64,000 nucleotides of DNA from Trebouxia sp. TZW2008 (taxonomy: Eukaryota > Chlorophyta > Trebouxiophyceae > Trebouxiales > Trebouxiaceae): the NCBI GenBank assembly GCA_002118135.1, contig BDIU01000180.1, positions 120,350-184,349 of the forward strand, written 5' to 3'. The position numbers and the translations under genes are program-made. Shown here piece by piece: positions 1 to 64,000 of this stretch. The notes beneath the pieces were generated by a model, which saw only the letters and a program-made list of their open reading frames with translations, was not told where the DNA came from and made no database searches. The first letter of the stretch is position 1. Each line of letters starts with the position of its first letter.

Positions 1-148
1 TCAGGTACAAAGCATGCACGTAGAAGCCAACTACAGATCAACTCAATACAAGATAGTGTGCAATGCTCAAGCTGAGAGCAGCCCATCAAAGAAAGCAGCA
101 AAATGTTTTTGCGTCAGCAGAAGAAAGGTGCATGGCTGCAAGGCTGAC

Positions 149-3100
149 CTGAGCGTTGACAACACGGAAGAAATCAACAGCCCCTGGAGTGGAGATGGTG
201 CCATCCTCCGCCACTTTGGGCTCTGCACTCATGTCAGCCTGCGCAGCACCACGTTAACTGTGATTATGTTCACAACATTATGATAAATGTTTCTTCCATG
301 CTTTTGCTTTTCTTTAGCTATTTGCATTCAATCTTGACGGCACATATACTGTACGCACCTAGTTCATGTGTTTCAACGCCTGCCTAGCAAACGTTTATCA
401 GGCATGAAATGAATGAGTGCATGCCTGACACCTGCCTGCAGAATGTTGGTGAACCAGGTGTTGAGCTGCTGGTGCATCCTCTCAATGTACTTGTCTGTCA
501 GCATGCCCATGCCGCGGTCTGAGCCTGACGGGAAGCCCAGCTCATCTTCCTCAATGCCTAGGTCCCGCAACGTGTCGCTGTACTGGTTCACCCACCCCAT
601 CACCTGCACAGCAGTCAATTCGTTGACACCATGGCTTGGCGTTGTTGTTGAGCTGCTGGCGCATCCTCTCAATGGACTTGTCTGTCAGCATGCCCATGCC
701 GCGGTCTGAGCCTGACGGGAAGCTCAGCTCATCTTCTTCAATGCCTAGGTCCCGCAATGTGTCACAGTACTGGTTCACCCACCCCATCACCTGCACAGCA
801 GTCAGTTGGTTGACACCATGGCTTACAACCGAGACGCATCCTTTCGATTGTTTGTCTGTCAGCATACCCCTGCCGCGGTCTGAGCCTGAGGGGAAGCCCA
901 GCTCATCTTCTTCAATGCCTAGGTCCCGTAATTTGTCGCTGTACTAGTTCACCCAACTCATCACCTGCACATTTGGTCAGCTTCTGAGACCAGTTGCCTG
1001 AGGTTCTGGGTGGATAGTGTGGTTTGATGGCTGGCTTAGCCCAGAAGTTCATGCACATGAATCAGAGCACAGTATATGTATGTTCAGACAATGCTGATGA
1101 CAACTAGCACTGCATTAGACTTGAAAAGCATTTCTAACCAGTGTGATGACATGATACTTTTCTGGATGCCTCACTTTGAGGACCTTAGCATCAGCGAGCT
1201 GCTTAGCACAAGCACCATTTCACCCCAACATGAATGCCAAATGCTTGCGGCACTGCTTCCAGATGACGTACAAGCTCAAGGCACCGTTCCAACAATGCCG
1301 GTGACAGCTTGCACTGCAGGAGGCTTCCAAATCATTCTGGTCTGATGGCAATTTGCGCTTCAACACGCCTCACCTTGAGGATGTCAGCATCAGCGAGCTG
1401 CTCAGCACAGGCCCCAATGCAGTCCAGCATGAACGCCAAGTGCTCATGGGACTGCTTCCAGAGGCAACATTCAGACAGCGGCAAAGACAGCTTGCATTGC
1501 AGGAAACTTTGCAAGATTTTGATTAGTCTGATGGCAACTTGCGCTTCAACACGCCTCACCTTGAGGATGTCAGCATTAGCGAGCTGCTCAGCACACGCTC
1601 CAATGCAGTCCAGCATGAACGCCAAGTGCTCGTGATACTGCTTCCAGATGACGTGGAAGATGCTATACTTCTCCGGAAAGCATGGAGAGACATAGTCATA
1701 GATGTCAGCCAGCTGGGACACAAAGTTGTGGGCATCTTCCAAAATGTCATTTGTGCGCTTGTCTGTGTCTTCCCCTGCAGCTGCCAACTGAGAGCACCTC
1801 TGTAGTAAGGGCGCTGTGATGTCCTGGATGCACATGCCGATCTGCTGCTGCATGCGCTTCCTGTACCTCTTCATTGGCACAGCCGCTGCACAGCACTACA
1901 CAAATCCTTTCACATGGAAGTCAAAATATGTTTTGCACTGACAGAAAATTGCAAGTGGCACTATGATCCCAGACGCACATGCCAATCTGCTGCTGCATGC
2001 GCTTCCTGTACCTCTTCATCAACACAGCCGCTGCACACAGCTGCCTATGCTCCAGCCAAGCAACAATCCAAGAGTAACACAACGTCAATAATTAACACTG
2101 ATGCAAAATCAACATTTCAAGACTGACAGACTCCATTCATTCACTCAAAACGCATGCTAGACAGGCTCAGCAGGCCCAGCTAGGTGCACACTGGAGCAGT
2201 TGACTGTCTCCCACCCCTTTGGTCCCGTGCTAACCTGAACCATTGAAGACCGACTCAGCATCAAGCTATAGCCCTTCCAGTGCCATGCGCAACAACACAC
2301 ACAGACAGGCTGTAGACATACCTCTGCCAGAGGACTCCAGTTGCTTGTCCACCAGTTCTTGTATCTCCACAATGCGCACAGCAGTCACCAGAAGGACTGG
2401 ATTGTTGTGCCCCAGCTCCACAAAATTCCTGGTTAAGCTCCAGAGTCGCTCCTCAAACTTGGTCATGGTGTCTTTTACCTGCAAATTACATCACATCAGA
2501 CGCATGTACCCATGTAAATCTGCCCCCATGTAAATCTGTCAGAAGCTGTTGTGAGTCACCTCAACTGGACATGCAAGAATCCCTGTACACACTCTGCTGC
2601 CAATTGTGTCCATGGCCATCTTTTACCCTGGGCAAATTGGCATGTAACAATTTCATCTTTCTTAGGGCTGCCACTGCACCTGTGACGATGCTGATGTAGG
2701 CAGTCAGGCCAGACAGATGCATGCCTTAACAAGCAGCACTGTGGAGCACATTGCTAATCTGAAACATCTGCCTTGAGTACGGAGGATGGAACGGTGTTTG
2801 TACACAGTTGCATGCTTATCATCGCTTGAGTACTCAATGTGAAGGTCGTGCAAAGTGGCTGACCTTGTACAACCTCAAGTACACATTGAGGTTGCGGGGG
2901 CTGAGCAGATTTGAGCTTTGCACCGCTTTGGAGGGTCAGATGAAGGCGTGACAGGAAAGTATTACATTTGTCATTGATTGGTTGAGCACTCAATGTGAAG
3001 CATATGCACCAAGGCTGACCTTGTTGAAGTATGCATTGAGGTTGTGAGTGTCCAGCAGTTTGAGCTTGGCACCGCTTTGGAGGGCCTGTTGAGCCAGGCT

Positions 3101-4686
3101 GCTAGTGCCCTCAAGTATTGCCAGGGACTCATATGCCTGCATGTCAGCTGAGACTGCTGTAAAAGCATCTTTCATAGAATTCAAGTACTGTTTTGAATTC
3201 TCTGGACGCATGTGTCTAGCAGTTTGACCTTTGCACTGCTCTGCAGGGCCTGCTGAGCCAGGCTGCTACTGCCCTCAAGTGTTGACAGAGACTCACATGC
3301 CTGCATGCCAGCTGATATCACAAAGCGACACCTAACCGGTTGATGCCAACAGGCTAGATTCACTAGCATATGCAACTGTGCAGCAACACTGTGGTACAGC
3401 AAAGCAAACAAAGACATAGTGGAGAAAGAGAAACAATACACGCTTTCATGCACAGTTACGCATGATCAGCATGTACCTGTAGCAACTGAGAGTCATCCTT
3501 CAGCATCTCTTCTGCTTCTGCAGCCTCATTTGGTAGAGCCACAATGTTTTCTACATCCTGTAGGCAACACAGAACCCATCAAAAGCACAGAATCCTGAAC
3601 TTTCCACTGCATGCTTTGATCCAGAAACAGAAATTTTGTATTTGATCAAGCAAAATGTGCCAAAATTCCTGAGATTACACACAGAGGAAAGATGGCGGTT
3701 TAGCTCAATGGTATAAATGCCTTGACAGCAAAGCCTTGACAGGAAAACCTTGACAGCTGGTCATGATGCAGGCCTTGAAAGCAAAGCCTTGACAGCAATG
3801 CCTTGACAGCAAAGTCTTGACAGGGAACCCTTGACAGCAAAGCCTTGACAGGAAACCCTTGACAGCTGGTTGTGATGCAGGCCTTGAAAGCAAAGCCTTG
3901 ACAGCTTTGCAAGCCTTGACAGCAATGCCTTGACAGCAATGCCTTGACAGCTGGCCATGATGCAGGCCTTGACAGCAAAGCCTTGGAGCTTTGACAGCCT
4001 TGACAGCTTTGACAGCTGATGATGCATTGCCAGCGTACTGCTCAGGACTGACCTGCAGGGTCTTGCCCAGGTTATAGTGTACAGCGCTCAAGACTTGGAT
4101 CTTCTCATGATTTTCTATCAACGCTGAGCACTCTGTACATAACTTGTCAATCATCTGCAGCACAAGCCAGTGGTGTGATCAGTCTGAAATGCGTGGTAAG
4201 TCTTTGAAGCAAGACAGGCAGGCAGGCTATACCAACAGAACAATTTGCTACCATATAGGAGTTTTGCATGTTAGCTAGCGTCTTATGTGCTTTGTCCAGC
4301 AGAGCCATGCCTGCTCGAGCAGCCTCCACTTGTGTGGCTACCGAGGCGCTGAGCTGCACCTTGTTTCCCTACAGCAGAAGGATGTGGCGCCTCAGCGGTG
4401 CTCTGTAGCTTCCCAACGACTGAATTACGCATTGGTCGATTTCCAGTTGACGCAATAAAGCTTGCCTGATGCTTCTGCGTGTATTCCTTGAGCAAGGCGT
4501 CCACTCTTTTCAGATCCTCCGGCTGCTGTAATAGTTTCTCCACTTCCTCGACTGCAAGCTTCCGAGCCTCGCTGGCCTGCGAGACGGCATGGTTGAGTAC
4601 AACAAACTGCCACGTTTTTGTAAAACTGTGAGACCTACCAGCTCTGGGATGCTCTGCGCCATTGACGCCGTTCTGTACGTCGCCAT
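149..4686 (-). CDS. SEC6: Exocyst complex subunit SEC6 (EXOC3), 3' part beyond the window
   Basis: Subunit of the exocyst, which tethers secretory vesicles to the plasma membrane. Exons, in coding order: 4639..4686, 4466..4576, 4252..4368, 4053..4154, 3477..3557, 3020..3136, 2322..2478, 1560..1885, 436..603, 149..238. They join in phase to 439 codons, about 60% of a plant SEC6. Conserved blocks seen: IDKLCTECSALIENHEKI, the block beginning FEERLW, ADIYDYVSPCFPEKY and STPGAVDFFRVVNAQ, which match plant SEC6 in order. The start is the ATG of MATYRTASMAQS; no better in-frame ATG lies upstream before a stop. Introns 2 and 9 need GC donors (CAG|GCAAGC and CAG|GCAGGT). Exons 6, 8 and 9 have tandem partial copies in neighbouring introns. 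The downstream exons lie off the left edge. Family assignment is firm; exact ends of exons 7 and 9 are slightly less sure. Confidence 0.88.
604..985 (-). repeat. Two decaying tandem copies of SEC6 exon 9
   Basis: Read on the minus strand, two copies of exon 9 with its upstream flank lie in tandem in intron 8. The nearer copy (about 646-797) keeps an open frame with GIEEDELSFPSGSDRG but has no splice donor. The farther copy (about 826-985) has an in-frame stop and a frame break. These are duplication relics, not coding. Confidence 0.85.
1160..1475 (-). repeat. Two partial copies of the 3' end of SEC6 exon 8
   Basis: Downstream of exon 8, about 1361-1465 and 1165-1275 repeat the last ~30 codons of the exon (HEHLAFMLDCIGACAEQL) and its donor region. 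The nearer copy is close to the exon; the farther one has diverged. Both lie in intron 8. Confidence 0.85.
2785..2960 (-). repeat. Partial copy of the 3' half of SEC6 exon 6
   Basis: On the minus strand this resembles the second half of exon 6 (LQSGAKLK followed by a derivative of the NLNAYF stretch) with its donor GTCAGCC. It lies downstream of the intact exon in intron 6. Confidence 0.7.
3200..3315 (-). repeat. Partial copy of the 5' half of SEC6 exon 6
   Basis: On the minus strand, CESLSTLEGSSSLAQQALQS repeats the first half of exon 6 (YESLAILEGTSSLAQQALQS) with its acceptor. The 3' half is missing. It lies upstream of the intact exon in intron 5. Confidence 0.8.
3714..4020. repeat. Intronic minisatellite in SEC6
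   Basis: About twenty degenerate units built on CTTGACAGCAAAGC fill most of SEC6 intron 4, with a longer higher-order unit containing GGTCATGATGCAGG. It translates open in several frames only because it is repetitive; not a gene. Confidence 0.9.
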
Positions 4687-5237
4687 AGCCCTGATCACGG
4701 CCCTTACAGGGTGACTGATCAATCTCGGTGGTGTTCGCCTTTTACCGTTGCAACGCCCTTTATGAATCAAGCAGATGCTGATGTGCCAAATGCCATCACA
4801 GTTGACAGATGCTAATGAACACAGCGCTGAGCGCGGGTGCCCAAGCGTAGCATGATGCTTAAGACCGTCTGAAAACGCTCCGAAGCCATTCGCACGTCTG
4901 CACAACAAGCTCAACGCAGTGCTGCAATGGCGTGTGAATCCCGTACATTCGCTGCAGTATTTGCTGCAAAATTCAGATGAGACTCGCGGTCGCCGAGCAT
5001 CAGGTCTGTGCGCAGAAGCAGTGAAGTCTGGGCCAAATTGCTGTGGCAAACAGGTGAATCTCGAAGTGCGGACATACCACAGATAGCCGGGATGCATCCA
5101 TGATCCCCTGAACAGAATCCACCTCTGCAATGATGCATGCAGGCAGTGTTGTCAAGTGACGAGACTATATAGCCAACTGGTCAAGTAACTGCACCGTTGC
5201 CAATCACAGTGCAGGGCAACTCTGACAGGTGGTCGGG
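4687..5237. promoter_or_regulatory. Shared divergent upstream region of SEC6 and TMX2
   Basis: About 550 bases lie between the two divergent start codons. TATATA at 5166-5171, some 70 bases upstream of the TMX2-like ATG, is a possible TATA box. No other conserved element was recognised, and the reading frames here lack ATG starts or homology. Confidence 0.4.
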
Positions 5238-6002
5238 ATGAACGATATCATCAGACACTTCTGCTCTCCATACTATATCTTGAGTACAGTCAGCATGCTG
5301 TCCTACTTTCTTGTTCGGCTGCATTGGGCGCAGCATGGTCTCAGCAAGTATGCTCGGCTAAGGAGTGAAAAGGAAGTCTCAGACTGGGAATTGCAAATTT
5401 TTGGGATGATTGGCTTCATCCTATGCATAAAGAGCGTCATAGAACGCCTCACATTGGACCTGCTGCTGGGTGACATCCTCCTATATTTTAAAGGGGCCAT
5501 CTTGACACTGAGCTGTATGGTTGACCCTAGAGTGTGTGTCTACTTCAGTGTTGTCTTTTTACTGATTTACCTTCTGGCTCCGCAACCATATCGCGACTAT
5601 ACTGGACCCAACAACACCACACTGCTGACACTCGCAAGCTTCAATGAGAAGGTGCTTCAAGGCAGAGCCCGCGATAGATGGCTTGTCCTTTTCTTCACAC
5701 CAGGCAAAGTTGGCAGGCAGGTCAATAGGATATTTGCCTCAATGTCTTTGTCATATGCTGATGAAAAGTTGCAATTTGGCAGGGTCAATGCTGAGGCAGA
5801 CTCTGATATTGCAGCATATGCCGATGTCTCATTGGCAATGGGAGCTGCTTTGATCATGTACACAGACGGGCAGGAAACTTGTCGCTTACCAGAGAAGGGT
5901 TCAACTGAGGTGCCAGTCATGAATGCAAACAACATTGCCAAGGTCTTTCACTTAGACAGGGATATGGACTCAAGCAAAAAGACCCTTATGACCAAAAGCT
6001 AG
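5238..6002 (+). CDS. TMX2-like thioredoxin-related transmembrane protein (ER), intronless
   Basis: A 254-residue single-exon protein resembling TMX2 (thioredoxin-related transmembrane protein 2) of the ER membrane. An N-terminal hydrophobic block (PYYILSTVSMLSYFLVRL), central membrane segments near residues 85-120 including YFSVVFLLIYLLAP, and a C-terminal thioredoxin-like domain (residues ~130-235) appear in TMX2 order. The domain keeps the fold signature LQFGRVNAE but has FFTPGKVGRQ where oxidoreductases carry CxxC, so redox catalysis is unlikely. TMX2 itself has a modified SNDC motif. ATG 5238 is the first in-frame ATG. Every other confidently assigned gene in the window has introns; this one has none. 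Confidence 0.8.
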   Translation: MNDIIRHFCSPYYILSTVSMLSYFLVRLHWAQHGLSKYARLRSEKEVSDWELQIFGMIGFILCIKSVIERLTLDLLLGDILLYFKGAILTLSCMVDPRVCVYFSVVFLLIYLLAPQPYRDYTGPNNTTLLTLASFNEKVLQGRARDRWLVLFFTPGKVGRQVNRIFASMSLSYADEKLQFGRVNAEADSDIAAYADVSLAMGAALIMYTDGQETCRLPEKGSTEVPVMNANNIAKVFHLDRDMDSSKKTLMTKS

Positions 6003-6555
6003 CAGTTTCTGACGCATTTCTGTTCCTCACAATCAGTCTTGACATGGTAAGCACACAGGCATACCACAAAGTTTTGCTCTATGGCACTGTACTGCTTGCA
6101 TGCCGGCATTCCAAGCCTCATTGCGATGTAATGGGTCGGTGTTGATGAGAGGCATCAATGCAGCACTGTTAGGCATGAGCACGAGCCTGTACATGTTCTG
6201 TGCAGTAAGGTCAAGAAGGGCACCATGCAAACCCTGTAGGCTGGTACAGTAAGGGCCCTTTTTGGTCACGACACATGCTGTCTGTGGTGCTGTAGCTGAT
6301 GCGTGTAACACCCCGTGCTCTGAGTGCTTGTAACAGCCATGTCAGGCAAGTTGCGAAGGAAGCCTGGCATGGTATGCGCAACAATTCCGCAGCTCAAAAG
6401 CTATCAGGCGCACCCAGAATCGTCAGATCTGATATGAGCCAGCATTTGCAACTGATGTCCGATGAGATTTTTGGGTTGTTACAGCCAGTGCAGTTTCTGC
6501 TGAAGCTTTGCTAGGGGTGGTAATCTACAAGGGGTGGACACACTGCAGAGGGACA
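6003..6555. other. Convergent 3' intergenic region
   Basis: Lies between the stop of the TMX2-like gene and the stop of uS3. No conserved reading frame was seen; it presumably holds both 3' UTRs. Confidence 0.5.
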
Positions 6556-10720
<4,165 letters not shown>

Positions 10721-13700
10721 ATGAGCTCCAGCGATGACTCGTTGCCAGATTGGGTAGCAGAGCATCAGGCAAGAATTCGCGCCAAGAACATCCTACGTGA
10801 ATGTCGTGCACTTTGGCTGACAATCTGTTGCTGCAGTCACCATGGCTGCCAAGCCAGGCCCCAGCCAGCGACAGCTCGTCCTCAGACCCTGACAAAGACC
10901 AGCTTACAGGTGAGAAGCTGCTTATGCAAGATGTGTGACATGCACTGTATGTATCAATTTGTATCTCAGCAACAAGCTGTTTGCAGCTGTTGCTGAGCCT
11001 AGCCAGCATGCCCAGCGCCCACAGGGACCAGACTTGTCAGCTGTGGTGCCCAGTCCATCGGTCAAAAGAACAGCAGCTGCAGCTGCACTGGTGGCAGCAC
11101 CAGATTTGCCTGGACAGGTCAGACCAAATGTCCAACAAGTTGCAAAGGCATGCATAACCCCCTGCCGTGCATGCTGGGCATGCATAATGGCTTGGAAACA
11201 TGCCTTGTCCACATGCATCACAAATGTCATGGATGCTCTGACAACATGAGCCAAAGCTAATGCAATGCAATGCACTGCCGACGAGACTCTGCACGCAATG
11301 TCACGTCAGCAGAGACTGTCTGCATGCTCATGTGTAGCAACGTGCAGTCAGTGGCCACAACAAGTCAGCATTGCGCAGCTTTGGGACAGTCAAATGCGCA
11401 TACCTAGCTGGGGCTGCTGAGCTTGTTCGACATATGCTTTGAATGTACGACATGAATGAATGTTATGCAGATTCCAGTGCTGCTCCCAGAAAAGCTGAGC
11501 ATGACAAGATGCCTAATGGAAGTAGAAGATGGCACATCAACTGATTTAGCTGGAGATGCTGGAGCTGTGGGTAGATTTGGCATCATCAAAGCAGACAATC
11601 AACAGCGCGCTCAGCTTGATTTGAAAGGTTAGACCTGACATACACCGGCTTCTCTCTGCGTCAATCACCCAAAAAAAGTCATTATACTGAATTGTCTGCA
11701 CTCAGAGATACCCATGCAGTCAGAACGCAGTGACTGGTACCCAACTGCCTTGATAATGATAATCACTACACATTCCAGCATATACTGCTAGGTGTGTGGT
11801 GCACAAGTCCTATCTTGCCAGGCAGGCTTGTCTTTTGCCTTGTCCTTGCATTGAGAATGTCCTTAGATTGACTGTCCTCACAAGGAGAAGTTACTGTACA
11901 AGTGAAATCTGAAGCGGTTCATCGCAACTGCATCTGTGCTCAGCTGCTTTGAGCATGACATGTCACTGAGGAGTCAATGTTGATGTAGACTTCTAGTATG
12001 AGACCAAAACATTAACATCAACTCAATGCCTCCTGTCCTGTTGCAAAGGAGAATCAATGATACCGTCGTCTGTTGCTCCCTGCAATGTGTGCATGCATGA
12101 CCTGAGTAAAAGAGCAATGCTTGAGCGGGTGCCTCAGGTGAAATGTTTGGCATGGTCACTGTGCCTTGCGCCCCGACTCTATGCCTCACAAACATATGCC
12201 AGACAGTTCAAACCCAGTCATGATACACGCTTGAGTGTGTGCTTCAGGTTGAATTGTATGGTATGGTCAATATGCCTTGCGCCTCCACGCTGTGCGTCAT
12301 GAACATACGTCAGACAGCTCAAGCCCAGTCATGTTACAGTGATTTCTCTTTGTGACGATGTTGGGCACCAAGAAAGTCATCCTTATACTGAGTTGTCCTT
12401 ACTTGAAGCCACCATTGCAGTCAGAACGCAGTGCTTGGATCCCAGCTGCGTTATCGGCACAACGAGAATGTCCTTACACAAAGTGTCCTTACGAAATGAA
12501 GTTTCTGTACATGCCTGAATGTGTGCCTCAGGTGAAATGTATGGCATGGTCACTGTGCCTTGCACGTCCACGCTGTGCGTCATGAACATACGTCAGACAG
12601 AGGCAAAAGTGGAGGCCATCATGTGTGAGTTTGTACAGTTGAGGCAAGAAGCGGGGCAAGGAGGAACTCAGGTCAGCTTTCTGGCTTAGGCATCAGCATA
12701 ACAGTGTTGCTTTTTATGCATAGCATGACAGCTGTGCTTTGTGCCTCCATATAAACTGCACAAGTGCTAGCTTTGGGTAAGTTTGATACCAGTGGGGTGC
12801 AGATGTAGCCTTGCCTTTCTCTGTGTGTCCAAAGCTTGCAGCAGCACTTCTTTGATGCGTTACAAGCCTGTTGGCTGTCACAATGAAATACGCTTTCAGA
12901 GTGTGAGCCCCAAACAACAAGCTCTCTGTGGGCTTGTCGGACCTTGCAGATGTGATTGCATCCCCTGAATGGCTATCTGCAATGTTGTGTGTTTCAGCAT
13001 GCTCTGAGGCATGTGGACAACTTGCATCAACAATATGCGTGAGCTGATTGTCAGATTTGCTGTTCCCACTGTGCAAAGTCATGCTCTCACAGTCAGGATA
13101 GTGGAGGCATTGTGAAAGCAAGTCCCTTCGCTTGTGACCTGACAGCCTGATACCCTTCATCTGAGCTTATCAGGTCATTGTACCTGGGAACATGCCAAGA
13201 GTGGCCACTATTGCGTATGCCTGCAACATATTTCTCCCCAGGATGAGCGTGTAGCATCAGCAATGGCATCAGCGCCAAGACCCATTTGATTGAGCGAGTC
13301 TTTGTTTGCAGGAGCATGAGAATACGCACTTGTTTGGGGATGATGATGAAAACTATCAAGAGAACGCTACAGCTGGACCCTCAGCGGCTGCAGGTCAGTC
13401 AGTCATGTCTTGTTTTCATGACGGTGATGTGACAGGCCCTGGCAGCATTTGCTTTGCAACAACTACACCATGTTCATGTACCCTACAGCCTCTGACAGGC
13501 TTGCATTGAGGCAGCTGATTGCGCCTGTATACACAAAACGCTGGGGTTCAAAGCCTGCCTAGCAGACAATTTTATGAGTTCGAGTGAGTGAGTGAATGAA
13601 TGAAAGAAAATGAATGAATGAATGAATGAATGAATGAATGAATGAATGAATGCATGAATGAATGAATGCATGAATGAATGCACGAATGAGTGTACCCTAC

Positions 13701-13857
13701 GCTTACATGTGGTGACTGACATGCAGCTGACTCAGCATCTGGCAAGAAGACCTCAAAAGCTGCAGCCAAACGCAAGGCCAAGAGCAAGGCGTCCACGCCT
13801 GGCCTGCGTGCTGTTGCAAAGAAAGGCTCTCAAAAGAAGCAGGCGCATGGCAAATAG
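10721..13857 (+). CDS. BIN4: BIN4-like DNA-binding component of the topoisomerase VI complex
   Basis: Plant BIN4 binds DNA and works with topoisomerase VI in endoreduplication and decatenation in the nucleus. Exons 10721..10753, 10837..10909, 10987..11117, 11471..11627, 12532..12671, 13312..13393, 13736..13857 join in phase to 245 residues. MSSSDDSLPDW resembles the plant N-terminus. The core IPVLLPEKLSMTRCLMEVED, LAGDAGAVGRFGI, LDLKGEMYGMVTVPCTSTLC and QTEAKVEAIMCEFVQLRQ aligns with the plant BIN4 core through TEAKIEAIMNDF. An acidic stretch (LFGDDDENYQEN) and a Lys/Ala-rich basic tail follow, as in BIN4. It is shorter than the land-plant protein because the N-terminal linker is short. The exon 1 donor (TGG|GTAGCA) is the least certain junction. 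Confidence 0.82.
11398..11465 (-). repeat. Family B intronic repeat
   Basis: Reverse-oriented copy (ACCTAGCTGGGGCTGCTGAG ... GAATGAATG) in BIN4 intron 3, ending within about 10 bases of the acceptor. Confidence 0.65.
11641..11898. mobile_element. Family A inverted-repeat element in BIN4 intron 4
   Basis: Starts TACACCGGCTTCTCTC, 13 bases after the donor. It contains GCAGTCAGAACGCAGTGACTGG and several TGTCCTTA-type blocks and ends GAGAAGTTACTGTA. It is longer than its relatives and probably carries an internal insertion around 11760-11830. Confidence 0.7.
12120..12330 (+). repeat. Two partial copies of the 5' end of BIN4 exon 5
   Basis: About 12127-12200 and 12232-12320 repeat the acceptor region and first ~65 bases of exon 5 (GTGAAATG..GGCATGGTCACTGTGCC ... 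GTCAGACAG), each ending just where the true exon continues into TEAKVEA. Only the third copy (12532) is complete. Confidence 0.88.
12335..12509. mobile_element. Family A inverted-repeat element in BIN4 intron 4
   Basis: Complete copy of about 175 bp. Left end TACAGTGATTTCTCTTTGT, right end GAAATGAAGTTTCTGTA (imperfect inverted repeats), inner GTCAGAACGCAGTG and repeated TGTCCTTAC. It ends 22 bases from the exon 5 acceptor. Confidence 0.82.
13530..13690 (-). repeat. Family B repeat with a long GAAT microsatellite
   Basis: A degenerate family B core (GCCTGCCTAGCAGACAA) is followed by GAGTGAGTGAGTGAATG and an almost uninterrupted (GAAT)n run of about 90 bases. It sits in BIN4 intron 6. Frames through it are artefacts of the repeat. 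Confidence 0.85.
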
Positions 13858-14534
13858 ACTCAAGCTGTCCTGTCATGTTCTTTGCATCAAGCAAGTCTCT
13901 GCACCACAGTATAGGCTGAGCTCAACATGCGGTTGATGACCTGGGTCTCACACCAGTCACTGAGCGACAGTCACTCAGTGACAGCTGCCACACCGTTTGC
14001 TGGAATCAGGAATACAGATGCTGGAAACTGTAAGACATCAGTGTTGTGTCTGTAGTCACTAGTCAATGGGCATCAGGTCACAGATTGGCAACACTATTGT
14101 CAAAGACAAAGTTTGTATGAGGACGCAATCACTGCCATGTGCCAATGCCTGCCAGATAGTGTCTAGTACCAAAAGTATTCAGCTACAGGTTCATGACCTG
14201 CTCGGGGAGCAGAAAAGCTGCATGGACTGCACAGTGCCTATGGGTGGTGTCAGCAAAGTGCTCATGTTAGCAACAGCCATGCAATATACACTTGTGCGCA
14301 ACACCTGCATGTCAGGACGAATTGTGCCTATGCCATCAGCAGCACTCACATAGAGGCAGATTGAGGCACCAAGCCTGGCTGGCATACATATGTTTGAGTG
14401 CTCTTTTAGAGCGTCATGTTTCGCTGCTTCAGCATTTGAAGACATGATCTGAACCAGCAACTTGCCTCCCTAAACAAGGTCAATAACAGCTTAGGTGTAA
14501 GTGGTTTGGCCGATGCCCAATTGGCCTTTTAGTC
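13858..14534. other. Convergent 3' intergenic region
   Basis: Between the BIN4 stop and the stop of the next gene. A 95-codon ATG frame on + (14066-14353) has no recognisable feature, and nothing else supports it. Confidence 0.5.
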
Positions 14535-17364
14535 TCAAGCAAGGTCAACTTGAGAAGTGCTGCACTGCCTTTTAGCTGGTCGTTCCAACACTTCATCAAT
14601 GCCTTCTTCATCATCAGGGTCTTCAAGATCCATGAAGGCTTTTGGTGCTGCGCCTGAAATCTCCGGCATTGCATACAATATGGTCTGTAGCTTATTCACC
14701 TGCAGAGCAATCCACAGTAAGGCCTTGTGACTGCATTGATGGCACAAATTTGTCCAGCGTCATACCAGTGTTGAGCTCAAATCCATCTGCTGTAGAGAAC
14801 AAATGGCCAGGCGATCGCCGCCTGTGATTGAAGCAGCTTTGCACAGCAAACAGTGTGCAGCATCGTGCTATGGGAAGACAATGGCATGGCGCCACACCAC
14901 TGTATGCCTAACACATGTGGCATTGTGACATGCCATAGCGAACATACTGAGGCTGTCAGCAGCACCGCGCAACAGCACAAAACCCAAGTTCAGCTAGCGT
15001 GCCACGCAGCAATGAGTGTCTAAGGTCTGCATCAGACATCAGATGCAGCAGAGCGCAAACATTTAAGGCATCAGCAGGGGCTGAAAAGACTCAGGGCCTC
15101 TTTTGGGGAAAGCAATGCTGATGCCATGGATCTTGCAGGCGTTACGATGTTCTGGGACAAGCTGAGCATGCGCAACCATCACAAGCACATGAAACGTACA
15201 GGTGAAACGCCCAAGTATGATGTGGCTCTAGTAGGACAGTTTACGACAGCTTGATCAGTCACGGACTGCATGCTCACCTGCTCTTGTAATATTGATGCTG
15301 CACCGCCATTGGCCAAGCTGCCATTTCTTTGCAAGTTGCCAACAGCAAAGCTCTGCCCTGCAGTGCAGCCACAAGCAGTAGTGTCATTTCTGTTCACTGT
15401 CTGCATTTAGTGTCCTGTTAGAGGCCCAGCATGCTGGCCCACAGGACACAGTTCAAACTAGATTGTAAGGAGCCCCCAAGAGACTGTTTGTACTGTGGCT
15501 GATTGTCACAAGTTAAAACCAAAATTTATGATACACTCATGTCTTGAGTCCAAATGCTGAGTGGACCCCTCAGTTGATAAGTAAAGTGTGTATCAACAGG
15601 CAAAAGTACCATGCACAGACTTTGAGTCAATGATGCTGTAGATGATGCTGTAGATGATGCTGCCACACAAGATGTAGGCATGAAGCACATACACAGTGTG
15701 ATGGGTGGTAGGCTTGCAGGAAGCAGTTAAAACAAGAAATAGTGTATGACATTAGGCGTGTTTAAGGGGGATTGAATAAATCGTGGCGTTTCTTTCCATC
15801 TCTTCAAGAGCAGGCCGCAGCAGATGGGGCGGCAAATGCAACACATGTCAATCAAGAGTAAAATGCAGAGTACAGACACAGAGAACATGAGGCAGTGAAG
15901 CCTGCAATACAGTACTGACCTGAGTCCAGTTCAGAAAGCTGCTGAGCGCAGGCCTGACCAAGCTGCTCCATGTAAGCCTTGGTACCTGATCTGGGATACC
16001 TGCACAATTGACATCAGTCAGCCAGTCAGTCAATCAGTCATTCATTCATTCATTCACTCACTGACTCACTCACTCACTCACTCCGTCCCTGACTCCCTCA
16101 ATCCAGATATTTGCTATGCAGGGTTTGACACCCAGCGACTAGGTACGTACAGGCGCAAGCAGCTGCCTCCATGCCAGTCTGTCAGATCCCTGTCAGTGTT
16201 CAAGATCAAGAACAAAGGCACAGGTTGTAAAACTCACCACTTGCAGGCATTTGCCTCCAACTCTAGCAACTCAATGAGATGAAAGCGGTTCGGTGGCTCC
16301 CAAAGCCTGGTTATTGATATGGGCCTATGCCGCTGGATCTGCAAAGCAGAAACCTGAATCAGCTGAGACCATGTGACAAGTGCAAGCGGCATGACTTGGC
16401 AGTCATACCAAGTGCTGTCTCAAATGTACAGACATCAACCATAATGTGCCTCTCTGAAATCGGGCACAACACTGAGTCAAGCAAGCGTATAAAGTGGCAG
16501 GCACACACAGGACTCTGAACACACTGTCCACCAGCTAGTCACCGATACTCAGTACTGTGCAGTGCACAGCTGCTGACTTTTTATTACAGGCAGACAAATG
16601 CGCACACAGAGCAGTCACCAGTCACATGGACACAGCATAGCCTACATCACTGTGCTGTGTGGGTCTCATAGGCAACCACAGCTTCAGCAATATGATGTTG
16701 CACAAACGCAACAGATCCCAGTAAGAGACTGCAGTCAATGTTCTGGACCTGCTTCATGATTCTTGAGCTGTCATACCGCAACTTCAGCTGGTCCCTGTCT
16801 TGCTCATGTACAGGTTTTTCCAGCTTTTTCTGTGCTTCAGCTTCTACTAGTGACTCTTGCATGGCATGACCCATTGCCTCTGATTCCATACTGACTTCAT
16901 TGGTGCATGCCAGCCACATTGCAGCTTCATCTGCCCATCTGTCATGATAAAAACTTGAATTGATCATCACTGAGATTTGATCAGGTTGACAAATTACAAT
17001 GATAAGGATGTCTGGTTGACAGTTTAGCAAGTTGACAGATCGACAGGTCGAGTTGATGTCACAAAAGCTTAAAATGTCGCTGCAAATGCTTCAAAGGCAC
17101 TGTTGAATCGTCAGTGTCAAGACTGTTGCTGGAGCCTGTCAGCCTTGTGTCTGACCTGGTAGCATTGGATGGTTGATGCTCGGCAGTTGCTTTCAAAGCA
17201 CGCTCAGCCGCCTCAGCACTTGCGCCTTGCATGCGCAATAGCTCAAGAGCCTTGTCATAGTTTGCTGGGATGTCGGGCTGCGGACCCTCTGGCGTACTGT
17301 CAGGACTGCCTGAGCCATCTGATGACTGTGCATCAGAGCTTGATGCGTCGCTCATGAAATCCAT
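14535..17364 (-). CDS. Unrecognised acidic protein, possible UBA-like helix pair at N-terminus
   Basis: I do not recognise the family. Six exons whose phases close: 17156..17364, 16749..16938, 16238..16338, 15920..15999, 14716..14789, 14535..14699, giving 272 residues. The N-terminus (MDFMSDASSSDAQSSDG) is Ser/Asp-rich. YDKALELLRMQGASAEAAER (from about residue 35) has the look of a UBA-type helical repeat. The middle has a charged helix (ESLVEAEAQKKLEKP) and a conserved-looking block ITRLWEPPNRFHLIELLELE. The C-terminus is acidic (FMDLEDPDDEEGIDE) followed by a basic patch RPAKRQ, a possible nuclear signal. The 1.1 kb fifth of the gene between exons 4 and 5 could hide a further exon. Function unknown; a nuclear role is inference. 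Confidence 0.6.
16025..16100. repeat. TCAT/CACT simple repeat
   Basis: Short runs of CAGT, TCAT and CACT units within intron 3 of the preceding unknown gene. Confidence 0.8.
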
Positions 17365-17889
17365 TCACTGTGTGGTGTTGCGAAATGACAAGTTGCCTCA
17401 AGCTTTAGTGGTGTGTCAAGAAGGATGGATGCTGCGGCTATGGAAGTACTGGCTTTCGCTGTGTGCTGACCCGCTCAATTCGTTGAATACTTCGCAGAGT
17501 GATGGCGCCTGTCGAATCAGGTGGCTTGCTGGCGCGAATGTCGTCTTGTCCTAGGCACAGATCAAAGCGCAGCAGCAGCGCCCAGCATGAAGGAGTGCCA
17601 TTTAGACTTCCGCTTAACTTGGTCTCTGGGAAAATGCAAGTACTCGCCTGCGTGTGCGTGTAGGTGCAATTGGCGACCCTTACAATGCAGCAGTCTGAGA
17701 AGCTACATCTGAGTGATCTGTTGTCTGTGGTTTGCGAGCCCAGTTTCTCAGAGGTGTTGGGTTCATCAAATCAAGTTTACCTTCTGAGCGAGCCCTAGCG
17801 CTGCTATCGCTTTCATTCGGCACGAGTTTGCCGATTGTGAAGGCGTTGACACACACAACGTAGGCTGGTATAGCCGATTGCTTCACAGG

Positions 17890-19294
17890 ATGTATTCGAG
17901 GTGTACGCACCTACAGCTGATTTGGTTGGCACTGTTGATCACCGGCAAACCAGATTCTGCCTTCTCCCAAGCCTTAACAACCTTGTCTGGCCCGAAACTC
18001 AGCGATGAGAGAATCACTTTCCAAACGAACTTCGGAGACATAGAAATGGCGTTGTACCCTGAAGTATGTGCGTCTTTACCTCAGACATGTTAGACGCTCC
18101 TGTGTGATGCCTGACAGCATTGCCTGATCAATGCAGGTGGCTCCAGTGACTGCAGCGCACATACTGAAACTAGCAAAGCTGGGAGGATATAACAGCAATC
18201 ACTTCTTTCGTGTGGACAAGGGGTTTGTTGCGCAAACTGCTAGCATTGCAGGCGGCAGGCTTGCACCACTTGACAGGAAACAGCAGGTGCTCAATCACAA
18301 TCACTATGCAAAATGCTGCATTGCTGAATCGCTAAGTAACACTTACAATCAGCAGGTGCTGTATCGCAATCATTTTGCAACATGCTGCATTGCTAGGCCA
18401 AAATCATGCACATACAATCAGCAGGTTGTATGCACAAACGCTCACTGCCGAACACAGCAACCATGCGATTGCGTTGGCTGTGATAGGCTAATGTGTCGCT
18501 GCAGCATGCCTGGCACTGTCTGCGCACCTTTACAGAGAAGACAACTAGTTGACTGGTGTTTCAAGCGGAACTCCATGCCTTCCTGCCAAAGTGTAAAGGG
18601 AATGCTTGAGCTAAGTGAGGGAACTCTGCACGAACAAAGAACAAAAGCGACACACTGCACCATTGTGAAAGATGTATATTGTGCAGGAGGAAGAGGACAA
18701 AACAGTTCCTCTTGAGGTGCATCAACATGTCAAGCACGACAAGAGGGGCATTCTATCCATGGGCCGATTAGACGATCCTCACAGTGGAGGCTCATCATTC
18801 TCCATTTTACTTGGCCCTGCACCACATCTGGACATGCACTATGGCATTTTTGGGTACGTAATGCAGCTCGCACTGCACTGACTGCATTCATTCACTCGTT
18901 CTATCAATCAATCATGCATTCAAAACGCGTGCTAGACTGGCTCAGCAGGCCCAGCTAGGTATGTACTGGAGCGATCAACTGTCTCCAGTCAATTTGATTC
19001 TGTGCTAACCTGCACCACTTAGTGATTTGACCTGGCAATACTTGCTGCAGGGAAGTCACTGGAGGCTTTGAAACACTGACCAAACTTGAGGAGGTAGAGA
19101 CGATCAAAGAGGGCATTTTTGTCATGCCAAAGCAACGTATCCATATATTGTCTACGTATGTCCACTCCAGCACAGGCTCTGTACGCAATCAGGATGCAGT
19201 GTCAATATGCCAGCATGAACTTTCAGACCTACAGGAGCGATTCGACGCTCAGTCAAAGCATGTGGAGCACATACGGGCTGGAAGGTTGCCGTAA
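17890..19294 (+). CDS. CYP23-like cyclophilin (peptidyl-prolyl isomerase), secretory
   Basis: Cyclophilin-type protein of the plant CYP23 group, probably in the ER lumen or secreted. Exons 17890..18063, 18137..18286, 18687..18853, 19051..19294 give 244 residues. A signal peptide (LQLIWLALLI) comes first, then ITFQTNFGDIEMALYPEVAP, GGYNSNHFFRVDKGFVAQTA, GILSMGRLDDPHSGGSSFSI, APHLDMHYGIFG and EGIFVMPKQRIHIL, all hallmarks of CYP23 and in the right order. A C-terminal helical tail (LSDLQERFDAQSKHVEHI) is also typical. The fold residues of the active-site arginine (FFRV) are kept. Intron 2 contains a partial tandem duplication. Confidence 0.9.
18284..18430 (+). repeat. Threefold tandem repeat at the exon 2 donor of the CYP23-like gene
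   Basis: The donor context CAGCAGGTGCTCAATC and about 65 following bases (ending ACTTACAATCAGCAGGTGCT) recur at 18352 and partially at 18419. These are three copies of an exon-intron junction type CAGCAG|GT in tandem. Confidence 0.75.
18880..19020 (+). repeat. Family B intronic repeat
   Basis: ATTC/ATCA-rich lead-in followed by GTGCTAGACTGGCTCAGCAG, GCCCAGCTAGGTATGTACTG and CAACTGTCTCC. It fills most of intron 3 of the CYP23-like gene. Confidence 0.8.
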
Positions 19295-20657
19295 AACCTC
19301 TCTGCCAGGGACAAACTGCTTACTGCTGCTGCTTGTCACCCCTGCTTTGTTTGTCTTCACTCATTGTAGTCACTGTTGGTGAGTGCAGAAATCAGGACTG
19401 AGAAACGCGTCAGCGTTCCACAAGATGTCACAGCTTTGTCAGAACGGCCAAGTTGTTATTGAAGCCATGTTGATCAGGCCGTCTGAATAATGCATTGTAA
19501 ACTCTTCGATTTTAGTGTTCTGTCTTGCCAATATGCCCAGAACAGTCTGCAGCGCAGTGACTTAGCACGGCTTTCAGCAACTCAGACTTCTTGCTGACGG
19601 CTTAGGCAGCCTTGAGCACACTTAGGCAGGCTGCGGCTGTCTCAGCAGGGCTTAGGATATCCTGATCAGGGGAGTAGAGTATATTGTGCAGGCAATGTTA
19701 CAAGTGCGTCATCCACAGCTGCAGGGGCATGTATTAGTTGTGTGTGTAGCGCTAGACGGCTGATTGGCGCCCTGGTTGACAGCTCACAGCACACTGCCGC
19801 ATCACAGCCTTCATGCTTGTGCAACGGAGAGAATGTTATTCTGAGTTCAAAAGGATGTGTCCACACTCTAGCGGGGTTCTGATCAACGCTGACAGCCAAA
19901 CCGGTCATACTGGTACAGATGATTATGATCGGTATGGCCATTTCTGCAATTTCGGGCTTGCCATGCAATCTGCTGTCAGGCCAAGCATCAAAGCGCAAAT
20001 ATTTGAGGCTGCAATCTGACATTTGGTACATGTGGCGCATCACATAATGTCAAAGTTTGGTTGCATAGGCTATGAACAGGTCTGCATAAAAGCTACGACT
20101 TTCAAAAATACCAGCATTCAAACCCACCTACATTCCCTATAATCTATTTGCAAGTCTTAGCTTACTGAAGGGTGCAAAGAGCCACACCAGTCCAAGGCAG
20201 AACAGCAGCAGTACCCACATGTAACAGTGCGCATATGCTAGCTAGATGGCGAGGTGCTGACTCCTCACACTGCTACATTCACGGCCTCTCAGCCTAAGCT
20301 TTGTTCCCCACAAGCCAAGTGTCACTGCATGAATTGGGCAAGTGCGTCTCACAAAAGGCTTGCAGAACAGTAAGTGCAGAATTCAATATTCACAGCATGC
20401 GCGCTTGACTTGGCAGCAACCCTGAATGACCTGTATGCAGGCATCTTTGCTGCTACACTTATGCTACACAAGACACAGGACTTTGCCTCAGGGTCAAGAT
20501 GAAAAACTGACATCACACCATCAACCCAAAGCAAACAAAGACTGACATACAGCAACAGGGCGTGCTTGGCATGACTCAGGTTGCTTGACATACAGCAACA
20601 AGGAATGCTGCCCATCACTCAAGTCGCTTGACACACAGCAACCAGGCACGCTCTGCA
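19295..20657. other. Convergent intergenic region
   Basis: About 1.4 kb between two convergent genes. No conserved frame was recognised. A TGTAA motif, the usual green-algal polyadenylation signal, lies at about 19496, some 200 bases after the CYP23-like stop. Near 20530-20650 short ACATACAGCAACARG units repeat three times. Confidence 0.45.
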
Positions 20658-23600
20658 TCACTCAGGCCGCTTCATGCGCGCATCAACAAGCTTCTTCATG
20701 AAAGCATAGTCCACTCCATTCAACATCATCGCAGCTGTTACTGGTGCTGTTATATCGCCAGTCATTCGCCAGAGTATGCTCAGAAACGCCACCTCCGCTG
20801 CTGTTATGAAGGCTACCAGATTGCAAGCCACCATTCTTGTGTGCATCCATTGGTCAGCCACTGCTTTGAAGGCATCAGCAGAAGCAGCAGGGTTGCGGTC
20901 TGTACTCGTAGCCATGACCCGGTAATATCTGTCTGCATTCTCAGACGCAGTTTGCACGACCTCCTGCAGAGCAGAATTGTGAATTGGTCAGATGCAATTT
21001 GCACACTTTTGCTCTGCAGACATACAGAGTTGTACCTCGTGCCTGTTGTTTTTTGGGTCCATGTCATGACTTGTCTGAATAAGAATCAAGACCTAAATGA
21101 AAAAATTGATCAAGTCAAGTCAGAAATGTGCTGTGCTGAGTGAAGCACAGGCGCAAACTTGTCAACGCCAGCTGCAACAAGCCCAGAGGACATGGTTGTC
21201 ACTGAGTGATGCTACACTCACCAAATTATCAATGCTAGCTGCAACAACTTCAGAAGGTCAAAAAGTTATTCAACACTGAGTGATGTACAACTTACAATAC
21301 CCTTGATACTGGGTGCAAGTCTTTGAAGAAGATGATAATCATTAAGTAATGCAAAACGTACACCAGACTGGTTGGACACAGCTGATTGCTTCAGTTGTAC
21401 CTAGCTCAGCCTATGATACGCTCAGCATGCATTTTGAAAGAAGCCAAATGAATGGACGTGTGAATGCAAAACTTACAAATTCCTCAATGCTGGGTGCAAT
21501 GTCCCCAAGGCTGGCAACAGCAGCCAGGCAGGCAGTGAGGGCAAGGGCTGCCACATCTGCCCCCATGCTGGGCACAGGAAAGCCCCAGTCCTGTAGATGC
21601 TGGGCATAGATCTGGAAAGACGTTGTCAAGCCGCCTTGCGCTGCTGGCAATATCATCAGGGTTGTCGGCAGGACCTCAATTGCCACTAGCGCCATCGTCT
21701 GCAAAAGTACAGCATTGACCTTCAGTATGAATGCGTCAGGTCAGCCCAAGACGGCACTGGTTGGAGATGATTGATTGCTTCCGAAAACTGCTGTCAACCC
21801 GCCTTGCGCCACTAGCAACGTCATCAAGGTCGTTGCCAGCACCTCACTTGAGCCATTGTGTGCAGCAGTGCAGCATGCACCTTCAGTGTGAATGGTTCAG
21901 CTTGGCACAAGACCAGACTGGTTGGAGAGAGTGCAGCTGCTGGGCATACATCTGTAAGGACGCTGTCAAGCCGCATTGCTCTGCTGGCAATGTCACCAAG
22001 GTTGTGGGTGGGACCTCAATTGCCACTAACACCATCGTCTGCACAAATGCAGCATTGACCTTCAGTCTAGATGATTCAGGCTGGCACAAGACCAAACTGC
22101 TTGGAGACACTGCAGATGTTGAGCATAGATCTGGAAAGACACTGTCAACCTGCCTTGCGCTACTAGCAGTGTCACCAAGGTTGTGGGTAGGACCTCGATT
22201 GCCACTAGCGCCATTGTCTGCAGAATTGAATTTACTGTCAGAACTACTTTTGACTGCTAGCTGGTGACTCTGCAGACCTGCGTTGCCCTGCTGGCAACGG
22301 CTTTGGAGGGGTCGACAGCATCTCAACTGCCACTACTGCCAGCGTTTACAGAAGTGCAGCATTGACCTTCAGTATACAGGGTACTGGATGAACTGGATAA
22401 TTGCTCAAGCATGCGCCTGGCGTGCTGGGTAGCATGTGCCACACATGATGCAGGTGCAAATCATCTGCCAAGACATGATGTAACATATGCACAGGACATC
22501 AGCTTAGCACAAGACTGTACTGGTCGGAGATAGTTGCATTCTCCAGTACACATATCTGGCTGGGTCTGGTGAGCATGTCTGGCATGCATGTTTGATGATG
22601 AGTGAATTGGCCTTACAGTCAGAATTGCTGTGGTAGAGCAACTGTGTTACTCACCTGGGCAGGTGACATATGGCTGACTAAGGGGCTGGCTGATTCAGTT
22701 TGCCACCTTTGCAACGCCTCCAAGACAGGGAAGCGTCTGCGAGCCTGACTGCTCCACATGCCTGCTTTGATCATGACCAGTGGCGCACAAGCTGCAGCGC
22801 CTAGAGTGGCTGCCATCAGACTGTGAAGGGACACTGATGCACTGCCTGCAACGTTTAGCTAAATGTTTAGAACAACAAAGTCTACACTCTTAGGTTTCAT
22901 AGCAGGCCGCTCTGTCTACAGAGACAGGCTGGAAAATGCTAGTTTGTATTGAGCCTGAACAGCTGGAACATGTTGTGAGTCAGACTGGCATAAGCTGCAG
23001 CGCCTAGAGCAGCTGCCTTCAGTCTGTGAAGGGACACTGATGCACCGCCTACGACGCTCAGCCAAATTTGACAGTGATTATGTTGAGCACAAGCCAGCCA
23101 CCTGGCCTAGGCAGGCAAAATTGATCAAACTTATGCAGCAGTGGCTCAAATCCACGGTGCTTATGCTACCATTCAGCATATTGTAAACCAATCCTGGCAT
23201 GCAGACTGCACATGCTCGGGGGAGTTTGATGTGCAATTTAGGTGACATCAATGCACACTGAAAACTGAAGTTGCAGGCGGCATCAACAATCTTGCCATCA
23301 CTGCAGAAGCAGCAAGCAGAAGCAGCAATCAAAATGAAAACAATGATAATGAAATGCATAAAAAAGATGCATTGCTGCAGCAGCAGCAACCAAAGCGGGG
23401 AAATGCTGGTGCAATCTTGCCATCACTGCGGAAGCCGCAACTGAGACAAAAACATGACGGTGGAACGCAAAAAAAAGATGCATTGCTGCAGCAGCAGCAA
23501 CCAAAGCGGGGAAATGATGGTGGGATGCATGAAATAGGTGCATACCCCGAGGATCGGTGCCTGTAAGCCAGCACAATGCCAATGCTCCCATGCTGATGAC

Positions 23601-24389
23601 CCCACCAGCCAGCAGTGAAACAAACAACTTGAGGTTAGGGGCTGATTCTGTGAGATATGACTGCAAAATCTCGGTCTCGCCATCTCTGCAGCACAAGACA
23701 GCTCAGCATCTATCTATCTCTATAAACGCATGCTAATCAGGCTCAAAGGCCTTGCTGCTTATGTACAGTCACCAAGGAACTTTCTTTGGGCAACTCAATT
23801 GGTACACAAGCTGAACCACAACGAAGACACTGATCAAAAGTGTCACGACTTCAGCAGTTGTATGGAGAATCAGCTCAGCATCAGCAGCGTAGGTCATGGG
23901 CATATGCCGCAGCATATGCAGAGCAGCTATGAAGCTGACTGACGCTGCAGTGTTACTGAAAAGCTGACAAAATGCACTGCTGACCATGTCAAGCAGACAG
24001 GACTGTGCATGCAAAATGCAGCTGCAGACACCCTAACATAGCTGAAACCAGACAAAATCCACGCAAGGCAGCTGCGTCGACGCGGTGATCAGGTCTTTCT
24101 GTGAACAGCAAACAGCAGCACCGCACCCGATGCCAGAAAGCAGGTTCTGTAGTCTGCTGCCGGCTGCTACAAAAGGGTCGCTGCCTCTAGAAGCAACTGC
24201 AGCTCGATTGCTCTGCTCCTGCACGTTGTGCTGTAAAGGTAGGCCTCGAGCCTTCACATGGCGGCGAAAAGAACAATGCTGCTTCTGCTTAATGAGCTGG
24301 TCTCCTGAGGTCGCAGCGCTGAAAGGAGAGTGTCCGCTACAGAAAGATCCTCTTACTACCCTGGAGGAGCACGGGTGGCCAGCTAACAT
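20658..24389 (-). CDS. Unrecognised multi-pass membrane protein with plastid-like leader
   Basis: Family not recognised. Exons in coding order 24127..24389, 23806..23955, 23546..23685, 22655..22845, 21477..21698, 20658..20963 close in phase to 423 residues. The first ~85 residues are rich in Ser, Arg and Ala with few acids, like a transit peptide. They are followed by hydrophobic helices: VVTLLISVFVVVQLV, KLFVSLLAGGVISMGALALC, LMAATLGAAACAPLVMI, MALVAIEVLPTTLMILP, AALALTACLAAVA and VACNLVAFITAAEVAFLSIL. The tail GVDYAFMKKLVDARMKRPE is soluble. The start is the ATG of MLAGHPCSS. Exons 4 and 5 have tandem partial copies in the introns upstream of each. Plastid location is inferred from the leader only. 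Confidence 0.68.
21730..22375 (-). repeat. Four partial copies of the 5' part of exon 5
   Basis: On the minus strand, blocks near 21730-21860, 21890-22050, 22065-22225 and 22250-22370 each repeat the acceptor and the first 50-120 bases of exon 5 (VAIEVPPTTLVTLPAEQC and relatives). The intact exon (21477..21698) is the 3'-most copy. Confidence 0.88.
22975..23060 (-). repeat. Partial copy of the 5' part of exon 4
   Basis: CACTGATGCACCGCC and CTGCAGCGCCTAGAG, in order, match the beginning of exon 4 (22760-22845) of the same membrane-protein gene, with its acceptor flank. It lies in the upstream intron. Confidence 0.8.
23330..23545. repeat. Tandem ~120 bp repeat at an exon 3 donor
   Basis: GATGCATTGCTGCAGCAGCA followed by GCAACCAAAGCGGGGAAATG occurs at about 23366 and 23478, with further flanks shared, just downstream of the donor of exon 3 in the membrane-protein gene. 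Confidence 0.85.
23698..23762 (+). repeat. Degenerate family B repeat
   Basis: CTATCTATCTC tract followed by AAACGCATGCTAATCAGGCT. It lies wholly within the 120-base intron 2 of the membrane-protein gene. Confidence 0.6.
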
Positions 24390-24729
24390 GCTGCCTCGTT
24401 CGCGTGCAGGAGAGTCAAGGATCAAGGTGCACAGATGCTGCCCAGACTATCTGCTTCGCGTGCCAGGCCGCAGCAAGTATATGCGTAGCGTCGTAGAGCA
24501 GGACACTGTTGGATCTCATCACGTGGCGTCTGCACGTGTTGTAACTGCAGACAAGGTGATCGCTGTATGCAGGATTGCTGCGCGCTTCAGGCTTGGCCAC
24601 CAATAACAGGCGCCCCGTTGACGCAAACATTTGGCATAGCAGAGGAGAGGCCAAGCCCCGTCGCGATCTTGCCAGCCGTAACCCTAGCCTGCAACCTTGC
24701 ATGACGCAAAGAGCGCTTGCAAGCATGTC
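24390..24729. promoter_or_regulatory. Shared divergent upstream region
   Basis: 340 bases between the start codons of the membrane-protein gene (-) and guanylate kinase (+). No TATA-like element was recognised; both transcripts must start here. Confidence 0.4.
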
Positions 24730-27446
24730 ATGCAATCCAGCACAATGCTGAGGCTCTGCGCCACCAGCGCTGCCAGCAAGCTTCCTTTTCATTTCGGTCG
24801 CCATCAAAGTCTCTGCAAGTCTGTGGCTGGCATAGCCAGGTGCCAACGCAGAGCAACCAGAGCTGCGCTCTCAACACAGACCTCGCCTCCTGTGCAAGTC
24901 GATGGCAATCACCTGCCTCAGTCCACACTCGAGTCATTGGCTCAACTGCAGCAACAGATTGGGCAGTTGAGTCAGGAGCGCACGGTAAGACACAAGCCTT
25001 CCTGAATGCCTGCTGGCACTGGCACCTCCTAGGTGACATTGCCGGAACATTGCTCTCAGGTGCCACTTTCCCCACCTCTAGTATTTGTCATCAGTGGTCC
25101 AAGCGGCGTTGGCAAGGATGCAGTCATTAAGGAACTGCAGCTTACTCGGCCCAAGCTTCATTTTGTTGTCAACGCAACATCCAGGTAGATTTCAGCAAGC
25201 ATATATGCATGCATGCATTCATTCCTTTGTTCAATTGTTCATGTATTCATTCATTCTCTCATTGCATTTTTGATTCATGCATTCATTTGTTCATTCCTGC
25301 AGTCATTCAGTCATTCATGCAGTCATGCATGCAGTCGTTTGTTCAATTGTTCGTTTGTCCATCCAATCTTCATTCATTCATCCATTCATTCTTCCATACA
25401 ATTGTTCATTCCAAACGCATGCTAGACAAGCTCATCAGCCCAGCTAGGCACCTACTCTTTTCCTCAAGCAAGGAAAAGAAAAACACGTCTACGCTGATTG
25501 GCGTCATGTCGGGAGCCTCTGTCAGTCGAGGCAGCCTAGGATCCCCAAGCACATGTAAAGTCATGCTGGCATGGCCATGCATCATGCATGATAGATTGTG
25601 TGGATCTGACCAGGCCTATGAGGCCAAAGGAGATTGATGGCGTAGACTACATTTTTGTATCGAAGGAGCAGTTTGAACAGTGGATTGATGAAGATGAGCT
25701 GCTGGAGCATGCTGTTGTCTATGGTGAATACAAGGGCATTTTGCGCTCACAGATTGCGCATGCTTTGGCTGACAAGCAGGATGTAGTCTTGCGACTGGAC
25801 GTTCAGGGCGCTGCAACAATGCGCAAGCTCATGCCAGAAGCAATCTCTATTTTTCTGGTAGGTGATGTTATTCTCTGTCGACTCACCATGCTGTTTTCTT
25901 TAGTAATTGTCACTCAGCAATAGTTGCATGATGCATAATGAGCATTGAGGCGCTGACGTAAAAACGTATTTCTCAGTTCGCACTGGATCTCAGTGATTCA
26001 ATTTTGCAAATCCCATGTATTGCATGTCATGTAATACGTATTGCATGTTGCGTGTGGTACTGCACTGCTTGTCCTCATCCCCCCACAAGCTCTGGTCAAG
26101 CTTCTGACTGATCCTGTTGTCTTTTGTCTCAGTCATAACAGGACCAGCCCCAAATCCTGTCAAAATTTTCAGTGCAGCAAGTGCTGCTGTCCTGATTGGC
26201 ACACAAGCTCTGTTCAAGCTTCTTGATTATCCTGTTGTCTTTCGTCTGAGGCATGGCAAAACCGGCCCTACAAGTAGCCAAACTTCTCAGTGCAGCAAGT
26301 GCAGCTAATGCTCAGCACATCTTGTGCGTGTTATTAGCAGTTTTGTGCATGCAGGATGATTCATCATGCAGTGCTATCTTGACCGACTATTGTGACAATG
26401 CTTACAAGGCTGATCATGCTGTATGTTTGCAGGTAGCTACGTCACAGCATGAGCTTGTACACCGTTTGCTTGACAGGAAAACAGAGCCCCTGGCAAGTTT
26501 GCTACATGCCTTTGAGCTCATGCTATGCTGTATTGCGAATCCCTTGTCAACTTACTGCTGATCAATAGCTGTGTGTTATGTCTGCCTGCCCATTGGGAAT
26601 GCATGCATTGAGAGGCTGTTGGCACATCTCATCTGTCAGTGTCAGCTGAATTGACACTGTTAGTCTTGCATATAGCTCTGTCATGATTGTGGGAAACATG
26701 CTGCTTTGTTGCTCAGCGATGTTGAGAGAATAACGTCTTGTATGTCCTGTGGACTGTCATGTCAAATCGTTTGCTCATGCTGTGCATGCCAAACTGGCTG
26801 GAGACACTTGATTGCTCCAGTACGTACCTAGCTGGGCCTGCTGAGCCTGCTGAGCCTGTCTATCTAGCACATATGTATAATGAATGAATAATGACTGTGT
26901 GCCTTCTCAGGACAAGCTAGTGCTACGTGTGCAAACAGCCAAGGAGGAGGTTGCTCATCTCAAAGATTTTGATTATGGTGAGTGGTTGCATTGCTCATGT
27001 TTCAGCTGTTAATGAGATTCAAAGGGCACTTGGGTTACAGCTGTGTGTGAGACTTACAAATCCTTGGGCATGAGAGTACCTGCGACACCGCTCACACCTA
27101 AGCTGATGCATATGCCGCACACTTCTGCACAGAGTATAGTCATCACAGCTGTGTATCTGAGCTGCTGCCCTGCCAGCCCGTGCTGCCATGATAGATTGCT
27201 TCATTTTGCCAGTTGCTTGTCATACTTTGTTTGTCCTTGTTCATCGTAGTCAGTATTGGTGAGTGGACAGATTACGACTGAGCGACGTGTCAGCAAACTG
27301 TTCAATCAGGATCAGGATGTTTGACTTTGACACGGATTTGTGATGCAGTTGTCACAAATGGTCAAGGGCAGCTGAGCACATGTGTGAGCCAGATCAATGC
27401 CATCATTGAAGCTGAGAAATGCAGGCAGCAACGATCTTCTTGCTGA
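24730..27446 (+). CDS. Guanylate kinase, organelle-type with N-terminal extension
   Basis: Converts GMP and ATP to GDP and ADP. Exons 24730..24984, 25060..25184, 25614..25857, 26433..26492, 26911..26977, 27349..27446 join in phase to 282 residues. The ~85-residue N-terminus ([20 protein letters not shown]) looks like an organellar targeting peptide. Then come the P-loop [16 protein letters not shown] (about residues 96-111), the GMP-binding block [52 protein letters not shown] and the C-terminal [11 protein letters not shown]. It is closest to plant plastid/mitochondrial guanylate kinase. Intron 4 uses a GC donor (CTG|GCAAGT), required to keep TEPL-DKLVLRV in frame with no gap. Exon 2 could start 27 bases earlier in frame. 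ATG 24745 is an alternative start. Confidence 0.92.
25200..25450 (+). repeat. Family B repeat with ATTC-rich tract
   Basis: About 200 bases of ATTC/GTTC-type units, followed by AAACGCATGCTAGACAAGCT and CCCAGCTAGGCACCTACT, within guanylate kinase intron 2. Confidence 0.85.
26795..26890 (-). repeat. Family B intronic repeat (reverse)
   Basis: ACTGGCTGGAGACACTTGAT, then ACCTAGCTGGGCCTGCTGAG and a trailing AATGAATGAATAATG. It lies in guanylate kinase intron 4, ending about 25 bases from the acceptor. Confidence 0.8.
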
Positions 27447-28167
27447 AACGTGCTGGACTTGTCAATCTGCCAGTGTCTGCTGCTTTACAGCCTTGCTATG
27501 TATGCAACAGGATAGCTGGTGCATTGTACTTTGCACAGCTTGCCAACCTTTTGACGATGGCAGAATGCAACATTTACGTGCACCAACATTCTTTGTACTG
27601 AATATTGTCTATGCAGTATAAGGCTCAACAGTTCATGACAAGAATGGATTTATTGTTCAAAAACAAAGAAGATTCTGCGCAGATCTAGAGTGAGGGATTC
27701 ATAATGGCAACGATACCAAGTAGTTAGGTTGAGGTGATGCACAGGTGTAACAGAATGAGATTTACAAGACCAAGCGTGCGTGGCGGAATCGTTAATGATA
27801 AGCCTCAACGCATTGGCCTTGGATAGCCGCAACCTGACAGGAATCAGAAGGAAGCTATGATCAGACACGTGATGCCATAACCACAGCTAGGGTAAAGCAT
27901 AGAGCACACTGCTATGTATACAACAGGGCATTAAACTCAATGACATGCAGAAACCTCGACTGACAAAGTTGCATGAGCAATTGCAGCTATGTATCAGGCT
28001 TCTTCAACCCTCATCAGCAACATGACATTGCAACAACTACAAAGCAGTCAAAGCTCTTTCACAGACCACACTGGTGTGCAAAAAGAATCACTGGAACAAG
28101 AAGACGTTGTCACAACAACACAATGACATGTGGCTGCGTTTTGTCACCATAACTAAACAAAGACAGC
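27447..28167. other. Convergent 3' intergenic region
   Basis: About 720 bases between two convergent stops; no conserved frame recognised. Confidence 0.5.
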
Positions 28168-29845
28168 TCATTTTGTATACTTGTCCTCAAGCTCTATCTG
28201 GAGAGCTCGTGCATAAGTAAGCAGGCCGTAAGCCCTGTCTTTATGCTCTTGAGCCTGATCTGTCACCTCAGCTGGCGATTTGGATCTGATATGGCGCAGT
28301 TGTTGCAGCTGCTGGTGAGCACTGTGCATGTCTCCAGAGCGCATTGCTGTAATCAATGGCCACTGCTGAGAATCATGGTAGAGCGTCGTCAAGACGTGCA
28401 AACCTCTGGCTCCTCAACATCTGGCCTGGGTCAGTGTTGTCGCAAGGGGCAAAGATTATGTGCAAAGCCAAGAACTTCTCCACATGAGCCACACGACTGA
28501 GCCAGTGGGGCTTTGCACCAAACAGCCCCTGGAGAGGGCTTCTCACAGCTATCAGCTTGCTAGCAACCAGGTCCTCAAGGCGCTGCATGTGCCCCTTGTA
28601 CTCAGCATGCGTCTCTACTGGGGCTGAAGTGAGCTGCTTGGAAGCAGCTTCCCTCAACAGCTGCAAGTCCTTGCTGTCAGCCAGTGTTGCTGTTGGCAGC
28701 ATGAGGTTGGGTAGGAGACTGAACAGCGCCTGCAGTTCTGTACTGATGGCTGCACTCGCCTGTTGCTGCATGTCTGACTGCTCAACAGCTGCAACATGGG
28801 CTCGCTACATGGAAGTGAGTACTTCATCCGGACGACACCCTGCTGCTGTGCTGACGGCTGCTGCAATGACATCAGCATCATATGTCTGTTGCCTTCTGAG
28901 CCAAGTGTCCACCAAAACGTGCTTAATCACGACATGTGCACCAAGAGATGCACCAAAAAATGCTGCTGTCCCTACTGCCGTCACTGAGCCAACTGCTGTA
29001 GCTACCGCAGCGAAGACAGGCACAAGCAGAGTGAGGCAGCTTTGGTGTTCTGCTGCATGGTTGGAGATGTAAGGAGCAAGCTGTCGCGACATGACATTGA
29101 TGAGATCACTTGGGCTGTGACATTGCAGCAGCTGGCCCGCCGTCATGTGAAGAAAGACACATCATGTCCCCTGCCAAATTGCAAAAGTTCCACATGTGAT
29201 TCCATGCCATGATCTTTCACCATTTGCATCTATGCTGCCGCTGAAAACTTTTGAGTCCAAGTGGAGAGAGTTGGACAGTTCAACCCTGTCTGGTGTGAAC
29301 AACAGATGGCGCTTGAGAGCGGAATCAGAGCCAGCAAGATCTGCCACGGCTTCAGCTATTGCAGTAGAGCAGGTGTCCATGAGCTGCAGTCCTGCTGTGC
29401 TGAGATTGGCAGCTGGATCTTTGGCAGTGAGAGACTGCCAGGGCTCGACCAGCTTCGGCATCAAAGCTTTGTCGATGGTTTTCGTGACTGGCTTGTACAT
29501 GCCAAAGATGAGCTGCTTACGGCCTGTGATGGGTGCGTCTTCGAGGTTTGCAGCTGCAACGCTTGCGCCACCCGCTATGCCCGCGAGAATCCCAGCGAGC
29601 GCTCGCTGCTTTCTGCTGGCTGCAGCCCATCTCTGCCCAACGGTCGTAGTGCTGGCGCTCGGGACGGCAGAAACCTTGCTGGACACTGTTGTCGCAGCTG
29701 AATAGCTTGCTGCAGATTTGCAGTGAGGCAGCCATGACAGACTGCCTCGGATCCGCCTCTGCAGCATACTCCCGGCGTCAGTAACAGTCAGCACCCAAAA
29801 CAGCTTGACAAGACATGCGACATAGGTGTGAACCAGTCTCACCAT
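28168..29845 (-). CDS. Degenerate OMA1/M48-like protein, probable inactive peptidase of mitochondria
   Basis: Resembles OMA1-type M48 membrane metallopeptidases in layout. Mitochondrial-style leader MLQRRIRGSLSWLPHCKS (ATG 29767; 29845 is an upstream in-frame ATG), then a Gly/Ala-rich hydrophobic stretch LAGILAGIAGGASVAA, then LEDAPITGRKQLIF, which matches the OMA1 signature HLExxPxTGR. Next, SDLINVMSRQLAPYISNHAAEH aligns with the HExxH helix but reads SRQLAPY at the catalytic site, and QTYDADVIAAAV aligns with the ExxAD helix. A late block APVETHAEYKGHMQRLEDLV resembles the M48 STHPxxxxRIxxLE motif. Approximate exons: ~29200-29845, ~28815-29125, ~28490-28788, 28168..28365; only the last acceptor and the stop are well placed. 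The family call is moderate; loss of the zinc ligands is what I read directly. Confidence 0.5.
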
Positions 29846-29853
29846 TTTGAGCG

Positions 29854-30155
29854 ATGGATCACAACCAGGGATCGTTGCAACGCTTCCAGTGGCTGGAAAA
29901 AGACGGCCTGCGTTTCAGAAGTCTACGTGAATATGCTGTTAAGGAAGGTGATAGCACGGACGCAAGCAAGCAAAGGGGCAAGGTGACAACGCATAGTCAC
30001 CTGAGAGCTTGTGAGCAGCAGTAGTCCCGCACAGCAGCACCAATGCCTGGACAAGATCGTCGCAACTGTTTGTTTGTGCCCTGTGACGTGAATCGCGAGC
30101 GAATGTCGCAACCGTTTCACGCTCGAACCGTTGCCCTAAATCTCGATCTTGCAAA
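29854..30155 (+). CDS. Possible very small two-exon gene
   Basis: MDHNQGSLQRFQWLEKDGL opens at ATG 29854 and runs 31 codons to a good donor (GAAG|GTGATAG at 29948). An acceptor (CCCGCACAG at about 30039) would continue in frame (PMPGQDRRNCLFVPCDVNRE) for some 40 codons to a stop near 30160. No family is recognised. It is divergent from and almost touching the OMA1-like gene. It could equally be the first exon of a longer gene or chance. Confidence 0.25.
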
Positions 30156-30159
30156 TTGA

Positions 30160-31403
30160 ATGTCCAAGCCAGCATTTGTGTCAGTCGAGGCTAACATTCA
30201 GATAGTCTTACCCATAGCTCAATTCGCTTTTTGCTCGACCTATTGGCAAACGCGTTACATATCACAATCCCAACGTGCATGAGCAAAGTTGTGGTCTCAA
30301 GCAGAAGCAACGTTGGCAGCTTTATTGTTTTGTCCTGATTGCCTTGCTTCCTTGCCAAGCTAGTCTTGCTGAAGTAGGCAATATAGTTGACGTCACTGCA
30401 AGTAGAAATCATTCAGCATCCAGTCAAAGGTGCGCTGGTGACACTGTTCTGTCAACCGTAGCACAGACATCAATTTTGTTGAACAGACAAGTAACGGCTA
30501 AACGTTAGGCGTTTCTGACAGGCGTCTGGTGCAGCTGATGAAGGTCAAACACTTGTGCTGTGCATTACGACTGTTTCCTTGTTTTAGACATCTTGGTGTT
30601 TTCGAGCTTACTTCTCAGTGTCTTCATAGTGGTATGGTGGGTCACCACAGCATACAGATGTAACTCTTTCAGCCATTCCTTTGCTTGTTCTCTTCCAATG
30701 TCAAGTTTTATGAGTGCAGTCACAAGACATCTTTGTCATAACCTTCGTACCTCAAACATGGCAAACATTATACAATGCGTATCAATTTGGGGTAAATCTT
30801 CCAGCAAACGTCTCCTCCTAAATGGAAATCTTACTTCGCCTTCCAACTTCTTCATTTGACCCACAATTTATTGTTGCATGCATGCAGGGTGAGACTTTAC
30901 ATGATACGCAGCGTTCAGCTTTTCCGTTCTAGATAGAACTCAGCTTTTACATTTCACGCAACATTTCCTGAAGCAATAGTGGCACTAGCAAAGCGCAGAA
31001 GAGGGTGGCTCAATGCCACACATGCCCTGAAGGCTTCCAGATGGAAGGGCAGCTGACAGTGTCTGCTGAGGGAGTGTACATGTGTTGCTCAATGGCAAGA
31101 TGCAGCACATTAGACTATGTCCTTGTGTTGCACACAGCAGGTTCCAAGGCATTTGTGGTCTGTCTCATTGTATTTGTCTAGATGGTATGAGAGTACACTT
31201 GAACACAATGGAAGTTCAGCACGTTGCTATTCCAGCAAGGCAGGGCATGTAACATGATGCTGAGCAACAGAGCGCTTCATTTGCAAAACCAAGCACATCA
31301 CTACAGATGGTAGTCATGAAAGAAGCTGCAGGCAATCCTTTGCAGCAGCAACATTGTGACTGGAGTTATGACTATGACAGAAAGCAATGTTCACCAGTTG
31401 GCA
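30160..31403. other. Region without a supported gene
   Basis: A + frame at 30275-30508 has a signal-peptide-like stretch (YCFVLIALLPCQASLA) but no start context or homology, and 30560-30859 is another unsupported frame. Otherwise AT-richer sequence with nothing recognised; it contains the 3' UTR of the thioredoxin gene. Confidence 0.4.
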
Positions 31404-31895
31404 TCAAGCATACTTCTCTACCAATGCCTGCAGCTTATCCTTTGAAGCACCAACCAGCTCATCGACCTTCTGGTTGTTTTTCCACACCTGGAAAGTAGGC
31501 ATGGCGCTGATGCCACATTCTTGTGCCACAGCCTGCAAGCACAACAATCCACGTTTCAACGCCAAGTTGATCCAGGTGGCACTAGTGAGATGACGCTGAG
31601 GATCTGCATCAGCCAGCCCTGCATTACCTCGACAGCATCCACATCAACCTTAAGAAAGGTGACGTTTGAGTACTTTGTGCTGAGCTCCTCAAAGTATGGA
31701 GAGATCATACGGCAGGGCCCACACCAGGTCGCAGAGAAGTCAACGATGACCTGAAAATACGCAAAATCTTAATCCTCAAGCTGCGCAGAACACTGACATC
31801 AACGCGCCAGTACTTACAGCCTTGTCTCCAGCCTTCTGGTGAGTTGATGTCCACTCATCTTTGGAGTTGATGGTAGTGACTTTGCCCTCTCCCAT
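31404..31895 (-). CDS. Thioredoxin, h type (cytosolic)
   Basis: Small disulfide reductase. Exons in coding order 31818..31895, 31628..31750, 31404..31532 join in phase 0 to 109 residues, the normal length. It starts [15 protein letters not shown], and the active site reads [18 protein letters not shown] with the canonical [24 protein letters not shown] and the cis-proline segment [10 protein letters not shown] follow. There is no targeting leader, so it is cytosolic (h type) by inference. It is divergent from the zinc-cluster gene with about 525 bases between starts. Confidence 0.95.
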
Positions 31896-32420
31896 CTGGA
31901 AGCAAGTAAGAAACTGACCACGCACAAATCACACACACAGCAGGCGGCAACGAATGTCACGCACGCGGTCGTCAGACGATTGCCTCAATTCTGCCGCGGC
32001 GTGACGTGAAGCGCAATGTTGCCTGCTGCTCATGTAACCACAGCACGTGCTGACATGAATTGCCAACCCATTCTTCTACCTCACTCTGCTTCACAGATCA
32101 CAATTCTGAGCTGAGCAGAATTGCAGCCAGCGAGAGCACCGTGCAAAGCAGTGAAAGCTGGCACCCCGTTCCAACTGTCTGCATCATCCGTGTTGCGCGC
32201 GACTCTGCAACAGAAGCAGCCAAGAGCCCGCAAGTCCTTTCCCGAGCAGCAGAGTCTCAAGCAGTGATCGCACAGGGGCAAACACATCAAGCCCGGCTGT
32301 GTCGTAAGACTGGTCAGTCAAGCACAACAGAATTCAGCAGGTGCTTGATTTGGGGTACCGGCAAACTACATAGCTTCCAAGCTTGCAGGCTGAGTCCTGC
32401 TGTTTGGGCAGGCTGGGCAG
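31896..32420. promoter_or_regulatory. Shared divergent upstream region
   Basis: Between the thioredoxin (-) and zinc-cluster (+) starts. Open frames here have no support, and no specific regulatory motif was recognised. Confidence 0.35.
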
Positions 32421-35400
32421 ATGGCGTCTGGGTTGAGCAGTTCTCACCCACAGCCTGCAATACAGCAAGTGCAGCGACCACTTCACGATCCGCAGCAGGC
32501 ATCATCTGCACCCGAACCTGCCTCAACACAGCCTAGCAATGCCCCTTCTAGCACAGCGAATGCCTTCAGCAAGAGCGACTTGCAAGGGCAGCACCCTCAA
32601 CCGCAGCACCCGCCTGTGGTTCCACAGCCTAGCGCGTCAATACAAGGACATTTTGATCTCAAACTTGCCTCACAAAGCCAAAGCTCTCTGCCAAAGCAAG
32701 ATGCACTGCAGCGACAAGCACAGCTGAAGGCACTGCCAAAGAAGGAGAAAGTACAGTGCCTGTTCTGCACAAAGCCTGCCAGACTCACGTAAGCTAATGT
32801 TGCACTCAATGTGTTTAGCACTTTCCCGCTGGTTTGCCACGCGGTCGCAGCAGTCACTTATCCAGGCCATGTGCCCTAAAAATCTGCTTTTCTGCAGGTG
32901 TCCTCACAAACTTTGTAAGAAGTGCTGCAATGAGCGACACCCAAATGACTGCAAAGCCCATGACTCAGGTGCCGTAATAGATCAACAAGATATCAGCAGT
33001 TTGTGTGTGACAGGCCAGACATGTAATCATGCACAATGTGACCGGCGACTGATGTACAGAAATGCTGCCTTTCGAAAAGGACCATGCAAGCTGCAGCTCT
33101 GTTGCAATTATTGTACTAGCAGCAAGATTGATTGCCATGAAGTTGTAATGCAGTGTGTCTCATCTGCATTCATTCATTCGTTGTCTTTCAAAGCGCATGC
33201 TAGACAGGCTCAGTGGCCCAGCTAGGTATGTATTGCTACCAATTTGGTCCTGTGCCAGCCTAAGTTGTCAAACAGTCATCTGCAATGCTTGACTATCATA
33301 TGAGCGCCTGCTCGGCGTCTGCGCTGGTAAGAAATCTGCTGTTTGATTGTACAGGCACAGACAAAGAGAGGTCCAAGCCCGCCAAGACATCCACATTTGC
33401 CATGCCAACAGCTCCCAGCATGCCTTTGACAGCAACCCCAAAGCCCTGGTTGGGTCTTGCTGAGACTAGCCAACCAGGTACAATAGTTTGTCTTTCTAAG
33501 GATGCTCAACACAAGAGAATTCTCGATGCACGGACAATGCAAGTGGGAACACATCACTGCATTCTGGCTGCAGTGGTGTCTCTGAGTAAGCACAATTTAG
33601 CGTACGGACAATTCGTGGTAACCAATGCAGTTGCTATAGAAAGACAATGCTGTCATGATGACAATGGTCTTTGCACTTTCTAGCACATGATCTAGGTATG
33701 TGTGTGTGTCTCAAGTCTTGTCTGATTGTCTGACAACAAGGTGCATTTGGTAACATCACAGTTTGGCTGTTGTAAGTGTGCCACATGCCACTTGTGGCGC
33801 ACCAGTTTCTTCATTTGTCCATGTCAGTCGTGATAGATCAGTTATTGCAGCAGCTCAGACAAATGCACCAGCCTTGCACGCACCCTTCAAGGCGTCAGGG
33901 TAGCTCCACAACATTGTACAGCTTCCAGTCTGGTGTGAATTGCTCTATGTTGCGACACTTGCATAGCACATGCGTCATTCTCAGGGCAGCAACAGGCTTC
34001 AGGTGAGCACAGGACAGAATTGGATACAGCCAGTTGATTGCTCCAGTATATACCTAGCTAGGCCTGCTGAGCCTCCAGCATGTACCTAGCTGGGCCTACT
34101 GAGCCTGTCTAGCATGCTATTTTTGTGAACGGAAAATTTGACAGGCTTGATGCTACTTGCTGAGCAATTCTTGTGCTGTGCAGAGGCGCCAGTCCTCAGA
34201 GGCATCGCACCTGGCATGAACACTGTCAACTTATCAGAAGTAGCCCGCACATACAACCAGGTACAGTAACTCCTCCATGTAAGGACTCTTGCTGCAAGGA
34301 CATTCTCACATTGTACGGACGAGACAATTGGGAGCCAATCACTGCATCTTGACTGCACTGGTATCTCTCACTGAGGACAACTTGGTCTAAGCCTAGTTAT
34401 GTTGATGAGTAATTCACATGGCATGAAAAGAAAATTCTGTATAAGAATGTATACAGTATACAAAAATATTGTATATATTGTGCTCTCCATCAATCCATCA
34501 GTCTGAGGGCCGAATGCACCATCCCAGACATGCTGTCACTTGTCCTGGACAGAGGCATGTGAGTCTGCTGAGTGCTGTTGATGGCTTGAATACACTGAAG
34601 ACAAGCAATGCATTTGCGCGTCAAAGCTTGAGCGTCATTCGCAATTTCTTGGAGGCAAATGCTGATCAGCTGCTTTTGAATGCCAGATACATTCACCTAC
34701 TGCTGTCAAGCCAGGAAGTCCAATGAATCACATCTGCCTTTCTATCCCAAGCTGTGAATTACATAAATCAACAAAAAGTACCTTTTCTGCATGTATAATG
34801 ATGTCCCACGACATACAACACAACAGATCTACGCCTCAGCAAATAAGTTGAGTTGCGCAGATCTGGAACCATCTGCAGCTTCCTGCATGTTTGTACATTA
34901 GCCTCTCTCTGTAAGGACACCCGATGTAAGGACATTCTCAGTGTATGGACAGTGCATTGTCAACCAATCACTGCATTCTGACTGCAGTGACATTTCTGAG
35001 TAAGGACAATTTGATATAAGGACAATATCTTTTGGGAATCAAAGCAACCATTACAAAGAGAAGTCACTGTACGTGCATGAAAGCAAGAGAAGTTGCTGTC
35101 TGGTGCATGAAAGCAGTCATTACAAAGAGAAGTCACTGTGCTGTTCAAAGCGCAAGCTGCTGCATTGCAGGACATGCAGGAGCTGGCTCACTGGCAGATT
35201 GCAGCGTATGAGCAGCTTGACCAGCAGCAACATGAGGCTGCTGAAGAGGCCATGCAGCGCTACATCTTTAATGGCAACCTTCTCAAGGAGCTCTGTCAAG
35301 GCACAGCAATCAGTGCCATGAGTCTGCCGGCCGCAAGTATGTGCATCTTCAGCTGATGCATGTGTCAGAAGTATGTCAAGGCATAGCATGCAGTGACATG

Positions 35401-36654
35401 AATCTGCACGTTTAAAGTGTGTCAAGGCACAGCATGCAGTGACATGAATTTGTCAGCCGAAAGTATGTCAAGGCACAGCATGCAGTGCCATGAATCTGCC
35501 AGCCAAAAGTATGTCAAGGCACAGTATGCAGTGCCATGAATTTGCGTGTCAAAAGTATATTGAGGCACAGCATGCCCTGCCATGATGTTGCCAGCCAATT
35601 GTATGTGTATCCTGTATGTCCCTCTGCTGCGCAACACATCAAGGGGTCTATCTATTCAAAAGCGCATGCTTATTATGGTCAAACGCCTAACATTAGGGTG
35701 TGCTTGGATCTTTTCTGCTTGCACTGCAGTCAATATGCTTGCACAGCCCTACTACCCAGTCGATGGCACAAAGTTTGTATGCTGCTCACAAAGCTTGCTC
35801 TGCAAATTCCTCAGTCTGCTTTGTAGTGATTCAATACGCAAACGCTATGCATTCTTCAGTCTGCCTTACAGTGTATTCTTTCTTGTCACAGGGACCTCTT
35901 GGCATGCGCGCCTCCAGCAACCAGAGCTTGCAGGAGCCCATCAAGAGGTTCGTCCCTTGTGCTCCAGTACAGCAACTTCTCTTTATCAAGACTGCTTTGG
36001 TTATCAAGAAAAATCTCCTTGTCCATGTTGTCCTTATTGAGAGGTGCCGTCGCAGTCATATTACAACAATTGGGTTTCTAATTGTATTGTCCTCACTTAT
36101 AGAATGTCCTTAGATTGAGTGTTCATTCAATGAAAAGTCACTGTACGTCAATACTGATCAACAGCATGATCTCAGCTCTGCCAAAAGTACACATGATGTG
36201 TGCATGGTGGTGATTCTCAAGCTGATTTGCTGCCAGAACCCAGTTGCTTGTAGGCTTGGCAAAGTTTCCACCCCAAAAATTGCACTGACCTGAGAAAAGA
36301 CAACACAATGGAAAGTCGATGCCGATGTGCGTCATCACAGGAGCCTCTGTCTGTAAAGACAGCCTGGGAACTGACCTGACATACACCACATCCCATGTGT
36401 TTGGCGTGCAGGACGTTTCAATGCAGGATGTCCATCAGCAGCAGAGCTTGGTGGACGACAGTGCATTGCAGGACACACAATCAGACAGACTCACTGAGCT
36501 CACAGCAAATGCAGCAAAGCTCAAGGGGTTGGCGTCAAAACCACTCAGGAATCAAGACGAGGCGTTACAGTCTGCTGCAGCAGTAGACATGGTGACAGAT
36601 GAAGGACAGCATAATTTTGGCATGACATCAAGCAGGTCCTGCATTGTCTTATGA
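32421..36654 (+). CDS. Unrecognised protein: Pro/Gln-rich N-terminus, Cys/His zinc cluster, C-terminal CaaX box
   Basis: No known family recognised. Exons 32421..32788, 32898..32968, 33355..33477, 34184..34260, 35171..35336, 35892..35947, 36412..36654 close in phase to 367 residues. Residues 1-105 are Pro/Gln/Ser-rich. A zinc-binding cluster follows: CLFCTKPARL then CPHKLCKKCCNERHPNDCKA. An optional exon 33014..33154 (47 codons, phase-neutral) would insert a second cluster (TCNHAQCDRR ... CKLQLCCNYC). Downstream come GIAPGMNTVNLSEVARTYNQ and a helix LAHWQIAAYEQLDQQQHEAA. The last residues SRSCIVL end in CIVL, a CaaX box predicted for geranylgeranylation because of the final Leu. The donors of exons 3 and 4 are formed by a family A element, and exon 5's 3' end is amplified in the intron. 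Gene unity rests on phase agreement only. Confidence 0.6.
33165..33265 (+). repeat. Family B intronic repeat
   Basis: CATTCATTCATTCG followed by AAGCGCATGCTAGACAGGCT and GCCCAGCTAGGTATGTATTG, then TTTGGTCCTGTGCCAGCCT, in intron 2 of the zinc-cluster gene. Confidence 0.85.
33479..33640 (-). mobile_element. Family A element whose end forms a splice donor
   Basis: Exon 3 ends CCAG and the intron begins G|TACAATAGTTTGTCTTT, a worn form of the family terminal repeat. The body (CACTGCATTCTGGCTGCAGTG, GAGTAAGCACAATTT) is the family A core in reverse. Confidence 0.65.
34010..34125 (-). repeat. Family B repeat, partly doubled (reverse)
   Basis: TTGATTGCTCCAGTATATAC, ACCTAGCTAGGCCTGCTGAG and a second ACCTAGCTGGGCCTACTGAG with CTGTCTAGCATGC, in intron 3 of the zinc-cluster gene. 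Confidence 0.8.
34262..34385 (-). mobile_element. Family A element whose end forms a splice donor
   Basis: Exon 4 ends AACCAG; the intron starts G|TACAGTAACTCCTCCATG, a near-perfect family terminal repeat. The core CAATCACTGCATCTTGACTG follows. The distal end is lost, so the copy is truncated. Confidence 0.8.
34900..35071 (-). mobile_element. Family A element
   Basis: Runs from CCTCTCTCTGTAAGGACACC through AATCACTGCATTCTGACTG and TAAGGACAATTTG to ACAAAGAGAAGTCACTGTA. About 70 bases beyond it repeat its right end (GAGAAGTTGCTGTCTG, CAAAGAGAAGTCACTGTG), up to the exon 5 acceptor at 35170. Confidence 0.82.
35292..35612 (+). repeat. Six-copy array of the 3' end of exon 5
   Basis: Units of about 45-60 bases built on GTCAAGGCACAGCATGCAGTGCCATGA-like sequence plus the donor AAAGTATGT follow the true exon end (GTCAAGGCACAGCAATCAGT ... 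CGCAA|GTATG). Each copy thus contains an exon tail and a donor-like site. Confidence 0.88.
35968..36145 (+). mobile_element. Family A element, complete
   Basis: Left end TACAGCAACTTCTCTTTA, right end TGAAAAGTCACTGTA, internal TGTCCTTATTGAGAGG and AGAATGTCCTTAGATTGAGT. About 178 bp, starting 20 bases after the exon 6 donor of the zinc-cluster gene. Confidence 0.82.
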
Positions 36655-37333
36655 AGACACAAGACTACTGCGCCGTTTTTATTCCTCAGGACTCTCTGCC
36701 GTGTTTGGTGCTGTCGAGTTGAGATTCATGTCCGTTCTGCTTGTCACTGTTCTGTGCTGTAGACAGTCTCCCCACTCGAGCCGATGTACCCTCGAATGTG
36801 CCAAGGCTACATCAGGCCGCCTTTGGGATTTTGTTTCAAATCTGTACTTCCGTGCTTGGATGTCTGAGAGTGGTAATGACAAACAATCAGACTTTCAAAT
36901 GATGCAGCAGGCCCAGAGAACAGTTTGGTTCGCAGGTACTAGGGACTGGAACTTACAGACACATGCTTGATCACAATGTCATATATAGGGTCGAGCATAA
37001 CGAGCAGCGTTCAGAGGCATTTTCCGCATGCGCAAGCAGCTTGTGAGCACTGCTACTGGCTTGTATGGTACAACACGTTCTGCAACTATTGAACTACAGC
37101 CAAGCAGCTACACACTCTGAAGTTGTGTGCAGTGCACTGACTACTTTCAAACTGCCCAAACTTTGAGTGCGCATGCCGTAGATGGCCGAGCAGCACTACC
37201 AACGAGTGAAGATGATTCAACGATTGAAAGCTGCATTCAAAGCACACACAAGCAGCCGCATTCAACCCTTCACCACTTCTCAGCATCACACACACAAGGT
37301 CAAAACACACAAAAGGCGGGACGGGCTGTGCAG
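36655..37333. other. Convergent 3' intergenic region
   Basis: Between the stops of the zinc-cluster gene and dihydrodipicolinate synthase; no supported gene. Confidence 0.5.
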
Positions 37334-39480
37334 CTAATACTTGCTGACAATTTTGAAGTCCTCATCATTGAGGACCTGGACATCTTTGCAGCCAGGAATG
37401 TGCTCCTGAACCTTTTGCAGCAACTTTGCGCCCTCCTCGCGCTTTTCTCTGTTCAAAGGGACATAAGGCAAGCGGAAAACAGGCTTAACGAGGCCGCACA
37501 TTGCCAAGGCTGTATTCAAGGCCACAGGGTTAGGTTCGCAGAATAGCCATGCCATCAACTCTTGCAGGCTCTGATTGAGTTCAGGGTCTGCTTGCTTCAT
37601 GAGCCGTGAGAACAGCCCGGGGATGATGTTGCTTGTGACTGATATGACACCCTGCAGGACAAAGCAACGGTTTTCTAGCATGATACAATGTAGCTTCACT
37701 TCCGTACAACACGATGACATTGAGCTCAGTCCTGACATATCAGGTCACAGAAAGCGGCCAACTTAAAGTTGATCTGCACTTGATGGCATGGCTATGCCGC
37801 TGTGTGAGTTTGAATGTTGTTTGGGCAAGTCAAGGCTTCAAGCCCTCCAGGCCAAGCTAGAAAGATCTGGAATGGCATCGTCTTGCTTTTGGCAAGTTGA
37901 ATACCAGGCATCCTTACTGCGGCGCTCAACACAAGCTTGCCTGGCCTGACAGCACTTGAGCCAGACACATGTAACACTTTTGCTAACGTGTGAGTCAATG
38001 ACGATGAGTGTTGCATCAAATCAGTATCAGTATCATGACTTTTGTCAAGTAAGTTATCAGCTCTGAAGAGCTCCTGGGCAGCATAACCATGGTGATGTGT
38101 GCTTTGTCAAACAGTTATGGTTGTCGTTATCATGAATATTATCAAGTTCATTTCCAAGTCTGATGAGCTACCTGGCCGCCATGATTATGCCGCCCATCAT
38201 GCGCTTCATCATCATTACCACTCCAGCACATAATGCCTTGGTCGGCATAGCTCTGTATTCGCTGATTGCCTGTGCACTCTTTCACGCCAAGCCAATTTGC
38301 ATGATGCGATAGCCGCTTCACAACATGGTCTGGCACATCTTGCCCTGCATGTCAATCCTTTTCAACCACAAACTGTGTATCAATGTGGAATCAATCAAAC
38401 AGTCAGTCAATCAATTAATCAATCAAATTTGCAGTCCAGAATAGGGAGCCAGATGTGACTCATTGGACAAGTGTGACTTCAATCAAAGGCAACTAATCAG
38501 AACTTGCCTGCCAGAAAAGGCAAATGAAATAAGTGGGTACAGTTGAGCGTGATGGCGATGCAGCCAAAACGGCAGCACTTTTACTGCACATGCTTCAACA
38601 GACTCCCTTCGCGCATGATGCAGAAGACAAAGAAGTGAGCAGCAACACATACATGCAAGCTGGCAGACATGATTGGGATGTATTTCACCTGTTCTGCTTG
38701 GAACATTGTATATGATTGTGGGGCCTTCGTGCAGGACTGCACTGAAATGAGCCATCAAACCGTCCAGGGATGTCTTGCCATAGTATGGATTTATCTGCAG
38801 AGCAGCATGCATGCCCACAGCAAAGCCCTGCTCTGTTGCATGAAGCGCTTCACGCGTGGAATTACTGCCCGTGTTGCCAATGACTTGCAGCTGCTTTCCA
38901 AAGCTGTTCACGGTATGTGCTATGAGCATGACATGTTCATCCCAGCTCATCAGCTGCCCCTCTCCTGCAATGTGCAGAGGCAAGATCATTCAAACTCGTT
39001 CTGCTTTGCCAGTGCTCAGCGGCCAGCAACCATTCTAAAAAGGGAAGGCAGAGTGAAGCTACTGCTAAGCCAATGTTTGGCCGTTGGTGTCCAAAGCTTG
39101 CCTGTAGTGCCACCAACGATGAGCCCCTCAACGCCATTTTCAATCTGTCGTTGGACGTGAGCATCGTACGCCCTGAGATCAAACTTGCCATCTTCTCGAT
39201 ATGGCGTCTTGATAGCTGTGATCAACCTGGTTTTCTTCAGTAGTTCCACAGATTCCTGCGTCTGTGTCAGTGTCACCGGAGCCAAGGTCTCAGCAACAGC
39301 TGCTGTCTGTACATTGGTCCATCTGCAGAGGACCCTACGCCTGAAGTCCTTAGTCAACGGTCTAGCACCTCTTGTGGTAGCAACTCTGGAGCACTGGTGG
39401 AGGCGATGCTGCACAGGTGCCGCTGCCGAGTTGCGCGAATGCAGCAGTTGCCCTGAGATGTGTGACTGCGTGATGCTCAT
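37334..39480 (-). CDS. dapA: 4-hydroxy-tetrahydrodipicolinate synthase (DHDPS), probably plastid
   Basis: First committed step of lysine synthesis: condenses pyruvate and aspartate semialdehyde. Exons in coding order 39102..39480, 38689..38964, 38172..38344, 37334..37651 join in phase to 381 residues. A ~70-residue basic, Ser/Arg-rich leader precedes [20 protein letters not shown]. Signatures are [57 protein letters not shown] (catalytic Tyr), [10 protein letters not shown] (Schiff-base Lys), SGNDDEAHD and [13 protein letters not shown]. These match plant DHDPS. The start is the first ATG (39480). Intron 1 has a GC donor (ACAG|GCAAGC), forced by the invariant GTTGEGQ across the junction. Plastid location is inferred from the leader and plant homologues. 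Confidence 0.95.
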
Positions 39481-40032
39481 GCCTGGGCTGGCCGCCTTCA
39501 ACGATCACGCATGCACAGCGACTGTAAGCCCAGTCGATGTGCCGCAGGTACCTTCAGGCAGGTCCTCGAGCTCCGTGTCTTCTGCACGCACCGCGTCATG
39601 TTCTACCTGATATTCTTGCAAGAATTGGCATGGAAGGTTGCTGCATGCTTTGCCCACAGACAGCAAAGGATTGGACATATGCAAATGCGCAAATCTGTGT
39701 GTTGGCACAGCATGCACGCACTTTTCTCACACCAGCTCTTACTGTTCTGTCATGACCAACACTTTGCTGAGCCATTTTCACAAACTCATCATGGCATGCT
39801 CAGCAGGCGTTGCATGACAGCACATTGGTGTTAGTATAATAGTTGTTGCACAAACATTGCATGTCAGTCAGGAAGTTGGCCTGCCGCCCTGCTATTGCAG
39901 GCCAGGTAAAATTGCATGTTAAGCGAAATGTTGAATATTTGGCTCTGCTTACCACACATCGGCGTCTTGGACGCTAGCAGAGTACATGAGAAGCAGTGTG
40001 GTCCGGCATTTCAGCGGGTGTATTGACTGCTT
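39481..40032. promoter_or_regulatory. Shared divergent upstream region of DHDPS and UBA1
   Basis: About 550 bases between the divergent ATGs; no specific motif recognised. Confidence 0.4.
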
Positions 40033-43000
40033 ATGTCGAAGCGCAGCCTGAGTGCTGCAGATTCTCCATCCGCCTCCAAGAAAGCCAAAATGAGTTGCGT
40101 AGAAGCCAACGGTGTTCACAAAACAGCATCAAAAGGAGACATCGACGAAGATCTTCACAGCAGACAGCTTGCCGTATATGGTCGCGACTCCATGCGCCGA
40201 CTGGCTGCATCACAAGTCTTGATATTGGGTGTGACGGGTCTAGGAGTCGAAGTTGGTACGGTTGATCAAAGCTCATAAGTGTTGATTGCCGTGGTCTTCA
40301 GCTTACATAGCGCCTTTTGACGCCCTGCGCCGGTTTGCTGCAGCCAAGAATGTCATCCTGGCCGGTGTGAAAGCTGTTGTTCTGCATGACACGGCGGACG
40401 CTGAACTTTCAGACCTTTCTGCGCAATTCTACTTGACAGAGGCAGATGTCGGTAAAAACCGAGCAGCAGCCTGTAAGGACAAGCTACAAGAGCTGAATAC
40501 TGCTGTAGCAGTGTCATCGTCATCTGCAGAACTCAACGAGCAATTCATCAGCCAGTTTCAGGTGAGGTTGCAATGTGGTGCTTCTGGAAGCCAGGTCAGA
40601 AGCTCTCTCAACTCCAGCATGTAAGCTTGTATTGCGACTGCAGGTGGTGGTTTGCACAAACACGCTCATCAAAGAATCCATATCTGTAGATGAGATCTGC
40701 CACAAACACAACATAGGCTTCATCAAAGCAGACATCTGCGGTGTTTTTGCCAATGTTTTCTGTGACTTTGGGAAGGGCTTCCATGTGCTGGATGTTGACG
40801 GTATGTAATGATGCTATGAAGCTTGAGAGCACATACACTTGCACTTGCAATGTGCTGCAAAACGTCCAGTTGTCATTTGCAACTTTCCTTTGTGCAACAG
40901 GTGAGGAGCCTGCAACTGGCATCGTGGCATCCATCATTCCTGGCAACCCTACAATAGTGACCTGCGTCGATGATGAGAGAATGGACTTCCAGGTTGGTTG
41001 CTTCTGCCTGTCAATGTTTCAAACCCTTGAAATGTCTCAATGCCTTCAGGAGTGTCAATGCCTTCAAATGTCTCAAATTTTGCAAATATCTTACGGTTCC
41101 CACATGTCTTGAGGCCTTCCAATGACCCAAGGCCTTCAAATGTGCAAGGCCAGCATGTTTTTGACACCTTCAAACATCTCAAGATTTTCAAATGTCTCAA
41201 GGCCTGCAGAGGTCTTGAGGCTTTCAAACGCCTTGCGGCCTTCAAATGCCTTGAGTCCTTTAAATGTCTCAATGCCTTCAAACGTCTTAAGGTTTTCAAA
41301 TCTCTCAAGGCCTTCAAACGCCTTGAGGCCTTCAAACTTCCAGCCCTTGTGGTCTTGACCTCTACATGATCCTTGATGGCATATGTGACAATCTGCAGGA
41401 TGGACAGCTGGTAACATTCGCTGAGGTAGATGGCATGCCCACTCTGAATGACAAAAACCCCCGTCGCATCAAAAATGTCAAGGTGAGTGGTGCATCTATG
41501 TCAACACCTCCTTGCTTTGATGCCTGTTGTCAACTCTGCCTTGCCTGTCCTGCGTCTCAGAGCCATTTCAGCCCAGAACGACCTGGCTTGTCTTTGTTGG
41601 AACTAGCTCTGTATCACAGAGCAATGCGACGCATACTTTGCGATTCTTGTGCATTTAGCTGGTCATATGGGCAAGGTTGTCATTGGTGCCTGAGACTCAC
41701 TCACACTCTCACAAATGAATTCACATTCTCTGTTGCGCCTCTCCTTACTTACTCGCCCTGTCACTCATTTGCTCGGACGTATGTGCTATAAAGTGTCAAG
41801 ACATCAACCCTCACAAGCTGGATGCCCAAGCAGGTCCAGGCGCAAATGTTGAGTGTGCATTGCGCTGGTCATGTGGGCAAGGCTGTCTTTGGTCTCTGGA
41901 AGTCACTGGCTCATAGGTTTGTTCACCTACTGAATCATGCCCTGCCTTGTTCACCAAGTCACTCACTCACTCGTTCGCCCACTTGACTTGACTTTTGTGC
42001 CCCAAAGTGTCTAAGGCATCAATTCTCACAAGCTGGCTGCTCGAGCAGGTTCAGGCGCATACATTTGAGCTGGAGGATGATACTAGCAGCTATGGCAACT
42101 ACATCAAGGGCGGAATTGTCACGGAGCACAAAGAGCCAAAAACGCTGGATTTCAAGCCATTAGCACAGGCCCTTGATGATCCTGGGGAGTTCTTGCTCAG
42201 TGATTTTGCCAAAATGGAGCGCCCAGGTGTTCTGCACCTTGGTTTCCAGGCGTTGAATGCTTTCCAGGTACAGCACTTGCTCGCCATCATGGCTGCTTTG
42301 TTTCACCAATCAAGATGTCCTTACATCAAGCTGTCCTTACTCAGAGGGTATACAACAGTCAGACTGCAGTGATTGGTTCTCAAATGCCTTGTCCTTACAT
42401 ACAGAATGTCCTACATTCTTCTATATTATGTACCCTTCCAGAGGAGGTACTGCATGCAAACAGCTTGCAGTTTGTATTCAGTATGCAGTCAGAAATGAGG
42501 CAGAACTTGCCTTAGCATGCAGGCAAGTCATTCATTTTACAAAGTGCAATCTTTGAGGATTTTGAGATGTTGGCCCTGTGCACTCACATGGATGTGACTG
42601 TTTGCTTGTGATGTTGTCTACAGCCAAATTTGCCTGCTCACATTGCTCAGCCTTGGGTTGCAACTCCTGCTGGGCCTCACAGCAACCCTGCTTGCTCATG
42701 TGTCTGTAATCTGCTGAGCTTTGTACACATTTGTCATGCTTGCCTGCTTACTTCAAGCATCTGAAATGCAACAGAGTCTGAATGGAAGGGCTGTGAAGGT
42801 ATAGTAAACAGTAATTTCTCTTCACATTGGGTACCAAGAAACTTGTTCTCATACCAAACCGTTTCTACTCAGAGCTAGCACTGCAGTCAGAATGCAGTGA
42901 TTGGGCTACAACTGCCTTATCCTTACATCAAGATTGTCCGTTTATCGTGTGTCCTTGTAACAAATGTAACTGTAAACGTGCATGCTGCAGGAGGAAAATG

Positions 43001-46000
43001 GACGCCGGCCACAGCCATATGACAGAGATGATGCTGCAAGCCTGATTCAGCATGCACAGAGAATCAATGAGCATGCTAACAACAAAGTTGATGTGGATGA
43101 GGTATGCGTGTTGTTTTGATGTTGATTTTGAATGCATGGCATGTTCTGTTAGCATGCACACAGGCTATGCAGTCCATCAAGAAAGCAATCACTGATGCAT
43201 CAGTAAAGCAGTGAAGTATCAATGATGCATTCAGAAAGCAGTGATGCGTCTTCAAAGCAAATGATGCATCAGCTCTGTCACGGAGCCCTGATGTATCAGT
43301 ACAGCAATGATCCTCTTGTTGCCTGGCCTCTGCATGGTGCGGCACATTCTTGCTGTACTTTGTGGCATTTTAAATTTGGCAGGGCTTCATCTCTAGTTTT
43401 GCCAGAGTTCCCTGCTGGTGCAGCTATTCACAGGGGTCTGTGCAGGACATGCCGCGCAGGATATTTTACACGTCATCTGCTTTTAAGATATCAGATGGCT
43501 TATAATATGCTGTGTAAGCTATCATATGCATCATCTGCAAAAAGGGCAGCAGAAGCTGCCGTACACATCAATTGCAGACAACATTCTTATGTGTGAAGAA
43601 TGTGCTGCAGAAGCCTTTCTACACTTTGGTGGCAGGCCACCATCTTGGTTGCGCAAGTTGTCAAATACATCGTCTGCCAACAGCAATCTTGCTCTTGTGT
43701 ATAGGATGTGTTGCGCAAGCTGTCATATACATCATCTGCGGAGATCAGTCCCATGGCAGCCATGTTTGGAGGTGTGGTTGGGCAGGAGGTTATGAAGGCT
43801 GCCAGTGGCAAATTTCATCCCTTGTTCCAGTTCTTCTACTTTGACTCAATTGAGTCTCTTCCAGATGATGATCTGACGCCTGAGCAGGTTGCCCCGCAGG
43901 TAAACAGTATTTTCTCTTTGAAGCGATTGCCTCAATCGATTGTCCTCATATCTCCAGCAAGGAAACTGTCCTGAAATGGAGTCGTCCTTACTCAGAGGTA
44001 CCACTGCAGTCAGAATGCAGTGATCGTTTTCTAATTTTGCTGTCCTCACATCAAGAATGGCACTATGTTGAGTGTCTTTCCAGAAAAGGAATTACTGTAG
44101 ACTGCAAACGTTCAGTACAGCCACACCCTCAGCTTATGTACGCGATCTTGGATCATGAGCGTTGCTATGCTGTACTGTTCGTTGTAGCAGTAAACTGTAC
44201 ATTAATTTCATGCATTGTGATGATGAGCTGTACACGCATTGCGTGGGTGGCCAATCTGTAAGCAGGCTAGGCATGTTGGAGGCCGAGCTGCCACAGAGCA
44301 TCGTGCTCATGCATTGCTCAGCATTTGCTGATTGGTGCTGTCCTGCTTTACAGGGCAGTTGTCATGATGTACAAGTTTGTGCTCATGCATTGCTCAGCAG
44401 TCGCTGCCTGCTGTTGTCCTGTGTTACCTGGGAATTGTCCTGACGCAGGAGTCATACAACAGTTGTCAAGGCAGAAGATGGCGAGCGCCAGTGGATAGCT
44501 TGCCAGCCAGCCATCCACCAGAATGTGGCAGATGCCACCCTCTAGGCTGGTCCATCAAAACTGCATGCTATTTCTTAAGGCTTTTTAACAGTTGCTGACT
44601 GCTGCTATCCTGCGCTGCAGGGTGATCGCTATGATGCGCAAAGAGCTGTGTTTGGCAGCAAGCTTCAGGAACAGATCCAGAGCCTGCAGGTGGGTTGCAA
44701 TGGTTTTAGGTTCAGGCTTTCAAAGCCTCACATGTTAGTTGGTCTCTCCTCAACATGCCTAATGCTGCATCCGTGCTTTTGCGTTGTACTGCGCTGCTGT
44801 GCGCTACGCTGCATGAATCATCAGCGTGGACTGGCATCACTTGTGGCAACGCTGACATGTTGGCATAGTGTTGCTGGCATTGCATGCATTCAGACTTTCA
44901 GGCTTCTTGCTATCTCAGCAAAGCTGTGTATACAACAGGAAAGTGACTGCACGTTGTGTGCAGGTGTTCTTAGTGGGAGCTGGAGCGCTTGGCTGCGAAT
45001 TCATCAAGAACTTTGCATTAATGGGCTTAGGTGTTGGCTCCTCAGGACAGGTTACAGTGACAGATGATGATGTCATTGAGAAGAGCAACCTCAGTAGACA
45101 GTTCCTTTTTAGGGACTGGGATATTGGCAGGTAAGCTTGCTGCCAGGATTGGGTCAAACACCTTGTGCTTCACAGAGGGGTTGTCTAGTCACAACCAGGT
45201 CTCTCCTGTTGTGTGTGAATTTCATGTGCATTGTGCCCTGTTGTCGGTCACACCAGCAGCACTGTGTCAAAATGTATGCATCAGCATGCAATCAAGCTGG
45301 TCTCTCCAGCAATTGCTTGATAAGCTATGCCCTGCTGCTTTTGAAGGGCACGCTTGCTCACCACACTGCAATGATTTGACTCTTTGTTTGACTCCCGCCG
45401 CACATGTGCTGTGTGTCTTTTGGGTGCCGCTGATAAATAAACTGTTATGCAATGATTGAGAGTGTACATCACGCTATGCAGTGCAAAGTCCACAGCAGCA
45501 GCCAAAGCTGCTAAGAGCATCAACAAGGCCCTCAAGGTCAATGCCCTTCAAAACCGTGTGTCTCCAGCCACAGAAGATGTCTTCAATGACAAGTTCTGGG
45601 GGTCCTTGAACCTAATCGTCAATGCTCTGGACAATGTCAACGCTCGGCTATATGTGGACTCACGCTGTGTCTATTTTGGCAAGCCCCTGTTGGAATCTGG
45701 CACCCTGGGCCCCAAATGCAATACACAAGTGGTCATGCCCAACATGACTGAGAACTACGGTGGGTCGCAATGTGCTTCATGCAAAGCTGTGCTCAGTTGT
45801 ATGCTCAAGAGCTGCAGCACTTCAATGCAGTCCTCACGGCATGACAAACATCTTGTCCATGGCTTGCGGGTTTGGCAGAAGCATGCATCATTCTGTTGAT
45901 TCAACCGCTCCAGTCTGCTGCCAGTGTTACGATCAAGACTCATTTTGAGGCCTGCTGTAGCTTTGTGCGTGCACGCATGTCGCCAACAAGGCATATCACT

Positions 46001-49000
46001 GCTTGGGTCTGCGTTTGGTTGCTGCTCTTGCACATGGGGAATGCATGCTCAAAGTCAAGGCATTCACAAGGCTGCTGCTGCCCTACATCCTGCCAAGCAG
46101 CTCTGCTTGTCACAGCCCAATTCTTGTAGCTTTGCTATCTTGGGCAAGAGGACGTCTAAAGGCATTTCCCCATGCCAAAGGCGATGCGTCTGAGTAAGAG
46201 CAATCTGGCACAAAGTTGATAGCATCTGTGGCTGTTGCTGAAGCTGCAGTGTCTTTGCTGTCAAGAGTTGCCATTCTTATAGCTTGTGCTTTATTGCTGT
46301 TGTGAACATGATTTGTTTTGCTGCAGGTGCCTCAAGAGATCCGCCTGAGAAGCAGGCGCCCATGTGTACAGTGCACTCCTTCCCCCACAACATTGACCAC
46401 TGCCTCACGTTTGCCAGGTCAGAGTTTGAAGGGCACTTGGAGAAGGCCCCAGCAGAGGCGAACGCTTTCCTTTCACAGCCTGCCAGCTACATACAGGTGC
46501 AAAACCTTCACTGTGATCAATTTGCCTGTCATGTATGTGACCCTTCTGCCTGTCATGTATGGCGTTCCTCTTGGTTGTGATATAGCTGTCATATGCATGG
46601 CCCTGTTTTGCCTGTTTTGTATGGCGCTCCTGTTGATCGTGGCAGCAGAATCAAATATATGGTGCAAAAACAGTGCATCTGCTGCTATGGTCAGTCTTGT
46701 GCTCAGCTCTGCTGCCATAGATTCTTATGCACAAGTGGTGATGACAATCTTGTCCATCTCAATCTGCATATGCCCAAGGCTGCTACACGCTTGTACAAGT
46801 TGTGCCAATTTGTTCACAGCAGGAAATGGTCAGGCACAAGACATGCATGGCAGCTGCTAATGCAGTGTGGCTGAATGCCCATGCATTTGACTTGCGTACC
46901 TGGACTCAGACCACCAAGCTGGGAACTGAAGCTCAAGTCAGGGACACGTCTATGTACGCCAGCCTTTTACCCTCAGTAAGCAAAGATACACACACCCTTT
47001 GCTAATTGTTGTGCAGGCTGTACGGCAAGCCTCAGATGCTGCTGCCAGGGAGCAGCTGGAGAAGGTGTTTGAGGTGCTGGTCACAGACTCCTGCAAAACC
47101 TTCCAGGACTGCATCCGCTGGGCTTGCCTCAAGTTCCAGGTACAATGCACAAAATACCTGCAAATATGATGCTCAGGAATGCCCACCACCTCCTGTCAAT
47201 TGCATCACCCTTGCATTTCGCATGCTGCGTTTCTGTTTCATGAGCAGATAGCTCAGCTTTTGAAATTTTTTAAAGAACGCCACCACCTCTGCAAGCACTC
47301 CAAACAGAATGCTTTGTCCTGCAAGGCAGCCAACAGTAGCATCCTTGTGCCTTGCATGCAGCAGTCTCAATTTCATGCACGGATAGCTCAGCTTTTTACA
47401 CCCTTGTGCCTCTCATGCTGCAGTTCCAGTTTCATGAGCGGATAGCTCAGCTGGTGTACACTTTCCCTGAGGACGCCACCACCTCCACAGGCTCCTTGTT
47501 CTGGTCAGCACCAAAGCGCTTTCCACAGCCCCTCACCTTCAACTCTGCAGATCCTTCCCACGTAGCCTTTGCCCAAGCAGGCGCCATTCTGAAGGCACAA
47601 GTCCACAATATAGACCTGCCAGCCTGGGCGACCGACAACGCCAAGGTAAGGCCTGCTCAATAGCTTGTTACAGCAAAAGCACTTGTGTTGTCATCATCAT
47701 CTTGTCTTTTGCAAATTTGCAGAGCCCTTGCATGTGACCTTTGCCCAAGTAGGTGTCGTTCTGAAGGCACAAGTGCACAATATAGACCTGCCAGCATAGG
47801 CACAAGAGAATGCCATGGTGGGCCCTGCTCCATTAGCTGGTTACCACAAAAGCGCTTGCGTCGTCATCATCATTGTGATATTTTCTTCAGTTTTACAAAC
47901 CCCTTGCATGTGTCCTTTGCCCTTTGCCCAAAGGGTCGCCATTCTGAGTCAAGTCCACAACATAGATCTGCCAGCCAGAGGCTACAGACAATGCCAAGGT
48001 GTGACCTATGCAATCTGCTTGTAAACACAAAATGTTATCATCATTATATCTTTTCCAATTTTGCGGACCCCTTGCATGTGTCCTTTGCCCAGACGGGCGC
48101 CATTCTGATGAAACAAGTGCGCAACATACACCAGCCTGGGCCACACGCAACGCCAAGACGTGGCCTGCAAATGGCTCACTTTGTGCTTCTTAATAAATGT
48201 TCAGAGCTTACCTCAGCTTTGTGTGTCTTGTCTCACAGTTAACAGAGGCTGCTGGCAAGGTGAAGCTGCCAACCTTTAAGCCAAAGCAAGGCGTGCACAT
48301 TGAGACAGATCCCATTAAGGCTCACTTGTAATCAAAATTGAAGGATTATCAGCTGTGTGTGTCTTGTCTCACAGGTAGCAGAGGCTGCTGGCAAGGTGAA
48401 GCTGCCAACTTTCAGACCAAAGCAGGGCGTGCACATTGAGACAGACCCCAAGGGCACTGCAAAGCCAGTTGCTTCAGGAGATGACACAGCTGTCATTGAG
48501 GACCTCATCTCACAGCTTGAGGTGGATCATCTGCAATATGTTGTATTTCCTGCTATACAATGTCAGCTGCTTTTGGCTTTCCTCGCTTCGGCTGACGTGC
48601 TGGTAGTGTGCCAGCAGGCAGATTTTTGTTTACTACGTGTCTAAGTGTCACATGCATTGACATCACGGCATCCACTCATGCAGCACAAAGCAAACAAAGC
48701 AACATCTTTGCATGGCAGAGTCAATTAGGTCCTTCACTGTTGGTGCATGCGTCCATGACATGAAGCAGCCTCACGCAAGTGTAGCAGCCCATGTGATTCT
48801 TATGTCGTGATCCTTATGTCGTGATCCAAAGTTCAGATTGCAATGTTCTTTATTGCCGAGGAGACCAGTGCTGAATCCTGCTTCCCCTCTGTCTGTTGCA
48901 AGTGCATGTGTCAACGAAGGTTGCACAGAGTTGACAGCACCTCAAAGCTAGGTTGTTGTCTGCTTCACGTGTGCAGTTGGCTTTGGTGCTGTCTGTTGCA

Positions 49001-51648
49001 AGTAACCTGGACCATAGCACTTCGCAAAGGGTTTACCATGGTGCAAGGCTGCAAGGAGTTCTGCTCCATTCCATCATGATTCATCCATTGAATATGCCTG
49101 CTCAGCAGGTTATGGAAGCTAGTGACTAGACATACACAGATGCAGTCAAATGGCTGCGTGTCAGTCTGAAGCTGACTTGAACCACCCAAGTGACATGCAA
49201 GAGACATGAGTTGTTATGATCCTGACCATATGCATCGACTTTGGCGTTGTTCAGTGTCTGCAGACATTCTTTTGCCCAAGACTCAAAGGTGTCTTGCATC
49301 TTCTTGACCGGACATGCCAAGCACACTTCTTCAATGTTTTCCCAAATTATGCAGGCTGCTCAGCAGAAGCTTCCTGGAGGATTCAAATTGACGCCTGTGG
49401 TATTTGAGAAGGATGTGGACACCAACTTCCACATGGACTTCATTGCTGGCTTGGCCAACATGCGTGCTCGCAACTACAAGATCCCAGAAGTCGACAAGCT
49501 CAAGGCTAAGCTCATTGCTGGCAAGATCATTCCTGCCATAGCCACAGCAACAGCCATGGCAACAGGTACACCAGACAACCTGGGTCATGCAGATGCTGCG
49601 TTTGCTTGGGTCAGAGTGCCCTAGGCTTGACGTCAGGGCATTTGTGGCACCCACATCATTTGCATCGTCACCTTTTTGGCACTATGTGAGTATTCCCCAA
49701 GACAACTGTTGACTTGAGCATCCGCTTTGCATCAAACAGTGCCAATCCTGCACAATTGACAGAAGTTGTTTCAAGCTCTGGTCATCACCAATTGTCTGGC
49801 AGCCAGGTCACACTCAGTTTGCAGAAGTTGCTCAAAGCTCTGAACATTGTCAGACAACTGACAGTGAGGTCTGTAAAGTTGTGGCCCCAAAGAGCAGGGT
49901 TAGGGACAGCCAGGTTTTGATCAAATGTGTGGCCTTCGAGTGCAGGTTTTGAGAGTCAGGTTTTGGTCAATTTGCAAAATTGTGACCATGCGTCGCATAT
50001 CTTGTATGTCTGGAGCTGCTGAAGGTGGTGCAAAGCCAATTAGCTCCCCTGTCACATGCTGATGTTGCGCTCGTACAGCTTCCTGCATTGCAAGATTGAT
50101 GGCTGCAAATTTCTGCATGCAGTCTGATGCATCAGCAGGCGCATTGCAAGGTCAATGACTCCTTTCCTCTGTAGGCATTCAAGGGCATTGCAGGCTTGAC
50201 ATTTGGTTTTCTGTGCATGCAGGTCTTGTATGTCTGGAGCTGCTGAAGGTGGTGCAAAGCAAGCAGGTGGAGGCATACAGGAACACCTTTGCCAACCTTG
50301 CCTTGCCCTTGTTTGCCATGGCTGAACCCATTGCACCCAAGGTATGCTCCTAGTCTGTATCTTGACTGCAATCTTGAGCATTCAATAGAGCCGCATATCC
50401 TTTTGTAGCCAGCAGTTAAGGCTAAACCCTTGGCTGCCTGCATCAAGCAGCACCTGAATACCTGCTGGCAGGTATCTATGCTCCAACTTTTTTGGTTTGC
50501 CTTTATATTACTCTCCTTGCATCCTTCTGCCTGCTTGGCCTTTGTTGACAACCTTGTTGCAATCCTTGAGTCAAAGCTGACATCTGCCCACAGCCAGAGC
50601 TAAGGCTGACATGCGTGATCCTCTTTGCATCCTCCTGCCTGCTTTGCCGCTGTTTAGATCCTTGTTGCAATCCTTCAGTCAGCTAACTTCCGCCCACAGC
50701 AAGGGCCATTGCTGGAAATCCTTGTTGCCATCCTTCACTCAAAGTTGACTATCTGCCCACAGCCAGGGCTAAGGCTGACATGCAATGGTTACTGCTTTAC
50801 TTGCCTGCTTTGCAGCCAGTTGCCACTCACGCTTTGACCTCTGAGCACCAAGTGACGCTCAGTGCATGAATCTTGTAGATGGCATGTTTGAGTGTATTAT
50901 GATTGTTTCCTTAGCAATGCGGAAACACCCTGAACGGTTGCATTCAGATGCAGAAATAGTGCCAGTCTGGCTTGAATTTCTAGTTGAAACTCAGCTGGCT
51001 GCCATCTTTGTAACGCAGATTTTTGAGTTCAATGACATGAAGTGGAGCCTTTGGGACAGGTGGATCCTTGAAGGCGATTTGACAGTCCAGCAAGTCTTAG
51101 ATTGGTTCAAGGTAAGATGAGCATCAGAACTGCACACTGACAATTGCAGAGTTGCTTGACTACGTACGTAGCTGCGCCTGCTGAGCCTGTCTAGCAGGTA
51201 TTATGACATTCGCACATGAGAAATGATTTGTATTACAAACATCTTCTTGACCAGCCATTTGAAATGCGCTATATATCGTCATCTATGCTGCAATGCTGCA
51301 GCATGCTCGTGGGCCCCAAATCCCTTAAGCATTTGGCAGTATCTGCACCCTTTCTTGTGCCTAGATGCAACTAATGCACACAGCTGTGTGTCTGATGGCG
51401 GTATTCGTTTAATGCAGGCCAGAGGTCTTGAGGCATACAGCATATCTTGCGGCCAAAGTCTCTTGTACAACAACATCTTTCCAAAGCATAAAGACAGACT
51501 ACCCAAACGCATGTCCAGCCTGGTGCAAACAGTCGCCAAGACAGAGATTCCTGAGTATCGAAATCACTTTGATGTTGTTGTTGCTTGTGAAGACGAAGAG
51601 GGCGAGGACATGGATGTTCCTCTGGTCAGCATCAAGTTTAGGGATTGA
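40033..51648 (+). CDS. UBA1: Ubiquitin-activating enzyme E1
   Basis: Activates ubiquitin with ATP and passes it to E2 enzymes. Nineteen exons: 40033..40255, 40344..40561, 40644..40800, 40901..40992, 41399..41482, 42055..42267, 42991..43101, 43705..43899, 44621..44689, 44964..45130, 45482..45759, 46327..46496, 47017..47139, 47424..47645, 48375..48521, 49355..49565, 50223..50341, 51019..51111, 51418..51648; 1,040 residues. Seen: [18 protein letters not shown] (inactive adenylation half), [19 protein letters not shown] (active nucleotide loop, ~455-473), [19 protein letters not shown], catalytic Cys ~616 in [38 protein letters not shown], and the ubiquitin-fold C-terminus ending [20 protein letters not shown]. 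All junctions are GT-AG. Introns hold three family A elements and many exon-end duplications. Confidence 0.96.
41010..41348 (+). repeat. 18-base tandem array in UBA1 intron 4
   Basis: About eighteen degenerate units of CTTCAAATGTCTCAAGGC fill most of the intron between exons 4 and 5. The unit length divisible by three keeps open frames on both strands, which are artefacts. Confidence 0.92.
42269..42454 (+). mobile_element. Family A element whose end forms a splice donor
   Basis: UBA1 exon 6 ends TTCCAG and intron 6 begins G|TACAGCACTTGCTCG, the element's left end. Core TGTCCTTACATCAAGCTGTC and CAGACTGCAGTGATTGGTTC; right end GAGGAGGTACTGCA. Confidence 0.75.
42807..42975 (+). mobile_element. 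Family A element near a splice acceptor
   Basis: Left end AACAGTAATTTCTCTTC, core GCAGTCAGAATGCAGTGATT, right end ACAAATGTAACTGTAA. It stops about 15 bases before the acceptor of UBA1 exon 7. Confidence 0.82.
43490..43690 (+). repeat. Two degenerate copies of the start of UBA1 exon 8
   Basis: TGCTGTGTAAGCTATCATATGCATCATCTGC-like sequence (about 43508-43542) and GTTGCGCAAGTTGTCAAATACATCGTCTGC-like sequence (about 43648-43680) repeat the first ~32 bases of exon 8 (from 43705), in the intron just upstream. Confidence 0.85.
43902..44099 (+). mobile_element. Family A element at a splice donor
   Basis: The intron 8 donor GTAA runs directly into ACAGTATTTTCTCTTTGAAG, then TGTCCTTACTCAGAGGTACC, CAGTCAGAATGCAGTGAT and right end AAAGGAATTACTGTA. 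Confidence 0.8.
47205..47423 (+). repeat. Two copies of the start of UBA1 exon 14
   Basis: TTCTGTTTCATGAGCAGATAGCTCAG (about 47230) and TCTCAATTTCATGCACGGATAGCTCAG (about 47367), each preceded by a CATGCTGC/CATGCAGCAG acceptor-like flank, repeat the first ~27 bases of exon 14. Confidence 0.88.
47700..48165 (+). repeat. Three copies of the 3' end of UBA1 exon 14
   Basis: Blocks near 47715-47820, 47895-48000 and 48060-48160 repeat the last ~95 bases of exon 14 (CCTTTGCCCAAGCAGGCGCC ... AACGCCAAG) plus donor and early intron. Frameshifts and stops accumulate with distance from the exon. Confidence 0.9.
48222..48345 (+). repeat. Stop-containing duplicate of UBA1 exon 15
   Basis: GTGTGTCTTGTCTCACAG followed by a near-identical copy of exon 15 ([20 protein letters not shown]) lies just upstream of the true exon 15. 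The acceptor is intact. After 30 codons it diverges (PIKAHL) and reaches TAA at 48329-48331. It could be spliced as an alternative terminal or poison exon. Confidence 0.85.
49993..50045 (+). repeat. Copy of the start of UBA1 exon 17
   Basis: TCTTGTATGTCTGGAGCTGC plus TGAAGGTGGTGCAAAGC repeats the first ~38 bases of exon 17 (50223 on) almost exactly, about 220 bases upstream, without a usable acceptor. Confidence 0.85.
51155..51202 (-). repeat. Short family B repeat (reverse)
   Basis: TACGTACGTAGCTGCGCCTG followed by CTGAGCCTGTCTAGCAGGTA, in UBA1 intron 18. Confidence 0.65.
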
Positions 51649-52456
51649 TGACACCTTGTTCTGTGTGCTCTATTAGTTTCACAGTGTTGCTGATGTCATG
51701 GGTTCCGTCTGCATGTCTTGTATCAGTCTGCATGTCTTGTGGTTTTTGCTTTAGATGCAGCTTTGACGAGTGACAACACCCACAATATGTCAATACCAAT
51801 TTCCAGCACAACCTCACAGTGTCATGAAAAGCTATGCACCACAGCACAAGCCGCTCAATTTGCACACCTTCTTTGATCGTGGTCAGCCATGTCTAGTGTA
51901 TCTGTGCTGGTGGTATGAAGCTGTAAGCTGGCGAATGATGTGAGCATTATCGCTCTGTCCACTAATTGTATGCGCTCAGCAGCTGATCAACAAGCAGTAC
52001 ACAACGCTGCAAGTTCTCAGCTGCAATTAGGCTGATCATGAGCCTTACCTGAGTAAGTGTGTTGCTGTGATCAACTATGAACGATTGTGAGTGGACATGC
52101 ATGTCAGTCAGAGAGGCATTACACTTTTTTTGGGTTTACGATGCATTTCACAACAAATGCTAAAGCGCAGTAATGTTTAGCGCTACCGCGTTTTTTTGCG
52201 TCATGTGCCAACGAGATTTACGATGACTAACAGATAGCTCGAAGAGTGCTCGTGGGTGGTCGTATGGTGATTCGTTCATTCAGACGAGGGGGCGGGTAAT
52301 TGTTGTCTCCGCGCTTTGCAAGATATCTGTAGCAGCGTGATGTGTCGCTCGCAACAAAGCCGTCGCCCTGGTCGCATGTAGTGTTGCCTTTTGCGAGGCG
52401 CCAACCACAGTGCATCCGCTTTCAAAAGACGACGCCTGAGAAGGGTCGGCTGCTGA
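51649..52456. promoter_or_regulatory. Intergenic region between UBA1 and the Alba gene
   Basis: About 800 bases between tandem genes (the only same-strand neighbours in the window). It must hold the UBA1 3' UTR and the Alba promoter; no specific motif recognised. Confidence 0.4.
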
Positions 52457-53329
52457 ATGGAGGCAGCACCTGCTCGTCACCCTGCAAGGTGTTGTCCCGG
52501 TCGCGCATGTGCAATTCTGCATTGCACAGTCAACATGAGCTGCAGCAGACACTTTAGATGCAACTCGCAGCCACTCGTATGTAACCGCTGCAAGGCGCGC
52601 CACCCAAGCTGACCGCCCTCAAATTGTCTGTTGAGCATCGCTCTGTTTCTCTAAACGTCAGCAATGAGCATTGGAGGTGCACTATATCGCAAGCTGGTTG
52701 CCTGATCTATGCTTTTGCTGCAGGATCCAGGTTTCCAACACCAAGAAACCTGTCTTCTTTTATGTAAACCTGGCAAAGGTATGCCCGTATGTTCTGCCTG
52801 AGTAAATGCAATTGCCAGCAGCGCCCTGCAGCTATAGACCATTTCTGTCTTCTCTGCAGAGATTCCTGCAGGAACATGGTGAAGTACAGCTGTCAGCCCT
52901 TGGGCTAGGTATGTGCGTTTCAGTTCACTGCAGTCACAGTTTGTTGCAGCAACTTCTTCAGGCTCTGTTGCAGAGGTTACTGGGATACTGATGAATGGTG
53001 TGCTCTTGCAGCCATTTCAAGCATGGTGACAGTCGCAGAGATCCTCAAAAACAGCCGGCTTGCAGTTGAGCAAAGTAAGTCATGTCACTGCCATATGCTG
53101 ACCTGACATGCCATTTTGTCAGCTGCTTGCTTGTACTCTGCCTTGTCTTGCAGAGATCACTACTGGCCTTGACGCTTTCAATGATGATGGAAGAGAGAGA
53201 GCTGTCCAGAAGCCTAAGATGGAGATCGTCCTGCGCAAATCTGAGGAGTTTGATCAAGTCATGGCCCAACAGACTCGTGTCACTCAACCCCAGACAAATG
53301 TGCCTGCAAACCTTGTGCCAGCAGCTTGA
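52457..53329 (+). CDS. Alba-domain DNA/RNA-binding protein
   Basis: Small nucleic-acid-binding protein of the plant/protist Alba family. Exons 52457..52488, 52724..52778, 52860..52908, 53012..53074, 53154..53329 join in phase to 124 residues. MEAAPARHPA leads into RIQVSNTKKPVFFYVNLAKR, then VQLSALGLAISSMVTVAEIL, KNSRLAVEQKITTGL and RERAVQKPKMEIVLRKSEEF, in the order of plant Alba proteins. The C-terminal tail is Gln/Thr/Pro-rich and lacks an RGG region. Exon 1 is only 32 bases and was chosen because it is the one upstream ATG piece ending in the required phase 2 (GCAAG|GTGTTG). Confidence 0.9.
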
Positions 53330-54209
53330 CGTTGAGCAAGGGTATCAGCACAACCCAAAAGTAGCAAGCTGCCGCTGATCAGTCAGCAGTCAGCGCAAAA
53401 GATGGCTCAATTAATTAGCATCATGGCATGGCAGCAGCATTTGGCAATGCTGTGCTGATGCTGCTGCATCATATGCTGTTCATGCTGCATATGAACATTG
53501 GTTCAGTCAGCCTCAGTTGTCAAGTAACAGTCAGCCTCAGCTGTCAGGCAAGTGCTGCAATGCAAAGCACGTTGATGACTAGGTATAGTCTCAATACTGA
53601 CATTACCGTAGCCAGCAATAAAATGTGACTCTCACTTGACTTTGTCAAGTAATATCCATTTGTCAGAGTTGAGCAGCAGGTGCCGCCTTAGCTGTTTTCT
53701 TTCCCAGAGGTGCCTCAACAGAGTTCACAAAATACAACTGAGATGTATGAGCAAGCTGCTGTATATGTAGGACCAGCCTTAGGGTGGCGTCTACGTGGTC
53801 CTCTTTCAGCAGCATGCTTTGCATCGAATATGTGTCTCATGTCATGGTGTCGCTCAACATGGCAAGTGTTTTGCCTGTATGTGATCTGGGTCGTTGCAAC
53901 AATAGTCATACAGACTTGCGTGTAAAGACACGGAGATGAGCAGCAAGGCATAGCCACACAGGTGAAGCGTACATACGGTGCAGCCACATAATTGCAACCT
54001 TGGGGCATGCATTCAGTACCTTTCTGTTGAATTCAGGTGTGTAGTTGTGCGGGCCAACTGCTCACAGTTCAACACCTTCACTCATGATGTCATGCAGAAA
54101 AGCAGACAAGATCTTCTGCAGCACTACTGTTGTTCTGGAGATCTAACTGTGCACTATCAACTGAGAACTGAGTGCCTATAGCACAGCACATACCAGACGG
54201 TAATGTTGT
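53330..54209. other. Convergent 3' intergenic region
   Basis: Lies between the Alba and GT69 stops; no conserved frame. TCAGTCAGCCTCAGYTGTCA is duplicated near 53503-53548. Confidence 0.5.
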
Positions 54210-57200
54210 TCAAGCAGCCATGGCTGTGAAGTTTGGAGACATGAAATTATCCCAGAAACAGTCTTTGTCAAATTCAATCATGTCATGACCAACTGGTAGC
54301 CCACAACACTGAACAAAGGGTCGCAGTGGTACAAGGCGCCAGTCTATCTTTGGGCTAGCCTGTACACTTGCCCAGCTAGCAAAGGGTAGCCCTTTCACAG
54401 ATGCATTACTGTACAGATCCCTTGCATCTATTGCCTCGTAAGCTTGCCGAACGCCAGGGTCAACAACTATCTTGTGATATCCCATACGCAGGAAGTCATT
54501 GCAAACAAGACTGCATTCTGATGCCGCACACTCCCCTTCTTTGTGCATCCTGCAAGACACTGCAATGATGACGATGCTGTGAAAGCACAGAGCAGACAAC
54601 AGCTTGATGCTCAGCACTCGTGGTCGGCAACTACAGCACAATTTCAATCATTGCAGCTTGGTACAGATGCAGCAGCCTCAGCAGCGACAACTGTAGTGAC
54701 TATAGTCTATGTGAGATTGTGCAGCATATGCATCAGCTGAGGTGTGAGTGTTAGCGCAGATACTCTCATGCCCACGTGTCCTTTGAGTCTCAAAGCAGCA
54801 CAGATGACGCTGAGTGCAACCAGCAAGAATGGCATGTAGCTGGCCTACCTGACACGCAAGTTCTGCTGGCTGAAAGGAGTGGCGTTCATCACAACAAGGC
54901 CATTCCAGCAGCACTTGACTGGGAAAGGCAACCCAGCAGCAATGCGTGTCAGAGAGTAGGGATCAGTGACGTAAGGAGGGTTTTTCAACAGTAAGTTTCC
55001 ATCTGAGTCTCTGCAGCATGCATCAGCCATTAAACTGAGAATTCCCATGTGCTAACCTATGCAGAAACAATGAGTCACAATCTATGCCAAAGCAAGCTGT
55101 GCAACCGCAACGAAAAGAGCAGTGATGCAGCAACTGCAGCACGGATTCAATCACCCAGATAAAAACAAAAATGCTGTGCTCATCAGCTTTCATGCTTCAT
55201 ACATTTGCTCTTGGACTGATCAGTTGTTCAGGTCTTGTTTGATGCTTTGCAGTGAACTGTTGGCAAGACACAGTCAGCAATGTTCAGTCTAACAACAGCT
55301 GTCCCTTGTGAGCATGCATGACTGACCTGGCAACCCATGTGTCATAAAACCCCATGTCAGAAACAGCTTGAAATGCTGCCTGAATAGACGGGTCAAAGCG
55401 CCAGTGTTTTGTGATGAGACCTGATCTGCCCAGGAAGCGACCAAGCGCTTGGGGAACATGGTACTTTCGCCACAGGTACTTTGCAAACTCAGGTCTTTGC
55501 ACCTGCACAAGCAGCCTACATTGAGCACTCATGCTAGACAGGCACAGCGGACCCAGCTAGGTACATACTGGAGCAATTGCTATTTCCAACCATTTTGGTC
55601 ATGTCTACAAGCAGCACTCTTTGCCATGCTGATCAGTATCTGCCAGATCTTCAAAACACAGAGCATGCCAAAACAGCGTCTCTTACATGATCCGCATACA
55701 ATATTACAAGGAACCAGCATGCCACTGGCAATGACATCAACATGCGGTCTTCCCCATCACAGGCAAGACGTGGAAACACGCTGACAGCTGCAGTGCTTGC
55801 AGTCGGCAACTTTTGACAGCACAGATGCTGCAGCTGCAGCAATAGCAGCAGCCCAAGATGCTATCAAACTCTGCACCAGATTGCCACATTCTGTCACAAT
55901 TCACTTTGGCTTTTGCTAGTGTCTGCAGGCATTGTCTTGCCCAAGATGTAAAAGCTGCTGCATGGGCAATGCCATGCAGATGAAAACAACGCTTACAAAC
56001 TTGAGAGAAAATCATGGCAATGATGACAGGCAGAACCATAGCTGCTGGGCACCCTGATTCCCGACACAGTTTATTGGCCTGTTCAGCTGAATATCAGCAG
56101 CAAATCAGGAGTCATGTGCAGCACTTGGAAAGCTCAATATGCCCTGCCCTGACGTAGCCCAAGCCTGAGTCAGGCATCAAGCATTGATGTGTGCAGCTGC
56201 TCATGCAACCTGCATGCGCTCGCCTTACATGCACATGTCTCTGCATGTTTTTAAGCTGTTCTCGTTGTGACCATACACTTATCTGATCAGAGTCATGAAT
56301 GCTACACGAGCTGAAAGTTTGTTTTCCAAAATAAGGAATTCTATGGGGGACACTTACCTTGCATGCAATGACCATGCAGCAACATAAAGCTTGCAAGGAG
56401 CTACTAGCACCAACAGTTGCTGCTCATGCACTCCTCTGTGTCATCACACAGAAGTGGTTATCACAAGAAGGCTACCTGGTGCGGGAGCCCGTCTAGCTTT
56501 GGTCGGTCAAAGTCCATTCCACACACCATGTCAGCATCATGCTGCAGCAACCTGCATCATTGCAGTGAACTCTCTTTACAAGGACACTCAATATGAGGAC
56601 ATTTTCAATGTATGGACTCGCAATGTTCTCTCAATGGACTCTCAATGTATGGACAAGGCAATCGGGAATTGATCACGACATTCTGACTGCACGAGTAAGT
56701 TTGAGTAAGGACAATTTCGTATAAGGACCTGTTTCTTGGTGACCAACGCGGTCTTTCTACAGAGAAAGTACTGCAAATGCCATTGTAGTAGGGTGCTTCA
56801 AATCTTTACATTGCATAGCTCTTTAGGCAGAAGTGCACGGCAGATGCCCATGCACTGCCTCTAGTGCAAGCTTGGGCATTTCATTGTTGCAGCCAATGGA
56901 AACAACAGCCAGCGGTTCATTATTGGTTTCTGCAGTGGCAGCTAGCAGAGCATGAAGCTAGCTGAATCAACAGCCAGAGCTTTGCATCTGTCTGAAGTGG
57001 TATTTGGCTTGAGCCTGAAACCGGCCGAATAACAGCCAGCTTGTTTGATGGGTTCACAAATCGCTGGCAGAGCAGACAGCTAGCAGACATGACAACCAGC
57101 ATTCCATGGTTGCTGTCTCAAGGAGCATATGGAAGAGCGTAAAGCTGGCTGGTGCAGCTAGCATTTTGCTCACTTTTATATCTCAAATGAACATATCCTG

Positions 57201-59037
57201 TGCACACAACTGCACATCATCTGCTGCTGCCTGTTTGATACCTCACCTGAACACATTCTGGGCACAGAAGTACACATCATTCAATACTGCCTTTTTTATA
57301 CCTCATCTGAACACACTCTGGGCACATAAGTACACATCATCTGATGCTGCCTGATTTATATCTCACCTGAACACATCCTGGGCACAGAAATAGACATCAT
57401 TGAGGAACACCACCTTGTGGGCGGGCCACATGACTTGTCTGGCAGGCTGAGCTGAGAAGACATCCCAGGACGCTAGGTCTCGAGCCATGTCACCTTTGCT
57501 GTTGGTAGACATGCCAGCTGCACTGAGCCAAAGCGGCTCCAGGGCGCGGTTTCGGGCTTGGGCCAGAAAGTCAATGCGGTCTTGTTCATCAGCACGCATC
57601 AGGCTGCCACCTTCAGCGCAGGGAGAGAATTATTACAGCGAGCTTTTTGTGACTCAGCAAATCTGTGCTCCTCAGGGTCCAGCGTGACTTCATTCAGTCA
57701 TTCAAAGGGCATGCTGGATAGGCTCAGCAAACCCAGCTAGGTATGTACCAGAGCGATCAACCGTCTCCTACTACTTTTGTGCTACGCTTCCTTCATTAGA
57801 GGTAGCAGAACTGTTAAGTTGGGCTGTCTGTTGCTTAGCATTTCAGGTTGTGACACTCTTGATCAGTGCGTTTGTAGTGTTTCAGCATGTGGACAGACAG
57901 GCTTGCTCTAAGACAGTTACTTGGTCACTATTTGTACCTCATGAGGCGTTTGAGCCTAACCAGCACGCATTTTGATAGGTGTAGATTGATGATAGTTGAG
58001 TGCTCCTGAAGGTCGAGTGCAAATGCTGCAGGGCAACAGTGACTTGATGCTGCTGCAATTAGGTCAAAGTTGCTGACTTGATAAACCTGCCGAGCACGCA
58101 TGTAAGCAATAATGACAGGTTATGAGAGCAGGGAGCGGCACTAAGCACAGGCATTGCCAGCTCACAACAAGACAAAGCTTTGCACACAATGACTCATGAG
58201 GGCAGAGGGCAGGTAAGCACGGGCATTGCCAGCTTGCAACAAGACAAAGCTTTGCATACAATTATGAGGGTAGGGAGAGCATACCAATAACAATTCTGTG
58301 TGGCACGCCTATGCAGACCATCAAATCTTGCAGAACCTCCAGCCAGGCACCTGAAACTTAACAGATGGAGTCAAAAGAACAGCTCGTGCTCTGCAAAAAG
58401 CCCGATATTGACAGCTTGGAAGCAACTGACCTGTACTGTCAATGCTGCCGCTCTCATATATGGACAAGAACGCACTGCCGAAGGGCACTGAGGTCAGGAA
58501 GTGCAGGATTTGCAGAGTGAAGTGGGGTAGCAGGTCCTCGTTGTTGTGCATGTTGGCAGCTAGCAGAACTTTCTGATTCTTGTTGAACACTTTGAGTGGC
58601 AGGCTGCTGTCCCACCCGCACGGCGCCACTGGCTTGGCCTTGGCAATTGCTGTTATGATCTGTGTAGCTTTTGAGACCATCAGAAGAAATTCTGGTGTGT
58701 GACTGGACAGGTCATCTGCATGCTGGCGCTGCGTGTTGTCTGCGCGCTGGGCGGCGAAACTTGCATGTTTGAAAGCTGAGCTGAGAGCTTGATGACCCAG
58801 ATGTCCAAGAGTAAGTTCACGTAGCTGCCTGCTGAGGAGTGCTGCTTGTGCTAGTGATGCATTCTGCTGTTGAAGCTGGAGAGTTTTGCTAGAGGGTGCT
58901 GGCAAAAGCAAGAGGCTGACGATGATGCTGAAAGCCAATAAACACAACACAGTGCGTGAACGGCTTTTAACGCTAGCAACAAAGTGCCTGACGGCAATCG
59001 TCCATGGCAGCCTGATGCAGCCTGCAGAGAGGCGCAT
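54210..59037 (-). CDS. GT69 glycosyltransferase, CAP59/CMT1-like (alpha-1,3-mannosyltransferase family)
   Basis: Exons in coding order 58431..59037, 58285..58350, 57367..57610, 56476..56551, 55327..55502, 54849..55010, 54210..54549 join in phase to 556 residues. Type II topology: a short cytoplasmic N-terminus and one anchor (VLCLLAFSIIVSLLLLP, about residues 35-55), so probably Golgi. Family blocks: KVLLAANMHNNEDLLPHF, VFLNDVYFCAQDVFRLLQHD, MVCGMDFDR (DxD-like), MGFYDTWVARD, PFPVKCCWNGLVVMNATPF and ASECSLVCNDFLRMGYHKIV. The family is best known from fungi (cryptococcal capsule genes). Relative to those I see an insert of ~45 residues before FYDTW. The acceptor sugar and linkage are not deducible. 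Start: first ATG before the anchor (MRLSAGCIRL). Confidence 0.85.
55525..55612 (+). repeat. Family B intronic repeat
   Basis: CACTCATGCTAGACAGGCAC, ACCCAGCTAGGTACATACTG and CCATTTTGGTCATGTC, in GT69 intron 4, about 25 bases from its acceptor. Confidence 0.75.
56562..56774 (-). mobile_element. Family A element near a splice acceptor
   Basis: GCAGTGAACTCTCTTTACAA at one end, AGAGAAAGTACTGCA at the other, with AAGGACACTCAATATGAGGA and GAGTAAGGACAATTTCG inside. In the gene's direction it ends about 10 bases before the acceptor of GT69 exon 4. Confidence 0.8.
57172..57366 (-). repeat. Three ~60 bp copies of the 3' end of GT69 exon 3 with its donor
   Basis: Read on the minus strand, each unit has AATGATGT.TACTTCTGTGCCC-like exon tail, GTGTTCAG and a GTGAGRTAT-like donor followed by ~20 intron bases. 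It repeats three times beyond the true donor at 57366. Confidence 0.9.
57690..57785 (+). repeat. Family B intronic repeat
   Basis: CATTCAGTCATTCAAAGGGC, ATGCTGGATAGGCTCAGCAA, ACCCAGCTAGGTATGTACC and CAACCGTCTCC, in GT69 intron 2. Confidence 0.8.
58095..58262. repeat. Tandem duplication in GT69 intron 2
   Basis: GGGCATTGCCAGCTTGCAAC / AGGCATTGCCAGCTCACAAC with AAGACAAAGCTTTGCA and GAGGGCAGAG.GCA form two ~75-base units near 58130-58205 and 58198-58275. Confidence 0.75.
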
Positions 59038-59472
59038 GCGCCTCTCGCGCCTTGCAGAAGAGATTGACAACGCGTTGAGGCACCGTCACGCGCTGTCTTC
59101 GCGCCTGAAGACACTGCAGCTGAAGGTCAACGTGACGCACGCTGCTCTCGATGCTTGCAAAACTTTGCGTCCGATGCAGCTGTACCATGCTATATGCATC
59201 AGCCGCATCGGCGTCGCTCACAGCAAAGCGCAGCGTACACTGTTCTGCTCACTGCTGCAAGTCGATTGTCAGACTAATTCAAGACGAGGTTTTTTGAATT
59301 TGGCTTCTCATACTTGACAGCCTTCTGAGCGTAGAGATGTTGCAGATGGCAGGGTATTTGTGGCTCTTTTGCGGCCTAGGCGCACATGGAAAACAGCGTG
59401 TACAACAGTCTGTGACTGACTGACACCGTCGCCGCCTCTGTGGTGCCTTGATACTTCTCGGTCCCGGAGCAG
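59038..59472. promoter_or_regulatory. Shared divergent upstream region of GT69 and TLC genes
   Basis: 435 bases between divergent ATGs; no TATA-like motif recognised. Confidence 0.4.
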
Positions 59473-60965
59473 ATGGCACTGCTCAGCCTCGTGGTTGCGT
59501 TCGCTGCGGTATATGTGATCGCGTATATCGGCTGGGGAGCGTATGGTGTCGTCGGCAAGAAAAGGTGGGTATGACTTTCCTGATCGGCACCTTGTTGTGC
59601 GTGCTCTGACTGTCTGCACCTGCAGAGCTACGCTATCATCGTGCGTCATATCTATTATACACGGGTCGCTGAGTTGCGTCATGGCAGGGCAGGAGGTGTA
59701 TCTTTGATAAAGGGATAACCTTGCCTTACTTGCGTTCTCGTCGAAGCAAACATAGTCTCTGGGTCCAATAAGCCTGACACAGCTGTGATGGTGCATGCTA
59801 ATGTGCTGTCATCCACCTGAGATTGTGCTGCAGCTTGTGTCAGAGTATCCTATTGAGTTGGCTGCACGCAATGATGCAAGAACAACATTCATCATGCAGA
59901 TGTCAATGGTAAGCGGCATTTGTCAGTACAATGTGGCAGCCCTTCTTCCAACTGAGGCTGTCAAACCAAAATCATTGATTGCCAGTGACAGCAAATTGTC
60001 ACAGGTCTTTGAAGGCCACTTCAATCACATTATTACTGCATGTTGCATGCAGGCCTATATGACAACTGACTTTCTTCTGTTCTTGATCCCCTTCACGCCT
60101 ACAGACTTTCTGTTTATTGCACACCACTTGATGACCATTGGATACATGATGTCAGCTTTGCATCTCAACAGAGGTGGCCTGTCATGCCTGATTCTCATGG
60201 TTCTGGGCGAGAGCACTAGTCTGTTTCAGAACTCCTGGCTTATTTCAAGAGAGCTTAGGCACGAACATCCAGTAAGCTGACCTTGTGACTTAGTTGATGT
60301 TGGTAGTGCTGCAGAATACATGCTGAAATGTTGCATCAAAGACAACTTTCCCAACAGGGGCTATTTTTGCGCAGGCAGCCATGTCAAGCTTCAGGATCTT
60401 GTCTCCAATCTACACCTATATTTTCCTGCTTGTGAGAAGTGTACTGGCGCCACCCATCATCATATGGTTCTGCCAAAAAGTCATGGCAGCCAGGCAATTG
60501 CCCTACAGCTACAGGTTTTGTCTTCATATCCTATGCATACCGCAGAGTGTCTCAGCTGTATTGTTGCAACTTGATTTTTGAGTCACGCTGTGTTGTCCTC
60601 TGCTGCATTAGAACTAGTCTCTCTGCCTCTCATTGCAACACGTTCGCATGTCTCAGCGCTTCAAATCATTTGCATTGATCCACGTTCATGTTTCGCCCCA
60701 CCGGACCACTCCCTGACATGCTGCATCTGCAGCTATAGCTCATGGCCTACTTTGTGGTATGCCAATTAGCAAGTGCATATGCATGAGTAAGTCTTGGTCC
60801 TTGCCTTACCTTGCATTGCACCTTTTTGATTTTGAACAAGTGTCTGTGTGCTCCAGGTTGGGCTGGGCAGCAATGGCTGCTTTCACAACAATTGGGAGCC
60901 AGCTTTGGAGTTATAAGCTATGGCAAGGATTGAAGAAATCATTGCGTCAGAGACAATTGTCCTGA
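59473..60965 (+). CDS. TLC-domain (TRAM/LAG1/CLN8) multi-pass membrane protein
   Basis: Exons 59473..59564, 59626..59695, 59834..59908, 60053..60271, 60375..60514, 60733..60756, 60857..60965 join in phase to 242 residues, the usual size for a TLCD-type protein. An N-terminal helix (LLSLVVAFAAVYVIAYIGW) comes first, then SCVISIIHGSLSCVMA, AYMTTDFLLFLIPFTPTDFL, the His pair IAHHLMTIGYMMS, LILMVLGESTSLFQNSWL, IYTYIFLLVRSVLAPPIIIW and a C-terminal helix ending in a basic LKKSLRQRQ. The HH pair and GExTSxFQN are TLC signatures. It lacks the features of ceramide synthase proper (no Hox-like or Lag motif run), so a lipid-related role is only general inference. Exon 6 is just 24 bases. Confidence 0.87.
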
Positions 60966-61872
60966 CAACACTGACAATTTCGTCATGGCGCAAGATGTCA
61001 GCCAGCATCAGGCTATGGCAGTGTCATATGTGCATCTAGATTGCAAACCTTTATGTGCACTGCGTGGCACATTGGGTTATGTCCCATACATGCAACTTTG
61101 CCAGCTTGCCGTATCATATACAGTACTGTATCAGACACGGTATTAGCTTGTCAAGATGCCGGGGCCGTGCATCTTAGTAGTCAACATGTACACATCACAA
61201 CTTTGCCATTAATCATGACTTTTGCCAGTGCACTTGTTCAAGCTCTGCAGAAGTTTCCACAAAGATTACAAAAGCGTCAAAGACGTGAGGTCACTAACAC
61301 CCAGATGAGCATTTGCAGAAACTCGCGCAGCTGCGTCAGGTGCAAACAGCAGTGTGTTGAGGAGTAAAACGTGCTTGTGTCACTTTATGCACCATTTCGT
61401 AAACGATAACGAGCAGAGTACGGTAAGGTCTTGTTGTCATGTGGCCCAAAATGCTTGGGAACCTGTCATTGCTAATCCAGCACACCAACACTGCATGTTT
61501 GCCTTCAAGGCATTCTCAGATCACATTGCATTGCTGAAGCTAGCACTTATGTTGTGGTTGTTGGACATTGCTATACACTGTCGTCCAGATTTTGTTCGTG
61601 AATCTGACATGCTAAAATTTGAAGGCCACGCGATGCTTGACATCATCATCATCCGCAAGCCTATGTCATGCTTTGCACTTTGTCTCAATTTTGCCGAAGA
61701 CGTGCGCAATGAACAACCAAGTTGCCTGTCAACCCCCAGCAAGACTCATTAATGCCAAGTCTTGAGGTGCTGCAAAGTTGCATATGTGGCAATGATTCAT
61801 GTGTGAGACCGTACCCTGAGGCGTTATGTCACAAATCCATGCTGTGGTGGAGTCACAGCAGAAGGAGTATCC
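60966..61872. other. Convergent 3' intergenic region
   Basis: About 900 bases between the TLC gene and the tail-anchored gene. A 132-codon + frame (61354-61752) has no ATG start and no recognisable feature. Confidence 0.5.
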
Positions 61873-63275
61873 TTAATTCTGAGCATCTGCCCTTGAACGC
61901 CGTAGCTGCAGCCAACCATAGATGACAACAACTGCCACTATAACTGCAACAGCATAGGGAGTACCCTGCGGGCCTGCTGCTGCAGCAGCCACCAAAGATT
62001 GCTGACAGTGCTCAGCTCCAGCAATGTTCTCTGCACCTACAACATCCAATGCTGATCCGGGCTGCAGTGTTTGCTGATGGTGCATGGCAGCCACGTCCTT
62101 GAGCCACTTCAGATTGTCCCTGTGGCGATCTGCTGTCCAATCTTGGTTTGCAGCTTCTAAAGCCCGCTGCATTGCTGCCTGATACTCAGCAGGCTTGTTG
62201 CTGCCTTGCTGCCCAGCTTGACACGCCAAAGCTGCATGTGGCTGCAAACCGTTTAAAGCAGGGGCATTGTTGATATCTGTTGGTAAAGCTGCACCTTGTG
62301 CACAGCTGCTGGGACCTCCCAGAGGAGCCGCAGCTTGGCCAGTCAGGTCAGGATAGCCTACAACTTCAGTGATAATCATGGAGTGCTGCTGCAAGCGTCT
62401 TGCATGGCCTTCTGTAAGAAAGTCGGCAGCTGACTGCAAGGACTGGCCCTGTGCAAGGGTTTGTTTGGCAGTGCCAGCATGTTGATTGGGATCTATGCTG
62501 TCAGCAATAGCTGAGGAATCAGAGCATTGGCTGCCTCTTTTTGCAGAGCTTGCTGCATGGTTTTCTGGCTGTGAAGAAGGGCTGCCGCTACACTGCTCCA
62601 CTGGCAGCGAGGCATGTGACGATGGCACTGCGCCAAGGTGGTTTGTGCCCTGCCTTGCGCTCTCAGACTGCTACAGGACAAATGAACTGTGAAGCTGTGA
62701 ACACTTCAACATTTGCACAGCAGTTTATCACCATGCGTAATTCTCACCACACAGCACGTCATACACAACACATAGAATGCGAGAATATGGATCGCTGAGA
62801 TGCAGTGCAGATTGCGAAACATGCAAAAGTATGGCGCCAGTTTGTAATGCCCAATTCCCAAGTATCTGAAAGTACTGGGCATCACTGACATGGCGAGTCA
62901 GGTGATAAACTGGTGCATGCTGATGTCAAATGCACTGAGCAGCTTGCACAGTCTGATAGAAGCTTGGCAATTGACATGCATGGGCAACCCAGGTGCTCTC
63001 AGAGCAAAGAACTTGTGTTCAGGCAGCGTTCAAGTGGTGCTGTGTGTCGGTGTGGCAGCATCACAGCTCACCTGTGCACCACGAGTGTGCACTTCAGATG
63101 CAGGCGTAGCAGCGACTGGAGTGTTGATGGCAGCAGTGATTGCATCATGAACACCATTGCCAGCTGGCGTGTTGCTTGACGAAGCCGACAAGGCTCCTGG
63201 TGGCAGCTGCTGGCTCTGTATGTCTTCAGCAGCCTGCAGCAAGCCTACGTTGAACGTACCGCAGCACGATAACAT
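61873..63275 (-). CDS. Unrecognised tail-anchored membrane protein
   Basis: Two exons, 63072..63275 and 61873..62670 (or 62667), joined in phase 0 to about 333 residues. The N-terminal ~200 residues are low-complexity (Ser, Ala, Gln, Pro). A charged region follows (ADFLTEGHARRLQQHSMIIT; then YQAAMQRALEAANQDWTADR and NLKWLKDVAAMHHQQ). A single hydrophobic helix YAVAVIVAVVVIYGWL ends 11 residues from a basic C-terminus (RRSRADAQN), typical of tail-anchored proteins of the ER, outer envelope or peroxisome. The family is not recognised. The start codon ATG 63275 lies 101 bases from the next divergent gene. Confidence 0.62.
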
Positions 63276-63376
63276 TTACGTTTCAAACCTTGTGTCGCAG
63301 TGCAAAGCGCACGTGTGGCTGTGAAACCAACACAGAGTTGAGTCTAACTTAGGCAGGTGACTAGATCTCGGGCGCG
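63276..63376. promoter_or_regulatory. Very short divergent promoter
   Basis: Only 101 bases separate the two divergent ATGs, so both promoters must overlap or the transcripts have very short leaders. Confidence 0.4.
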
Positions 63377-63472
63377 ATGTCGGACGTACGTGCCGCGGCT
63401 CTTCCGTCTGTGTACTTCGTGCACCATCTCGACGACTGGAAGCCTCTTCAGGACTCTTGTCAGGACCTTCAG
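63377..63472 (+). CDS. First exon of an unidentified gene running off the right side
   Basis: ATG 63377 opens MSDVRAAALPSVYFVHHLDD and WKPLQDSCQDLQ, 32 codons ending in a canonical donor (CAG|GTGAGG). The continuing exon was not identified in the last 500 bases; CATGCAG|CTCCGG near 63741 is in phase but reaches a stop within 17 codons. Family unknown. Confidence 0.45.
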
Positions 63473-64000
63473 GTGAGGACATGCCTACGAAATGTGCACG
63501 CTCGTCAACAGTGCAAGTGTCGCAGCATGACAGCCCAAGTCTTCGCAGCAGAGGAAGAAGCTCGAGTCATCAAATGAACACGTTCCGTCAGAAAGTACCA
63601 ACCTGTTAAGCTCGGTGCAGCGCGGTAAAAGCGTCGAAGGGCGAATCACAACAACGTGTGCGAGCGCCATTACCAAGTGCTAGTGCGGGCAGTCGAGGTG
63701 GAGGGGTGTAATCTCACTCTTGAAATTTGTCTGATCCCATGCAGCTCCGGATCCGTGCTGCACGAAGTATTAGAACCACTGCATTGCTCAGATGAAAGGC
63801 CGGCTGTGCATCAGGCATGATCAACACGGTCTTAGCGCTCATTTCCGCCGCGCCGGTCGGTCCTCGCGTTGGGATGCGAGGTCAACAGCTCAACTAGGTT
63901 ACGCCAGGGTCAACACCACAGATCTACTAAAATCTGACACGCCCAATCTGCAATGCTGCGACCATCGCTGCCGCTGATGAAAGCCGTGCAGCCTCTGCAC

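Follow-up and report, generated by a model that had tools for sequence, protein, structure and literature searches.

Some ends of a short inverted-repeat DNA transposon in Trebouxia sp. TZW2008 coincide with predicted 5′ splice sites, and we consider it probable that a TA-inserting, pogo-type element has at times hit the donors of existing introns, rebuilding each as GTACAG. The element was examined in a stretch of 64,000 nucleotides, here called the window, and across the 68.5-Mb genome. A consensus built from 62 full copies spans 178 bp and has the inverted ends and core given in the earlier note. The existence of the repeat family was thereby confirmed, as was its identity as a non-autonomous inverted-repeat DNA transposon (MITE), since it is short, non-coding, bounded by terminal inverted repeats and present in many copies. 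Exact matches to the core numbered 196 in the genome (103 + 93) and those to the terminal repeats 31 + 32, while the same patterns reversed gave 0 in both cases, which excludes a chance origin of the family. In core-centred loci totalling 196 kb, 11 non-seed copies were counted, which extrapolates to about 3,800 copies in the genome.

All ten window copies listed previously were recovered by a profile trained on those same ten, so that the window search includes its own training copies. The refined profile added a partial eleventh at about 35097-35140, and two copies proved longer than first drawn, 33479-33640 ending near 33654 and 34262-34385 near 34441. The copies and associated features are as follows.

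11641..11898, plus strand: MITE copy with an internal insertion (profile match).
12126..12325, plus strand: element-free tandem duplicate of the sequence flanking 12335-12509, with a single TA at 12224-12225 (84% identity over 183 aligned positions).
12335..12509, plus strand: MITE copy with an empty site adjoining (profile match, flank alignment).
33479..33654, minus strand: MITE copy, one end of which forms the predicted donor for the intron that begins at 33478 (135.5 bits; donor offset -1).
34262..34441, minus strand: MITE copy, one end of which forms the predicted donor for the intron that begins at 34261 (113.8 bits, model 2-178; donor offset -1).
34894..35071, minus strand: MITE copy inside intron 34261-35179 (151.5 bits).
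35097..35140, minus strand: partial copy with one terminal repeat (19.2 bits, model 2-44).
35968..36145, plus strand: MITE copy with a predicted donor 20 bases away (profile match, gene model).
42049..42267, plus strand: UBA1 exon ending ...ALNAFQ, abutting the predicted donor at the element end (gene model, UBA1 alignment).
42269..42454, plus strand: MITE copy, one end of which forms the predicted donor for UBA1 intron 42268-42990 (profile match, UBA1 alignment).
42807..42974, plus strand: the second of two MITE copies within UBA1 intron 42268-42990, with the acceptor 16 bases further on (profile match, gene model).
42991..43101, plus strand: following UBA1 exon, EENGRRP... (gene model, UBA1 alignment).
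43903..44099, plus strand: MITE copy 3 bases inside UBA1 intron 43900-44620, donor GTAAAC (profile match, UBA1 alignment).
56561..56775, minus strand: MITE copy with an internal insertion and a predicted acceptor 9 bases away (profile match, gene model).

The midpoints of all 11 window copies lie in predicted introns, as had been noted for the first ten, but an intronic location is nothing special. According to gene-finder models, 83 of 107 copies are intronic, none is exonic and 24 are labelled intergenic, many of these in 1-kb loci without surrounding context. In the 21 loci of at least 6 kb, all 42 copies are intronic, against 9.1 expected in exons (L001-L008 were excluded from the counts because they are contained within larger loci).

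Four window donors at or near element ends had been described. The gene models place the donor at the element end in the introns starting at 33478, 34261 and 42268; at 43900, it lies 3 bases outside the element. Since the gene finder was self-trained on seed donors that included all four, its donor calls alone are not independent. Independent support for the predicted junctions at 42268 (Q|E) and 43900 (Q|G) is provided by UBA1 proteins, which align without gaps across both. Gene model and alignment together thus uphold the claim that an element end can act as a predicted 5′ splice site, and from the continuity of the UBA1 protein we infer that splicing uses the GTACAG donors at element ends. 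The far flank of 42269-42454 reads TGC, compatible with a former GTATGC donor. In addition, the relative P0129 aligns with the exon at 33478 (80% identical over 59 residues) through SQP and then continues into what is apparently the same element, which suggests that the insertion is common to both and that donor-located copies can persist.

Because similarity to the element at a donor is no evidence for the birth of an intron, element-bearing sites need to be compared with empty ones. Nine spanning matches were obtained from seven copies, of which L047, L010 and window copy 12335 were used and the ambiguous L073 as well as L044, L039 and L094 left out; the matches of L044, L039 and L094 begin in the copy's own flank. 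A single TA is found at the related empty sites of 12335-12509, L010 and L047, which answers the question of target duplication in favor of a duplicated TA. L047 is the sole donor-located copy with an empty counterpart. There, the empty duplicate reads GCAGAG|GTATGTAGAACGG and the element-bearing counterpart GCAGAG|GTA[element]TATGCAGAACGG, so the empty site is a GTATGT donor already in place.

These observations are consistent with a mechanism in which a pogo-type (Tc1/mariner-related) non-autonomous MITE would insert at TA dinucleotides in non-coding DNA. Where the target TA forms bases 2-3 of an existing GTA donor, the product would be G|TA[CAGT...ACTG]TA. The GTA at the exon edge would be kept by the duplicated TA and CAGT contributed by the terminal repeat, so that the intron would retain a usable GTACAG donor, with the element becoming the first ~178 bases of a pre-existing intron.

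Genome-wide, element ends were commoner at donor-like sites than expected, in line with the enrichment that the earlier note had proposed to look for. The exon signature AG|G was found before 38 of the 197 ends that are intact and flanked by G, with 15.1 expected (chi-square over four classes, P 3e-9). Twenty of these 38 ends were fetched for flank scoring, 3 lay in already-sampled loci and 15 were left out; the 20 comprise 11 plus and 9 minus ends, so both orientations occur at donor-like sites, as previously described. Upstream flanks were evaluated with a leave-one-locus-out codon score that took its exon labels from the self-trained gene finder. Its outcome depends on the cut-off, and 4 was chosen as threshold after the results at 4, 5, 6 and 8 were known. 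At this threshold, 12 of the 20 AGG ends had a coding-like upstream flank, compared to 25.7% of 370 non-exonic AGGTA sites (P 0.001), and 8 scored 4 or less; 12, 9, 6 and 1 exceeded 4, 5, 6 and 8, respectively. The 12 coding-positive AGG ends compare with 1.96 expected. Outside the window, the core-sampled loci yielded 5 coding-positive AGG ends among 58 G-flanked ones, with 1.1 expected (P 0.005). When the window is added, 7 of 11 AGG ends exceeded 4 (5 of 8 outside the window) and 4 did not, including the end at 34261, whose upstream exon scored 3.6. An earlier coding test, based on an over-fitted order-4 model trained on the same loci, had shown no excess (4 of 20 above 8, P 0.53). Among ten upstream peptides, two received Pfam names: L096 matches Ceramidase_alk, and L104 matches Ligase_CoA in an alignment that breaks off at the exon end, at 78 of 128 profile positions. 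The far flank resembled a donor (+5 G) in 4 of the 12 AGG copies with coding-like sequence upstream, or 6 of 14 when L047 and window copy 42269 are added, compared to 15.5% of the flanks of other copies and 50% of GTA donors; L020, L022, L032 and L033 were left out of this scoring, and a rank test on the 12 copies gave P 0.12. Overall, donors appear to have been struck several-fold above expectation.

Elements as acceptors were also considered and rejected, a called element touching 3 of the 436 predicted acceptors. The idea that other donors hold older insertions, now decayed, was likewise rejected: among 304 other GTA/GTG donors, none had a decayed-end score above 6, and 2 scored above 2, compared to 0.25% of controls.

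As to the origin of the excess, we infer that a preference for the exon-intron edge contributes more than selective survival. A tentative form of this reading, which may well be wrong, holds that the transposon favors 5′ splice sites or the boundary of exon and intron when it integrates, and that the terminal CAGT and the duplicated TA rebuild the donor so that a hit there would be nearly harmless. Random insertion followed by biased survival, in which ends serving as donors are spared deletion and decay because splicing depends on them, has a fairly low probability. The excess estimate is indeed larger for ends chosen by their intact terminal repeats than for core-chosen copies, and the insertion apparently shared with P0129 would fit such persistence. 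However, copies are also in excess 4-50 bases inside the donor (10, one of them the 43900 copy, vs 3.9 expected), where the donor is independent of the copy, and the scores at the 304 other donors argue against this account as well. Plain chance, whereby a TA-targeting MITE hits donor TAs in proportion to how many there are and the window happens to be an unusual cluster singled out by the earlier note, is unlikely. In its favor, the base before TA, which is itself present at 136 of 179 ends, is G at 46% of ends, and this preference alone would place GT at the element edge. Furthermore, the codon test shows no excess at threshold 8, and 3 of 11 window copies are donor-located compared to 4 of 96 outside by the gene finder, where 1.5-1.9 were expected and the excess is not significant (P 0.06-0.13). 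Against chance stand the excess of AG|G ends and that of coding-positive AGG ends, both overall and in core-sampled loci.

The remaining explanation, that the element is an introner creating introns by insertion into exons and giving them one or both splice sites, is very improbable, and the identity proposed by the earlier note was not borne out. According to PMC9860276, introners are introns made by insertion into exons, are recognized by similarity reaching near both splice boundaries, and commonly have inverted repeats and target duplications. The Trebouxia element shares the latter traits, its end is the predicted donor of several introns, and this position is enriched genome-wide; a splice site is thus supplied, but only the predicted 5′ one. 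Similarity near both boundaries was not seen: seven modelled introns are 428-1404 bp long, none of the 42 intronic copies in loci of at least 6 kb has both splice sites at its ends, and the consensus far end is ACTGTA, without AG. Seven short predicted introns are mostly element, the closest of which (L050) still leaves 29 and 34 bases to the splice sites. Of 29 copies that are donor-located or lie at AG|G, a single one (L104, score 4.5) has coding-like sequence within ~150 bases past the element, below the 30% found at 400 random intron points. L033 carries an acceptor-like TGCAG|G directly at the far end of a donor-located copy, followed by 42 open codons, but this candidate downstream coding sequence scored only 1.4. 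The lengths of the introns, the lack of coding resumption and the pre-existing donor at L047, the one empty counterpart, together defeat the introner reading: the element does not appear to make new introns.

Kinship with pogo elements is suggested by the TA target duplication and by an 842-bp copy in L109 whose ends match the MITE and which encloses a predicted CENP-B/Tc5-type DNA-binding domain (HTH_Tnp_Tc5, PF03221). This domain has 9 matches in the genome, 2 at full query length. A search for DDE_1, the catalytic domain that an autonomous partner would carry, returned no match in the Trebouxia genome or in the control genomes, and one for DDE_3 gave four partial matches, all on other contigs. 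Emigrant/Lemi are pogo-type MITEs of plants. The Trebouxia family resembles the pogo-type MITEs of the IS630-Tc1-mariner group in general in its TA duplication, its ends starting with CAGT and its larger copy with HTH_Tnp_Tc5, and differs from them in the excess of ends at 5′ splice sites and in the zero DDE_1 count, which the controls share. Pogo elements other than most Fot produce TA duplications and are reported from green algae (PMC7386202); another survey did not find Tc1/mariner elements in Chlorophyta (PMC7325037).

Like the introners of PMC9860276, the Trebouxia MITE is a short DNA transposon with inverted repeats, is non-autonomous and contributes a splice site; unlike them, it lies in longer, apparently pre-existing introns, supplies the donor only, and has one empty site that is already a donor. 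With [D1,2] stwintrons (PMC12403724), it shares a donor whose first base is split from the rest by an insert. The inner insert is, in contrast, not a spliceable intron here, given that the consensus lacks an AG at its far end, so that splicing could not remove it by itself and recreate the outer donor. Amoebophrya introner elements (PMC7789003) also carry inverted as well as short direct repeats at the edges of introns, but those repeats pair both ends of one intron with mostly non-canonical splice sites, whereas the Trebouxia element lies at a single end of the intron and its donor is GT. Among the titles and abstract openings listed from one collection of open-licence papers, none described a MITE favoring 5′ splice sites. 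If insertion does favor donors, the family would offer a testable case of a DNA transposon approaching the introner lifestyle. Such a MITE would already have a working 5′ splice site, tolerate the most dangerous spot in a gene and lack only a 3′ site, standing midway between ordinary intronic MITEs and introners.

The ten copies of the MITE family described in the earlier note were made into a profile, which recovered all ten in the window, and its refined version added a partial eleventh at about 35097-35140; the copy extents needed correction at the ends of two copies, which are longer than had been stated (33479-33654 and 34262-34441). The consensus, drawn from 62 full copies, is 178 bp. 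In the 68.5-Mb assembly the exact core had 103 + 93 matches and the exact 20-base terminal repeat 31 + 32, with 0 for both in reversed controls. The 196,192 bases of the 20 core-centred loci contain eleven further copies, which extrapolates to about 3,800 copies genome-wide, although loci picked for having a copy may exceed the average copy density. Locus L094 has two elements back to back, and at L072 three right ends with similar flanks lie close together; both arrangements suggest that insertion or duplication recurs where a copy already stands. Window GC is 49%; six published Trebouxia genomes are given as 63-74 Mb with GC of about 50% (PMC11523091). With the UBA1 match given below, the host is taken to be Trebouxia-like. 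Further repeat features of the window are:

2134-2242, 18909-19017 and 57691-57799, plus shorter copies, both orientations: a second dispersed repeat containing GGCTCAGCAGGCCCAGCTAGGTATGTACTGGAG
12224-12225: single TA, the tandem empty site that is the counterpart of the filled copy at 12335-12509
41007-41354 and 35366-35606: tandem repeats within introns, their periods 18 and 46 bases; the unit of 46 bases resembles part of the neighbouring exon, 35294-35342

TA was found at 136 of the 179 element ends examined, and in related empty sites (window tandem duplicate, L010 and L047) one TA stands at the position where a filled copy is flanked by TA on either side. A match to PF03221 (HTH_Tnp_Tc5) on contig 364 sits within an 842-bp copy with MITE-like sequence at both ends, whose 177-residue frame clears the family cut-off; eight proteins elsewhere match this domain. 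The genome holds nine HTH_Tnp_Tc5 matches, two at full query length and one with an internal stop. Because the TA duplication is accompanied by this domain in a copy with matching ends, we assign the family, by sequence, to the pogo-type non-autonomous elements, with a catalytic partner not among the sequences found. The DDE_1 domain had 0 matches in the genome and likewise 0 in the control genomes of the same search. Four partial DDE_3 transposase matches, on contigs C203, C294, C117 and C191, are possibly other Tc1/mariner elements. The pogo-type MITE family did not turn up in the open-licence papers searched.

The gene finder was self-trained on the sampled loci, with seed donors that included those of the earlier note (33478, 34261, 42268 and 43900). 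In seven cases (three in the window, plus L020, L022, L032 and L033) the donor it predicted lay exactly one base beyond the end of an element. For UBA1, a window gene with two element-bearing introns (42268-42990 and 43900-44620), the gene finder predicted 8 of 9 exons exactly and misplaced the start of the other, eight of those exons having seeded its training. Under a TA-target null, 1.6-2.2 donor-located copies were expected of 107 overall (P 0.001-0.006). The window, chosen for this pattern, overstates it, since the excess outside is weaker (4 of 96 copies vs 1.5-1.9 expected, P 0.06-0.13). The spliced UBA1 protein best matches that of Trebouxia sp. C0004 (80% in the database match, 86% by alignment), and its alignment to Trebouxia, Botryococcus, Elliptochloris and Citrus is gap-free at both element-bearing junctions, with a one-residue difference in Elliptochloris about 10 residues ahead of the second. 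Where the window has intron 40993-41398, the C0004 protein (P0001) has about 37 additional residues; the deposited gene model has probably retained an intron there.

A genome-wide test was made on intact ends with G before TA, using no splice models at the ends. Their contexts were AGG 38, other GG 30, A-nonG 30 and the rest 99, vs 15.1, 22.9, 39.6 and 119.3 expected from the sample's non-exonic GTA sites (P 3e-9), and A preceded GG at 38 of 68 element ends vs 387 of 973 in the background (P 0.005). A mixture fit places about 20% of intact G-flanked ends at donors (two-unit likelihood range roughly 8-32%), compared with 2.6% of non-exonic GTA sites that are predicted donors. Upstream flanks were then scored for codon usage, leaving one locus out, at 20 of the 38 AGG ends (the first 20 by contig among 35 not in earlier loci); scores exceeded 4, 5, 6 and 8 in 12, 9, 6 and 1 of them. 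The coding excess was clear at threshold 4, which 25.7% of 370 non-exonic AGGTA sites exceed (P 0.001), and absent at threshold 8; an earlier, over-fitted coding score gave no excess at AGG ends. The 20 flanks showed no mutual similarity, and two of ten upstream peptides tried received Pfam names (Ceramidase_alk at L096, Ligase_CoA at L104). In core-sampled loci outside the window, coding-positive AGG stood at 5 of 58 G-flanked ends, with 1.1 expected (P 0.005). The original observation of a repeat family with ends at predicted donors holds.

The excess of element ends at donors is several-fold. In element-free intron coordinates, 6 copies lay 0-3 bases from a donor (0.7 expected), one of them (L020 290-911) being an overlap between a predicted exon and the element; 10 lay at 4-50 bases (3.9 expected), including the 43900 copy, and 1 at 51-100 bases (3.9 expected). 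The same classes on the acceptor side held 2, 6 and 1 vs 0.2, 4.1 and 3.8. The counts hint that the exon-intron edge is preferred. Introners reportedly favour nucleosome linkers (PMC9860276), which makes linker DNA at the edges of exons a candidate cause of the donor bias. The main rival to insertion preference is biased survival of donor-located copies.

The introner interpretation of the earlier note is not supported; creation of introns by the element is very unlikely. Among modelled introns, seven that carry a copy at or near the donor (four of them window introns, plus L020, L022 and L033) span 428-1404 bp, the median of all 391 predicted introns being 381. Of the 42 copies found in introns in the longer loci, none has a splice site at each of its two ends. 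Coding-like sequence (score >4) preceded by a possible acceptor followed the far end, at a distance of up to about 150 bases, in 1 of 29 copies (L104, 4.5), vs 30% for 400 intron points taken at random. The strongest candidate for an introner is L033, where TGCAG|G stands exactly at the far end with 42 open codons behind it, yet that stretch scores just 1.4. At L047 a duplicated exon occurs twice, followed once by GTATGTAGAACGG and once by GTA-element-TATGCAGAACGG; because the empty duplicate already has a GTATGT donor, the sequences place the donor before the element, and presumably the intron too. The resemblance of far flanks to old donors is only partial in donor-located copies, with a +5 G in 4 of 12 (6 of 14 counting two more) and 15.5% elsewhere (rank test P 0.12).

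The 33478 insertion may itself be old. The window gene at 33.3-36.6 kb has a single database match, metagenome protein P0129, which shares 80% identity with it over 59 residues, ending with SQP at the 33478 donor. Past that point P0129 continues with GTVVSLSQGAQYKR, and reading through the donor in the window gives GTIVCLSKDAQHKR. Judged from these protein letters, P0129 looks like the same insertion at the orthologous donor of a related alga, translated through by the gene caller, which suggests that the insertion is shared. Elements sit in longer, apparently pre-existing introns, at L047 with a pre-existing donor, and the family is a pogo-type MITE that probably captures existing splice donors.
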